Assembly: GCF_003254295.1 (NCBI RefSeq)
Contig: NZ_QKZO01000009.1
Location: 1 to 47,842 of the forward strand
DNA from: Rhodobacter capsulatus
GTDB lineage: Bacteria; Pseudomonadota; Alphaproteobacteria; Rhodobacterales; Rhodobacteraceae
Direction of reading: 5' to 3'
DNA: 47,842 nucleotides
Positions within the stretch are counted from its first letter, which is position 1. Each line of letters starts with the position of its first letter. This document shows, in pieces, positions 1 to 47,842 of this stretch. The notes under the pieces were generated by a model that saw only the letters and a list, made by a program, of their open reading frames with translations, searched no databases and was not told the origin of the DNA. The position numbers and the translations under genes were made by a program.

Positions 1-1
1 A

Positions 2-313
2 ACCGAGTTCACAAGCAAGGCGATTTTGAAATGGGCGAACGTCAACAAGGTGGAGTGGCACTACATCGACCCCGGCAAGCCGCAGCAAAACGGCTTTATC
101 GAGAGCTTCAACGGCAGTCTACGCGACGAATGCCTCAACGAGGAGATCTTCGACAGCCTCGCCGATGCCCGGCGCACCTTGGCCTTGTGGCGCTACGACT
201 ACAACCACGTCAGGCCGCATTCCTCGCTGGGCAATCAGACCCCGGCAGAAGCGCGCCGAGCGCTTGAGCAATCCGAAACCGACCACTATCAAACCCAAGG
301 ACTCTCGTTATGA
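2..313 (+). CDS. IS3-family transposase OrfB, C-terminal part (partial at window edge)
   Basis: This is the C-terminal end of a retroviral-type integrase (rve) transposase. The reading frame is open from base 2: TEFTS, the segment that follows the second catalytic Asp in this family, then [19 protein letters not shown], which holds the catalytic Glu (the E of FIES), and the usual [11 protein letters not shown] tail. It stops with TGA at 311-313, about 12 bp before the presumed inverted repeat. The family works as a frameshifted OrfAB product that cuts and joins the IS ends. No frameshift is visible in this part. Whether the whole copy is intact cannot be known from the window. The recognition is strong because DDE spacing and tail motifs are typical of the IS407-like branch; the exact subgroup is inference. 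Confidence 0.85.
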
Positions 314-324
314 ACGAGGGACGA

Positions 325-340
325 CCGGGGGGGCAGGTCA
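325..340 (+). repeat. Putative right terminal inverted repeat of the IS3-family element
   Basis: The run CCGGGGGGGCAGGTCA ends in CA twelve bases past the transposase stop, which is the usual place and form for an IS3-family right end. The matching left repeat lies outside the window, so this rests on position and terminal dinucleotide only. Confidence 0.5.
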
Positions 341-1101
341 GTCCGCATCGTTGCCGCTTCGAAGGCAAAATTTCTGCAGCAAGCATCGAAGGACCGCTTC
401 AGGGAATGCCGCAGCGCAGCATCCGCGCGGCTCGGGCGGTAGCTAATGGGCCGGGTAGGTCGATCATGCGCGAAGCGCCGTCATGAATAATGGGTCCGTT
501 TCCTGCACATACCGTCGCTCCGCAGAACGAGACGCGAGTGGCCGCTTTCGCACAATGCTGCAATCCGACAGAGCCTCTTCGCCCGGCGTGGCTGGTAGAA
601 GCACCGGACGGATCGATGTTTCGTCTTGTTGAAGCCGAAGATTTGACGGAGAAGAGTGACAAGATGCTCATCCAAGCGATAACCCTTTCGTTCAGTCAGC
701 ATTTGGGCGCCCTGAGAATAAAATTTTAAATCAATGCCTTACGTCGGATTTAGCTCTTGGTCGTAGTCTTTAGACTTTGCACGCGAGCGCGGGCAATTGA
801 CGGCGGTTGCCTGCCCCCGCAACCAAAATCTACTAGCTAGATCAACTACATGCGCCCCGCCATCCAGCGGGGCTTTTTGCTGTCGAAACCGCGGGTCAAC
901 AATAGGTCAACAAACGGACGAAAACCGCGTGCGAAAACAGCGGAATAGTAGCCCCGCAGCACGCAGACCGCGCGCAAACCGCAAACGAACGCGTTTGACA
1001 GGAAAGGCGGCCTAATCGGCCGCCTCAAGCCCCTCAGCCTCGTCCTCGATCAGCCCCAGCAGGGCCTCATGGCGGCTAAACATGCCAACTTACCGGTCTA
1101 G
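341..1101. other. Accessory intergenic stretch without a convincing gene
   Basis: About 760 bp between the IS end and the helicase fragment. Open frames exist on both strands (for example plus 490-729 and minus 481-702) but overlap each other, lack ribosome sites and match nothing I recognise. A 23-codon minus-strand frame at 1012-1083 (MFSRHEALLGLIEDEAEGLE...) reads like the acidic C-terminal tail of a lost protein, as its upstream codon is a stop. A 35-codon open stretch directly after the IS end (342-448) could be the tail of a gene cut by the IS. One clear hairpin terminator lies at 854-878. Base composition is lower in GC than the core genes downstream, as expected of a decayed island. 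Confidence 0.5.
854..878 (+). terminator. Rho-independent terminator
   Basis: GCCCCGC, a six-base loop and GCGGGGC form a perfect 7-bp GC stem followed by five T residues. It reads on the plus strand, yet no gene that I can support ends just upstream of it, so it may belong to a lost gene or a small RNA. Confidence 0.65.
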
Positions 1102-1716
1102 TTAGCTACCTTTGACTGTAAACTGGCCAACGAACTTTGCAGCTGTGAGGCCGAAATGATCCAGCTGCTTTGCAATCGTCGCCGGTTCCGTGAACCCGCC
1201 CTTATCACCTACAGCAACCGAGTATGACTTCAGCCGGGCGATCAGGAGATCAAGTTTCTCCTCTGTGATGATCCTAGTATCAGGGTGAAGTGTCGCAGCA
1301 TTCTCTGGCTTGGTCATCTTATGGACCATTATCGGAACGGCTGAGCACGATTTATCATACTGCTTGTCAAACCACATAACAGAGCCGGTACCGTCGTCAG
1401 CCAGTGTGGCCGTCATGTAGATTCGACGTTCGGCCTCAGTGAAGGCTGGTATGTTGTCAATTGGAATGAAGCGCGGCGCGATCTCAACAATACCGCCTCC
1501 AAAAGCTGCTTGGCAAAATGGCAAGACGTCCCGCATAAGCGGCCAGGGCCATTTGAGTTCTTCCCCATGCCGATGAGCATGGAGGATTTCCATCACCTTC
1601 TTTTGCTTGTCTTTCCAAGCCCAGAAGGGAACGTTCATGATTGCAGTTGGGTCTTGTGACTTCACATCGAGAAGCATTGATGGTGATTGCTGCTCAAGGT
1701 CGATGCGCGCAGCCAA
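1102..1716 (-). pseudogene. Helicase-like fragment, remnant of a larger defence or mobile-element gene
   Basis: The frame codes about 200 residues with a possible TTG start at 1716, but no start with a ribosome site, and the same frame meets a stop about 17 codons further upstream. The middle part, with FWAWKDKQ, WPLMRDVLPFC and RRIYMTATLADDG, resembles the segment around motif III (S/T-A-T) of DEAD/DEAH-type helicases from mobile defence loci. Motifs I and II that should precede it are absent, so the 5' part of the gene is lost. After TLADDG the sequence changes character and continues about 95 residues that I do not recognise, with no helicase motifs IV-VI; it may be the tail of another gene joined by deletion. 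Codon use is less GC-biased than the neighbours. Family assignment is moderate and the fusion is inference. Confidence 0.5.
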
Positions 1717-1761
1717 AGGCCTGCACCGAACAGCGAAGATGCCGCCCGGCCAAAGGCTTGC
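1712..1761. repeat. Short direct repeat at the island/core junction
   Basis: GCCAAAGGCCTGC (1712-1724) and GCCAAAGGCTTGC (1749-1761) agree at 12 of 13 positions and are 37 bp apart. They lie exactly where the helicase fragment ends and the hutX coding region stops, so they could mark the deletion junction. Chance similarity is not excluded. Confidence 0.35.
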
Positions 1762-2259
1762 TCATGCGACCCCCTCGCACAGGCGGCTTTCCAACGCGTC
1801 GAAGGCCTCGATCTGCGCCGGGAGCATCTGGCGCGACGCATCGCGGCCCAGATAGACCTTGAACATGCAGTCGCCCGTCGTGTCGTAAAACTGCACCGAG
1901 CGGGTTTCGCTGCCGAAAAGCTTGCGCCGCACGAAGGCGACGCAGGCGCAGGCCTCGATCCGCAGATGGCCGCCGATCGGCTTGCCCTTGAAATTGTACA
2001 TCCCCTGCGCCACCGTGCCGCCCTGCAGCGGTGCTTTCGCCTCGAGGATCACCGGGCCGGTGTTGACGACAAGCGTGATCTCGCCCCAGCCCGCCATCGC
2101 ATCGAGCACCTCGACCATCAGCGCGCCGGGCAGGGCGGTCACCTCGCCCGCGGGCAGCGCGGCAAGCACCGCCAGCGGCGTGGCATTGGCCGCGCGGGCA
2201 ATGTCTTCCAGCGCGGCATGGGGCGTGGCGGCCAGGGCTTCGGCAATCGTCCGGGTCAT
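1762..2259 (-). CDS. hutX: Haem utilization cytosolic carrier HutX/HuvX
   Basis: A 165-residue protein of the HutX/ChuX family, small cytosolic haem carriers that hand haem to a breakdown enzyme. The features are an N-terminal helical part followed by the core with GALMVEVLDAMAGWGEITL, NTGPVILEAKAPLQGG and a C-terminal segment with RSVQFYDTTGDCMFKVYLGR. The ATG at 2259 has GGAGA six bases upstream, and a longer open frame to 2742 is only the shadow of hutW. It starts 11 bp after the hutW stop, so the two are one transcript. HutX with a radical-SAM HutW is the standard anaerobic haem pair. The 3' end abuts the decayed island at 1716, which suggests that a third hut gene or terminator may have been replaced. 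Confidence 0.88.
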   Translation of the reverse strand: MTRTIAEALAATPHAALEDIARAANATPLAVLAALPAGEVTALPGALMVEVLDAMAGWGEITLVVNTGPVILEAKAPLQGGTVAQGMYNFKGKPIGGHLRIEACACVAFVRRKLFGSETRSVQFYDTTGDCMFKVYLGRDASRQMLPAQIEAFDALESRLCEGVA

Positions 2260-2270
2260 CTGTGTCTCCG

Positions 2271-3653
2271 TCAGTTTCGGGAAAGGTCGGGGTGGTGGGC
2301 CAGCCAGCCCAGCAGGCGGGTGGTCATCGGTACCTGCCAGAACCGTCCGGCGCGGCTCAGCCGGTAAAAACGGTGCTGCGGCGCCCAGAGCCCGGCCGCC
2401 TGCCACTGCGCCAGAAGCGGCGCGAAATGATCGGTCAGGCTTTGGGTGGGCCCGGGAACCAGCATGCGCAGCGCGGCCTCGGCGCGGGCAAGATCGAGCA
2501 GGCCGCGCTCCATCCCCGCCTTGATCGCCTGGGCGACGGGGGCGCTGGCCGCCTGCCGCATCATCCCGGCCACCAGCCCGGTGCCCGCCGCCGCCTGCCC
2601 GGCGTAATGGCCCAGATCGGGGGTCAGCCGGAAGCTCAGATCGCCCAGAAAGCCGCCTGCACCGGCGCCGAAGGCCAGGCAATCGGCCCCGCTCTTCACC
2701 GCCAGATTGTAGGCCGAACGTTCGCGCAGGCTGCCCTGCCAATGCGAGGTGGAAATCGGCCGCCAGCCCATTTCCTCGGCCGCGGCCTCGCCCGCGGCGA
2801 AGAAATGGCCCAGTTGGTCGGGGGCGGCCACCTGTTTCTTGCCCTTCTCGATCGCGGTCAGAAGCGGTGTGCCGGGGATCAGGTTCAGCGCGTAAAGGTC
2901 CAGCCCGTCGAGCCCCAGATCGGCGCAGATCCGCACGTCGGCGGCGACATCCTCGGGGCTCTGGCCGGGCAGGCCATAAATCAGATCGACGATCACCGCG
3001 CCCTGATCGAGCGCCACAAGCTCTTGCAAGGCTTGCAAGATCTCGGCGCGGCTGGCCTTGCGGCCGAGCGGGCGGCGGATCGCATCCGAGAAGCTTTGCA
3101 CCCCCAGCGAGACCCGCGTCACCCCGGCGTCAAAGGCCGCGCGGGCCTTGTCCGTGCCAAAGGAATGGATGCGGCCTTCGAGCGTGATTTCGCAATCGGG
3201 TGCCAGCGGCAGATGGCGCCGGATGGCGCGGACCAGCCGGGCGATGTCGGGGGCAGAGAGCGCCGTGGGCGTGCCGCCGCCCAGATAGACCGCCTGCAGC
3301 GGCGGGCCCTCTTGCGCCGGGTGCCGGGCAAAACCCGTCAGCTGCGCGATCAGCGCATCGACATAGGCCGTGCCCAGATCCGCCCGCCAGGGGTTCTGAT
3401 AAAAGCCGCAAAACAGGCAATGGTTTTCGCAAAACGGGATATGGACATAGGCCACCGCGCGGCGGCTGCGCGGGGTGGCCATCAGCCGGTCCCATTCGGT
3501 GGCCAGCTGCGCCGCGGGCACCGGCGCCATCGGCCCGCCCGGATGCGCGCCGCCCTTGCGCGGAAAGGCGCAAGACAGCGGATCGGCGCCGATCGTGGCG
3601 AAAAAGCTTTCGACCGCGGGCGGGGCCGCCAGACGCGCCAGCGCCGCGGTCAT
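2271..3653 (-). CDS. hutW: Radical SAM haem-degrading enzyme HutW/ChuW (HemN-like)
   Basis: About 460 residues. The family opens the haem ring without oxygen by radical SAM methyl transfer, releasing iron in the cytoplasm. The iron-sulfur motif CENHCLFC (Cys 75, 79, 82 from this start) follows YVHIPF, and GGGTPTALS and the SLGVQSF segment are typical of the HemN-like group; the C-terminal helical domain matches HutW length. The start is uncertain: ATG at 3653 is used here, a GTG lies three codons upstream at 3662, and neither has a good ribosome site. Lead gene of the hutW-hutX unit, with a sigma-70-like promoter at 3765-3794. The alternative name, coproporphyrinogen dehydrogenase HemN, is less likely because HutX is next door. 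Confidence 0.88.
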   Translation of the reverse strand: MTAALARLAAPPAVESFFATIGADPLSCAFPRKGGAHPGGPMAPVPAAQLATEWDRLMATPRSRRAVAYVHIPFCENHCLFCGFYQNPWRADLGTAYVDALIAQLTGFARHPAQEGPPLQAVYLGGGTPTALSAPDIARLVRAIRRHLPLAPDCEITLEGRIHSFGTDKARAAFDAGVTRVSLGVQSFSDAIRRPLGRKASRAEILQALQELVALDQGAVIVDLIYGLPGQSPEDVAADVRICADLGLDGLDLYALNLIPGTPLLTAIEKGKKQVAAPDQLGHFFAAGEAAAEEMGWRPISTSHWQGSLRERSAYNLAVKSGADCLAFGAGAGGFLGDLSFRLTPDLGHYAGQAAAGTGLVAGMMRQAASAPVAQAIKAGMERGLLDLARAEAALRMLVPGPTQSLTDHFAPLLAQWQAAGLWAPQHRFYRLSRAGRFWQVPMTTRLLGWLAHHPDLSRN

Positions 3654-3662
3654 GCCGGGCAC

Positions 3663-4056
3663 CGGGCAGGAGAGAGGGGAAACGCGGGCATGTCGAACCT
3701 TTCACCTTGCGGGAGTGACCTGGCGACATGCTGGGCAAAGCGACCCCGACCCGGGGCCTGCGCGATAGAAAGGAATTCCGAGTAATTTTGTCAAGAGGCA
3801 AGCTGCCGCGGCGGCCCGATGGCCCCTCGGGGCAGGCGAGAGGGCGTGGGCGGGGCCCTTCGCCGCATCAGATCCGGCCCGCGCGGGCGTCGGCGGCGGC
3901 GCAGCGTCGAAACGCCGGGTTGATCTTCGGTCCGCTGCGACCGTAGGAGAGGGCCGCGAACAACAGCACAAGATCCCGGCGATGCGACGCGCGTCGCACA
4001 CCTGCCCGTGTTCCCGGTGAAGACGGCGGTGCGAGGGGCAGAGAGGAGACTGGCGT
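3663..4056. other. Divergent intergenic region between hutW and the symporter gene
   Basis: About 390 bp, with no supported gene; open frames here are GC-rich shadows. It carries the hutW promoter candidate (3765-3794) and, near its right end, the ribosome site of the symporter. A small AT-richer block (3765-3800) with the palindrome GGAATTCC is the only obvious regulatory-looking part. I see no clear Fur, Irr or RirA box. Confidence 0.5.
3765..3794 (-). promoter_or_regulatory. Candidate sigma-70 promoter for hutW-hutX
   Basis: On the minus strand TTGACA (3794-3789) is a perfect -35; after 18 bp comes TTCTAT (3770-3765) as a weak -10. The spacer contains GGAATTCC, a palindrome that could be an operator for an iron or haem regulator. 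It sits about 105 bp before the hutW start. Confidence 0.5.
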
Positions 4057-5415
4057 TTGGAACTGATTCATAACTTCTTCAACTGGCTGAACGGGATCGT
4101 CTGGGGCGTGCCGATGATCATGCTGATCCTCGGCACCGGCCTTTTCCTTCAGCTGCGTCTGGGCTTCATGCCGCTGCGCAAGCTGGCCTACGGCTTCCGG
4201 ATGATCTGGAAAAGCCGTACGCCCGGCGCAGATTCGGAGGGGGAAATCACCCCCTACGCGGCGCTGATGACCGCGCTTTCGGCGACCATCGGCACCGGCA
4301 ACATCGCCGGCGTCGCCACCGCCATCGCGGTCGGCGGCCCCGGCGCGCTGTTCTGGATGTGGGTCACCGCCTTTGTCGGCATGGCGACGAAATATGCCGA
4401 AGTGGTCGTCGCGGTGAAATATCGCGAAGTCGACGACAAGGGGGAACATGTCGGCGGCCCGATGTTCGCGATCAAGAACGGGCTGGGCAAGAACTGGGGC
4501 TGGCTGGCCACTGCCTTCGCCTTCTTTGGCGGCCTTGCGGGCTTCGGCATCGGCAACATGGTGCAGGCCAACGGCATTGCGGGCGCGATCCAGAATTCCT
4601 TCGGCATCGAGACCTGGATCACCGGGGCGGTGCTGACGATCGTCACCGGTCTGGTCGTGCTGGGCGGGATCCGGCGCATTGGTGCGGTCGCGGAACGGAT
4701 CGTGCCCTTCATGGCCGTCGTCTATCTGGTCGCCGTCACCTTCGTGCTGGTGATCTTCGCCGAAAACATCCCCGCGGCCTTTGCCACCATCGTCACCGAT
4801 GCCTTCACCGGCACCGCCGCGGCGGGCGGCTTCCTTGGCGCGACGATCATCATGGCGATCCAGAAGGGCGTGGCCCGCGGCATCTTTTCGAACGAGGCGG
4901 GCCTTGGTACCGCCGGGATCGCCCAGGCCTCGGGCTCGACCTCGAACCCGGTGTTCTCGGGCGTGATCGGCATGATGGGGACCTTCATCGACACGATCAT
5001 CATCTGCACGCTGACCGGCCTTGCGATCATGGTCACCGGCGTCTGGACCAGCGGCGAGACCGGGGCGATGCTCTCCTCCTCGGCCTTCGAGGCGGCGATG
5101 CCGGGCTATGGCAAATATGTGCTGACGATCTGTCTGGCGCTCTTTGCCTTCACCACCATCCTTGGCTGGGCCTATTATGCCGAGAAATGCTGGGAATTCC
5201 TGCTGGGCACGATCAGCGAAATTCCGTTCCGGGTGCTGTGGACTGTCGCGGTCTTCTTCGGCGCGACGCTGAGCCTCGATTTCGCCTGGCTGGTGGCGGA
5301 TACGCTCAATGCGCTGATGGCGATCCCGAACCTGATTTCGCTGCTGCTGCTGTCGCCGATCATCGTCAAGCTGACGCGCGACTATTTCGCCCCGGGCGGC
5401 GAAGGCGGGAACTGA
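4057..5415 (+). CDS. Alanine/glycine:cation symporter (AGCS family)
   Basis: A 452-residue inner-membrane carrier that takes up alanine or glycine with sodium or protons. It has the family's 10-11 hydrophobic segments and its signature region TIGTGNIAGVATAI followed by GGPGALFWMWVTAFVGMATKYAE, then FSNEAGLGTAGIAQASG, a typical AGCS motif. Length is normal. The start is TTG at 4057 (protein MELIHNFFNWL...), chosen because GAGGAG stands 8 bp upstream and no ATG fits. It is monocistronic: a divergent hut unit lies upstream and a convergent SGNH gene downstream. A GC-rich hairpin (5424-5451) after the stop may slow both convergent transcripts, but has no T-run. Confidence 0.93.
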   Translation: MELIHNFFNWLNGIVWGVPMIMLILGTGLFLQLRLGFMPLRKLAYGFRMIWKSRTPGADSEGEITPYAALMTALSATIGTGNIAGVATAIAVGGPGALFWMWVTAFVGMATKYAEVVVAVKYREVDDKGEHVGGPMFAIKNGLGKNWGWLATAFAFFGGLAGFGIGNMVQANGIAGAIQNSFGIETWITGAVLTIVTGLVVLGGIRRIGAVAERIVPFMAVVYLVAVTFVLVIFAENIPAAFATIVTDAFTGTAAAGGFLGATIIMAIQKGVARGIFSNEAGLGTAGIAQASGSTSNPVFSGVIGMMGTFIDTIIICTLTGLAIMVTGVWTSGETGAMLSSSAFEAAMPGYGKYVLTICLALFAFTTILGWAYYAEKCWEFLLGTISEIPFRVLWTVAVFFGATLSLDFAWLVADTLNALMAIPNLISLLLLSPIIVKLTRDYFAPGGEGGN

Positions 5416-5508
5416 GGACAAGGGCCGGGGCGTCCTGACGGATGCCCCGGCGCGTTGCGCGGCCTGCCCCGGGGGGCCGCAGGTCGCAGACGGCGCCGGG
5501 CGGCGCGG

Positions 5509-6489
5509 TCAATCGAGGCTGACGCGGAAATCATCCTTCGGCAGCCGGTTCACGAAACGCTCGGCGATTTCGGTGATCACGATATCGGGCTTCAGCGCCG
5601 CGATGAAATCCCAGTCCAGACTGGTCGACCAGACGAAATGCACGTCGCGGAAGGTTTCCGACAGCATCGCCGTCAGCAGATGCGGGCGGAATTCGCAAAA
5701 GGAATCGCCAAACAGAACAACCCTTTTGGCGATCGCCTGCGGCTGGTCGTTGTGGTTGTGCACCATGCAGCCGACGAAGCGCGGCGTGCCCTTGGCCAGG
5801 CCCTCGCTTTCGTTGTAGCGCACCATCTCGTTGTCGGCCTGCCGCTTCGCCTGCCGCAGCACCCGGCCGAAACGCGCATGTTCCAGCACCGGCGGCGACA
5901 GTTTCGCGCCCAGATCCAGCACCATCTCCTTGCCCGGGCCGGGGCGGGCCTTGCTCAGGTCGCAAGGCGTGACGCCCAGGCTTTCGCACAGCCGCAGATA
6001 GGCGACCTGACAGCCCTCGAAGGTCCAGTGGCTGTCGGTCTTGAAGAAGAACTTGTCCGAGCCCTCGGCCTCGCCGCCGCCGGGCTCGACCCGGGCCGCC
6101 CAGTCGCCGCGCGTGCCGCGCAGGTCGGGCAGGATGTCGACGCAAAGCGTGTCATCGGGAAAGGCCCGGGCGAAGCGCGCCCCCGGGTGCTGATCGAAAT
6201 AGCGCAGCGGCGCGGTCAGGTGCTGCGGATAGACCGAGATCTTGTCGGGGACGACAAGGTGACGATACTGCGCCCCGATCTGCGCGCACCGGGCCGCGCG
6301 GGCGCGCAGCAGCGTCACCCAGCCCGCAAGTTCCGGGGCCCCGAAATATCCCGGGTCAGTGTAGTAGCGGCTCACGTCGTTGGAGCCGTCCCACAGGAAC
6401 AACCAGCCATCGCGGCCGCGCAGGATGCCGTTTTCGACGGACAGGCTGTCGGGGCCGCTTCCGCCGGGCGGAAAGGGTTCGATACTCAT
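5509..6489 (-). CDS. AlgX/AlgJ-type SGNH hydrolase-like protein
   Basis: A 326-residue protein with the SGNH-like fold of AlgX/AlgJ, which act in polysaccharide O-acetylation. It shows GRDGWLFLWDGSND near the N-terminus, the catalytic Asp-His pair in TDSHWTFEG, and the nucleophile block VVLFGDSFCEF. No signal peptide is seen with this start, unlike periplasmic AlgX, so it may act in the cytoplasm. ATG 6489 is chosen because AGAGGA lies about 10 bp upstream. An in-frame extension reaches ATG 6678 with coding-like codon use (basic, rich in Arg), so a 389-residue form is possible. No acetyltransferase partner (AlgI-like MBOAT) is nearby. The substrate is unknown. Confidence 0.75.
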   Translation of the reverse strand: MSIEPFPPGGSGPDSLSVENGILRGRDGWLFLWDGSNDVSRYYTDPGYFGAPELAGWVTLLRARAARCAQIGAQYRHLVVPDKISVYPQHLTAPLRYFDQHPGARFARAFPDDTLCVDILPDLRGTRGDWAARVEPGGGEAEGSDKFFFKTDSHWTFEGCQVAYLRLCESLGVTPCDLSKARPGPGKEMVLDLGAKLSPPVLEHARFGRVLRQAKRQADNEMVRYNESEGLAKGTPRFVGCMVHNHNDQPQAIAKRVVLFGDSFCEFRPHLLTAMLSETFRDVHFVWSTSLDWDFIAALKPDIVITEIAERFVNRLPKDDFRVSLD

Positions 6490-6807
6490 ATGCAGGATTC
6501 CTCTTGCGACTTTGGCTGCGGTCCGGCCGATCGGGGCGCGAAAGCCCCCGGTGCTGGCGCGCAGGGCGGCCAGCCAGCGGATCGTGACAGGGCGGCGCTT
6601 TCCGAACAGCGCCGCAAACCCCCGCGCCGACGGCACGGCCGCGCCGATGCTGCGACTGGTTTCACGATCTGGCCACATGACTTGCTCTTTCGGGGTCTCC
6701 GCCCACTGTCGTCACAATGTCATTTCCACCGCAGGCAGACAAGGCTGACGAAAAACGGCAGACGGGGGATGCCCGTCTGCCGTCAAGCTGCAAGCCGCGC
6801 TGCGCCC
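6490..6807. other. Intergenic stretch between SGNH gene and serralysin
   Basis: About 318 bp. The half next to the SGNH gene (to 6678) is open in its frame and could be an N-terminal extension. The other half holds the strong terminator of the serralysin unit (6750-6783). No other gene is seen. Confidence 0.5.
6750..6783 (-). terminator. Strong rho-independent terminator of the serralysin operon
   Basis: ACGGCAGACGGG and CCCGTCTGCCGT form a perfect 12-bp stem with a 5-base loop. Read on the minus strand it is followed by TTTTT. It lies 25 bp past the serralysin stop. Confidence 0.9.
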
Positions 6808-8568
6808 TCAGGCGACCACGAAGAAATCGGCGTTGGTCATCGCAAGGCCGGTGCCAAGCGTCGCCACAAGCACCCGGGCCGTGCCGCCGGTGCCGTCGGC
6901 GTCATACCAGAGCGCGCCGGTGTCGGTTTCGTAGATGATCCTGTCGAGCGCATCGGTCGCCTGACCCGAGGTGTTCTTGGTGAAGGCATTGGCGGTCAGC
7001 GTGCCGGTGGCCGCGATGCCGGTGAAGAACGACCGGTCGAGCCGGATCGTGTCATCGACGACCCGGAAATCGGTGATGATGTCGGCATTGGCCGCGGTGA
7101 CCGCGACGTTGAACAGGAACGTGTCCTGACCGGCGCCGCCGATCAGCGTGTCCTGCCCGGTGCTGCCGTCGATGAAGTCGTTGCCGGCGCCGCCGTCCAG
7201 CTTGTCATTGCCGGCACCGCCGCGCAAAGTGTCATTGCCGCCGCGCGACATCAGCGTGTTGTTCGCGTTGTTGCCCATGATCAGGTCATTGCCGTTGCCG
7301 GTGGCGCCGATCTCGATCACCGTGCCGCGGGCGATGCCGAGATTGCCCACCAGACCGGCCAGGTTCGAGAAGCTGCCGGGCGCCAGATTGAGGGTCTGGT
7401 TGACGTTCGAGAAGCTGAAATCGATGGTGTCGCGGCCACCGGCATCATAGATCGTCATCGTCACCGGATCGCCGCCATAGGTCGCGGAAGTGCCCGCCAC
7501 GAGACTGTCGAACAGCGTTTCCAGATAGCCGCCGACGTTCGAATTCCGGCCATAGACCGTGCTGCCCGTGGTGGTGGTCGAGGCGCCATACATCGACTGG
7601 ATCGCGATGATGTCGGACATCATCGCCGACATGACCCAGGCAAAGGACACGCCCGTCGTCGTGTTGTCGTTCTGGTCGAAATAGGACATGATCGACAGGT
7701 GCCAGCTGTCATTGACGAAAGTCGCATCGTCGGGATAGGTCGCCGACCCGTTGTAGGCGCCCTGATGGCCCAGACCCAGCGCGTGCCCGATCTCGTGGAT
7801 GTAGGTCTGCAGGCTGTAACCGTCCATCGTGGTGCCGTAATTGGCGATCCAGGCGGTGTCGATGTTCACGAAGGAACTGTTGATCCGCGTGCCGGTGGTG
7901 TTCGAGGTCGAATAGGCGCCATCATCGGAATCGTCGAATTCGATGTCGGCGGTGCCGGTCGTCTCGACGAAGACGAGATTGGCCGTGGCGGACCAGGCCT
8001 GCAGCGCCCAGCGCGCCAGCTGTTGGCCGTCCGCCGTCAGGTTGTGCAGATCGACGGTGATGACATTGTCCGACGTGGTGTCGAAGCGGCGCGCCTGCTC
8101 GCCATTGCTCTCCCAGAAGCCGTTCACCAGATAATCGGCCAGAGTGTCAAGCGACGCCGGGACCACCTGGGCCGCCGTCAGCGCATAGCTGCCAATATAG
8201 GAGCTATATCCCGCCGCCTCGAGGAAATACGTCCCCGACGCGGTCGCGGTGAAGGTGATCTGCGAATTGGGGCTGTTGGAATAATCGTCATTGTAGGCAA
8301 TCTCGTTGCCCGCAGCATCATAAAGTCGCAGAGAGGGGTCGGTCAGCGTGACGCCGTTCAGGGTGAACTGATAGGTTTGCCCCGCCACGAGGTTGATCCG
8401 CACGCCGTCCCGGTCGCCCGAGGTCGAGATCGTCCCGTTGAACGTGTCGCCCAAGCCCATCGTGTAGCCCGTGCTGGTGCCGGCACCGGCATCTGCGCCC
8501 TCGTTCACCGCCGCATGAACGGGGTCTGCTGCCGCAGCGCGCAAAAATTCGCTGATCTGTCGTGTCAT
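6808..8568 (-). CDS. Serralysin-like secreted metalloprotease with N-terminal PPC domain and RTX repeats
   Basis: A 586-residue zinc metalloprotease of the M10B (serralysin) type. Residues ~30-140 form a prepeptidase C-terminal (PPC)-like beta domain, with DGVRINLVAGQTYQFTL and GTYFLEAAGY. The catalytic helix HEIGHALGLGH is near residue 257 and the Met-turn SIMSYF near 291. About residues 430-480 are RTX nonapeptides (GGNDTL, GGAGND), followed by a serralysin C-terminal domain that guides type I secretion and binds calcium. There is no Sec signal peptide, as expected. AAGGGA precedes ATG 8568. It is the second gene after a small secreted protein, 34 bp apart. No ABC exporter is adjacent; the nearest in the window is 40953-45726. 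A PPC domain in front of the protease, not behind, is unusual. Confidence 0.92.
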   Translation of the reverse strand: MTRQISEFLRAAAADPVHAAVNEGADAGAGTSTGYTMGLGDTFNGTISTSGDRDGVRINLVAGQTYQFTLNGVTLTDPSLRLYDAAGNEIAYNDDYSNSPNSQITFTATASGTYFLEAAGYSSYIGSYALTAAQVVPASLDTLADYLVNGFWESNGEQARRFDTTSDNVITVDLHNLTADGQQLARWALQAWSATANLVFVETTGTADIEFDDSDDGAYSTSNTTGTRINSSFVNIDTAWIANYGTTMDGYSLQTYIHEIGHALGLGHQGAYNGSATYPDDATFVNDSWHLSIMSYFDQNDNTTTGVSFAWVMSAMMSDIIAIQSMYGASTTTTGSTVYGRNSNVGGYLETLFDSLVAGTSATYGGDPVTMTIYDAGGRDTIDFSFSNVNQTLNLAPGSFSNLAGLVGNLGIARGTVIEIGATGNGNDLIMGNNANNTLMSRGGNDTLRGGAGNDKLDGGAGNDFIDGSTGQDTLIGGAGQDTFLFNVAVTAANADIITDFRVVDDTIRLDRSFFTGIAATGTLTANAFTKNTSGQATDALDRIIYETDTGALWYDADGTGGTARVLVATLGTGLAMTNADFFVVA

Positions 8569-8602
8569 CGGTGTATTCCCTTCCCCAATTCTTCAGGCAG
8601 GC

Positions 8603-9013
8603 CTATCGGGCAATCGGGCTTGCGTCCCAAAGGCTTTGAAAGAACCCGCTGATCATGCGTGCGTTCAAATCGCGATCCATCACGCTGAGCGCTCTGGTCT
8701 CGCCCGTTTTCCAGTCCTCGCCGGGGTGCCGCCATTCCAGATGCGCGGCAATCCCGTTTTTCTTCAGCCGCTCGACATGCAGCCGAACAGCGGTTGTCAT
8801 GTCCAGAGGCGTTTCGGCCCCGACCAACTCGACCTTGCGGTCCGGCAGGCTGGTCGCGATCACCTCCTGCAGCAACCCGCACAGATCCGCCACCTCGGCG
8901 GTCTGCGGCAGGCAGCTCAGGGCAAGGCCCGGGTCAGCATTGACCTGGACGGGGGCAAGACCTGCGCCCATCATCACCAGAACCCTCCCGAATGCGATCA
9001 ATTGCGCCACCAC
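8603..9013 (-). CDS. Small exported protein upstream of serralysin, unknown function
   Basis: About 136 residues, not recognised. From the GTG at 9013 the N-terminus (VAQLIAFGRVLVMMGAGLAPVQVNA) reads as a short signal peptide with a plausible cut after VNA; an alternative ATG pair twelve codons in has GGGAGG about 8 bp upstream and would shorten it. The body has two cysteines (SCLP, DLCG) that may form a disulfide, and an alpha/beta-looking region with VRLHVERLKKNG. It comes 34 bp before the serralysin start on the same strand, so co-expression is likely. By position it could be an accessory or an inhibitor of the protease, but it lacks visible likeness to the known serralysin inhibitor family. 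This is inference. Confidence 0.6.
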   Translation of the reverse strand: MVAQLIAFGRVLVMMGAGLAPVQVNADPGLALSCLPQTAEVADLCGLLQEVIATSLPDRKVELVGAETPLDMTTAVRLHVERLKKNGIAAHLEWRHPGEDWKTGETRALSVMDRDLNARMISGFFQSLWDASPIAR

Positions 9014-9083
9014 CCAATTGCGTCACCACCAGCATGGCATCAGCCTAGCTGCCGCAGGGGCACCTGTCTATCCTGTTGACGGG

Positions 9084-9848
9084 TCAGCGGCTGAAGCATT
9101 CCGCGCGGCCATCGGCCTTGATCGTGGCGGCGCCATCGGCGATCTGATTGGCCCGTTTCGAGACATAACGCGAGGGCCGGGCGGCGTTGCGATCTTTCGG
9201 ATCGGGCAGCACCGCGGCCAGCAGCGCCGCCTGTCGCGGGGTCAGTTTCGCCGGGGTGGTGCGGAAATAATGGAAGGCGGCGGCATTGACGCCGAACACG
9301 CCCTCGCCGAATTCCGCAACGTTCAGATAGACTTCCAGAATGCGCCGCTTGGTCCAGACCGCCTCGACCGCGGGCGTCAGAAGCGCTTCGAGCGCCTTGC
9401 GCAGCCAGCTGCGGCCCTGCCACAGGAAGACGTTCTTCGTCACCTGTTGCGACAGCGTGGAGGCGCCGCGATTGGCGCCCTTGTCGATCGCCTGCCGGAT
9501 CGCCCCCATGTCAAAGCCCCAATGGGTGCAGAAATTCGCATCCTCGGCCGCCACGACCGAGCGGGCCATCACCGGGGCGATATCCTCGAAATCGGTCCAT
9601 TCCTGATCGAGCTTGCCCAGCCGCTGCTTCTCGCTCCACATCGTGAAGGTCGTCGGCGGGTCCAGCACGTCATAAAGCACGATCAGCGCCAGATAGGCGG
9701 CCAGAATGCCGAGGCTGATCCGCGCCGTCCAGGCCCCGGCAAAGCGCAAGGGCGCGCGCAGCATGGCCCCGACCGAGCGGGCACGCCCCGGGGGAATCGT
9801 CGCTTTGATCGGTTGTTTCCTGCGTGCCGCCATTGCGCCATCTGTCAT
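9084..9848 (-). CDS. mtgA: Monofunctional peptidoglycan transglycosylase MtgA
   Basis: About 254 residues. GT51 enzymes join lipid II into glycan strands at the outer face of the inner membrane. One membrane segment lies near residues 35-60 (ISLGILAAYLALIVLYDVL). The GT51 motifs are all present: EDANFCTHWGFD (catalytic Glu), RGASTLSQQVTKNVFL, RKALEALLTP and KRRILEVYLN. There is no transpeptidase domain. The start is not fixed: ATG at 9848 (MTDGAM...) and 9833 (MAARRKQ...) are both possible and neither has a good ribosome site. It lies 82 bp behind gltB with a hairpin in between, so it probably has its own promoter or depends on read-through. Confidence 0.93.
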   Translation of the reverse strand: MTDGAMAARRKQPIKATIPPGRARSVGAMLRAPLRFAGAWTARISLGILAAYLALIVLYDVLDPPTTFTMWSEKQRLGKLDQEWTDFEDIAPVMARSVVAAEDANFCTHWGFDMGAIRQAIDKGANRGASTLSQQVTKNVFLWQGRSWLRKALEALLTPAVEAVWTKRRILEVYLNVAEFGEGVFGVNAAAFHYFRTTPAKLTPRQAALLAAVLPDPKDRNAARPSRYVSKRANQIADGAATIKADGRAECFSR

Positions 9849-9887
9849 GCCCCGGGGGAGCCGGTCAAGCCGCGCCCGAATGCGAAA

Positions 9888-9911
9888 GGGCGGGGTCGCC
9901 GGACCCCGCCC
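9888..9911 (-). terminator. Hairpin terminator after gltB
   Basis: GGGCGGGGTC and GACCCCGCCC form a perfect 10-bp stem with a 4-base loop, 20 bp past the gltB stop. On the minus strand only TTT follows, so termination may be partial. Confidence 0.6.
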
Positions 9912-9930
9912 CCCTGTCATGTGCGCCCGA

Positions 9931-14465
<4,535 letters not shown>

Positions 14466-14469
<4 letters not shown>

Positions 14470-15203
14470 CTCAAGGCCTCCTTCGAGGGATGGTCAAGCG
14501 ACAGATCGGTCATCATCATGTCGCAGTCATATTGCGGTGTGGCGGCGGCAAAATCGGCGTCGCCGGGAAAGGCGAAGGTCACCGGCCCTTCGGTGGTGGT
14601 GACCCTGTCGCCGAAGCCGTTTTCGTAAGTCTCGGTCTGGGCAAAGAAGACGCGCATCTGTCGGCTGATCACCTGCATCCCCTTGCGGGTGGCGACCACG
14701 TTGCCGGCCTCGTCCTCGATCTCCATCTCGAAGGCGCAGCGTTCAAGGGGAACGCCGTCGATGCTGGTGCTTTCGCCGGTCAGCTGGTCGAAGCCCTTGA
14801 AGCGTTGCACCAGCCCGGTGCTGGTCCGGGTGATGAAGTCGTAATCGTCGCGGCCCGTCGCCAGAAGCGTGCTGAACGAGGCATTGTCCGCGGATGCTGC
14901 CGCATCCAGCTTTTCCACCGTGCCGTCCTTCAGGTTGACCGATTCCAGCCAGCGGGTTTCCGCATCGGTATGGCTGACGAAGAACGCGCCCGCGCCATCG
15001 GCGACGGAGACCCATTGATCGCCCGGGGCATCGCCCGCGCAGGTGTAGTAATTCGCCACCTGACAGGCATGCATCTGCACCGTGGTCGTCAGGGTGCAGC
15101 CCGGCGGCGGGGTGAATTTGGGCTCTGCCGCCGCGGGAAGGGCGGCGAAAAGCCCCCCGATCGCGGCCAGAATGCCCCCAAGACCTGCCCGATGCCGAAG
15201 CAT
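14466..15203 (-). CDS. Exported protein of unknown function between gltD and gltB
   Basis: A 245-residue protein with a clear Sec signal peptide (MLRHRAGLGGILAAIGGLFAAL, cut after AAA). I do not recognise the mature part. It has Cys residues near its N-terminus (CTLTTT, HACQVANYYTCAG) that may pair, and a beta-rich body. ATG 15203 has AAAGGA upstream; a longer frame to 15437 is a shadow of gltD. It ends in ATGA overlap with gltB and starts 26 bp after the gltD stop. The order gltD - this gene - gltB is, to my knowledge, shared by Rhodobacter relatives, so it may not be accidental, but no role in glutamate synthesis is evident for a periplasmic protein. Confidence 0.8.
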
Positions 15204-15229
15204 GGCTTTGTCCTTTCGCGGATTGCGGA

Positions 15230-16663
15230 TCACTCGGCGGCGACGCGACCGGCGCCGTCGAGGTATTTCACCATCTCTGCCCCGGCCTCGCGGCCATCGC
15301 GGATCGCCCAGACCACAAGCGAGGCCCCGCGCACGATGTCGCCCACGGCATAGACGCCGGGCAGCGAGGTCGCATGGGTGCCGAAGCTGGCCTTGACCGT
15401 GCCCCAGCGCGTCGTTTCCAGCGCCGAGACATTCCACAAGGCGGGCAGGTCTTCGGGTTCGAAGCCGAGCGCGGTGATCACCAGATCGGCGGGTTCTTCA
15501 TGGATGCCGCCCTCGATCGGTTCGGGGCTTTGACGGCCCGAGGCGTCGGGGGCGCCCAGCCGCATCCGCTGCACGGTGACGCTGTCGACCGGATTGCCGG
15601 AAAACGCCTTCGGCGCCGCAAGCCAGACGAATTCCGCGCCTTCTTCCTCGGCATTCGTCACTTCGCGCTGGCTGCCCGGCATGTTCGCCCGGTCGCGGCG
15701 ATAGAGGCATTTGACCGAGGTCGCGCCCTGACGAATCGCCGTGCGCACGCAGTCCATCGCAGTGTCGCCGCCGCCGATCACCAGCACGCGCTTGCCGGTG
15801 GCATTCAGCGTGCCATCGTCGAATTCGGCCACGTCATCGCCGAAGCTCTTCTTGTTCGAGGCGGTCAGATAGTCGATGGCGCGGACGATCCCCTTGGCAT
15901 CGGCGCCGGGGTCGGTGAGCGCGCGGGTCTTGTAGACGCCGGTGGCGATCAACACCGCATCATGCTTGCCGCGGATCGCATCAAAGGAAATGTCGGTGCC
16001 GACATTGCAGCTCAGCACGAATTCGACGCCGCCCAGTTCGAGCTGGCGGACGCGGTTCATCACCACATCCTTTTCCAGCTTGAAGCCGGGGATGCCATAG
16101 GTCAGCAGCCCGCCCGCGCGGTCGTTGCGGTCATAGACCGTCACCTGCACCCCCGCCCGGCGCAGCACGTCGGCCGCCGCCAGACCGCCGGGGCCCGCGC
16201 CGATGATGCCGACCGATTCCGGGCGTTCGATCGCAGGCGCGATCGGCTTCACCCAGCCGCGTTCCCAGGCCGTGTCGGTGATGTATTTCTCGATCGCGCC
16301 GATGGTCACGGTGCCATGGCCCGAGTTTTCGATCACGCAATTGCCTTCGCACAGACGGTCCTGCGGGCAGATCCGGCCGCAGATTTCCGGGAAGGTGTTG
16401 GTGGTCTGGCTGACCTGATAGGCCTCTTCCAGACGGCCCTCGGCGGTCAGCCGCAGCCAGTCGGGGATGTTGTTGTGCAGCGGGCAATGGCTGTGGCAGT
16501 AGGGCACGCCGCATTGGCTGCACCGCCCCGCCTGTTCCGCCGCCTTCGCATCGGCGAATTCGGCGTAGATCTCGTCGAAGTCATGGGTGCGCGCGGTGGC
16601 ATCGCGTTTTTCCGGCGTCTCTTTCGCCGTCGTGACGAATTTGAGCATGCGTTGCTGAGCCAT
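15230..16663 (-). CDS. gltD: Glutamate synthase (NADPH) small subunit
   Basis: A 477-residue flavoprotein that takes electrons from NADPH and passes them through FAD and 4Fe-4S clusters to GltB. The N-terminal cluster ligands are in CSQCGVPYCHSHCPLHNNIP and CGRICPQDRLCEGNC. The FAD fingerprint is GAGPGGLAAADVL and the NADPH fingerprint GGGDTAMDC. ATG 16663 (MAQQRMLKF) has GGGAGG 7 bp upstream; an in-frame extension to 16720 is unlikely. It leads the three-gene glt transcript. The promoter is probably in 16664-16850. Confidence 0.98.
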   Translation of the reverse strand: MAQQRMLKFVTTAKETPEKRDATARTHDFDEIYAEFADAKAAEQAGRCSQCGVPYCHSHCPLHNNIPDWLRLTAEGRLEEAYQVSQTTNTFPEICGRICPQDRLCEGNCVIENSGHGTVTIGAIEKYITDTAWERGWVKPIAPAIERPESVGIIGAGPGGLAAADVLRRAGVQVTVYDRNDRAGGLLTYGIPGFKLEKDVVMNRVRQLELGGVEFVLSCNVGTDISFDAIRGKHDAVLIATGVYKTRALTDPGADAKGIVRAIDYLTASNKKSFGDDVAEFDDGTLNATGKRVLVIGGGDTAMDCVRTAIRQGATSVKCLYRRDRANMPGSQREVTNAEEEGAEFVWLAAPKAFSGNPVDSVTVQRMRLGAPDASGRQSPEPIEGGIHEEPADLVITALGFEPEDLPALWNVSALETTRWGTVKASFGTHATSLPGVYAVGDIVRGASLVVWAIRDGREAGAEMVKYLDGAGRVAAE

Positions 16664-16821
16664 GGCTGCGCCTCCCACTGGGGTCAATTCGGGAGGCCTT
16701 GTTACACCCGGTCCGATCAAAATAAAAGTCAGCAGTTGTGACCTTAAATGAGGATTTATCGTCGCAACCGCCCCTTGATGGGGGCTGTAGGGGAAATATT
16801 ACGGCAGCATCGCTTACCTAA

Positions 16822-16850
16822 AGCGTAAAACCGATAAGGATCTTGTTCAA
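16822..16850 (-). promoter_or_regulatory. Candidate promoter for the gltD operon
   Basis: On the minus strand TTGAAC (16850-16845), 17 bp, then TACGCT (16827-16822), about 160 bp before gltD. It matches the -35 well and the -10 in part. I see no sigma-54 or NtrC-like site. The upstream uppP gene ends at 16880 on the same strand with no terminator, so read-through is also possible. Confidence 0.35.
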
Positions 16851-16879
16851 AAAGGCGGTGATTCGGTTCTTTTGGAAAC

Positions 16880-17674
16880 TCAGACCAGAACGCCCGCCGC
16901 GCCCAGGGCCAGCAGCACGCCGCCAAAGACGATGCGGTAGATCGCGAAGAAGGTGAAGCGATGCGACTGGATGTAGGTCAGCAGCCATTTCACCGCGACG
17001 AAGGCGGTCACGGTGGAGACGGCAAAGCCGATGCCGAGCGCGGTCCAGTCCTCGGCCGGGCCGTCGCCCTTGAAGGTCTTCAGCAGCTCGTAGCCGGTGG
17101 CGGCATACATCGTCGGAATGCCGACGAGGAAGGCGAATTCGGTGGCGGCGGCGCGGTTCGTCGTGCCCATCAGCATGGCGACAAAGATCGTCGCGCCCGA
17201 GCGCGAGGTGCCCGGAAACACCCCGGCGATGATTTGCGCCACCCCGACGGCGATGGCGACGCGCAGGGTGATCGTGGCGCAATCGGGCTTCTTGCCCGCC
17301 AGCCATTCGGCCACGATCATCCAGATCCCGCCCAGCACCAGCGCCCAGGCGATTGGCATCACGGTTTCAGGCAGCTCGAAGCCGAGCTTCTTCACCACCA
17401 GCCCCAGCACCGCGGTGATCCCGAAGGCCACGGCAAGCTTGATCAGGTAATCGCGGTTTTCCGCCTGGCCAAGGCCGAGGAACAGCCCGGTGATCCGGCG
17501 CCAGTAGATCAGCGTCACCGCCAGGATGGCGCCCGCCTGAATCGCGATGTTGTAGGTGTCCGACCTTGCCCCGAGCCAGGCCTCGGCCAGAAGCAGATGC
17601 CCTGTGGAGGAGATCGGCAGGAATTCCGTGATCCCTTCGATCACCCCCAGGACGACATCGGCCAGATAAGACAA
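16880..17674 (-). CDS. uppP: Undecaprenyl-diphosphatase UppP (BacA)
   Basis: A 264-residue integral membrane enzyme that removes a phosphate from undecaprenyl diphosphate to recycle the lipid carrier for peptidoglycan and polysaccharide synthesis. The family motifs are GVIEGITEFLPISSTGHLLL near the N-terminus and VFPGTSRSGATI further on. It has 7-8 hydrophobic segments and normal length. The start is TTG at 17674 (MSYLADVVLG...), 3 bp after the stop of the previous gene, with AAAGGTG upstream inside it. Co-transcribed with the NDUFA9-like gene. Confidence 0.97.
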   Translation of the reverse strand: MSYLADVVLGVIEGITEFLPISSTGHLLLAEAWLGARSDTYNIAIQAGAILAVTLIYWRRITGLFLGLGQAENRDYLIKLAVAFGITAVLGLVVKKLGFELPETVMPIAWALVLGGIWMIVAEWLAGKKPDCATITLRVAIAVGVAQIIAGVFPGTSRSGATIFVAMLMGTTNRAAATEFAFLVGIPTMYAATGYELLKTFKGDGPAEDWTALGIGFAVSTVTAFVAVKWLLTYIQSHRFTFFAIYRIVFGGVLLALGAAGVLV

Positions 17675-17677
17675 GAC

Positions 17678-18661
17678 TTACACCTTTTTCACGTTCTTGG
17701 CCGAAGCCTGGATCGCCTCATATTGCCCATGCGGGCGGAAACGCCAGAGGTAATCGGGCAGCACCGCCGCCATCGGCGTCGGCGTCAGCCCCAGATCGGC
17801 AAAGGTCTTCGCGCACTTGCCCACGACATTGTGACGGCCGAGGTTCTTCAGCTGGTCGGTGGTCAGGATGCGGTTGGTGATCAGCCCGCCGGTCAGCCAT
17901 TGCACGGTGTCGCCGATCGCCGCGGTGGTGCGGGCGACGACCTGCGGCAGGCCGATGACGATGTTCTTGCGCCCGATCACGCCCAGCATCAGCTTCATGA
18001 TGTCTTCGAAAGTCTCGACATCGGGGCCGCCGAGTTCATAGACCCCCTCCGCCCCGCTCAGGATGCCCTGCACGGCGGCGGCGGCGACGTCATCGACATA
18101 GACCGGCTGGAATTTCGTCAAAGGCGCGGTGATCGGCAGGAACGGGCCGAATTTCGCCATCGCGGCGAAGCGGTTGAAGAACCCGTCCTCGGTCCCGAAG
18201 ATCACCGAGGGACGCAGGATCACCGCCTTGGGGAAGGATTTCAGCACCGCCAGCTCGCCCCAGCCCTTGGTGCGGGAATAGGCGCTGTCCGATTCGTTGT
18301 CGGCGCCGATCGCGGAAATGTGAACCAGCTTCGCGACGCCCTGTTCGGCGGCGATACGGGCGATCCGCCCGGCGCCATCGGCCTGCACGTCCATGAAGGT
18401 GTTGCGGCCCTCGTTCACCAGGATGCCGACGCAGTTCACCACCGCATCCGCGCCCTGCATCGCCTGCCGTACCGAGGCGTCGTCGCGGATGTTGCAGAAG
18501 ACCGGTTCGACCTGACCCACGGCGCCATAGGGTTTGACGAACAACGCCTCGTTCGGGCGGCGCACGGCGACGCGGACGCGCCAGCCTTCCTTCGCCATGC
18601 GTCGGGCAATGTAACGCCCCACGAATCCCGACCCGCCATAGATGGTGACAAGTTTCGACAT
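17678..18661 (-). CDS. NDUFA9-like NAD(P)-binding epimerase/reductase
   Basis: A 327-residue atypical short-chain dehydrogenase related to the complex I accessory subunit NDUFA9. The dinucleotide-binding motif YGGSGFVGRYIARRM is at the N-terminus. ILRPSVIFGTEDGFFNRFA and FQPVYVDDVAAA are typical of the subgroup. ATG 18661 (MSKLVTIYGG) is preferred over the ATG five codons upstream because the family starts here. It is followed directly by uppP, a pairing common in Rhodobacterales, to my knowledge. Bacterial function is unproven; a role as a complex I accessory protein or in quinone-linked metabolism is inferred. Confidence 0.9.
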   Translation of the reverse strand: MSKLVTIYGGSGFVGRYIARRMAKEGWRVRVAVRRPNEALFVKPYGAVGQVEPVFCNIRDDASVRQAMQGADAVVNCVGILVNEGRNTFMDVQADGAGRIARIAAEQGVAKLVHISAIGADNESDSAYSRTKGWGELAVLKSFPKAVILRPSVIFGTEDGFFNRFAAMAKFGPFLPITAPLTKFQPVYVDDVAAAAVQGILSGAEGVYELGGPDVETFEDIMKLMLGVIGRKNIVIGLPQVVARTTAAIGDTVQWLTGGLITNRILTTDQLKNLGRHNVVGKCAKTFADLGLTPTPMAAVLPDYLWRFRPHGQYEAIQASAKNVKKV

Positions 18662-18786
18662 CGTTTCCGCCCCCATTGCATACCGCCGTGCACAGATTTA
18701 GCCGCAGGGCCCCTGTCAAACAAGCCCCGCGTGGCCAGAGGGTAGGACGTCTGACAGGTCGGTCAAATTTTTCTTGCCGACCCCTG

Positions 18787-18815
18787 TTGACACTCCCTGC
18801 GGGCCCGGCTAAACC
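18787..18815 (+). promoter_or_regulatory. Promoter of the tRNA-Leu gene
   Basis: TTGACA (18787-18792), 17 bp, TAAACC (18810-18815). The expected start of transcription is near 18822, a few bases before the tRNA. The perfect -35 and correct spacing suit a strong sigma-70 promoter. Confidence 0.75.
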
Positions 18816-18830
18816 CCGGCTCACGAAGAC

Positions 18831-18915
18831 GCCCAGATGGCGGAATTGGTAGACGCGCTGGTTTCAGGTACCAGTGCCGCAAGGCGTGGAGGTTCGAGTC
18901 CTCTTCTGGGCACCA
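18831..18915 (+). tRNA. tRNA-Leu (anticodon CAG)
   Basis: 85 bases with encoded CCA. The acceptor stem pairs GCCCAGA with TCTGGGC. The anticodon arm is CTGGT-TTCAGGT-ACCAG with CAG at 18865-18867, reading CTG codons. A long variable arm (TGCCGCAAGGCGT) and the T-arm GAGGTTCGAGTCCTC mark a class II leucine tRNA. No integrase or broken duplicate of its 3' end is seen in the window. Confidence 0.97.
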
Positions 18916-18926
18916 TTCCAACGGCA

Positions 18927-18967
18927 AGCCGTGCAATCTCAATGAGATGCACGGCTTTCTGTTTTTT
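18927..18967 (+). terminator. Terminator of the tRNA-Leu gene
   Basis: AGCCGTGC (18927-18934) pairs with GCACGGCT (18949-18956), with an inner ATCT/AGAT pairing, and is followed by a T-rich run to 18967. It lies 11 bp past the tRNA. Confidence 0.85.
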
Positions 18968-19284
18968 CCGCCCCCCGCTTCGCGCAGCGCCCCCCCCCCC
19001 CGCGAGAGCCGGGCGCCTTTCAGCCTGCATTTCCAGGGTTGGTTGCGACCGGCTTTGCCGCCTGCGAAAAGACCTTTTCGGACCCTGGGTGCGGGCTGGC
19101 TGTGCCCCCCGATCGACCGGCCGCAAACGCCCGGCTCGACTCGCTGAAACGCACCCCCGAGCCGAATCGTGTCCCGGAATCGCGTCGCCAGATCGCGCAG
19201 TCGCACAATGCCGGAGCCGCAGGGGCGGCACCCGCTCTGATGTGGTGGCCGCAACCGGAGGATCCGGTTGCGCGACGGCGGCGC
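18968..19284. other. Gene-free stretch between tRNA-Leu and sulfotransferase, with a 12-C run
   Basis: About 317 bp. Contains an uninterrupted run of 12 C at 18990-19001 and a perfect hairpin at 19250-19272. Short open frames on both strands carry no ribosome site and no recognisable motif. No regulatory site is obvious. Confidence 0.5.
19250..19272. terminator. Hairpin at the 3' end of the sulfotransferase gene
   Basis: CGCAACCGG and CCGGTTGCG form a perfect 9-bp stem with a 5-base loop, 12 bp past the sulfotransferase stop. No T-run follows on either strand, so it may act as a weak terminator or protect the 3' end of the mRNA. Confidence 0.45.
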
Positions 19285-20055
19285 TTACTTGCCCAGGTCC
19301 GGCCAGACGCAGTCGATCCCGAAAGCGGTGCAGAAGCGCTCGTAATCCGGCTGCATGATGTGAAACAGCCGGTCATAGGTCGCCTGCGAGATGTCCTTCA
19401 GCGTCGACTTGTTGCTGTGCTTGATCTCGACGAAGCTGTCGTCCCAGATCGGATCGACGCCGACATGTTCGAACATCCGCCGCACCGTCGTTTTCGGATC
19501 GTTGCGCAGTTGCGTGTTGTCGATCACCAGCAGCCGCTCGCCGAAGATGCCCGCGAATCTTTGCGCCTTCGCCATGTAGAGGCTGAAGCCGATGATATGC
19601 ATGTAGTTGCTTTGAATGGCGCCGATGCCCGGCATCATCTTTGCAAGGTCGCGGCCGAAGAACATGTCTGGCGACATGTCCATCAGCGCGGGGATCTTGT
19701 TGACCACCTGCAGATGCCGGAAATGCGAGATCGCCCGCTCGATCGGGTTGCGGGTGATCAGGATCAGCCTGCCCTGCGGGTTGTACCGGTCGATCAGCCG
19801 CGGCATCAGCGGCGTGTTGCAGGCGTCGAAATAGGTCGGGCTGGCATCGACATAATGCTGCCCGGCGGGCAGGCCCTCGAAATGGCGGTGATACCAGTCG
19901 TCGCCTTCCGCATAGTTCAGTGAGAAATAGTGGATTTCCTTCTGCGTGCCCGAATGGATCTGCGGATGTTCGGTCAGGATGCGGTGCAAGGCGGTGGTCC
20001 CGCCCTTCATCGTGCCGATGATGAAGATGTCGGGGCGGTTGATGGTCTGAGTCAT
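19285..20055 (-). CDS. PAPS-dependent sulfotransferase
   Basis: A 256-residue cytosolic sulfotransferase that would move sulfate from PAPS to a hydroxyl of a sugar or glycan. The 5'-phosphosulfate loop is GTMKGGTTAL (residues 14-23) and the 3'-phosphate motif is TRNPIERAISHF. YVDASPTYF between them is typical of the heparan-sulfate/NodH-like group. ATG 20055 (MTQTINRPDIF) is the first good start; the frame further upstream is unlike coding. It follows the giant sulfotransferase/glycosyltransferase gene by 139 bp on the same strand, which points to a sulfated polysaccharide as substrate. The acceptor is not known. Confidence 0.88.
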   Translation of the reverse strand: MTQTINRPDIFIIGTMKGGTTALHRILTEHPQIHSGTQKEIHYFSLNYAEGDDWYHRHFEGLPAGQHYVDASPTYFDACNTPLMPRLIDRYNPQGRLILITRNPIERAISHFRHLQVVNKIPALMDMSPDMFFGRDLAKMMPGIGAIQSNYMHIIGFSLYMAKAQRFAGIFGERLLVIDNTQLRNDPKTTVRRMFEHVGVDPIWDDSFVEIKHSNKSTLKDISQATYDRLFHIMQPDYERFCTAFGIDCVWPDLGK

Positions 20056-20194
20056 GCTGGTTTGCCTTGATCTGCCGCTGCGACGCGGAGGGCGAGGGGG
20101 CGGGTCAGCCCCCCGGCGGTCCGGATGCCGTGCTGGAGGAGATGGGGCGCAGACGGATCTGCGCCGGTCGATTGCGGACAAGCCGCGAGAGGGG

Positions 20195-23100
20195 TCATGC
20201 TTTCCCCGATCCGGTCAGGCCGAATTGCACGGCAAGCTCCGCGATATAGTCCGCGGCCTTTTGCTGTTGCGCGGCGCCAAGCCCGTGCCGGGCCAGGATG
20301 TCGCGTTGCACGGCCTCGATCTCGGCCAGTTGCCTCGCGTCAAAATTCGAGATCGTGACGCTGTTCTGATGCCGCCGGTGGATGTTCTTCGAAGCGGTGT
20401 TGAAGGCGATCCCGCCGCGTTCCAGCAGCCACAGATAGACCAGCCAGTCACCGACGAAGCGCACCGATTCCAGCTCGGCGCGATGCTCGGTCAGAACCGA
20501 TTTGAGCGCCCCGGCCGCCATCACCACCCCCGAGGCATTCGGGATCGTGTTCTTCAGATAGAGCACCTCGGAGATTTCCTCGGCGCCGTCGCGGCAATAG
20601 TTCTGCGCCCAATGCGTCGGGCTGATCTTGTCGGTGTAGTAGCGGTAATTCGCCGCCAGCGGCGTGCCGTTCTCGTCGATCTGCGCCGAGTCGGTATAGG
20701 AGAGCACCGTCCCCGGCTTCTCGAAGCCGCGCATCGCGGTGGAGAGGAAATCGGGCTCGGCCAGATCGTCGGCCTCGGCGATCCAGACGTAATCGCCCTG
20801 CGCCAGATCCAGCCCCTTGATCCATTGCCGGAACACGTTGCCCGAGTTGACCGCGTTCGGGACGATGCGGATCGGCCGTTCGCAGCGCGCGGCAAAGGCG
20901 CGGATGCGCTCCAGGCTGTCATCGGTGGAGCGGTCGTCAAGCACGATGATTTCGTAGATCGGGAAATCCTGCGCCAGAACCGACTGCAGCCGGTCCTCGA
21001 TGTAACGGCCATAGTTGTAATTCGGCACGACCACCGTGACCCGCGGCACATGCCGACCCGACAGGCGCAGCAGATCCAGCGTGTATTTGGTGAAATCGGC
21101 CTCGGCCTCGATGTAGTCGCGCGCGGCGGCGACCATCTGGCCGCGCCGCTCGGGGTGGTCGATCAGGCTTTCCACCGCCTGCGCCATCCCGGCCGGATCC
21201 TGACCGCCGACGGCCAGCGCCAGACCGCGCTCGGCCAGCACTTCGCAGCCGGTGGTGCCCGCGAACATCACGCAGGGCAGCCGGGCCGCCATCGCCTCCA
21301 GCACGACCGAGGGGAAGGGATCCTCGCGCGAGGACAGCAGGAACACGTCCGAGGCGGCATAGAAGGGGACCGGATCCTGTTGCCGACCCAGGAAGCGCAT
21401 GTGGTCGGCCACGCCCAGATCGCGGGCCAGCGCCTCGATCTGCGGCAGGAAATGGATGTCGGCGTGACCGATCCAGATCGCCTCGACCTTGCGGCCGAGC
21501 TCGCGCAGACGCGCCAGCGTGCGCACGAAAAGATCGCCGCCCTTGCGGTGATCGACATAGCCCACACCCAGAAGCAGCGTCGTGTCCGCGTCGATGCCCA
21601 GCTCGGCGCGCAGCCGGGCGCGATGCTGCGCCAGCGCGTCCGAGGAGGCGAGCTCGTGCAGGTAAAGCCCCTGCGGCCGCACCTGCGCCCGCGGCAGCGA
21701 CCGGCCCAGATAGGTCTCGAACTGCGCCTGCACCAGCGGCGCCGGAAAGACGATCTGATCGGCATGATCGGCGGCCAGCGTCATCTGGTGCCGCAGGTTC
21801 ATCTGATCATAGACCGAGGCCATCTCGTGGATCAGCGCCACGGTGCGATAACCCGCCTCGCGCAGCATCGGCAAGATCTCGGCGCTGACGGTGGTGTTGA
21901 CGATCGCCACCTGCGCGTCTTCGGTGCGCAGCCGCCGCAGCAGGCGGATGCTGTTCTCGCCCGCCAGCGCCGGATCGTCGAGCACGACGACCTGCGCATA
22001 TTGCGCATATTGCGTCACCATCTGCCCGCCCTGCAGCAGGACGATCGTCACCTTGAAGCCGTTTTGCGCGTAGTTGCGCGCCAGGTTCAACAACAGGATC
22101 TGCGCCCCGTGCGGATGCGCGTCATGGCCGACCAGCGTCACCATGCGCGGCACTTCGACCGGGTTCAGCGCCGCCCGCGAGGCCTCCAGATAGGCATAGC
22201 CATATTTCGTGTCGGGCTCGAGATGCGCGCCCTCGGCCCATTCGTTCCAGGCATTGACGAAGATCACCCGCTCGTCCGGGGTGCGGGCATCGGCCAGCGT
22301 CCGGGTGACGGCGTTTTCCAGCCAGATCCGGTATTCGGCCGGGTTCGAATTGGCAAAGATCGCGCCCTTGTTCTTGCGCCGGGCGGTGTTGTCCCAGGAC
22401 GGGCAGACCGAACGGAAAAGCTTGTAGTCGGGCATCGGATAATTGCGCGAGCGTTCGACATAGGACCGCCAGTCATAGATGATGCCCTCAAACTCGGGCG
22501 AGAGCCCCGGCACGCGGTCGGTCAGATTGTCGGGCGCATAGTTGTTGGGCGGGAATTCCACCGCCGCATCAAAGCCGTAGTCCGCCGGATCGACGGTTTC
22601 GAAGCTTTGCGGATAGGCCAGATAGATCTCGCCGACGCCGTTCTTGCGGCACCAGTCGCGCCAGCGTGCCGAGGTCTCGGCGACGTTCGGCATCAGGCTC
22701 GGGCGATAAAGCAGGATCAGCGGCTTGCCGTCGATGCGGATGTAGCGCGGATCGCGCAAATAGGGCGCCAGCTCGGTGATGAAGTCGAGATCGTCTTGCG
22801 GGCTGTGGTTTTGCGAGATCAGCAGTTCCTGATCCAGCCCGTCCCAGCGCCGCGACCAGTTCTCGTTCGCCCAGCAGATGCAGAAGGGGAAATCGAGATC
22901 GGGATTGTCCAGCCAGTTCCGCACCGGCTTTTCCAGAAGACGCTTGCCGCCGAACCAGTACCAGTAGAAGCAGAAGCCGCCGATGCCGTAAAGCTGCGCC
23001 AGCTCGATCTGCTTGCGCTGCACATCGGTATCCAGAAGGTTGTATTGGCCCAGTTCCGGCACCGGCTCGTGCGGCTGGTGATGGCCGGGGAATTGCGGTT

Positions 23101-25879
23101 GCGCCGGGCCGACATTCGTCCATTCGGTGAAGCCTTTGCCCCACCAGGCGTCATTTTCCGCAATGGCGTGGAACTGCGGCAGGTAGAAGGCGATCAGCCG
23201 CGCCTTCGGATGGCTCAGATCGGTGATCTGACGGCGCGGAACGAAGGTGTTCGTCTCGGAGATCAGGACCGGCGCCGCCGGTTCCGGGGCGACCGCTGCG
23301 ACAGGCTGCGGCTGTTCGGTGACGGGGGCGGGTTCCGGGGCGGCGACGGGTGCCGTGACGGGCAACGCGACCGGGGCGGGGGCCACGGGCTGGGGCACCG
23401 GCTGGAACTGCGCCTGTTGCCGCTGGATCGCCTGCAGCTGCGCCGCGACGGCCTCGCGTTCGCGTTTCGCCTCTTGCCAGGCCTGATAGAACTGCGTGCT
23501 GCCCAGAAGGAAGCCGGTCTTGCTCAGCACCCTGTCCTTGAAGCGCAGCTTGCGCGCCATCGGCACCGGCAGGTAATGCCAGACGAACCGTGCCGTCGCC
23601 GAGACCGTGCGTCGGCTGTGGCGGTTGATCCAGCGCGCGCCGGTCACCACCACCCGCATCGGCGCGGTGATCCGCCACGAGGTGCTGGAGCGCAGCATCG
23701 CGATCGTCGTCTCGTGCTGGGCGATCACCCGGTCCAGATGCGCGATGTGGTGATAAAGCGCCTGCATCTGCACATGGTTCTGCTCGCGCTCGCCGATCAG
23801 CTGCGTGTCGCGTTCATGCAGCAGCGCCTGCACATGCGCCAGCTCTCCGGCGCGGGCCTGCAATTGCTGCAGGATGTCGGTGCGGTCGGCCAGGGTCTGG
23901 TCCAGCCGCAGGCTCCGCTCGGTCAGCTGACTGCGGGTCTCGGTCAGTTGTCCATGCGCCTCGGCCAGATGGTCGCGCGTTTGCGCCAGCTGGCCGCGGG
24001 TCTCGGTCAGCTGGCCGAGCGTGTCCGTCAGCCGGTCCCGGGTCTGCGTCAGCGCGCCGTTGCTCTCGGTCAGCTGGTCGTGGGTCTCGGCGAGCTGATC
24101 GAAGGTGTCGGAAAGCTTCGTGCGGGTCTGGTTCAGCTCCTCCCGGGTTTCCGAAAGCTGCGCGGAGGTGTCCGAAAGCTTGACGCGGGTTTCGGTCAGC
24201 GCGTCACGGGTTTCGATCAGCCGGCCCTGGGCCTCGGACAGCTGTTCGCGGGTTTCGGTCAGCCGCCCGCGGGTTTCGGTCAGCGCCTGCTCGGCCGTGG
24301 CCAGCCGGGCGACCAGCTCGTCGCGCTCGGCCTGCAGATGCTCGATCTGGGTCTGGCTGGCCGCCAGCTTCGCCTCGAGATCGGCCAGACGCAGCATCAG
24401 ATCCTGTTCCAGCTGCCACCGTTCGGTCTCGAGGCGGCTGCGTTCCGCCAGACCGGCTTCCAGCTTCGCCCGGGCCTCCGTCAGCTGCTCCTCGAGCTGG
24501 GCGATGCGGGCCTGTGTCGCCTCGTCGCGCAGGCCATGCTCGGCAGAGCTTTCCTCAAGCCGCTTCGCCGCATCGTCAAGGCGTTGCTGCAGCATCTGGC
24601 CGGTGCTGCCAGCTTCCGCCAGCCGCGCATTCAGCGCATTGATCTCCTTGACTTTTTCGCTCAGAAGGCTTTGCGCCTGCATCAGCTCGTCGGTGCGCAT
24701 CCGCACCGCATTCTCGCGTTCCGCCAGACGCGCGCTCAGATCCGAGATGAAGGATTCGTTCTTGCGGTTCAGCTCGGCAACCGTGCTGTGCAGCTCCCAG
24801 ATGCCGCCGACATTGCGGGTCATGTCCTCGTAACGGACCTGCAGGTCGAGATGCTCGTGTTCCAGCGTCCGCAGCGTCGTCTGCACCTGCGCCAGCATCC
24901 GGTCGGCGTCGCGCTGGGTCGGCAGCGTCAGGCGTTCCATCTCGTCAAGCTGCGCGCGCAGCCCGTCAAAGGCGGCCATCACCTCGGCCTTGTTCGGATC
25001 GGCGCAAAGATCGGCCAGCGCGCGATAGATCGTCAGCGCCATCCCGGCGGTATAATCGATCGCTGCCAGCGTGCCGGTGTCGCCCGCATGGTGGCGGTGT
25101 TCGTCCGAGATGAAGGAATCCGCCTCTTCGGCGATCTCGTCGATCCGGCTCAGCCGGTCCAGCCGGACATCGCGGCTGATCCGCAGCAGTTCCGCCGCCC
25201 AGTCGGCCATCAGATCGGAATAATCGACGAAGCTGCGCGGCAGGCCGCGGCTGAAGCGTTCCGCGTCCAGCACATGGCGGATCCACATCAGCACGCCGCG
25301 GCGCAGCGCGATGCCGTCCCGCGCCTCGAGCGACTGCGCCACTTCCAGCGGATTGCGATAGGGAACCAGGATCCGGGTCTCGAAGCCCTCGTCGGCCAGC
25401 GCCGCAAGCATCGGCGGCGCCAGACGGCAGGAGCGCGGCTCCTTCAGCACGAGGCTGGAGCGGCCGCCGAGTTCCGTCCGGGCCCAGGATTGCAGCGCGG
25501 TCTGATAGCCCGACAGCGTGTCCTTCGGGATGGCGTCGAAGTCGATTTCGGACCAGTCGGACCAGTCGCTGCCGATCCGGTTCAGGAAGGACTGGTTGAG
25601 ATCGATCAGGAACTGCGGTTCCCAATGCCCGGTCTTGTTGCCCTCGTTCGCGCCCAGCAGATTGCCGGGCAGGGCATAGCCCGCGATGTTCAGCAGCCGG
25701 GTCAGCATGCTGGTGCCGGAGCGGTGCATGCCAAGGACAAGAAGGCAGATCGGGGTCGTGCTTTGGGTCTTGCGCCTGCGTCCGGTCGAAGAGTTGGCGG
25801 CCTGAACCGGCCGACGCGAGGCAGTGGATTTTACCGGAATTGCAGCGTTTCCGACATTCTTTGGCCCAAGGTTTTTCAT
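20195..25879 (-). CDS. Giant sulfotransferase - coiled coil - WbsX - GT4 - GT2 fusion protein
   Basis: An 1894-residue protein with at least four enzyme-like modules. Residues ~44-300: sulfotransferase-like domain with P-loop LGMHRSGTSML. ~300-730: coiled coil including 18 exact heptads, ending in SSTSWRITAPMR, a motif often seen beside glycosyltransferases. ~818-870: Pro/Ala/Val linker. ~890-1235: WbsX (PF14307-type) domain with IAFYLPQFHAI, GFTEWTNV, FCICWANENWSRRWDG and FVNAWNEWAEGAHLEPD. ~1243-1603: GT4 glycosyltransferase with GVGYVDHRKGGDLF and SSREDPFPSVVLEAMA. ~1610-1894: GT2 with VVVPNYNYGRYI, VLDDRSTDDS and AEADDLAEPD. ATG 25879 is chosen for AAAGG upstream. It probably builds and sulfates repeat units of the polysaccharide exported by the adjacent Kps system, at the inner face of the membrane. 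Domain calls are strong; the joint function is inference. Confidence 0.9.
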   Translation of the reverse strand: MKNLGPKNVGNAAIPVKSTASRRPVQAANSSTGRRRKTQSTTPICLLVLGMHRSGTSMLTRLLNIAGYALPGNLLGANEGNKTGHWEPQFLIDLNQSFLNRIGSDWSDWSEIDFDAIPKDTLSGYQTALQSWARTELGGRSSLVLKEPRSCRLAPPMLAALADEGFETRILVPYRNPLEVAQSLEARDGIALRRGVLMWIRHVLDAERFSRGLPRSFVDYSDLMADWAAELLRISRDVRLDRLSRIDEIAEEADSFISDEHRHHAGDTGTLAAIDYTAGMALTIYRALADLCADPNKAEVMAAFDGLRAQLDEMERLTLPTQRDADRMLAQVQTTLRTLEHEHLDLQVRYEDMTRNVGGIWELHSTVAELNRKNESFISDLSARLAERENAVRMRTDELMQAQSLLSEKVKEINALNARLAEAGSTGQMLQQRLDDAAKRLEESSAEHGLRDEATQARIAQLEEQLTEARAKLEAGLAERSRLETERWQLEQDLMLRLADLEAKLAASQTQIEHLQAERDELVARLATAEQALTETRGRLTETREQLSEAQGRLIETRDALTETRVKLSDTSAQLSETREELNQTRTKLSDTFDQLAETHDQLTESNGALTQTRDRLTDTLGQLTETRGQLAQTRDHLAEAHGQLTETRSQLTERSLRLDQTLADRTDILQQLQARAGELAHVQALLHERDTQLIGEREQNHVQMQALYHHIAHLDRVIAQHETTIAMLRSSTSWRITAPMRVVVTGARWINRHSRRTVSATARFVWHYLPVPMARKLRFKDRVLSKTGFLLGSTQFYQAWQEAKREREAVAAQLQAIQRQQAQFQPVPQPVAPAPVALPVTAPVAAPEPAPVTEQPQPVAAVAPEPAAPVLISETNTFVPRRQITDLSHPKARLIAFYLPQFHAIAENDAWWGKGFTEWTNVGPAQPQFPGHHQPHEPVPELGQYNLLDTDVQRKQIELAQLYGIGGFCFYWYWFGGKRLLEKPVRNWLDNPDLDFPFCICWANENWSRRWDGLDQELLISQNHSPQDDLDFITELAPYLRDPRYIRIDGKPLILLYRPSLMPNVAETSARWRDWCRKNGVGEIYLAYPQSFETVDPADYGFDAAVEFPPNNYAPDNLTDRVPGLSPEFEGIIYDWRSYVERSRNYPMPDYKLFRSVCPSWDNTARRKNKGAIFANSNPAEYRIWLENAVTRTLADARTPDERVIFVNAWNEWAEGAHLEPDTKYGYAYLEASRAALNPVEVPRMVTLVGHDAHPHGAQILLLNLARNYAQNGFKVTIVLLQGGQMVTQYAQYAQVVVLDDPALAGENSIRLLRRLRTEDAQVAIVNTTVSAEILPMLREAGYRTVALIHEMASVYDQMNLRHQMTLAADHADQIVFPAPLVQAQFETYLGRSLPRAQVRPQGLYLHELASSDALAQHRARLRAELGIDADTTLLLGVGYVDHRKGGDLFVRTLARLRELGRKVEAIWIGHADIHFLPQIEALARDLGVADHMRFLGRQQDPVPFYAASDVFLLSSREDPFPSVVLEAMAARLPCVMFAGTTGCEVLAERGLALAVGGQDPAGMAQAVESLIDHPERRGQMVAAARDYIEAEADFTKYTLDLLRLSGRHVPRVTVVVPNYNYGRYIEDRLQSVLAQDFPIYEIIVLDDRSTDDSLERIRAFAARCERPIRIVPNAVNSGNVFRQWIKGLDLAQGDYVWIAEADDLAEPDFLSTAMRGFEKPGTVLSYTDSAQIDENGTPLAANYRYYTDKISPTHWAQNYCRDGAEEISEVLYLKNTIPNASGVVMAAGALKSVLTEHRAELESVRFVGDWLVYLWLLERGGIAFNTASKNIHRRHQNSVTISNFDARQLAEIEAVQRDILARHGLGAAQQQKAADYIAELAVQFGLTGSGKA
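23906..24283 (-). repeat. 18 uninterrupted heptad repeats in the giant protein
   Basis: Eighteen 21-bp units code heptads of the form L-T/S-E/D-T-R-x-Q/R (for example LTETRGR, LTETREQ, LSDTFDQ), with Leu at the first place of every one and no skip. At DNA level the units still share the core CGGGT(T/C)TCGGTCAG on the plus strand, so they arose by tandem duplication. Such tracts form long straight coiled coils and can change length by recombination. Confidence 0.9.
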
Positions 25880-26018
25880 GCTTTGCCTTTGCTGTAATTC
25901 CGATTTTCGGGCGTGCGGCAACTGTATCCGGCTTGAAATCGGGTGTAACGGGACCGGGCACGCCGTCAAGCCTGTTTGCGTCATCGCAGCGCCGTTCCGC
26001 GCTGCTTTGCCCTGAGTT

Positions 26019-26822
26019 TCAGCGTTCCGAAAGGATTTTGCGGTGGTGGCGATGCAGCAGGATCATCCCCAGCGCGCCGATCAGCAACGACACCCCGTAA
26101 ACGTAGATCTCGGACACGTAAACGGCGTCATAGGTGTCATAAATCCCCTTGCGCATCATCATGACGACATGGGTCGGCGGCACCAGCAGGCTGATGGTCC
26201 GCACCGGCTCGGGCATGTTGTCGATCAGGAACAGCACCCCCGCCACGAGGAACATCGGCCGGTTCAGCACCGCCCAGACCATCTGCCAGGCCGGAAAGGT
26301 GCTCATCAGATAGCAGTTCAGCAGCCCGACCGCGGTGCCAAGCGCGATCAGCATGCCCCAGGCGCGGCCAAGTGCCGGGAAATTCAGGTTGATCTGGCTG
26401 TGCTGCGTCGCGATGGCGACGGCGATGACGATGGCGAAGACCTGCAGCTGTGTCAGCGTGGTCAGGATCAGCCGCGCCGCGATGGCGTCGACATAGGTCA
26501 CGCTCGGATAGGCCAGCAGCGCCTTGGAAAAGCGGATCGACATCGCGACGTTGATCGAGATCGCGTTATAGCCGGTCAGCGTCAGATACCCGCTGGCGTA
26601 GAACAGGATGAAGCTCTGCCCCAGCGGCGGCTGGTGCACGATCATCGAGAACACCACCGAGAGCAGCGCGATCGCCGCCACAGGTTCCGCGACGGTCCAG
26701 AAATAGCCGCCGATGGACTTGCCGTAGGTCGTCGTCATCTCGCGCAGGATCAGCGCGAAGACGGCGCGGGCGCCGATCAGCCTGCCCCGGTTGGTCCGGA
26801 CGGAAACTGCGGCTTTTGCCAT
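26019..26822 (-). CDS. kpsM: Capsule polysaccharide ABC transporter permease (KpsM/Wzm type)
   Basis: A 267-residue inner-membrane permease of the ABC-2 family that carries lipid-linked polysaccharide across the inner membrane with KpsT. It shows REMTTTYGKSIGGYFWTVAEPVAAI, the usual N-terminal segment before the first membrane helix, and six hydrophobic segments ending in VYGVSLLIGALGMILL. ATG 26822 has GGAGG about 8 bp upstream. It is divergent from kpsE (26881) and lies 139 bp before the giant glycosyltransferase gene on the same strand. A possible promoter on the minus strand is TTGCAA (26881-26876), 17 bp, AATTCT (26858-26853). Separation of kpsM from kpsT onto opposite strands is unusual. 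Confidence 0.92.
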   Translation of the reverse strand: MAKAAVSVRTNRGRLIGARAVFALILREMTTTYGKSIGGYFWTVAEPVAAIALLSVVFSMIVHQPPLGQSFILFYASGYLTLTGYNAISINVAMSIRFSKALLAYPSVTYVDAIAARLILTTLTQLQVFAIVIAVAIATQHSQINLNFPALGRAWGMLIALGTAVGLLNCYLMSTFPAWQMVWAVLNRPMFLVAGVLFLIDNMPEPVRTISLLVPPTHVVMMMRKGIYDTYDAVYVSEIYVYGVSLLIGALGMILLHRHHRKILSER

Positions 26823-26880
26823 GGAAACGGGCCTCCGAGGGGGGATTCAGCGAGAATTCCCTAGTGCTTTTTCGCTTGCA

Positions 26881-28134
26881 ATGCGAGGGACAAATAACCA
26901 TGAGTTGCGTCACCTCGATGGCGCGACGGGAGTAAGGGCGATTAACAAGCAGCTGTCGGAAGCGGCCGATGCCGCGGTGAAACGCGCACCGAAGCCGATC
27001 CCAAATCCGGCTGCGGCAAGGCCGCGGTTCCGGCACAAGGTTCTGTTGTCCAGCTTTGTCCTGGGTGTCGTCGCCCCGACCGTTCTGGCCGTCGTCTATC
27101 TGTATCTGATCGCCGCCGATCAATATGCCTCGAAAGTAGGCTTCACCGTCCATTCCGAAGACATGAGTTCCGCCGGCGCGCTGCTGGGCGGGCTGTCGAT
27201 GCTGACGCAAAGCAGCTCCTCGGATGCCGAGGTGATCTACGAATTCATCCAGAGCCGCACCCTGGTCGAGCGGATCAACCGCAAGATCGATCTGGCGCAG
27301 GTGTTTTCGCGTCCCGCTTTCGATCCGGTCTTCACCTATGACACCGACGGCACGATCGAGGATCTGGTCGACTACTGGCAGCGGATGGTGCGGATTTCCT
27401 ATGCCTCGAACAGCGGCCTGATCGAAGTCGAGAGCCGCGCCTTCACCCGCGAGGATGCGCTGGCGATCGCCCGCGAGATCGTCGCGGAATCGACCGCGGT
27501 GATCAACGAGATGTCGGCGATCGCCCGCGAGGATGCCACCCGCTACGCCCGCGAGGAACTGGCCGTGGCGATCGAGCGGCTGAAACAGGCCCGCGAGGAA
27601 CGCACCCGGTTCCGCTCGAAGACCCGATTGATCGATCCGGCGGCGGATGTGCAGGGGCAGATGGGGCTGATGACCTCGCTCGAGCAGCAGCTGGCGCAGG
27701 CCTATATCGATCTGAACCTGACGCTGGAAACCTCCTCGGGCGACGATCCGCGGGTGTCGCAGTCGCGCCGCCGTATCGACGTGATCCAGACCCTGATCGA
27801 ACAGGAAAAAAGCAAGTTCGGCATGGGGGACACGGAAAACCCCGATGTGGAATCGCGCGAGGATTACCCGACGCTGATGGCCGAATACGAGCGGTTAAGC
27901 GTCGATGTCGAATATGCGAATTCGGCCTATCTGGCGGCGATGGCCTCGCTCGATTCTGCCAAGGCCGAGGCGCAGCGGCAAAGCCGCTATCTGGCCAGCT
28001 ACACGACCCCCTCGATGGCCGAGGCCGCGACCTATCCGCAGCGCGGTCTGATTGCCGGGCTGACGGCGGTGTTCCTGACGCTGGCCTGGTCGATCTGCGT
28101 GCTGATCTTTTACAGTCTGCGCGACAGGCGCTGA
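26881..28134 (+). CDS. kpsE: Capsule export inner-membrane co-polymerase protein (KpsE/BexC/CtrB type)
   Basis: About 417 residues with one membrane segment near the N-terminus (VLLSSFVLGVVAPTVLAVVY) and one near the C-terminus (GLTAVFLTLAWSICVLIF), and a long periplasmic helical part in between: the layout of PCP-3 proteins that link the ABC exporter to the outer-membrane channel. LYLIAADQYASKVGFTVHS directly after the first segment is typical. The start is unsure. ATG 26881 has no ribosome site; an ATT at 26941 has GGGAG 8 bp upstream and would give 397 residues. kpsT begins 4 bp after its stop. Confidence 0.88.
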   Translation: MRGTNNHELRHLDGATGVRAINKQLSEAADAAVKRAPKPIPNPAAARPRFRHKVLLSSFVLGVVAPTVLAVVYLYLIAADQYASKVGFTVHSEDMSSAGALLGGLSMLTQSSSSDAEVIYEFIQSRTLVERINRKIDLAQVFSRPAFDPVFTYDTDGTIEDLVDYWQRMVRISYASNSGLIEVESRAFTREDALAIAREIVAESTAVINEMSAIAREDATRYAREELAVAIERLKQAREERTRFRSKTRLIDPAADVQGQMGLMTSLEQQLAQAYIDLNLTLETSSGDDPRVSQSRRRIDVIQTLIEQEKSKFGMGDTENPDVESREDYPTLMAEYERLSVDVEYANSAYLAAMASLDSAKAEAQRQSRYLASYTTPSMAEAATYPQRGLIAGLTAVFLTLAWSICVLIFYSLRDRR

Positions 28135-28138
28135 GCCG

Positions 28139-28822
28139 ATGATCGAGCTGCGGAACCTGAACAAGACCTTCCGGCTGAACGGGGTGTCGAAGACAGTGGC
28201 GCGCGACATCAACTTCGTCTTTCCGACGGGCGAGGCGGTGGCGCTTCTGGGCGGCAACGGCGCGGGCAAATCCACCATGCTCAGCATGATCGCGGGCACG
28301 GTCGAGCCGGACAGCGGCGAGGTGCTCTCGGACGGGTCGGTGTCCTGGCCGATCGGCTTTGCGGGCAGCTTTCACGGCGATCTGACCGGGGCGCAGAACG
28401 TGCGCTTCATCGCCCGCGTCTATGGGATCGACACCGACGAGGCGATCCGCTTCTGCCGCGATTTTGCCGATCTGGGGCAGCATTTCCACCTGCCGACGCG
28501 GACCTATTCCTCGGGGATGCGGTCCCGGCTGGCCTTTGCCATGTCGATGGCCGTGCCCTTCGACACCTATCTGATCGACGAGGTGATGTCGGTCGGCGAC
28601 ACCTCGTTCAGGACGAAGTGCCAATCCTTCATGCAGGAGCGGCTGAAGACCTCGAGCGCGATCATCGTCTCGCACCAGTTTGGGGAACTCAAGCGGCTCT
28701 GCGTCTCGGGGGTCTATCTGGAGGGCGGGCAGCTTTACTACTACCCCGAGGTCGGCCAGGCGATCGAGCATTACCAGAAGGCGATGCAGCGCAATGGCGC
28801 CCGGACGCCCGGCGGCGTCTGA
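28139..28822 (+). CDS. kpsT: Capsule polysaccharide ABC transporter ATPase (KpsT/Wzt type)
   Basis: A 227-residue ATPase that powers export with KpsM. Walker A GGNGAGKS, signature YSSGMRSRLAF (the KpsT form of LSGGQ), Walker B TYLIDEVMSVGD and switch His in IIVSHQF. There is no C-terminal sugar-binding domain, so export does not depend on a Wzt-type cap reading. It starts 4 bp after kpsE and is probably translated with it. Confidence 0.95.
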   Translation: MIELRNLNKTFRLNGVSKTVARDINFVFPTGEAVALLGGNGAGKSTMLSMIAGTVEPDSGEVLSDGSVSWPIGFAGSFHGDLTGAQNVRFIARVYGIDTDEAIRFCRDFADLGQHFHLPTRTYSSGMRSRLAFAMSMAVPFDTYLIDEVMSVGDTSFRTKCQSFMQERLKTSSAIIVSHQFGELKRLCVSGVYLEGGQLYYYPEVGQAIEHYQKAMQRNGARTPGGV

Positions 28823-28922
28823 GATCCGTTGCCGATCCGCGGTCCCGGGCGTGCGCCGGTCTGCGGGCATCTTTACCTTCCCGCGGGAAAGCTGGGGCCT
28901 TTCATCACCCGCGGAGATCACC

Positions 28923-30038
28923 ATGGCCGATCAAACCCCGCTTCTGGGGCTGCCCCTCATCCTGCCCTCGCAGGCGCAAAAGCACGTCACCCACAACGAG
29001 GCGCTGAGCCTGCTCGATGCGATCGTGCAGCTGGCCGTGCTGGACCGGACGCTGACGGTGCCGCCCGCCTCGCCGCAGACCGGCGACCGCCACATCGTCG
29101 CCGCGGGCGGGGCGGCGGCCTGGACCGGGCAGGACGGGGCGGTGGCGCTCTGGACCGGCAGCGGCTGGCTGTTCGCGCGCCCGCAGCCGGGCTGGACGGC
29201 GCGGGATCTGTCGGACGGGGCCCTGCTTCTGTTCGACGGCAGCAGCTGGGATCTGGCCCCGGTCGAGACCGACAACCTGCCCGGGCTGGGCATCAACACC
29301 AGCCATGACGCCACGAACCGGCTGGCGGTCCAGGCCGCGGCGACGCTGCTCAGCCACGCGGGCGCGGGGCATCAGCTGAAGATCAACAAGGCCCTGCCCA
29401 CCGATACCGCAAGCCTGCTGTTCCAGACCTCCTGGTCGGGCCGGGCCGAGATGGGCACGGCGGGCAGCGACAGTTTCGCGATCAAGGTCAGCGCCGACGG
29501 CACGGCCTGGAAGACCGCGTTCAGCTTTGCCGGGGCGACGGGGCTGGTGTCGGGCCTGGCGGTGCAGCAGTCGCGGACCGATGTCACGGCGGGGCGGCTG
29601 ATGCGGGCGGATTGGGGCTACGGGCCGGGCAATCTGCTGGGCACGGTGGCGCAAAGCGCGGGCGTGCCGACGGGGGCGGTGCTGGAGCGCGGCACGACCA
29701 CGAACGGCGAGTACATCCGTTTCGCCGATGGCACGCAGATCTGTTTCGCGCAGCGCACGCTCGGCTCAATCATCGCGCAGGGCGCGGGGTCTTTTGCCGC
29801 GCCCTACCGGACCGCCGATTTCGGCTGGACCTATCCCAAGGTCTTCGTCGCCGCGCCGGTGGTGACCTGCCGCGGCGTGGCGCCGACCGGCCTGACCCAG
29901 GACCGGCGTCTTTGCACGGGCTGCGTCGGCGATCTGGACGCCACGGCGGCGACGGGCATCCATGTCGTGCGGCTGGGCAGCGCCGCCAATGCCGATGTCT
30001 TCAAGGCCGATCTGATCGCCATCGGCCGCTGGGTCTAA
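28923..30038 (+). CDS. DUF2793 domain protein
   Basis: A 371-residue protein. The first ~100 residues are the DUF2793 domain (LGLPLILPSQAQKHVTHNEAL, then LDRTLTVPPASPQTGDRHIV), known from phage and gene-transfer-agent tail or fibre proteins and from surface proteins of Rhodobacterales. The rest is Gly/Ala/Thr-rich and beta-like, with FAVT-type fibre sequences and a C-terminal part WTYPKVFVAAPVVTCRG that resembles fibre or sugar-binding tips. No signal peptide is seen. ATG 28923 has GGAGA 5 bp upstream. It follows kpsT by 100 bp. Its stop codon overlaps the stop of the convergent GT2 gene. Link with capsule binding or modification is inference. Confidence 0.8.
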   Translation: MADQTPLLGLPLILPSQAQKHVTHNEALSLLDAIVQLAVLDRTLTVPPASPQTGDRHIVAAGGAAAWTGQDGAVALWTGSGWLFARPQPGWTARDLSDGALLLFDGSSWDLAPVETDNLPGLGINTSHDATNRLAVQAAATLLSHAGAGHQLKINKALPTDTASLLFQTSWSGRAEMGTAGSDSFAIKVSADGTAWKTAFSFAGATGLVSGLAVQQSRTDVTAGRLMRADWGYGPGNLLGTVAQSAGVPTGAVLERGTTTNGEYIRFADGTQICFAQRTLGSIIAQGAGSFAAPYRTADFGWTYPKVFVAAPVVTCRGVAPTGLTQDRRLCTGCVGDLDATAATGIHVVRLGSAANADVFKADLIAIGRWV

Positions 30039-30955
30039 AGCCGCCGCAGCAGCGCCCCGGCATAAAGCGACAGCTGCCCGCGCAGGCCTTGCCGGTAAAA
30101 GCCCGCGCGGCGGATCGCGGCCAGGCTTTGCAGCGGCGGCAGGGCGCGGGCGCGTTCAAAGGCTGCCAGCAGGGCGCGGTTTTCCGGCGTCAGCAGATCC
30201 TCGATCGTCCGCAGCGCGGCGATGTTGCGTTTGCACCAGTCGGAAAACCGCCCCGTCACCAGCATATGCGCCCGAACCAGCGTCGCCAGCGCGCCGCGGT
30301 TCGCGCCGATCACATTGCCCTCGTGCTGACGGTAAAGCAGATGCGGCGTGTTGTCGAAGATCACCCGGCCGCCGATGCCGGTGATCACCTGATAGATCCA
30401 CCAGTCATGGATCACCGTATCGGTGGTGCGCAGCGCGGCGGCACGGATCGCCTCGGCCCCGGCGCGGTTGAGCACCATCGTATTGCCGCCCGCGATGTTC
30501 TGCACCAAAGCATGGGCAAAAGAGGCGGGCCGGGGGGCGCCGCGCGACAGCCGGTGCCCGGTCAGGTCCTCGTTCACCTCGAAGGAGCGGCCGCAGTAAA
30601 GCGCCGGTTGTCCGTCGGACAAAGGCGCCAGCGCCGCCGCCGCGACCCGCAGCTTTTCCGGCAGCCAGACATCATCCTGATCGGAAATCGCCCGCAGATC
30701 GGTTTCGATCGGCAGGCGCAACAGCGACAGGAAATTCTGCGCCGCCCCGGCCCGCGGCCCGGCCCGCAGCGTCACGGCGATCTCGGGATGGGCGGCGGCC
30801 CAGCCCGTCAGCACCTGCACCGTCGCATCGGTCGAGCCGTCGTCGCTGACGATCAGCCTTGCGGGCACAAGGCTTTGCGCCGCGAAACTGTCGAGCTGCG
30901 GCCCCAGCCGGGTTGCGCCGTTCCAGGTCGCCATCAGGATCGTGACCGAGGCCAC
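30035..30955 (-). CDS. GT2 glycosyltransferase, probable rhamnosyltransferase
   Basis: A 306-residue inverting family 2 glycosyltransferase. N-terminal VTILMATWNGA, nucleotide-sugar motif VSDDGSTDATV and metal motif ISDQDDVWLPEKL are typical of the rhamnosyl branch (RfbF/WbbL-like). HDWWIYQVITGIGG in the second half is also common there. The start is GTG at 30955, with GAGGGG just upstream and 6 bp after the rfbA stop, so it ends the dTDP-rhamnose operon. Together this points to transfer of rhamnose to a lipid-linked glycan at the inner membrane. Donor is inferred from context. Confidence 0.88.
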   Translation of the reverse strand: MASVTILMATWNGATRLGPQLDSFAAQSLVPARLIVSDDGSTDATVQVLTGWAAAHPEIAVTLRAGPRAGAAQNFLSLLRLPIETDLRAISDQDDVWLPEKLRVAAAALAPLSDGQPALYCGRSFEVNEDLTGHRLSRGAPRPASFAHALVQNIAGGNTMVLNRAGAEAIRAAALRTTDTVIHDWWIYQVITGIGGRVIFDNTPHLLYRQHEGNVIGANRGALATLVRAHMLVTGRFSDWCKRNIAALRTIEDLLTPENRALLAAFERARALPPLQSLAAIRRAGFYRQGLRGQLSLYAGALLRRL

Positions 30956-30961
30956 CGCCCC

Positions 30962-31837
30962 TCACCCTTCCAGCAGCTTGCGCAGATAATCGCCGTAATC
31001 GTTCTTGCCGAACAGCTTCGCCCGGGCGCGCAGGCCCTCGGCATCGATCCAGCCGCGTTCAAAGGCGATCTCGTCCGGGCTGCCGGTCTGCAGGCCCTGC
31101 CGTTTTTCCAGCGTGCGGACGAAATTGCCCGCATCCAGCAGGCTGCCATGCGTGCCGGTGTCCAGCCAGGCATAGCCGCGGCCCATCGGACAGACGCGCA
31201 GGCTGCCCTCGGCCAGATACATTTCCAGAAGCGTGACGATTTCCAGCTCGCCCCGCGCCGAGGGCGTGACCTTGCGGGCGCGTTCGGGGGCGCTGCCATC
31301 GAGGAAGTAAAGCCCGGTCACGGCAAAGTTCGACGGCGGCACCGGCGGTTTTTCGATGATCGCGCGGACCTTGCCCTCGGTGTCGAAATCCACCACGCCA
31401 TAGCGCTCCGGATCGGCGACGCGATAGCCGAAGACGGTGCCGCCCGCCGCATGGGCATCGGCCTCGGCCAGCAGCGCCGACAGCCCGTGGCCGAAAAAGA
31501 TGTTGTCGCCCAGCACCATCGCCGAGGGGGCGCCATCGAGGAACTCCTCGGCCAGGATATAGGCTTGGGCCAGACCGTCGGGCGAGGGCTGCGCGATATA
31601 GGTCAGGCGGAGACCCCATTGCGACCCGTCGCCCAGCGTGCGCTTGAACTGCTCCTGATCGATCGGCGTGGTGATGATCGCGATCTCGCGGATCCCCGCC
31701 AGCATCAGCACCGAGAGCGGATAATAGACCATCGGCTTGTCATAGATCGGCAGAAGCTGCTTCGAGACGCCGATGGTGATCGGGTAAAGCCGCGTGCCCG
31801 AGCCCCCGGCCAGAATGATGCCCTTGCGTGTCGTCAT
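30962..31837 (-). CDS. rfbA: Glucose-1-phosphate thymidylyltransferase RfbA (RmlA)
   Basis: A 291-residue enzyme making dTDP-glucose from dTTP and glucose-1-phosphate, the first step of dTDP-L-rhamnose synthesis. It has the nucleotide motif ILAGGSGTRLYPIT, KQLLPIYDKPMVYYPL, VLGDNIFFGHG and EKPPVPPSNFAVTGLYF. Length is normal. ATG 31837 lies 1 bp after the rfbD stop with GGAGA inside rfbD, so translation is coupled. Confidence 0.98.
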   Translation of the reverse strand: MTTRKGIILAGGSGTRLYPITIGVSKQLLPIYDKPMVYYPLSVLMLAGIREIAIITTPIDQEQFKRTLGDGSQWGLRLTYIAQPSPDGLAQAYILAEEFLDGAPSAMVLGDNIFFGHGLSALLAEADAHAAGGTVFGYRVADPERYGVVDFDTEGKVRAIIEKPPVPPSNFAVTGLYFLDGSAPERARKVTPSARGELEIVTLLEMYLAEGSLRVCPMGRGYAWLDTGTHGSLLDAGNFVRTLEKRQGLQTGSPDEIAFERGWIDAEGLRARAKLFGKNDYGDYLRKLLEG

Positions 31838-31838
31838 C

Positions 31839-32684
31839 TCAAATCTCCAGTTCTTTCAAAACCTTGGAAAGACCCGCCTGCCAGTCGGGCGGGGCGATGC
31901 CGAAATCGCGCGTCAGCGCCGCGCAGTCCATCCGGCTGTTGAGCGGGCGCAGCGCAGGCGTCGGATAGGCCGCGGTCGGAATCCCCGTCACTACCACCTT
32001 GCGGCCCGAAAGCGCAAAGATCTCGCGGGCGAAATCGGCCCAGCTGACCCAGGGGCTGCCGCCGAAATGATAGGTGCCGCCGGGCTGTCCGGCGACCATC
32101 TTCCGCGCCATGACGACCAGCGCCGCCGCGATGTCGGCCGCGGGGGTCGGACCGCCGATCTGGTCCTCGACCACGTTCAGCGCATCGCGGCTTTCGCTCA
32201 GCCGCAGCATGGTTTTCACGAAATTCGCCCCATGTGCGGAAAACACCCAGGAGGTGCGCAGGATCGCCGCAGCGCCCCCCGCCGCGCGGACGCCCTGTTC
32301 CCCGGCCAGCTTGCTGCGGCCATAGGCATTTTGCGGCGCCACCGGATCGGTCTCGACCCAGGGCGCGCTGCCCGCGCCGGAAAAGACGTAATCGGTCGAG
32401 ACATGCAGGAAGGGGATGCGCTTTTGCGCCGCCGCCCGGGCCATCGCCGCGGGGGCCTCGCCATTCACCACCGTCGCCGCGGCTTCCTCGGCCTCGGCCT
32501 TGTCCACCGCGGTCCAGGCGGCGGCATTGATCACCGCCGCGGCGTCGCTGTCGCGGATCGCGGCCGCGCAGGCCGCCGGATCGGCAAGATCGGCCTGCTC
32601 GCGTCCCAGAAACACGGCCTGCGGCAGCTGGCGTTGCAGCTCTGTCGCGACCTGACCTGTCCGACCAAACACGAGAACCTTCAT
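31839..32684 (-). CDS. rfbD: dTDP-4-dehydrorhamnose reductase RfbD (RmlD)
   Basis: A 281-residue short-chain reductase for the last step of dTDP-L-rhamnose synthesis. It has the dinucleotide motif VFGRTGQVATEL, VINAAAWTAVDKAE, STDYVFSG and the catalytic YGRSK. ATG 32684 (MKVLVFGRTGQ) overlaps the stop of the upstream sulfotransferase reading frame as ATGA. The long open frame before it is a shadow. Confidence 0.97.
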   Translation of the reverse strand: MKVLVFGRTGQVATELQRQLPQAVFLGREQADLADPAACAAAIRDSDAAAVINAAAWTAVDKAEAEEAAATVVNGEAPAAMARAAAQKRIPFLHVSTDYVFSGAGSAPWVETDPVAPQNAYGRSKLAGEQGVRAAGGAAAILRTSWVFSAHGANFVKTMLRLSESRDALNVVEDQIGGPTPAADIAAALVVMARKMVAGQPGGTYHFGGSPWVSWADFAREIFALSGRKVVVTGIPTAAYPTPALRPLNSRMDCAALTRDFGIAPPDWQAGLSKVLKELEI

Positions 32685-33309
32685 TTCAAGCCCCTGACCC
32701 GAGTGTTGAGACGCATGTCGAGCCCGTCGAACAGACCCGGCTGACCGATCGCCCGCGCGAAGGCGGGCAGGATGTCGCCCTCTTCGGCGCAGATCCGGTC
32801 GTAATCCAGCACCACCGGCGTGCCGATCCCCTGCCAGAAGGCCAGGATCGCCGCGGTGTCGTAATACCAGGCGCCATCGGCGCTTTGATCGTCGGGCAGC
32901 GCCTTCTGGGCCTCCCAGGAACCGGTCTTGCGCAGTTGATCCGCGCAAAGGCCGGGGCCAGCGCGGATTTCAGCGCAAAGGCTTCAAGCGGCGTATGCAG
33001 CAGACAGAATTCTTCGCTGCTGATGACCATCTCCGGGGCGGTCCCGCGCGCGGCGGCGATCTTCGCGGGAACTGCGGCGAGCCGGGCCAGATCGGGCAGC
33101 GGCTCGCCATAGTTCCCCCGCGGCGTCGAGCGGATCTCGGGGCGCAGGAAGGTGTTGGCAAGGGCCCAGGCAATCGCTTCGGGATGAACCGCGACCCCCG
33201 CTGCCCGCAGCCGGGCGGCGGAAAGCTGCAACGCCCGCTGGATCGAGGTCGTCCCGGTCTTGTGGGTGCCGACATGCAGCCAGAGCGTGCCCGTTCCCGC
33301 GTGGTTCAC
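32681..33309 (-). pseudogene. Frameshifted sulfotransferase-like gene inside the rhamnose operon
   Basis: GTG 33309 overlaps the rfbB stop (GTGA). The first ~120 residues have LHVGTHKTGTTSIQRAL, the PAPS P-loop of sulfotransferase-like proteins, and EMVISSEEFCLLHTP. Near 32945 the frame must change to keep protein-like sequence: the other frame then reads DQLRKTGSWEAQKALPDD, DGAWYYDTAAILAFW and VVLDYDRI to a TGA at 32681 that overlaps the rfbD ATG. The 629-bp span is not a multiple of three. The sum (~210 residues) is short, and the 3'-phosphate motif (R-x6-S type) expected between the halves is missing. An internal deletion of perhaps 30-40 codons with frameshift fits best; a sequencing error would not explain the lost motif. 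Both ends keep coupling overlaps, so the break is probably recent. Confidence 0.75.
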
Positions 33310-34355
33310 CCCTTGACCCCCAGTCGCTGGCCGACGCCATCGCGGTCCTGCAGCGCCCGCCACCAGCTCTCATTGGCCAGATACCAGTCGACGGTGCGTT
33401 CCAGCCCCTCTTCGACCGTGACCGAAGGCCGCCAGCCCAGTTCGGTGCGGATCCGCGTCGGGTCGATCGCGTAACGGGCGTCATGGCCGGGGCGGTCGGT
33501 GACGAAGGTGATCTGATCGGCATAGCTGCCCGCGGCCTTCGGGCGCTTGCGGTCGAGGATCTCGCAGAGCGTGCGGACCAGTTCGAGGTTTGTGCGCTCG
33601 TTCTCGCCGCCGATGTTGTAGCTCCGCCCGACCGCGCCCTTTTCGACCACGGTCAAAAGCGCGTCGGCGTGATCCTCGACATAAAGCCAGTCGCGGATGT
33701 TCGAGCCGTCGCCATAGATCGGCAGCGCCTTGCCCGCCAGCGCGTTCAGGATGATCACCGGGATCAGCTTTTCCGGGAAATGGAACGGCCCGTAATTGTT
33801 CGAGCAATTGGTAAGCAGCACCGGCAGGCCATAGGTCTCGTGCCAGGCGCGGACCAGATGATCCGAGCCCGCCTTCGAGGCCGAATAGGGGCTGCGCGGA
33901 TCATAGGGCGTGTCTTCGGTGAATTTCACGGACGGGTCATGCGGCAAGGACCCGAAGACCTCGTCGGTGGAGATGTGATGGAAGCGGAAACTCTCGGGAC
34001 GGCCGCGGTTTTCCCAATACTGCCGGGCAGCCTGCAGCATCTGATAGGTGCCCATCACATTCGTCTCGATGAAGACGCCCGGCCCGTCGATCGAGCGGTC
34101 GACATGGCTTTCCGCCGCCAGATGCATCACCGCATCGGGCTGGTGGCGGTCCAGAATGGCGGCGATCGCGGCGCCGTCGCGGATGTCGGCCTGCTCAAAC
34201 GCATAAAGCGGCGCGCTGGCGACCGAGGCCACGTTGTCAAGACAGGCGGCATAGGTCAGGGCATCGACATTGACCACGGCATGACCGCGCGCGATCGCCA
34301 GACGCACCACCGCGGAGCCGATGAACCCTGCCCCCCCGGTCACGAGAATCTTCAT
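33306..34355 (-). CDS. rfbB: dTDP-glucose 4,6-dehydratase RfbB (RmlB)
   Basis: A 349-residue SDR enzyme that turns dTDP-glucose to the 4-keto-6-deoxy form. It has the NAD motif [15 protein letters not shown] at the N-terminus, STDEVFG with the catalytic Asp-Glu, and [12 protein letters not shown] with the catalytic Tyr/Lys. Normal length. ATG 34355 (MKILVTGG) is used; an ATG four codons upstream (MEFAM...) is possible. It follows rfbC by 87 bp, which hold a perfect hairpin. Confidence 0.97.
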
Positions 34356-34398
34356 GGCAAATTCCATTTCTTCTGGTTTGAACAGGCTTACTTGCGCA

Positions 34399-34428
34399 GA
34401 TTGCAAAGGACAACCGACCTTTGCAATC
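34399..34428. promoter_or_regulatory. Perfect 11-bp inverted repeat between rfbC and rfbB
   Basis: GATTGCAAAGG and CCTTTGCAATC flank an 8-base spacer. On the mRNA it forms a stable hairpin without a T-run, 15 bp after the rfbC stop. It could be an RNA processing or stability element or a partial attenuator; a dimeric repressor site is also possible because of the size and symmetry. Confidence 0.6.
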
Positions 34429-34442
34429 CTGACGGTGTGGTC

Positions 34443-35006
34443 TCAGCCCTGCCAGGTGAAGGCGCTGTCGAAACCGGCGATCCGCCCCGCGACCGCATCC
34501 TTGGCCGAGAGCACCGGTTCCAGATCGCCCATGCCCCAGTCGATGCCGATATCGGGGTCGTTCCAGATCAGCGCGCCCTCGGTTTCCGGGTGATAATAGT
34601 CCGAGCATTTGTAGATGATCTCGGTTTCCGGCGCGCGGGTGACGAAGCCATGCGCGAAGCCCTTGGGCACCAGCAGCTGACGGCCGTTTTCAAAGCTCAG
34701 CTCGGCGCCGAACCACTGCCCGTAGGTGGGCGAGCCCTTGCGGATGTCGACCGCGACATCGAAAAGACAGCCCTTGCCGCAGCGCACCAGCTTGTCCTGC
34801 GCATGCGGGGGGGTCTGGAAATGCAGGCCGCGGATCGTGCCCGGGGTCATCGACAGCGAATGGTTGTCCTGCACGAAGACGGTGTCGATCCCGTGCTCGG
34901 CCAGCGCCTTGGCCGAGTAGCTTTCGGAGAAGAAGCCCCGGTGGTCGCCGAAGCGGCGGGGGGTGATCAGTTTGACGCCGACAAGCGGCGTGTCTTCGAC
35001 GAGCAT
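34443..35006 (-). CDS. rfbC: dTDP-4-dehydrorhamnose 3,5-epimerase RfbC (RmlC)
   Basis: A 187-residue cupin-type epimerase for the third step of dTDP-L-rhamnose synthesis. It has RGFFSESYSAKAL, the catalytic His in IRGLHFQTPPHAQDKLVRC, VDIRKGSPTYGQW and YKCSDYYHPETEGALIWND. Normal length. ATG 35006 has GAGGA 5 bp upstream. It is the first gene of the rhamnose operon; the promoter should be in 35007-35090. Confidence 0.97.
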   Translation of the reverse strand: MLVEDTPLVGVKLITPRRFGDHRGFFSESYSAKALAEHGIDTVFVQDNHSLSMTPGTIRGLHFQTPPHAQDKLVRCGKGCLFDVAVDIRKGSPTYGQWFGAELSFENGRQLLVPKGFAHGFVTRAPETEIIYKCSDYYHPETEGALIWNDPDIGIDWGMGDLEPVLSAKDAVAGRIAGFDSAFTWQG

Positions 35007-35090
35007 CGCGGTCCTCGTTGCAAGATGGGTTCCGCGTCTCCTTAACAATTGCCTGCGCCAAAGTCACCCGGCCTGTCGCAAGCCCCGTCG

Positions 35091-37730
35091 TCAGACCAGC
35101 AGGTAATGCGTCTCGCCGCCGATCTGAAGCGTCAGCCGCTGCAGGCTTTCGGCATCCACCACCGTCCAGACCGCGGCGCCGGTCGGGCGATGGATGAGCT
35201 GCACGTCCCGCACCGCGGCATCACCGCCCAGATCGCCCCATCGCAGCCCGAAATCGCCGATCCGCGCCCCGGCGCGGGTGAAAACAAGCCGGTCTTCGGC
35301 GCCGTAATCGGAGATCCAGTCGGTGCCCGCACCGGCCGCGCCGTCATGCAGGAAAGTGTCCCTGCCCAGCCCGCCGGTCAGCAGGTCGTTGCCGCTCTCG
35401 CCGAAAAGCCAGTCGTCGCCGTCGCCGCCGTCGAGCAGGTCTGCGCCGCTGCCGCCGCGCAAGGTGTCATTGTGGCTGCCGCCGCGCAGGGTGTCGTTCC
35501 CCGCGCCGCCCCAAAGCACGTCATTGCCGCCGCCGCCCGACAGGCTGTCGGCCAGATCTTCGGGCGTGCCGGTTTCCATCCCGCCGTAAAGGCTGTCATT
35601 GCCCGATCCGCCCAAAAGCGTGTCGGCGCCTGCGCCGCCGCTGAGCAGATTGACCCCGGCGCCGCCGTCGATCCGGTCGTTGCCCGCGTCGCCCCGCAGC
35701 GTGTCATTCCCCGCATCGCCGAAAAGCGTGTCATTGCCCGCGCCGCCGCTCAGGACGTCGTTGCCCTCGCCGCCCGAGAGCCGATCGTCGTCGTTGCCGC
35801 CGTTCAGGTTGTCATTGCCCGCCCCGCCCAGCAGCGTGTCCCGGCCGACATCCCCCAGCAGCCTGTCGTCGCCGCCATTGCCGACGAGGGAATCGGCGCC
35901 GGAGGCACCGTTGAGCACGTCGACATCCTCGTCGCCGATCAGCGTGTCATTGCCGTTGCCGCCGTTCATCCTGTTCGCGCCCTCGCCGCCGATCAGGGAA
36001 TCGTCGCCGTCATCGCCGCTGATCGTGTCATTGCCGCGATCGCCGAAGATCACGTCATTGCCGCCACCGCCCTGGATCATGTCGCTTGACTCAAGGCCAT
36101 TGATCGTGTCGGCCCGGCTGCTGCCGATCAGCGTGTCGCGGCCGATCGTGCCCGACAGCGCACCGCCGCCGGTGCCCGCCACGATCCGCTCGCCCTGCAC
36201 CTCGCCCAGCATCAGCAGCCGGTCAGGCAGGCCGAAGCTCAGCCCGGACCAGATGTCGCGCAGCGCCAGCGGCCGCCCGGTCGCCGAGACGATCTCGATC
36301 TCGGTGCCGCCAAAGGACAGCAGCAGGCCGCGGTCGGTGGGCGTCGCGATCAGCTGCGCGGTCGAGCGCAGCATCGGCAGGCCGCTCAGGTCGATGCGGT
36401 CGCCGGGGCTGTAATCCATCACATATTGCCGATTGTCGGAACTGCGGATCACGAAAGTGTCGTTGCCCGCGCCGCCGAACATGGTCGTGCTGCCCGGGCC
36501 CGAGACCAGCACGTCTTCGCCCGCCAACCCCATCAGCGTGTCGCGGCCGGTGGTGTTGGCCACCAGCAGATCATCAAGCGCCGAGCCGTCGCGGCGCAGG
36601 TTGCCGCTTGTCGCGCCCGTCACCGTCACGCCCAGCGCCGCCAGATCGATGCGCAACAGGCTCAGCCCGGGTTGGGCGCCCGAGGCGACGAAGATCCGCA
36701 GCTCGGTGCCGACCACCGTCATCGTCAGCGCGGTGATGTCCTGCAGGCCAAGCCCGGTGCCCTGCTCCAGGGTTTGCAGCTGCACCAGCCGCCCGTCGGG
36801 CAGAAGCGTGAACAGGGTCAGCCCGTCATCGCCGCCGCCCGCCACCACGAAGACCCGGCCCCGCACGACGACGGCCTCCAGCGCGGTGATCATGCCAAAG
36901 CGGCTGTCGAGCGTGTCCATCAGGTGATCGGTCGGGCGCAGGCTGCCGGTCGCGGTCAGTTCCATCACCGAAATCGTGCCGCTGCCGCCCGCGCCCAAAA
37001 CCACGAAGGTCTTGCCGAAAGCGGTGACGGTGGTCATCACGGTGGGGTCGTTCAAGCCCAGCCCGTTCGACGCGCCCAATGTGCCGACCTGCACCAGCGC
37101 GCCATTGGCGCCGACGCGATAGCTGGCGACGCCGTCGAAACCGGCGTCGGCGCGCAGCAGGAACTCCTGCCCGGCCACCGCCACCATCTCGAGCAGCACC
37201 TGCCCGCCGACCGCGCCGCCCGAGGGGCTGGCGGTGCCCGAGACCCAGCGCGGGATGCCGCTGGCGTCGATCGCATAGCCGTTCAACGCGCCGCTGATCG
37301 CGTCGGCGACATAGATCATGTCGGCGCCACTGGCGATTTCCGCCGTCAGAAGGCCGTTTTGCAGCCAGGGGCTGCGGGCATCGTCCAGCCGGACCGTCGT
37401 CTGCCGCCCCAGATCGCCGGGGGCGGCGCTGTTGGAACTGAGCAGATCGCCGCCCTGGGTCACGCCGAAAAGAATCCGGGTGTAGCCGTTGAAGGTCGCC
37501 CAGGACAGATCCAGAACCGCCATCCCGGTCAGGCTGCCGGGGAAGTAGAAACTGTCGGCGACCGTTGGCACGGCCTGCGCCCCGATCTGCCAGGCCAGGA
37601 TGCCGCCATTGCTGCCGGTCACGCTGTAAAGGAAGCTGCCCGAAGCCGTCGTGACGATTTCGAGCCGTTCGATATTGGTGTCGAGCAGGGAGAGCCCCGA
37701 CTCGACCCGTCTGGTGAAAGCAATCCGCAT
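35091..37730 (-). CDS. Large RTX calcium-binding protein with propeller-like N-terminus
   Basis: An 879-residue secreted protein. Residues 1-~400 have repeated blocks with VTGSNGGILAWQ, YVADAISGALNGYAI and VVAGGGDDGLTLF, each a short strand set that reads as a beta-propeller. Then come about 18 RTX nonapeptides (GGAGNDTL, GDAGNDTLRGD) and a C-terminal beta domain (WTVVDAESLQRLTLQIGG) that fits a type I secretion signal. No Sec signal peptide. ATG 37730 follows GGGGGG about 8 bp upstream. It lies upstream of rfbC on the same strand with only 84 bp in between, so read-through into the rhamnose genes is possible. A catalytic role is not evident; adhesion or matrix binding is inferred. Confidence 0.85.
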   Translation of the reverse strand: MRIAFTRRVESGLSLLDTNIERLEIVTTASGSFLYSVTGSNGGILAWQIGAQAVPTVADSFYFPGSLTGMAVLDLSWATFNGYTRILFGVTQGGDLLSSNSAAPGDLGRQTTVRLDDARSPWLQNGLLTAEIASGADMIYVADAISGALNGYAIDASGIPRWVSGTASPSGGAVGGQVLLEMVAVAGQEFLLRADAGFDGVASYRVGANGALVQVGTLGASNGLGLNDPTVMTTVTAFGKTFVVLGAGGSGTISVMELTATGSLRPTDHLMDTLDSRFGMITALEAVVVRGRVFVVAGGGDDGLTLFTLLPDGRLVQLQTLEQGTGLGLQDITALTMTVVGTELRIFVASGAQPGLSLLRIDLAALGVTVTGATSGNLRRDGSALDDLLVANTTGRDTLMGLAGEDVLVSGPGSTTMFGGAGNDTFVIRSSDNRQYVMDYSPGDRIDLSGLPMLRSTAQLIATPTDRGLLLSFGGTEIEIVSATGRPLALRDIWSGLSFGLPDRLLMLGEVQGERIVAGTGGGALSGTIGRDTLIGSSRADTINGLESSDMIQGGGGNDVIFGDRGNDTISGDDGDDSLIGGEGANRMNGGNGNDTLIGDEDVDVLNGASGADSLVGNGGDDRLLGDVGRDTLLGGAGNDNLNGGNDDDRLSGGEGNDVLSGGAGNDTLFGDAGNDTLRGDAGNDRIDGGAGVNLLSGGAGADTLLGGSGNDSLYGGMETGTPEDLADSLSGGGGNDVLWGGAGNDTLRGGSHNDTLRGGSGADLLDGGDGDDWLFGESGNDLLTGGLGRDTFLHDGAAGAGTDWISDYGAEDRLVFTRAGARIGDFGLRWGDLGGDAAVRDVQLIHRPTGAAVWTVVDAESLQRLTLQIGGETHYLLV
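35346..36150 (-). repeat. RTX nonapeptide repeat array
   Basis: About 27-bp units coding G-G-x-G-N/A-D-x-L-x. The units fold as a calcium-bound parallel beta roll outside the cell. One break occurs near 35550-35580 (GMETGTPEDLADS), which splits the array into two rolls. Confidence 0.85.
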
Positions 37731-37905
37731 CGCACACCCCCCAAGATGAGCAGGGGCAGGCTCCGCCCTCGCGTCGTCCCGGCCGTGTCGCAATCGCGGC
37801 GAAATCATGACTCTTGGACACAATTTTGCGCAAATCGCCAATCTGGAAACGGTCCGTTTCGGCGCCAACCTTGGTCGGTCGCGGCGCGATCCTGTCGCTC
37901 GGCGC

Positions 37906-37933
37906 TTGCCAAAGCCCGAAGGACGGGTCTAAT
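37906..37933 (+). promoter_or_regulatory. Candidate promoter for ilvA giving a leaderless mRNA
   Basis: TTGCCA (37906-37911), 16 bp, TCTAAT (37928-37933). The ATG of ilvA is at 37940, so transcription would begin at or next to the start codon. No ribosome site stands at the normal distance before that ATG. Confidence 0.4.
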
Positions 37934-37939
37934 CGAACC

Positions 37940-39187
37940 ATGACCCAATTTGCCCTTGCCGCCCTTGCCGCCACCCGCGCCCTGCGCACGCTCTTCGAGC
38001 CGACGCCGCTGCAGCGCAATGATTTCCTGTCCAAACGTTACGAGGCCGAGATCTGGCTCAAGCGCGAAGACCTGACGCCAGTGCGCAGCTACAAGCTGCG
38101 CGGCGCCTTCACCGCGATGCGCAAGCTGCTGGAGATCACCCCCGAGGCGCGGCAGTTCGTCTGTGCCAGCGCGGGCAATCACGCGCAGGGCGTGGCCTTT
38201 GCCTGCCGTCATTTCGGCGTGCGCGGAACGATCTTCATGCCGGTGACGACGCCGCAGCAAAAGATCGACAAGACCCGCACCTTTGGCGGCGATGCGGTCG
38301 AGATCGTACTGACCGGCGATTATTTCGACCAGACGCTGGCGGCCTCGCAGAAATTCTGTGCCGAGGCGGGGGCGCATTTCCTCTCGCCCTTCGACGACGA
38401 GAACGTGATCGAGGGTCAGGCCTCGGTGGGGGTCGAGATCCTCGATCAGCTGGGCCGCGCGCCCGATCTGGTCATCCTGCCGGTGGGCGGCGGCGGTCTG
38501 GCGGCAGGCGTCACGGGCTATCTGCGCGCGACGGCACCGCAGACCGGCTATCGTTTCGTCGAGCCGCAGGGCGGCGCCAGCCTGACCGCGGCGGTGGCGG
38601 CGGGGGAACCGGTGACGCTCAAGCATGTCAACAGCTTCGTCGATGGCGCGGCGGTGGCGCGGATCGGGGCCTTGCCGCTTGCGGCGCTCGACTGGGTGGC
38701 CCCCGAGGAGATCCTGCTGGCGCCGGAAGATCGCATCTGCCTGACCATGCTCGAGATGCTGAACCACGAGGGGATCGTGCTGGAACCGGCCGGGGCGCTG
38801 TCGCTGAACGTGCTGCCGGAACTGGCGGGGGAAATCCGCGGCAAGACTGTCGTCTGCGTGACTTCGGGGGGGAATTTCGATTTCGAGCGGTTGCCCGAGG
38901 TCAAGGAACGGGCGCAGCGCTATTCCGGGCTGAAGAAATACTTCATCTTGCGGATGCCGCAACGGCCGGGGGCGTTGCGCGAATTCCTGTCGATGCTGGG
39001 GCCGGAAGACGACATCGCGCGGTTCGAATATCTGAAGAAATCCGCCCGCAACTTCGGCTCGGTGCTGATCGGCATCGAGACGAAGCAGGCGGGCGCCTTC
39101 GATGCGCTGACGCAAAAGCTGGATGCCGCGGGTTTTGATTACCGCGACATCACCGATGATTCCGCGATCGCCGAATTCCTGATCTGA
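37940..39187 (+). CDS. ilvA: Threonine dehydratase IlvA
   Basis: A 415-residue PLP enzyme that deaminates threonine to 2-oxobutanoate, the entry to isoleucine synthesis. PLP lysine is in PVRSYKLRGAF (K52), the phosphate loop is LPVGGGGLAAGV, and SAGNHAQGVAFAC is typical. The C-terminal ~80 residues (YFILRMPQRPGALREFL) are one ACT-like regulatory domain, so feedback control by isoleucine is likely; the short form with a single ACT domain is common in Rhodobacterales. ATG 37940 is chosen for homology although it lacks a ribosome site. It is convergent with the HPt gene, 3 bp apart. Confidence 0.95.
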   Translation: MTQFALAALAATRALRTLFEPTPLQRNDFLSKRYEAEIWLKREDLTPVRSYKLRGAFTAMRKLLEITPEARQFVCASAGNHAQGVAFACRHFGVRGTIFMPVTTPQQKIDKTRTFGGDAVEIVLTGDYFDQTLAASQKFCAEAGAHFLSPFDDENVIEGQASVGVEILDQLGRAPDLVILPVGGGGLAAGVTGYLRATAPQTGYRFVEPQGGASLTAAVAAGEPVTLKHVNSFVDGAAVARIGALPLAALDWVAPEEILLAPEDRICLTMLEMLNHEGIVLEPAGALSLNVLPELAGEIRGKTVVCVTSGGNFDFERLPEVKERAQRYSGLKKYFILRMPQRPGALREFLSMLGPEDDIARFEYLKKSARNFGSVLIGIETKQAGAFDALTQKLDAAGFDYRDITDDSAIAEFLI

Positions 39188-39190
39188 GCC

Positions 39191-39520
39191 TCAGGCGGCG
39201 GACAGGAATTCGTCGACCCGGCCCATGAAGATGTCCTTCGAGCGGCCGTAACAGTCGAGCACGGCGGCAATGTCCACCGTCGCGGCATTGCCCGCGGCGC
39301 AGCGGCGTTCGCCGTCCTGGCAGATCGCCCCGAAGTCGCGAAAGCCCAGATTCCAGGCCGAGCCCTTGAGGAAATGCAGCTCGTCGCCCAGCTTGTCCGG
39401 CTTGCGGCCCAGATTCATCACCACGCTCTCGACCTCGTCGAGAAACAGCTCGAGCACTTCGGCAAACCCTTCGGCGCCGATTTCGGATCGCAACTCGGCG
39501 ACCCGTTCCCAATCGATCAT
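39191..39520 (-). CDS. Histidine phosphotransfer (HPt) domain protein
   Basis: A 109-residue single HPt domain, which relays a phosphoryl group between response regulators and hybrid kinases. The phosphorylated His49 lies in ELHFLKGSAWNLGF, the classical HxxKGSA motif in a four-helix bundle. ATG 39520 is chosen for GGAGG 6 bp upstream; an in-frame ATG four codons earlier would place that site inside the gene. It is divergent from the REC-PP2C gene with 128 bp between the starts, so they probably share a control region and act in one relay. A direct partner kinase is not in the window. Confidence 0.92.
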   Translation of the reverse strand: MIDWERVAELRSEIGAEGFAEVLELFLDEVESVVMNLGRKPDKLGDELHFLKGSAWNLGFRDFGAICQDGERRCAAGNAATVDIAAVLDCYGRSKDIFMGRVDEFLSAA

Positions 39521-39648
39521 AGTACCCTCCACAGAGCCCTTTTCTCACCACAGCGAAAGGCTACGGGCCATTCCTTGCGGAAGCTTTAACCCCCGATCAG
39601 GATTACGGCGATTCACCTGTTCTTAAGGCCGATCGCGCAAGGTGCGCC

Positions 39649-40956
39649 ATGCATAGTGCCGGTGAGCCCGTGACAGATCCGATTTCAGACCGTCCAGATC
39701 CGACCTCAGCTTCCGAGCCCGCCCCCGTGCCGCGCCGGGTTCTGGTCGTGGACGACAGCAAGATGCAGCGTCGCATCCTGTCCGCACTGCTCTCGCGGTC
39801 GGGCTATGAGGTGCTGGAGGCGGGCTCGGCGGAAGAGGCGCTGGACATCTGCGACCGGATCGAGCCCGATTTCGTGCTGTCCGACTGGATGATGCCCGGC
39901 ATGTCGGGGATCGAATTCTGCCAGCAGTTCCGCGCCATGCCGCGCGAGGGCTATGGTTATTTCATCCTTCTGACCTCGAAGACGGACAAGCATGACGTGG
40001 CCGAGGGGCTGCAAAGCGGCGCCGATGATTTTCTGGCCAAGCCGGTGAATGGCGACGAGCTGCGGGCCCGGCTGATGGCGGGCGAACGCATCCTGACCAT
40101 GGAACATGCGATGAAGGAGAAGAACCGGCAGCTCTCCTCGGCGCTGGGCGAGTTGCAGTCGCTTTACGATTCGATCAACCGCGATCTGGTCGAGGCCTGC
40201 AAGCTGCAGCAATCTCTGGTCAAGGAACGCCACCGCAGCTTCGGCAATGCGCAGGTGTCGCTGACGCTGCGGCCCTCGGGCCATGTCGGCGGCGATCTGG
40301 TCGGCTTTTTCCCGATCAACATCCGCCGCGTCGGGCTTTACGGCATCGACGTCTCGGGGCATGGCATCACCTCGGCGCTGATGACGGCGCGGCTGGCGGG
40401 CTATCTGTCGGGCACCTCGCCCGAACAGAACATCGCCCTGATCCAGACCGAATTCGGCTTTTACGACGGCCGCGACCCGGCCGATCTGGCCGCCTATCTG
40501 AACACCCTCGTGCTCGAGGAAATGCAGACCGACAGCTATTTCACCCTGATCTATGCCGATGTGGACCTGATTTCCGGCAAGGTCGCGCTGGTGCAGGCGG
40601 GGCATCCGCATCCGGCGGTGCTGCGCGCCGATGGCTCGGTCGAATTTCTGGGCGATGGCGGCCTGCCCGTCGGGCTGATCGAGGGGGCGAGCTACGAAAC
40701 CGTCACCACCCGGCTTGCGCCCGGGGACCGGCTGTTCCTGGGTTCCGACGGCATCACCGAGGCGGAACCGCCGCGCCGTCCGCAGATCGGCGAGGAGGGG
40801 CTCGCCATGCTGCTCAAACGGCTGAACCTGCTGCGCGGCCCGGCTTTTCTGGATGCGCTTTACTGGGAATTGCAGCGCATGACCTCGGACAACCTGGCCG
40901 ACGATGTGTCGGCGGTGCTCTTTGAATTCTACGGCGCCAAGGAAAACGTCGGTTAA
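39649..40956 (+). CDS. Response regulator with PP2C/SpoIIE phosphatase output
   Basis: A 435-residue cytosolic regulator. A REC domain (residues ~30-145) has acidic D35-D36, phospho-acceptor D79 (LSDWMMPGMSG) and Lys in FLAKPVN. A coiled linker (~150-190) leads to a PP2C/SpoIIE phosphatase (~200-430) with SGHVGGDLVGFF, IDVSGHGITSALM, GSDGITEAE and DNLADDVSAVLF holding metal-binding Asp residues. Such proteins free anti-sigma antagonists in partner-switching systems when phosphorylated. R. capsulatus RbaY, which acts on RbaV/RbaW and gene-transfer-agent output, has this same layout, so this may be RbaY, but identity is not proven. ATG 39649 with AAGG upstream. Its stop overlaps that of the convergent HlyD gene. 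Confidence 0.92.
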   Translation: MHSAGEPVTDPISDRPDPTSASEPAPVPRRVLVVDDSKMQRRILSALLSRSGYEVLEAGSAEEALDICDRIEPDFVLSDWMMPGMSGIEFCQQFRAMPREGYGYFILLTSKTDKHDVAEGLQSGADDFLAKPVNGDELRARLMAGERILTMEHAMKEKNRQLSSALGELQSLYDSINRDLVEACKLQQSLVKERHRSFGNAQVSLTLRPSGHVGGDLVGFFPINIRRVGLYGIDVSGHGITSALMTARLAGYLSGTSPEQNIALIQTEFGFYDGRDPADLAAYLNTLVLEEMQTDSYFTLIYADVDLISGKVALVQAGHPHPAVLRADGSVEFLGDGGLPVGLIEGASYETVTTRLAPGDRLFLGSDGITEAEPPRRPQIGEEGLAMLLKRLNLLRGPAFLDALYWELQRMTSDNLADDVSAVLFEFYGAKENVG

Positions 40957-42125
40957 GGCTCGCGCAGCGCCTCGCGCGATTTGTAAAGCGGCTTGAGCAG
41001 ATACTGCAGCACGGTCTTTTCGCCGGTGTGCAGTTCCACCGTCGCCTGCATCCCGGGCCGGATTTCAAGACGGCGCTGGCGTTCGGTCAGCCGCGCCAGA
41101 TCGACCCGCAAGGTCACCTTGTAATAGGGTTCGGCATCGGGCTTCTGTTCGTCCTTGAACGTGTCGGCCGAGACGAAATGCACCGCGCCCTGCAGGCTGC
41201 CGTAAATCGTGTAATCATAAGCCGAGAGCTTGATCGTCGCCGCCTGCCCCAGCTTCACGTTGGCAATGTCCTTCGGCGCGATCCGGGCGTCGATGAACAG
41301 TTCTTCATCCAGCGGGATGATCTCCAGGATCTCCTCGCCCGGCCGCACGACGCCGCCGATCGTCGTCACGGAAAGCTTGTTGACGATCCCGTGCATCGGC
41401 GAGGTCAGCGTGGTCCGCGTCAGCTGATCTTGCGACAGTTTCAGCTGCTGGCGCAAGGTGCCCAGCTTTTCCAGCGTCTCGGAATAGTCCGAGGCGCGGT
41501 CCAGCTCCGCCTTGGTGGTGATGTCGTTCAGCTGCGCCTCGGCATCGGAAAAGGCCTTGCGCGCCTTGGTCACCTCGATCAGCGGCGCGACGTCGCGTTC
41601 GAACATCTTTTCCAGCATGTCGCGCTCGGCCTTGGCCTGTTTCAGGATCGCCGCCGCCCCCTTCCTGCGCGAGGCATAATCGCTCAGCCGCGCCAGCAGC
41701 AACGCGCTTTCCGACTTCACGATCTCGGGGACAAGCCGGTCCTGCTCCTCGCTCGGCACGAATTCATCCAGCCCGTTCATCTCGGCCTCAAGCCGCAGCT
41801 GCCGGATTTCCAGCGCCGCGATCTGCGCCTGCAGATCATCGACCTGGGTCCGATACGAGGTCTCGTGCAGCCGCCCCAGCACCGTGCCTGGGGACACCTC
41901 GTCGCCCTCGGAGACATTCAGCTCCGCCAGAATCCCGCCTTCCAGGTTCTGGATGATCTGCGGCTTCGAGGACGAGACGATCTCTCCGGGGCCGCGCACG
42001 ATCTGGTCAATGCGGGCATAGGCGGACCAGACCAGAAAGGCCAGGATCGACAGGCCGATCAGCCAGATCGTCCAGCTCATCCGCCGCGCCGCCGTGGTCA
42101 CCGCCGCAGGATCGACGGTGCTCAT
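40953..42125 (-). CDS. Type I secretion membrane fusion protein (HlyD/LapC family)
   Basis: A 390-residue periplasmic adaptor joining the ABC transporter to the outer-membrane channel. One membrane segment at ~17-37 (WTIWLIGLSILAFLVWSAYA), a biotinyl-lipoyl-like part with VRGPGEIVSSSKPQIIQNLEGG, a long helical hairpin (~90-250) and the C-terminal IRPGMQATVELHTGEKTVLQYLLKPL motif of the family. ATG 42125 overlaps the ABC gene stop as ATGA. Last gene of the adhesin export operon. Confidence 0.95.
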   Translation of the reverse strand: MSTVDPAAVTTAARRMSWTIWLIGLSILAFLVWSAYARIDQIVRGPGEIVSSSKPQIIQNLEGGILAELNVSEGDEVSPGTVLGRLHETSYRTQVDDLQAQIAALEIRQLRLEAEMNGLDEFVPSEEQDRLVPEIVKSESALLLARLSDYASRRKGAAAILKQAKAERDMLEKMFERDVAPLIEVTKARKAFSDAEAQLNDITTKAELDRASDYSETLEKLGTLRQQLKLSQDQLTRTTLTSPMHGIVNKLSVTTIGGVVRPGEEILEIIPLDEELFIDARIAPKDIANVKLGQAATIKLSAYDYTIYGSLQGAVHFVSADTFKDEQKPDAEPYYKVTLRVDLARLTERQRRLEIRPGMQATVELHTGEKTVLQYLLKPLYKSREALREP

Positions 42126-44371
42126 TTCGGCCCCCCGGCCTTCGCCTTGGTCAGATGCGCCAGCACCGCATCGCGCGGGCCATCGACCGCCATCCGGCCG
42201 TTCTGCAAGATCAGCGTGCGCGCGGTCAGCGCCAGGATCGGCACCCGATGCGTCGCGATGATCGCCGTGCGCCCGTCCAGCCAGGTCTCCAGCCGGCTCA
42301 CCAGCGTCGTTTCCAGCGTGGTGTCCAGCGCCGCGGTGGGTTCATCAAGGATCACCACCGTCGGATCCTGCAGCCAGAGCCGCGCCCAGCCGATCGACTG
42401 GCGCTGCCCGACCGAAAGCCCCTCGCCGCCGTCGCGGATCGGCAGATCAAGGCCTTTCGGATGACCGCGCAGGAACGGCCCGAGCCCGGCAAAATCGAGC
42501 GCGCGGTAAAGCCGCTCCTCGTCGCGTTCCAGCTGCGTCAGGTTCAGGTTGTCGCGCAAGGTGCCGGAAAACAGCCGCACGTCCTGGCTCAGATACCCCA
42601 CCGCCCGGCGCAGATCGCGCGGATGCAGCTGGCCCAGATCGACGCCATCCAGCAGGATCCGCCCCGCCGTCGGTTCGTAGACCCCGGCCAGCAGCTTCAA
42701 AAGCGTCGATTTGCCAGAGCCGTTCGCGCCCAGAATGGCGACCCTCTGCCCCGGCGGAATGCGCAGCGCGGCAATGTCCACCGTCGCCGATCCCTCGGGG
42801 TCGTATTTGAATTCCAGCCCGCGCAGCTCGTATTCGCCCTCGATCCGCTCGGCGCGCAGATAGCTGCGGCTGGCGGCCTGCACCTGATCGGCGCTTGCGA
42901 TTTCCTCAAGACCCTGCAGCGCCGCCTTCACATTGGCCCAGCGCGCCATCGTCCCCGCCAGCTGCGTCAGCGGCGCCAGCGTGCGCGAGGTCAGAAGCCC
43001 GATGGCGATGATCGCGCCCACGGTGAATTCGCCCTCGAAGACCATGTAGGCGCCGACCATCACCGCGGTCACATAGGTCGCCTGCTGCACCATCTGCGCC
43101 CAATAGGTCAGCGCCGAGGCGAGCTTGCGGCTTTCCGAGGATTTCACCGCCGAAAGCGTCGTCAGTTCCTCCCAGACCCGCTTGAACCGGTCGGCGCCGC
43201 GCTGGGTGGCCACCGTTTCATGTTCATAGATCGCCTCGTGCAGAAGCTTCGCCGCCCGGGCGGAGGCACCCTGCGTCGATTGCGTGATCTTCATCATCCT
43301 GCCCTGCATGAGGAAGCCGGGCACCACCATCAGGATGGCCCCCGCCAGCAGCACCCAGACCAGATTGCCGCCGATCGAGGCGACAAGGGCGAGGAAGATG
43401 AAGATGAAGGGAATGTCGGCGATCGTGCCGATCGTCGAGGCGGTGAAGAACTCCCGCACCGAGGAAAATTCCCGCATCGCGGAAAACAGCTGGCTGGGCG
43501 AACGCCGCCCGGGCGCCGCCTTCATCCCCAGAAGCCGGTCCATCAGCAGGCCCTGCACCGTCAGCTCGATCTTGCGACCGGCCAGATCCATCAGCCCCGA
43601 GCGGGCGAGCTTCAGCGCCATTTCAAGAACCAGCGCCAGCAGCGCGCCCAGCGCCAGCACCCAGAGCGTCGCCTCGGATTTGTGCGGAATGACGCGGTCA
43701 TAGACCTGCATCGAGAACATCGAGACCGCGACGGCCAGGATATTGGCGAAAAGCGAGCCCAGCGCCACTTCGACAAAGGCGCGGCGCTGCGCCTTGAACG
43801 CGCCCCAGAACCAGTGCTCGGGCGCGGTCTCGGGGGCATGGCGGCTTTCAAGCTGACGCAGCGAGGTGCGGGCGCGGATGATCTTGCCCGAAAAGAACGG
43901 CGCGAATTCGGCCAGCGCGACTTCGGCGCGTTGATCGGGACAGCTCTTGTCGTAAACAAAAAGCAGATCGGCTTCCTGCTTGATCACCAGCACCAGCTGC
44001 CCCGAGGTCATCTGCGCCAGCGCCGGCCATTGTCCGGGCGAGAGCCGGGCGATCTGCTCGACCGCGGCGGTCATCCCCGCCACCCGCAGCACCGCGGCGA
44101 TATGTTCGGGCTGGACCTCATCCGCCTCGGCGCCGGTGACGGCGGCGGTGGCCTCGCCCACGGCCAGAAGCATCTGTTCCAGAATATCGGCGGCGGGCAC
44201 CTGCGCGCCCAGCAGCGCAGCATAGGCCGAGGCCAGTTCCGCCCGCGCCCGCGCCCGTCCGGGGGCCTTGGGCGGGCTTGGCTGGGCGGGGACGGCTTTC
44301 GGCAAAGCGCCATCGGACGCCCCGCTGACACGGGCCGCATTCAGATCGAAGGCTATCACCCGGTCTGCCAA
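42122..44371 (-). CDS. Type I secretion ABC transporter with inactive C39-like domain (LapB type)
   Basis: A 749-residue permease-ATPase. Residues ~60-170 form a C39 peptidase-like domain without the catalytic Cys, as in exporters of long adhesins and RTX proteins that do not cut a leader. A six-helix transmembrane part follows (~195-490), then the ATPase with Walker A GANGSGKS, signature LSVGQRQ (a variant of LSGGQ) and Walker B VVILDEPTAALD. Start TTG at 44371 (leading ADRVIAFDLNAARV) is the only upstream start close to a GGAAG; GTG further in is an alternative. It lies 14 bp after the tolC-like gene stop. The adhesin encoded upstream is the likely substrate. Confidence 0.94.
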   Translation of the reverse strand: MADRVIAFDLNAARVSGASDGALPKAVPAQPSPPKAPGRARARAELASAYAALLGAQVPAADILEQMLLAVGEATAAVTGAEADEVQPEHIAAVLRVAGMTAAVEQIARLSPGQWPALAQMTSGQLVLVIKQEADLLFVYDKSCPDQRAEVALAEFAPFFSGKIIRARTSLRQLESRHAPETAPEHWFWGAFKAQRRAFVEVALGSLFANILAVAVSMFSMQVYDRVIPHKSEATLWVLALGALLALVLEMALKLARSGLMDLAGRKIELTVQGLLMDRLLGMKAAPGRRSPSQLFSAMREFSSVREFFTASTIGTIADIPFIFIFLALVASIGGNLVWVLLAGAILMVVPGFLMQGRMMKITQSTQGASARAAKLLHEAIYEHETVATQRGADRFKRVWEELTTLSAVKSSESRKLASALTYWAQMVQQATYVTAVMVGAYMVFEGEFTVGAIIAIGLLTSRTLAPLTQLAGTMARWANVKAALQGLEEIASADQVQAASRSYLRAERIEGEYELRGLEFKYDPEGSATVDIAALRIPPGQRVAILGANGSGKSTLLKLLAGVYEPTAGRILLDGVDLGQLHPRDLRRAVGYLSQDVRLFSGTLRDNLNLTQLERDEERLYRALDFAGLGPFLRGHPKGLDLPIRDGGEGLSVGQRQSIGWARLWLQDPTVVILDEPTAALDTTLETTLVSRLETWLDGRTAIIATHRVPILALTARTLILQNGRMAVDGPRDAVLAHLTKAKAGGPK

Positions 44372-44385
44372 GCTTCCGCACCGTT

Positions 44386-45726
44386 TCAGATATTGCTGCC
44401 GTCCACCAATATTCCGTGTTTACGCGCGATTTCCAGCTCTATCAGCGCGATGTCATACTTCAGCCCGGCCTGCGCATGGGCCATCTGCGCATGGCTTTCA
44501 TACATGCTTACCAGATCCATCAGCGACCGCCGCCCCATCTTGTATTGCTCGGTGAACATCTCCAGCCCGGCGGCGGTTTCCGCCACCACCGTGCCGTCGC
44601 GGGCCTCCCGCGCCTCAAGTGCGGCAATCTTGGCGCGCAGCGACGCCACCTCCTGCACCTCGGTCTGTTCGGTTCGCGCCACCCGGGCCGCGGCGGCCTC
44701 GCGCGTGGCCTCGACCGCTTCCAGCTGCGCTTTCGTGCCGAAGCCCAGCATCTGGTCGATGCCCAGCTTCAGGCCGATGTCGCTGTCGCCGCTGCCGGTG
44801 CGGGCCTCGGCGCCCAGCTTCGGCAGATGCCCGGCGCGGCTGATCCGCGCCTCGGCCTCGGCCCGTTCCGCCTCGGCGCGCGATTTCGTCACCGAAAGCG
44901 CCCCGGGCAGGGGCTCGGGCAGGGCCAGATCGTTCATCCCTGCAAGCCCGTCGAGCGGCGCCGAGGTCATCGCGCGCAACTGCGCCATCGCCGCCGTGGC
45001 GGTGTCGCGATCGGCCTGCGCCGTCGCCCGCATCTCGGAGAGCTTTTGCGCCAGCACCCGGGCCTCGGTGCCATCCGACAGCCCGCCTTCGACGCGGATC
45101 TGCATGATCTCGTTGAAATCGCCCAGTTTCGCAACCGAGAGATCGGCCACCGCCGCCTGTTCGCGGGCCTTCAGCGCGTTGACATAGGCCTTCAGCCCCT
45201 CGGCCACGGTGTCGTTCATCTCGGCCGAAAGCGATACCGCCGCCACTTCGACATCGGCCGCCGCCGCCTCGCGTTCGGCCCGTTTCGCGCCATTGTCCCA
45301 CAAGGTCTGGTTGATCAGCAGCTCGGCCGCCAGATCGCCCAGCCGCATCAGGCTGAGGCTGGGCCCGATCCGCGGCAGCCAGTTCTTCGAGGTCGCCTGC
45401 GCCGTCAGCCGCGCCACCCGCAGCTCCGCCTTGGCAGAGCCCTTGGCGTCGCGCAGCACCGCCCCGGCCACCTGCGCATAGGGGCCCGACCCGGGCAGCA
45501 CCGAAACCCGGCCCGCCAGCTCGGCGATGATCGCCGAGGTCTCGGCGGTGGTGCCGGGCTTGCTTGCGACCAGCGTGGCCGTCGCAGGAGAGAAGGCCGA
45601 GCGGCCGGTGGGGAAGGGGGTCCCCTCCATGCAGCCGCTCGCCAGCATCGCAATCAGTGCCGCCGCCGACATCCGGGCCACGGGGAGGGCCCGGAAAAGC
45701 GGCGCGAAGCTGCCGTTCCGGGTCAT
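44386..45726 (-). CDS. TolC-family outer-membrane lipoprotein
   Basis: A 446-residue channel subunit with a lipoprotein signal: hydrophobic LIAMLASGC with lipid Cys32. The TolC repeat structure of coiled helices is visible as two Ala/Glu/Arg-rich halves (DNGAKRAEREAAAAD..., EATREAAAARVARTEQ...). YKMGRRSLMDLVSMYESHAQM near the C-terminus is a typical TolC-type motif. ATG 45726 starts 10 bp after the adhesin stop. It forms the outer end of the export path with the ABC and HlyD proteins. Confidence 0.9.
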   Translation of the reverse strand: MTRNGSFAPLFRALPVARMSAAALIAMLASGCMEGTPFPTGRSAFSPATATLVASKPGTTAETSAIIAELAGRVSVLPGSGPYAQVAGAVLRDAKGSAKAELRVARLTAQATSKNWLPRIGPSLSLMRLGDLAAELLINQTLWDNGAKRAEREAAAADVEVAAVSLSAEMNDTVAEGLKAYVNALKAREQAAVADLSVAKLGDFNEIMQIRVEGGLSDGTEARVLAQKLSEMRATAQADRDTATAAMAQLRAMTSAPLDGLAGMNDLALPEPLPGALSVTKSRAEAERAEAEARISRAGHLPKLGAEARTGSGDSDIGLKLGIDQMLGFGTKAQLEAVEATREAAAARVARTEQTEVQEVASLRAKIAALEAREARDGTVVAETAAGLEMFTEQYKMGRRSLMDLVSMYESHAQMAHAQAGLKYDIALIELEIARKHGILVDGSNI

Positions 45727-45736
45727 CGGGGCACCG

Positions 45737-47842
45737 TCAGATCGTGACGTTGGTGATCGAGTCGTCGATCAGGATGCGGTGTCCCTCGTCTCCCAGCGTG
45801 TAGATGCTGTAGCTGTGCCCGTCGAGCGAGGCCGTCGCGCCGGTGTCGGTGGCGCCCAGCGCGGTGACGCGGTCATTGGCATCGCCGCGCACGATCAGGT
45901 CGTTGTCGCCGCCGGTCAGCGACTGCAGCTGCGCGGCGGTGATCGTCAGATCGACCGAGGCGTGATGCAGGTCGATCGACCCGAAGTCGAACCGGCTCAG
46001 CCCGCTGTTGTCCAGATCCATCGTCAGGCTGCCGTTCGGGCTGACGACCAGCAGGGTCGACATCTCGTTTCCGGCGGTGTCGCTGTCGGTGACGACGAGG
46101 AACTGACCATCCGGCACCCGGTTGAACGAATAGTATTCGTCCTCGCTGGGCGTGCTCATCGGCGCGCTGTCGCGCATCAGGGTGACGGTGCCATCCGCCG
46201 CGACGGTCTCGATCACGTAATGATCGGCCTCGCTGACATCGGCGTAAAGGCCGCGGGTGCCGTTGCCGTTGTTGGTCACGTCGCCGATCACCGGCGCATC
46301 CGGGGCCACCAGATCATAGCTGAAGCTGCCCGAGGTCGTCGCGGTGTTCTGCGCCGCATCGGTGGCCACGGCGGTGTAGCGCATCGCGCCCGAGCCGCCC
46401 GGCAGATCGGCCGCGGTGAAGACCGCGGTCCAGGTCCCGTCGCCCTGGGCGGTGACGGTGCGGATGGCGCCGTTTTCCAGCGTCACCGCGACCGTGGCCC
46501 CGGGTTCGACCGTGCCCGAGATCGCAAAGCCCGTCTGCGCCTCGGCCCGGTTCACCACGTTGTCGCTCGTCACCGTGCTGAAGGCATGGAAGTTGCGCAC
46601 CAGCGGATCGACGTCGATCAGACTGGTCTGGGTCGCGGTGTTGCCATAGGGATCGGTGGCGTTCACCGTCAGCTGCAGGTTGTTCGTCTCGGTCGTCGGC
46701 AGGTCCGAGGCCGGGATCTGCGCCGACCAGGTGCCGTCCGAATTCACCGAGGCGACGACGATCCGGCCCGAGGCCAGCTGCACGGTGACGACCGATCCGG
46801 CCTCGACGGTGCCCTCGATCCGCAGCCCGCCCGCGGCCTCGGCGCCATTCACCATGCCGTCGGTGCCGGGGGTGTCGGTCCAGTGCGACAGCGGCGAGAC
46901 CTCGGTGTCGACATCGATCAGATGCGTCTGCGTCGCGGTATTGCCCGCAAGGTCGGTCGCGGTGACCGTGGCCGTGCCGGTATAGCTGCCCGCAGCATAT
47001 TCGCCCGCGCTGAAGGCGGCGCTCCAGCGGCCATTCGCATCGGCGGTCACGCTGCGCGAGCCGGTGCCGAACTGCACCAGCACCGAGGCGCCGGCCTCGG
47101 CCGTGCCGGTCAGCACCAGATCCCCCGCGGCGCGTTCGGCCTGGTTCACCAGATCGTCCCCGCCCGCCAGATTGGCATCGAAGCGGACGCTGGTCTCGGT
47201 GTCGACGGCCAGCGTGTCGGTCAGCGTGGTGACATTGCCGTGGATGTCGGTCGCGGTGACCAGCATGCCCTTGGTATAGGTGCCCTCCGGCAGGTCGGAG
47301 GTCGGGAAGGTCACGTTCCAGTTGCCGTCGCCGCCGACGGTGGTGGTCTGCTCATGGCCGTCGACGACGACGCGGATCGTCGCGCCGGGCTCGCTGGTGC
47401 CGCGGATGGTGACGCCATCGGCATGTTCGCCGGCGTTTTCGATATCGCCGGTCGAGCGCGCGCCTTCGGTGATCGCCACCGGCGGACGGGTCATGTCGAT
47501 CAGGTAATCGGGACCGTCGAGATTGTAGACGGCGCCGCCGGGCGCGGTCACGACCACGCTCGAGGAATAATCGCCATCCGCCGGGAAGGTCGAGCCGGTG
47601 AAGGTCACCGACCAGGTGCCGCTGGCGCCGACGGTGGCCGTCATGGTCTCGCCGCCCAGCGTCACCACCACGGTCGAGCCGGTTTCGCCGGTGCCCGACA
47701 CCGTCGCCGAGGCTTCGGTATTGGTGGTCAGCGTCGCCGGATCGCGCTCATCGACGGTGGGCGTCGGATGCGTGGGCTCGGTCGGATCTGTCGGGTCCGT
47801 GGGATCGGTCGGGTCCGTGGGATCGGTCGGGTCCGTGGGATC
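45737..47842 (-). CDS. Giant Ig-repeat adhesin, C-terminal part (5' end outside window)
   Basis: 702 codons are in the window, open to the edge. From the edge: a DPT repeat linker, then five Ig-like domains of ~97-100 residues, each with GT-x-E-x-G-A and ATD-x-x-GNT, and each tied to the next by an N-x-AE-type motif (for example DLVNQAERAAG, GMVNGAEAAGG, NVVNRAEAQTG). A last region of ~200 residues ends in YTLGDEGHRILIDDSITNVTI, close to the C-terminal targeting end of LapA/BapA-like type I substrates. Ca-binding or protease-cleavage sites are not visible here. It is the first gene of the tolC-ABC-HlyD operon, so its own export machinery follows it. Total length is unknown; very large size is typical. 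Role: attachment or biofilm. Confidence 0.9.
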   Translation of the reverse strand, partial: DPTDPTDPTDPTDPTDPTDPTEPTHPTPTVDERDPATLTTNTEASATVSGTGETGSTVVVTLGGETMTATVGASGTWSVTFTGSTFPADGDYSSSVVVTAPGGAVYNLDGPDYLIDMTRPPVAITEGARSTGDIENAGEHADGVTIRGTSEPGATIRVVVDGHEQTTTVGGDGNWNVTFPTSDLPEGTYTKGMLVTATDIHGNVTTLTDTLAVDTETSVRFDANLAGGDDLVNQAERAAGDLVLTGTAEAGASVLVQFGTGSRSVTADANGRWSAAFSAGEYAAGSYTGTATVTATDLAGNTATQTHLIDVDTEVSPLSHWTDTPGTDGMVNGAEAAGGLRIEGTVEAGSVVTVQLASGRIVVASVNSDGTWSAQIPASDLPTTETNNLQLTVNATDPYGNTATQTSLIDVDPLVRNFHAFSTVTSDNVVNRAEAQTGFAISGTVEPGATVAVTLENGAIRTVTAQGDGTWTAVFTAADLPGGSGAMRYTAVATDAAQNTATTSGSFSYDLVAPDAPVIGDVTNNGNGTRGLYADVSEADHYVIETVAADGTVTLMRDSAPMSTPSEDEYYSFNRVPDGQFLVVTDSDTAGNEMSTLLVVSPNGSLTMDLDNSGLSRFDFGSIDLHHASVDLTITAAQLQSLTGGDNDLIVRGDANDRVTALGATDTGATASLDGHSYSIYTLGDEGHRILIDDSITNVTI
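45950..47700 (-). repeat. Five tandem Ig-like domain repeats in the adhesin
   Basis: Roughly 295-bp units. The amino-acid likeness between units is clear, but DNA identity is limited, so they are old duplications. The domain joining motif N-x-AE recurs at each border. Confidence 0.8.
47762..47842 (-). repeat. DPT-coding tandem repeat (18-bp units) at window edge
   Basis: Two perfect and one near-perfect 18-bp unit (plus-strand GGTCGGGTCCGTGGGATC at 47825-47842 and 47807-47824, and 47789-47806 with one change), then a decayed unit, code repeats of Asp-Pro-Thr. More copies probably lie beyond the edge. Such a stretch forms an extended linker and can change in length by slippage. Confidence 0.9.

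Follow-up and report, generated by a model that had tools for sequence, protein, structure and literature searches.

A five-module protein beside a Kps-type exporter of Rhodobacter capsulatus: candidate single-chain polymerase, coiled-coil ruler and sulfotransferase terminator

What is the role of a protein that carries a sulfotransferase-like domain, a long coiled coil and three further modules in one chain, next to a polysaccharide exporter? This question was raised by one gene in a 47,842-nucleotide stretch of DNA from the photosynthetic bacterium Rhodobacter capsulatus, the whole of which is called the window here:

20195..25879, minus strand: full gene, sulfotransferase, coiled coil, WbsX/GH99-like, GT4 and GT2 modules; 1894 aa from Met36

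The first in-frame ATG, at 25984, gives a product of 1929 aa (20195-25984, minus strand), and a start at Met36 (25879) gives 1894 aa. The latter is favored because in R. viridis the frame of the orthologue does not open before the position that corresponds to Met36. In the 1929-aa numbering, the P-loop domain occupies residues ~73-350, the coiled coil 352-766, PF14307 930-1268, GT4 ~1280-1630 and GT2 ~1646-1860.

An earlier note on this DNA had described the product as a single chain of five modules, and this architecture is real. It was present in one frame in 10/10 full-length orthologues from Rhodobacter, Paracoccus and Aliiroseovarius (the window counted among the ten), which were gathered by a match along the whole query, a criterion that does not by itself demand one frame, and which comprise several per genus from separate assemblies rather than ten independent events. 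Splitting of the gene in related genomes and loss of key residues, either of which the earlier note had named as evidence against its proposal, were both looked for. Modules resided on separate proteins only in more distant loci (L081 and L096), and the P-loop, 3′-PSB, GT4 and GT2 motifs were conserved across the ten orthologues. An artefact, in which a frameshift or assembly fusion has joined separate genes, found no support in these orthologues and is already refuted by single frames in all ten, in three genera and separate assemblies; we regard it as having practically no chance of being correct.

The N-terminal domain contains the following features:

24935..25768, minus strand: sulfotransferase-fold domain, candidate chain terminator; ~278 aa (AlphaFold pLDDT 87.8, Foldseek, PF13469 in relatives)
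25709..25732, minus strand: 5′-PSB / P-loop GMHRSGTS, identical in 10/10 orthologues
25319..25357, minus strand: 3′-PSB-like region with Arg210 and Ser218, both invariant in 10/10 orthologues

An Arg and a Ser eight residues apart, as in Arg210 and Ser218, form what we take to be the 3′-PSB motif of PAPS-dependent sulfotransferases. Both residues were also invariant in 20/20 aligned N-terminal relatives; since these relatives were picked partly by the P-loop motif, P-loop invariance among them is partly built in, and the ten whole-length orthologues are the fair test. When the modelled domain was compared with the PDB by Foldseek, 16 of the top 20 matches were sulfotransferases and the other four were P-loop kinases and PezAT. 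Four matches had E≤0.001, all of them to sulfotransferases (best E 1.9e-4, TM 0.33, the coil helix being part of the query), a modest match of the predicted fold. The window protein itself falls below the Pfam gathering score (PF13469, E 0.0083, 16.8 bits vs 27); PF13469 was matched by 17/20 aligned relatives at E≤0.01, and two of the relatives (L086 and L098) exceed the gathering score. No Pfam sulfotransferase match at E≤0.001 was obtained for the fusion relatives L080 and L085. A search of PDB sequences with the N-terminal profile returned coil-region matches only (E 0.065 or worse), and the assignment thus rests on motifs, on Pfam matches in relatives and on the fold. In addition, an APS kinase gene is present in the genome. 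Together, sequence and model show that the domain has the fold of sulfotransferases and that its cofactor motifs are intact; it is a putative sulfotransferase.

A different role would be mainly that of a scaffold: the N-terminal domain and the coil would link the polymerase to KpsMT and would sulfate hardly or not at all, a role suggested for KfiB of the Escherichia coli K5 capsule. In the parts of the sources available, KfiB is likewise called a putative sulfotransferase (PMC13171606) and is reported to interact with KpsM and KpsT, to stabilize the KfiA-KfiC complex and to give more uniform chains (PMC12834895), and deletion of kfiB leaves cells capsule deficient (PMC4366286). The longest coiled stretch of KfiB by a simple heptad detector was 76 aa. 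However, an inactive scaffold would not need the P-loop and 3′-PSB residues that are invariant in all ten orthologues, and KfiB has no intact P-loop and no polymerase modules. Sequence comparison did not support KfiB as a homologue of the N-terminal domain: it had no GxHRSGTS motif, no Pfam sulfotransferase match at E≤1 and an hhalign probability of 0.5%, that is, no detectable homology. A mainly structural role is improbable in our judgment.

The domain is followed by the coil:

23687..24931, minus strand: coiled coil, candidate ruler; 415 aa, ~62 nm if fully helical
23918..24284, minus strand: 21-bp tandem array of 17.5 copies, coding for coil heptad repeats

Its first ~90 residues were modelled by AlphaFold as a single helix. 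Among ten genomes, the sulfotransferase domain measured 278-279 aa, WbsX 338-339, GT4 348-351 and GT2 215, whereas the coil ranged from 96 to 556 aa; the length of the catalytic modules is thus constant within 1%, and the coil is the variable part. Two R. capsulatus-type genomes have arrays of 26.7 and 31.0 copies of the 21-bp repeat, compared to 17.5 in the window. In pairwise comparison of four proteins of the genus Rhodobacter, 12 of 18 gap blocks in the coil were multiples of 7, against ~2.6 expected, a chance figure that is our own estimate for blocks that are not independent. The remaining six (4, 4, 22, 22, 22 and 150) break a strict heptad rule for coil length, which was rejected, so whole-heptad change is a tendency, within Rhodobacter. 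The earlier note had proposed a scaffold that fixes the order of reactions; a length ruler seems to describe the coil better than a fixed-order device.

Homologs of the N-terminal domain occur beyond the five-module chain. Outside the window, 22 relatives were detected in 18 genomes, and 16 of them carried a coil of at least 80 aa, vs 8 of 81 other long ORFs of the same regions used as control; these and our other coil counts come from a simple heptad criterion and not from a published prediction program. By this detector, six of the 22 had no 80-aa coil. In five relatives the protein stops 20-24 residues away from where an SxSW[RK] motif starts; these represent stand-alone WbdD-type candidates. 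Two relatives run on into glycosyltransferase modules, in the order GT2-GT4 (L098) or GT4-GT2 (L085). The GxHxSGTS motif was missing from two of the 22, and one relative (L090) has Trp in place of Arg. The helical stretch of L086, for which one aligned member matched TPR_2, may be TPR-like. A KpsM homologue was located within 10 kb of the gene for the N-terminal domain in 8/25 genomes (neighbor counts read by eye from positions; chance by our own estimate ~0.1). Four of these eight genomes have window-type loci; among the other four, G505 has a coil of only 52 aa. As judged by sequence, a putative sulfotransferase-plus-coil unit occurs repeatedly, either by itself or fused to other polymerases.

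The remainder of the chain is composed of:

23435..23686, minus strand: post-coil segment, basic and partly amphipathic, with an SxSWRxTxPxR motif; candidate for membrane binding or recruitment
22181..23197, minus strand: WbsX module, PF14307 (E 3e-133), GH99-like barrel with NEWAEG
21095..22147, minus strand: GT4 glycosyltransferase module, PF00534 (E 7e-23)
20405..21049, minus strand: GT2 glycosyltransferase module, PF00535 (E 1e-22)

The post-coil segment has a net charge of +11 to +15 over 74 residues in ten orthologues. For the WbsX module, the 26 best Foldseek matches were GH99 proteins (best E 3.4e-9, identity 17% or less), and its NEWAEG motif aligns to the NEWHEG of GH99. The GH99 catalytic pair is given as EW[H/G]E (PMC11025385), and the corresponding sequence here is EWAE. 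The module thus resembles GH99 glycosidases in fold and in its catalytic Glu pair and is not an established glycosyltransferase, leaving only GT4 and GT2 as clear glycosyltransferases. It shares fold and EWxE pair with GH99 endo-alpha-mannosidases/mannanases but differs from them in its fusion to glycosyltransferases. Identity to the window protein across orthologues was 40-77% for the sulfotransferase domain, 69-98% for WbsX, 48-97% for GT4 and 62-96% for GT2, which ranks WbsX first or near first among the modules in conservation. The GxHRSGTS motif was found on none of 11 WbsX frames recovered from other genomes (15 loci listed, four unrecovered).

The conservation of WbsX and of its EWxE pair could imply that this module sets the length by cleaving or transferring chains, sulfation being unrelated, and in three of five further WbsX genomes (G432, G451 and G598) WbsX lies ~1.2-2.4 kb from KpsM by our reading of positions. 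Such a mechanism leaves the coil unexplained, and described GH99 enzymes act on alpha-mannosides (PMC11025385), whereas no mannan is indicated here. We consider it very improbable.

The neighborhood of the gene is as follows:

19285..20181, minus strand: adjacent downstream gene, coding for a separate second sulfotransferase (PF13469/PF00685)
26019..26822, minus strand: KpsM-type ABC permease (PF01061; NF050053 E 6e-18, below cut-off)
26791..28134, plus strand: KpsE-type inner-membrane export protein (TIGR01010 E 1.6e-58, below cut-off)
28139..28822, plus strand: ABC ATPase of 227 aa, KpsT-type from its position and length; no carbohydrate-binding module (CBM)
30035..30955, minus strand: GT2 glycosyltransferase
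30962..31837, minus strand: rmlA (TIGR01207 above cut-off)
31839..32948, minus strand: rmlD (TIGR01214 above cut-off)
33306..34406, minus strand: rmlB (TIGR01181 above cut-off)
34443..35048, minus strand: rmlC (PF00908 E 3e-69)

The gene had been placed next to a Kps exporter in the earlier note, correctly: KpsM- and KpsE-type genes, recognized by NCBIfam models below curated cut-offs, stand beside it together with the ABC ATPase, whose best NCBIfam matches were teichoic-acid, galactan and Vi export ATPases, also below cut-offs. This exporter context was observed in Rhodobacter. No homologue of the window exporter genes lay less than 10 kb from any of the five Paracoccus orthologues, apart from ABC ATPases of 23% identity near two of them. 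KpsC/KpsS (PF05159) were not detected beside the exporter in the window; matches were located on contig C1 at 306-311 kb, and the 19 kb around those genes contained no homologue of the window KpsM, KpsE or KpsT at E 1e-5. A frame at 32984-33523 was rejected as rmlC, as it had no NCBIfam match; rmlC is the gene at 34443-35048.

The earlier note had also regarded the plan as without precedent, a view not supported in the light of Klebsiella pneumoniae WbbB (O12) and ORF6 (O7); this comparison follows the available part of PMC11231755. The published plan of WbbB already unites a terminator, a coiled-coil ruler and a polymerase in one chain; its N-terminal terminator, coil and two C-terminal polymerase glycosyltransferases have probable counterparts in the window protein, and its ABC-dependent export is matched in Rhodobacter by the neighboring KpsM/E/T-type genes. 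WbbB differs in its terminator, a beta-Kdo transferase, and in its three glycosyltransferase modules, which founded GT99, GT102 and GT103; no GH99-like module is described for it in that text, and systems of this kind have a CBM on the transporter ATPase. ORF6-O7, whose product contains rhamnose, likewise has an N-terminal terminator, a coil and two C-terminal glycosyltransferase modules, but its terminator is a methyltransferase-kinase with a predicted CBM, both of its glycosyltransferases are GT2, and one further glycosyltransferase is separate (PMC11231755). WbdD/WbdA of E. coli O9a and K. pneumoniae O3 also place a coil, whose length determines chain length, between terminator and polymerase; they differ in consisting of two proteins and in the methyl-phosphate cap (PMC11231755). 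The stand-alone sulfotransferase-coil proteins resemble WbdD more than the five-module chain does. The E. coli group 3 'putative methyltransferases' have coils of variable length in Kps capsule clusters, and differ in being methyltransferases and not sulfotransferases (PMC13171606, available in part).

With terminator-based systems of this class the window protein shares the order of modules, a terminator-type domain across the coil from polymerase glycosyltransferases in one chain, from which we infer roles in termination and polymerization. In the available text of PMC11231755, a CBM on the transporter ATPase is stated for all terminated O antigens covered. Here the 227-aa ATPase has none, and Wzt_C, the carbohydrate-binding module, was detected in 1 of 21 genomes searched and nowhere in the genome of the window; we therefore file the system as a variant that probably works like the class, not as a full member. 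What looks new is the sulfotransferase in the terminator position: no description of a sulfotransferase as chain terminator was found in the full-text literature searched, which covered few subscription papers, alternative spellings aside.

We propose, with slightly more confidence than doubt, that this one protein polymerizes a surface polysaccharide, measures it and terminates it, and that the product leaves the cell through the neighboring Kps-type ABC transporter. Chain extension at the membrane would be the task of the C-terminal GT4 and GT2, the donor probably being dTDP-rhamnose, among others, from the adjacent rml genes. The GH99-like WbsX would work on this glycan too, possibly by transglycosylation or by conferring specificity. 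Coil length would determine how far away the N-terminal sulfotransferase is held, and a chain would have to grow to that distance before its growing, presumably non-reducing, end is sulfated and growth stops; chain length would then follow coil length.

Sulfate could instead be added internally along the polymer, with the coil as a flexible tether reaching many sites, no terminator, and length set otherwise. The second sulfotransferase lies near the orthologue in 7/8 named loci, and in P. lutimaris the two form a single frame, so sulfation here need not be terminal and may be a general decoration; in addition, KpsT has no CBM able to read a cap. On the other hand, a tether predicts neither length changes that are mostly whole heptads nor proteins that end just after the coil, and the coil systems described put the terminator at the N-terminal end (PMC11231755, in the part available). 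Internal sulfation is possible, if on the unlikely side. The earlier suggestion that the protein builds and sulfates glycan units is thus retained in part: the conserved glycosyltransferase and sulfotransferase motifs agree with it, whereas sulfation throughout the glycan gives way, in our reading, to sulfation more likely at the chain end.

One further gene lies beside kpsT:

28680..30038, plus strand: DUF2793 protein, tail-fibre family of RcGTA, the R. capsulatus gene transfer agent (PF10983 E 3e-31); true start probably near 28.9 kb

It is the sole copy in the genome. A DUF2793 gene was observed near sulfotransferase-coil genes in 10/25 genomes.

Published RcGTA capsule receptor genes are rcc01081-rcc01086, rcc01932 and wza/wzb/wzc (rcc01958-rcc01960), as listed in the available part of PMC10218006; identity of the window locus with that receptor locus was rejected, and the listed genes are taken as a different system.

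Tentatively, and with a rather low expectation that every part holds, a single terminal sulfate would end the chains through a sulfotransferase on a coil ruler evolving in 21-bp steps, export would proceed without the usual CBM, and the glycan would be a surface ligand of the gene transfer agent tail fibre encoded beside kpsT.

The DUF2793 neighbor is a specific pointer to a candidate further receptor for the RcGTA tail fibre besides the capsule. If the terminator model is true, sulfate joins methyl, methyl-phosphate and Kdo as chain-terminating groups of ABC-exported bacterial glycans. Presence of the sulfotransferase-coil unit in other Rhodobacteraceae would then predict that they, too, control chain length.

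The study protein, in which a sulfotransferase-type domain is followed by a coiled coil and three further modules, is laid out in the window as follows (residues in 1929-aa numbering, modules by Pfam).

20195-25879, minus strand: study gene, 1894 aa from Met36 or 1929 aa from the first ATG
Residues 930-1268: WbsX
Residues about 1280-1630: GT4
Residues about 1646-1860: GT2

Full-length orthologues were identified in 10 genomes, including that of the window, which groups with Rhodobacter; the other nine comprise three of the 17 further genomes of that genus, five of Paracoccus and one of Aliiroseovarius sediminis. Each of the 10 is a single frame, so the chain described in the earlier note is real and is not divided into separate genes in these orthologues. 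In P. lutimaris, a second sulfotransferase and an AlgX-like domain are part of the same frame, which is 2251 aa long. At the remaining six loci of the orthologue search the match was confined to WbsX or a GT module. The modules were split over separate proteins at two distant loci: L081 encodes a 452-aa sulfotransferase-coil protein and a 755-aa WbsX protein, and L096 a 1490-aa WbsX-GT4-GT2 protein that lacks the P-loop, together with a distinct P-loop protein of 401 aa.

The N-terminal domain of the window protein matched PF13469 at E 0.0083, under the Pfam cut-off. This family was matched at E≤0.01 by 17 of 20 aligned relatives; those at L086 and L098 were above the cut-off, and those at L080 and L085 had no Pfam sulfotransferase match at E 0.001. 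GMHRSGTS and an Arg/Ser pair spaced by eight residues were invariant in all 10 orthologues, and the P-loop residues, whose loss had been considered earlier, are thus kept. We take the P-loop motif and the Arg/Ser pair to be the 5'- and 3'-phosphosulfate-binding sites. Both, as GxHRSGTS and that Arg/Ser pair, were invariant along with NxxGxxE and KxPR over 20 sequences with identity down to 24%, members being picked partly by the P-loop motif. Among 22 proteins outside the window matching this domain, 20 had GxHxSGTS; at L090 it is present, but Trp replaces Arg. The AlphaFold model of the domain had a pLDDT of 87.8. In a structure search whose query took in about 90 residues of coil, sulfotransferases made up 16 of the 20 best PDB matches, including every one of the four at E≤0.001 (best E 1.9e-4); P-loop kinases and PezAT filled the remaining places. 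An APS kinase gene is present in the window's genome.

N-terminal matches were detected at E 1e-10 in 19 of 248 genomes of the family, the window's counted. Outside the window, 16 of the 22 matching proteins had a coil of at least 80 residues, compared to eight of 81 other long, coding-like ORFs from the same regions. In five of the 22, the chain stops 20-24 residues from where an SxSW[RK] motif begins, and these proteins resemble stand-alone terminators. Others run into GT2-GT4 (L098), GT4-GT2 (L085) or GT2-RgpF (L086, a doubtful case whose helical stretch may be TPR-like). The sulfotransferase-coil pair thus behaves as one unit that is joined to varied polymerases. Stand-alone sulfotransferase-coil proteins at L053, L054, L081, L082, L083 and L084 end soon after an SxSW[RK]xTxP motif and are candidate WbdD-like terminators.

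Module lengths were near-constant over the 10 genomes except for the coil, which has 96 residues in Aliiroseovarius, 179-215 in Paracoccus and 395-556 in Rhodobacter (415 in the window), a computed span of 14 to 82 nm if wholly helical. Among pairwise gap blocks in Rhodobacter, 12 of 18 were multiples of seven residues versus about 2.6 expected; the binomial value of 6e-7 overstates significance because pairs share events. At the DNA level the coil is encoded by tandem 21-bp units, which number 17.5, 26.7 and 31.0 in three genomes and could act as a length switch driven by slippage.

23918-24284: tandem array of 21-bp units that encode coil heptads; related genomes differ in copy number

SxSWRxTxPxR and a basic segment follow the coil; at this position WbdD, according to the accessible text of PMC11231755, carries a helix associated with the membrane and a site for recruiting the polymerase. 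In the closest systems described there, the terminator lies at the coil's far end, so that only chains reaching it are capped. Compared to these systems, as far as that text covers them, the study protein has its parts in matching order, with the sulfotransferase as the sole recognised enzyme in the terminator position. By this analogy, it probably works, though with modest confidence, as a terminator-ruler-polymerase with a predicted sulfotransferase as terminator, which at the coil's far end would cap only chains long enough to reach it. The main rival, in which the coil is a tether and sulfate is added all along the chain, appears rather unlikely. A KfiB-like scaffold ranks next and is improbable; KfiB itself has no detectable homology to the study domain. 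The earlier note knew of no described protein with all these modules in this order. The single-chain terminator-ruler-polymerase plan is already known; no description of a sulfotransferase as chain terminator was found in the literature searched, most subscription papers lying outside its coverage.

The WbsX module is GH99-like, and the Pfam name "glycosyltransferase" for PF14307 is no evidence of function. At 22181-23197, PF14307 ("Glycosyltransferase WbsX") carries the GH99 fold and catalytic pair, and the family name looks misleading. PF14307 was uncommon in the class (9/385 genomes). WbsX-GT4-GT2 looks like an independent cassette, because it was found in the same order behind other N-termini in three further genomes of the class (L022, L026 and L096). 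None of 11 WbsX frames recovered from other genomes had the P-loop motif. Among the papers found for WbsX and "glycoside hydrolase family 99-like", none had a title on a GH99-like module in such a chain.

A KpsM-type gene lies directly upstream of the study gene, and KpsE- and KpsT-type genes are divergent. Nearby rmlA, D, B and C are capable of making dTDP-rhamnose, and the flanks hold a further GT2 and a second sulfotransferase. Coordinates of this second sulfotransferase and of other window genes are:

19285-20181: second sulfotransferase, beside the study protein
28680-30038, plus strand: DUF2793 gene (RcGTA tail-fibre family), next gene after kpsT
35091-37868 and 40953-45726, minus strand: RTX protein with calcium-binding repeats and a set of type I secretion genes (HlyD, ABC, outer membrane efflux protein), near the polysaccharide genes
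45737-47842, minus strand: large protein with bacterial Ig-like repeats (Big_13, Big_6), extending past the window edge

Beside the study protein's counterparts, a relative at L034 and L096 is fused to an AlgX-like SGNH domain, and at L036 such a domain follows it; therefore, the glycan may also be acetylated. In eight of 25 genomes, a KpsM homologue was no more than 10 kb from the gene for the N-terminal domain: four window-type loci plus G011, G016, G451 and G505 (coil of just 52 aa in G505). Around the Paracoccus orthologues, to a distance of 10 kb, no homologue of the window's exporter genes was detected, except for ABC ATPases of 23% identity in two loci. Elsewhere in the window's genome, distant from the study locus, a 19-kb region (L101; G000 C1:298000-317000) has KpsC/KpsS-type genes, and no counterpart of the window's KpsM, KpsE or KpsT was recognised in it; a second KpsE-like gene occurs at C1:136671. 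The KpsT-type ATPase in the window lacks a carbohydrate-binding module, and one of 21 genomes contained Wzt_C; therefore, if the exporter recognises a cap at all, it must do so in a different way from the Klebsiella systems. Putative methyltransferases with variable-length coils are described for E. coli group 3 capsules in the accessible part of PMC13171606, and thus such coil proteins also accompany Kps exporters. Two E. coli Nissle 1917 assemblies (L103 and L104) differ in kfi genes between kpsS and kpsT (present in NZ_CP022686, none in NZ_CP007799), perhaps an assembly gap or strain difference.

The RcGTA tail fibre rcc00171, as described in the accessible text of PMC8265664, carries DUF2793, the domain of the window gene. 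DUF2793 was found in all 25 genomes searched, with one gene in the window's genome and two in an SB1003-like genome. In 10 of the 25, a sulfotransferase-coil gene lay no more than 10 kb from it, compared to a chance expectation estimated at well under one. Six of these 10 genomes belong to the window's genus, four of the six sharing the window's synteny, and the rest come from four other genera, one from each. As far as the accessible text of PMC10218006 reports, RcGTA head-spike genes adjoin capsule genes whose product the head spikes bind, the tail fibre also binds that other capsule, about 20% and 55% of tagged tail fibre was still bound in capsule-less strains, and LPS is named among possible further receptors. 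These tail-fibre observations argue against a simple one-fibre, one-ligand view. By our inference, the product of the study locus may also be bound by the tail fibre.
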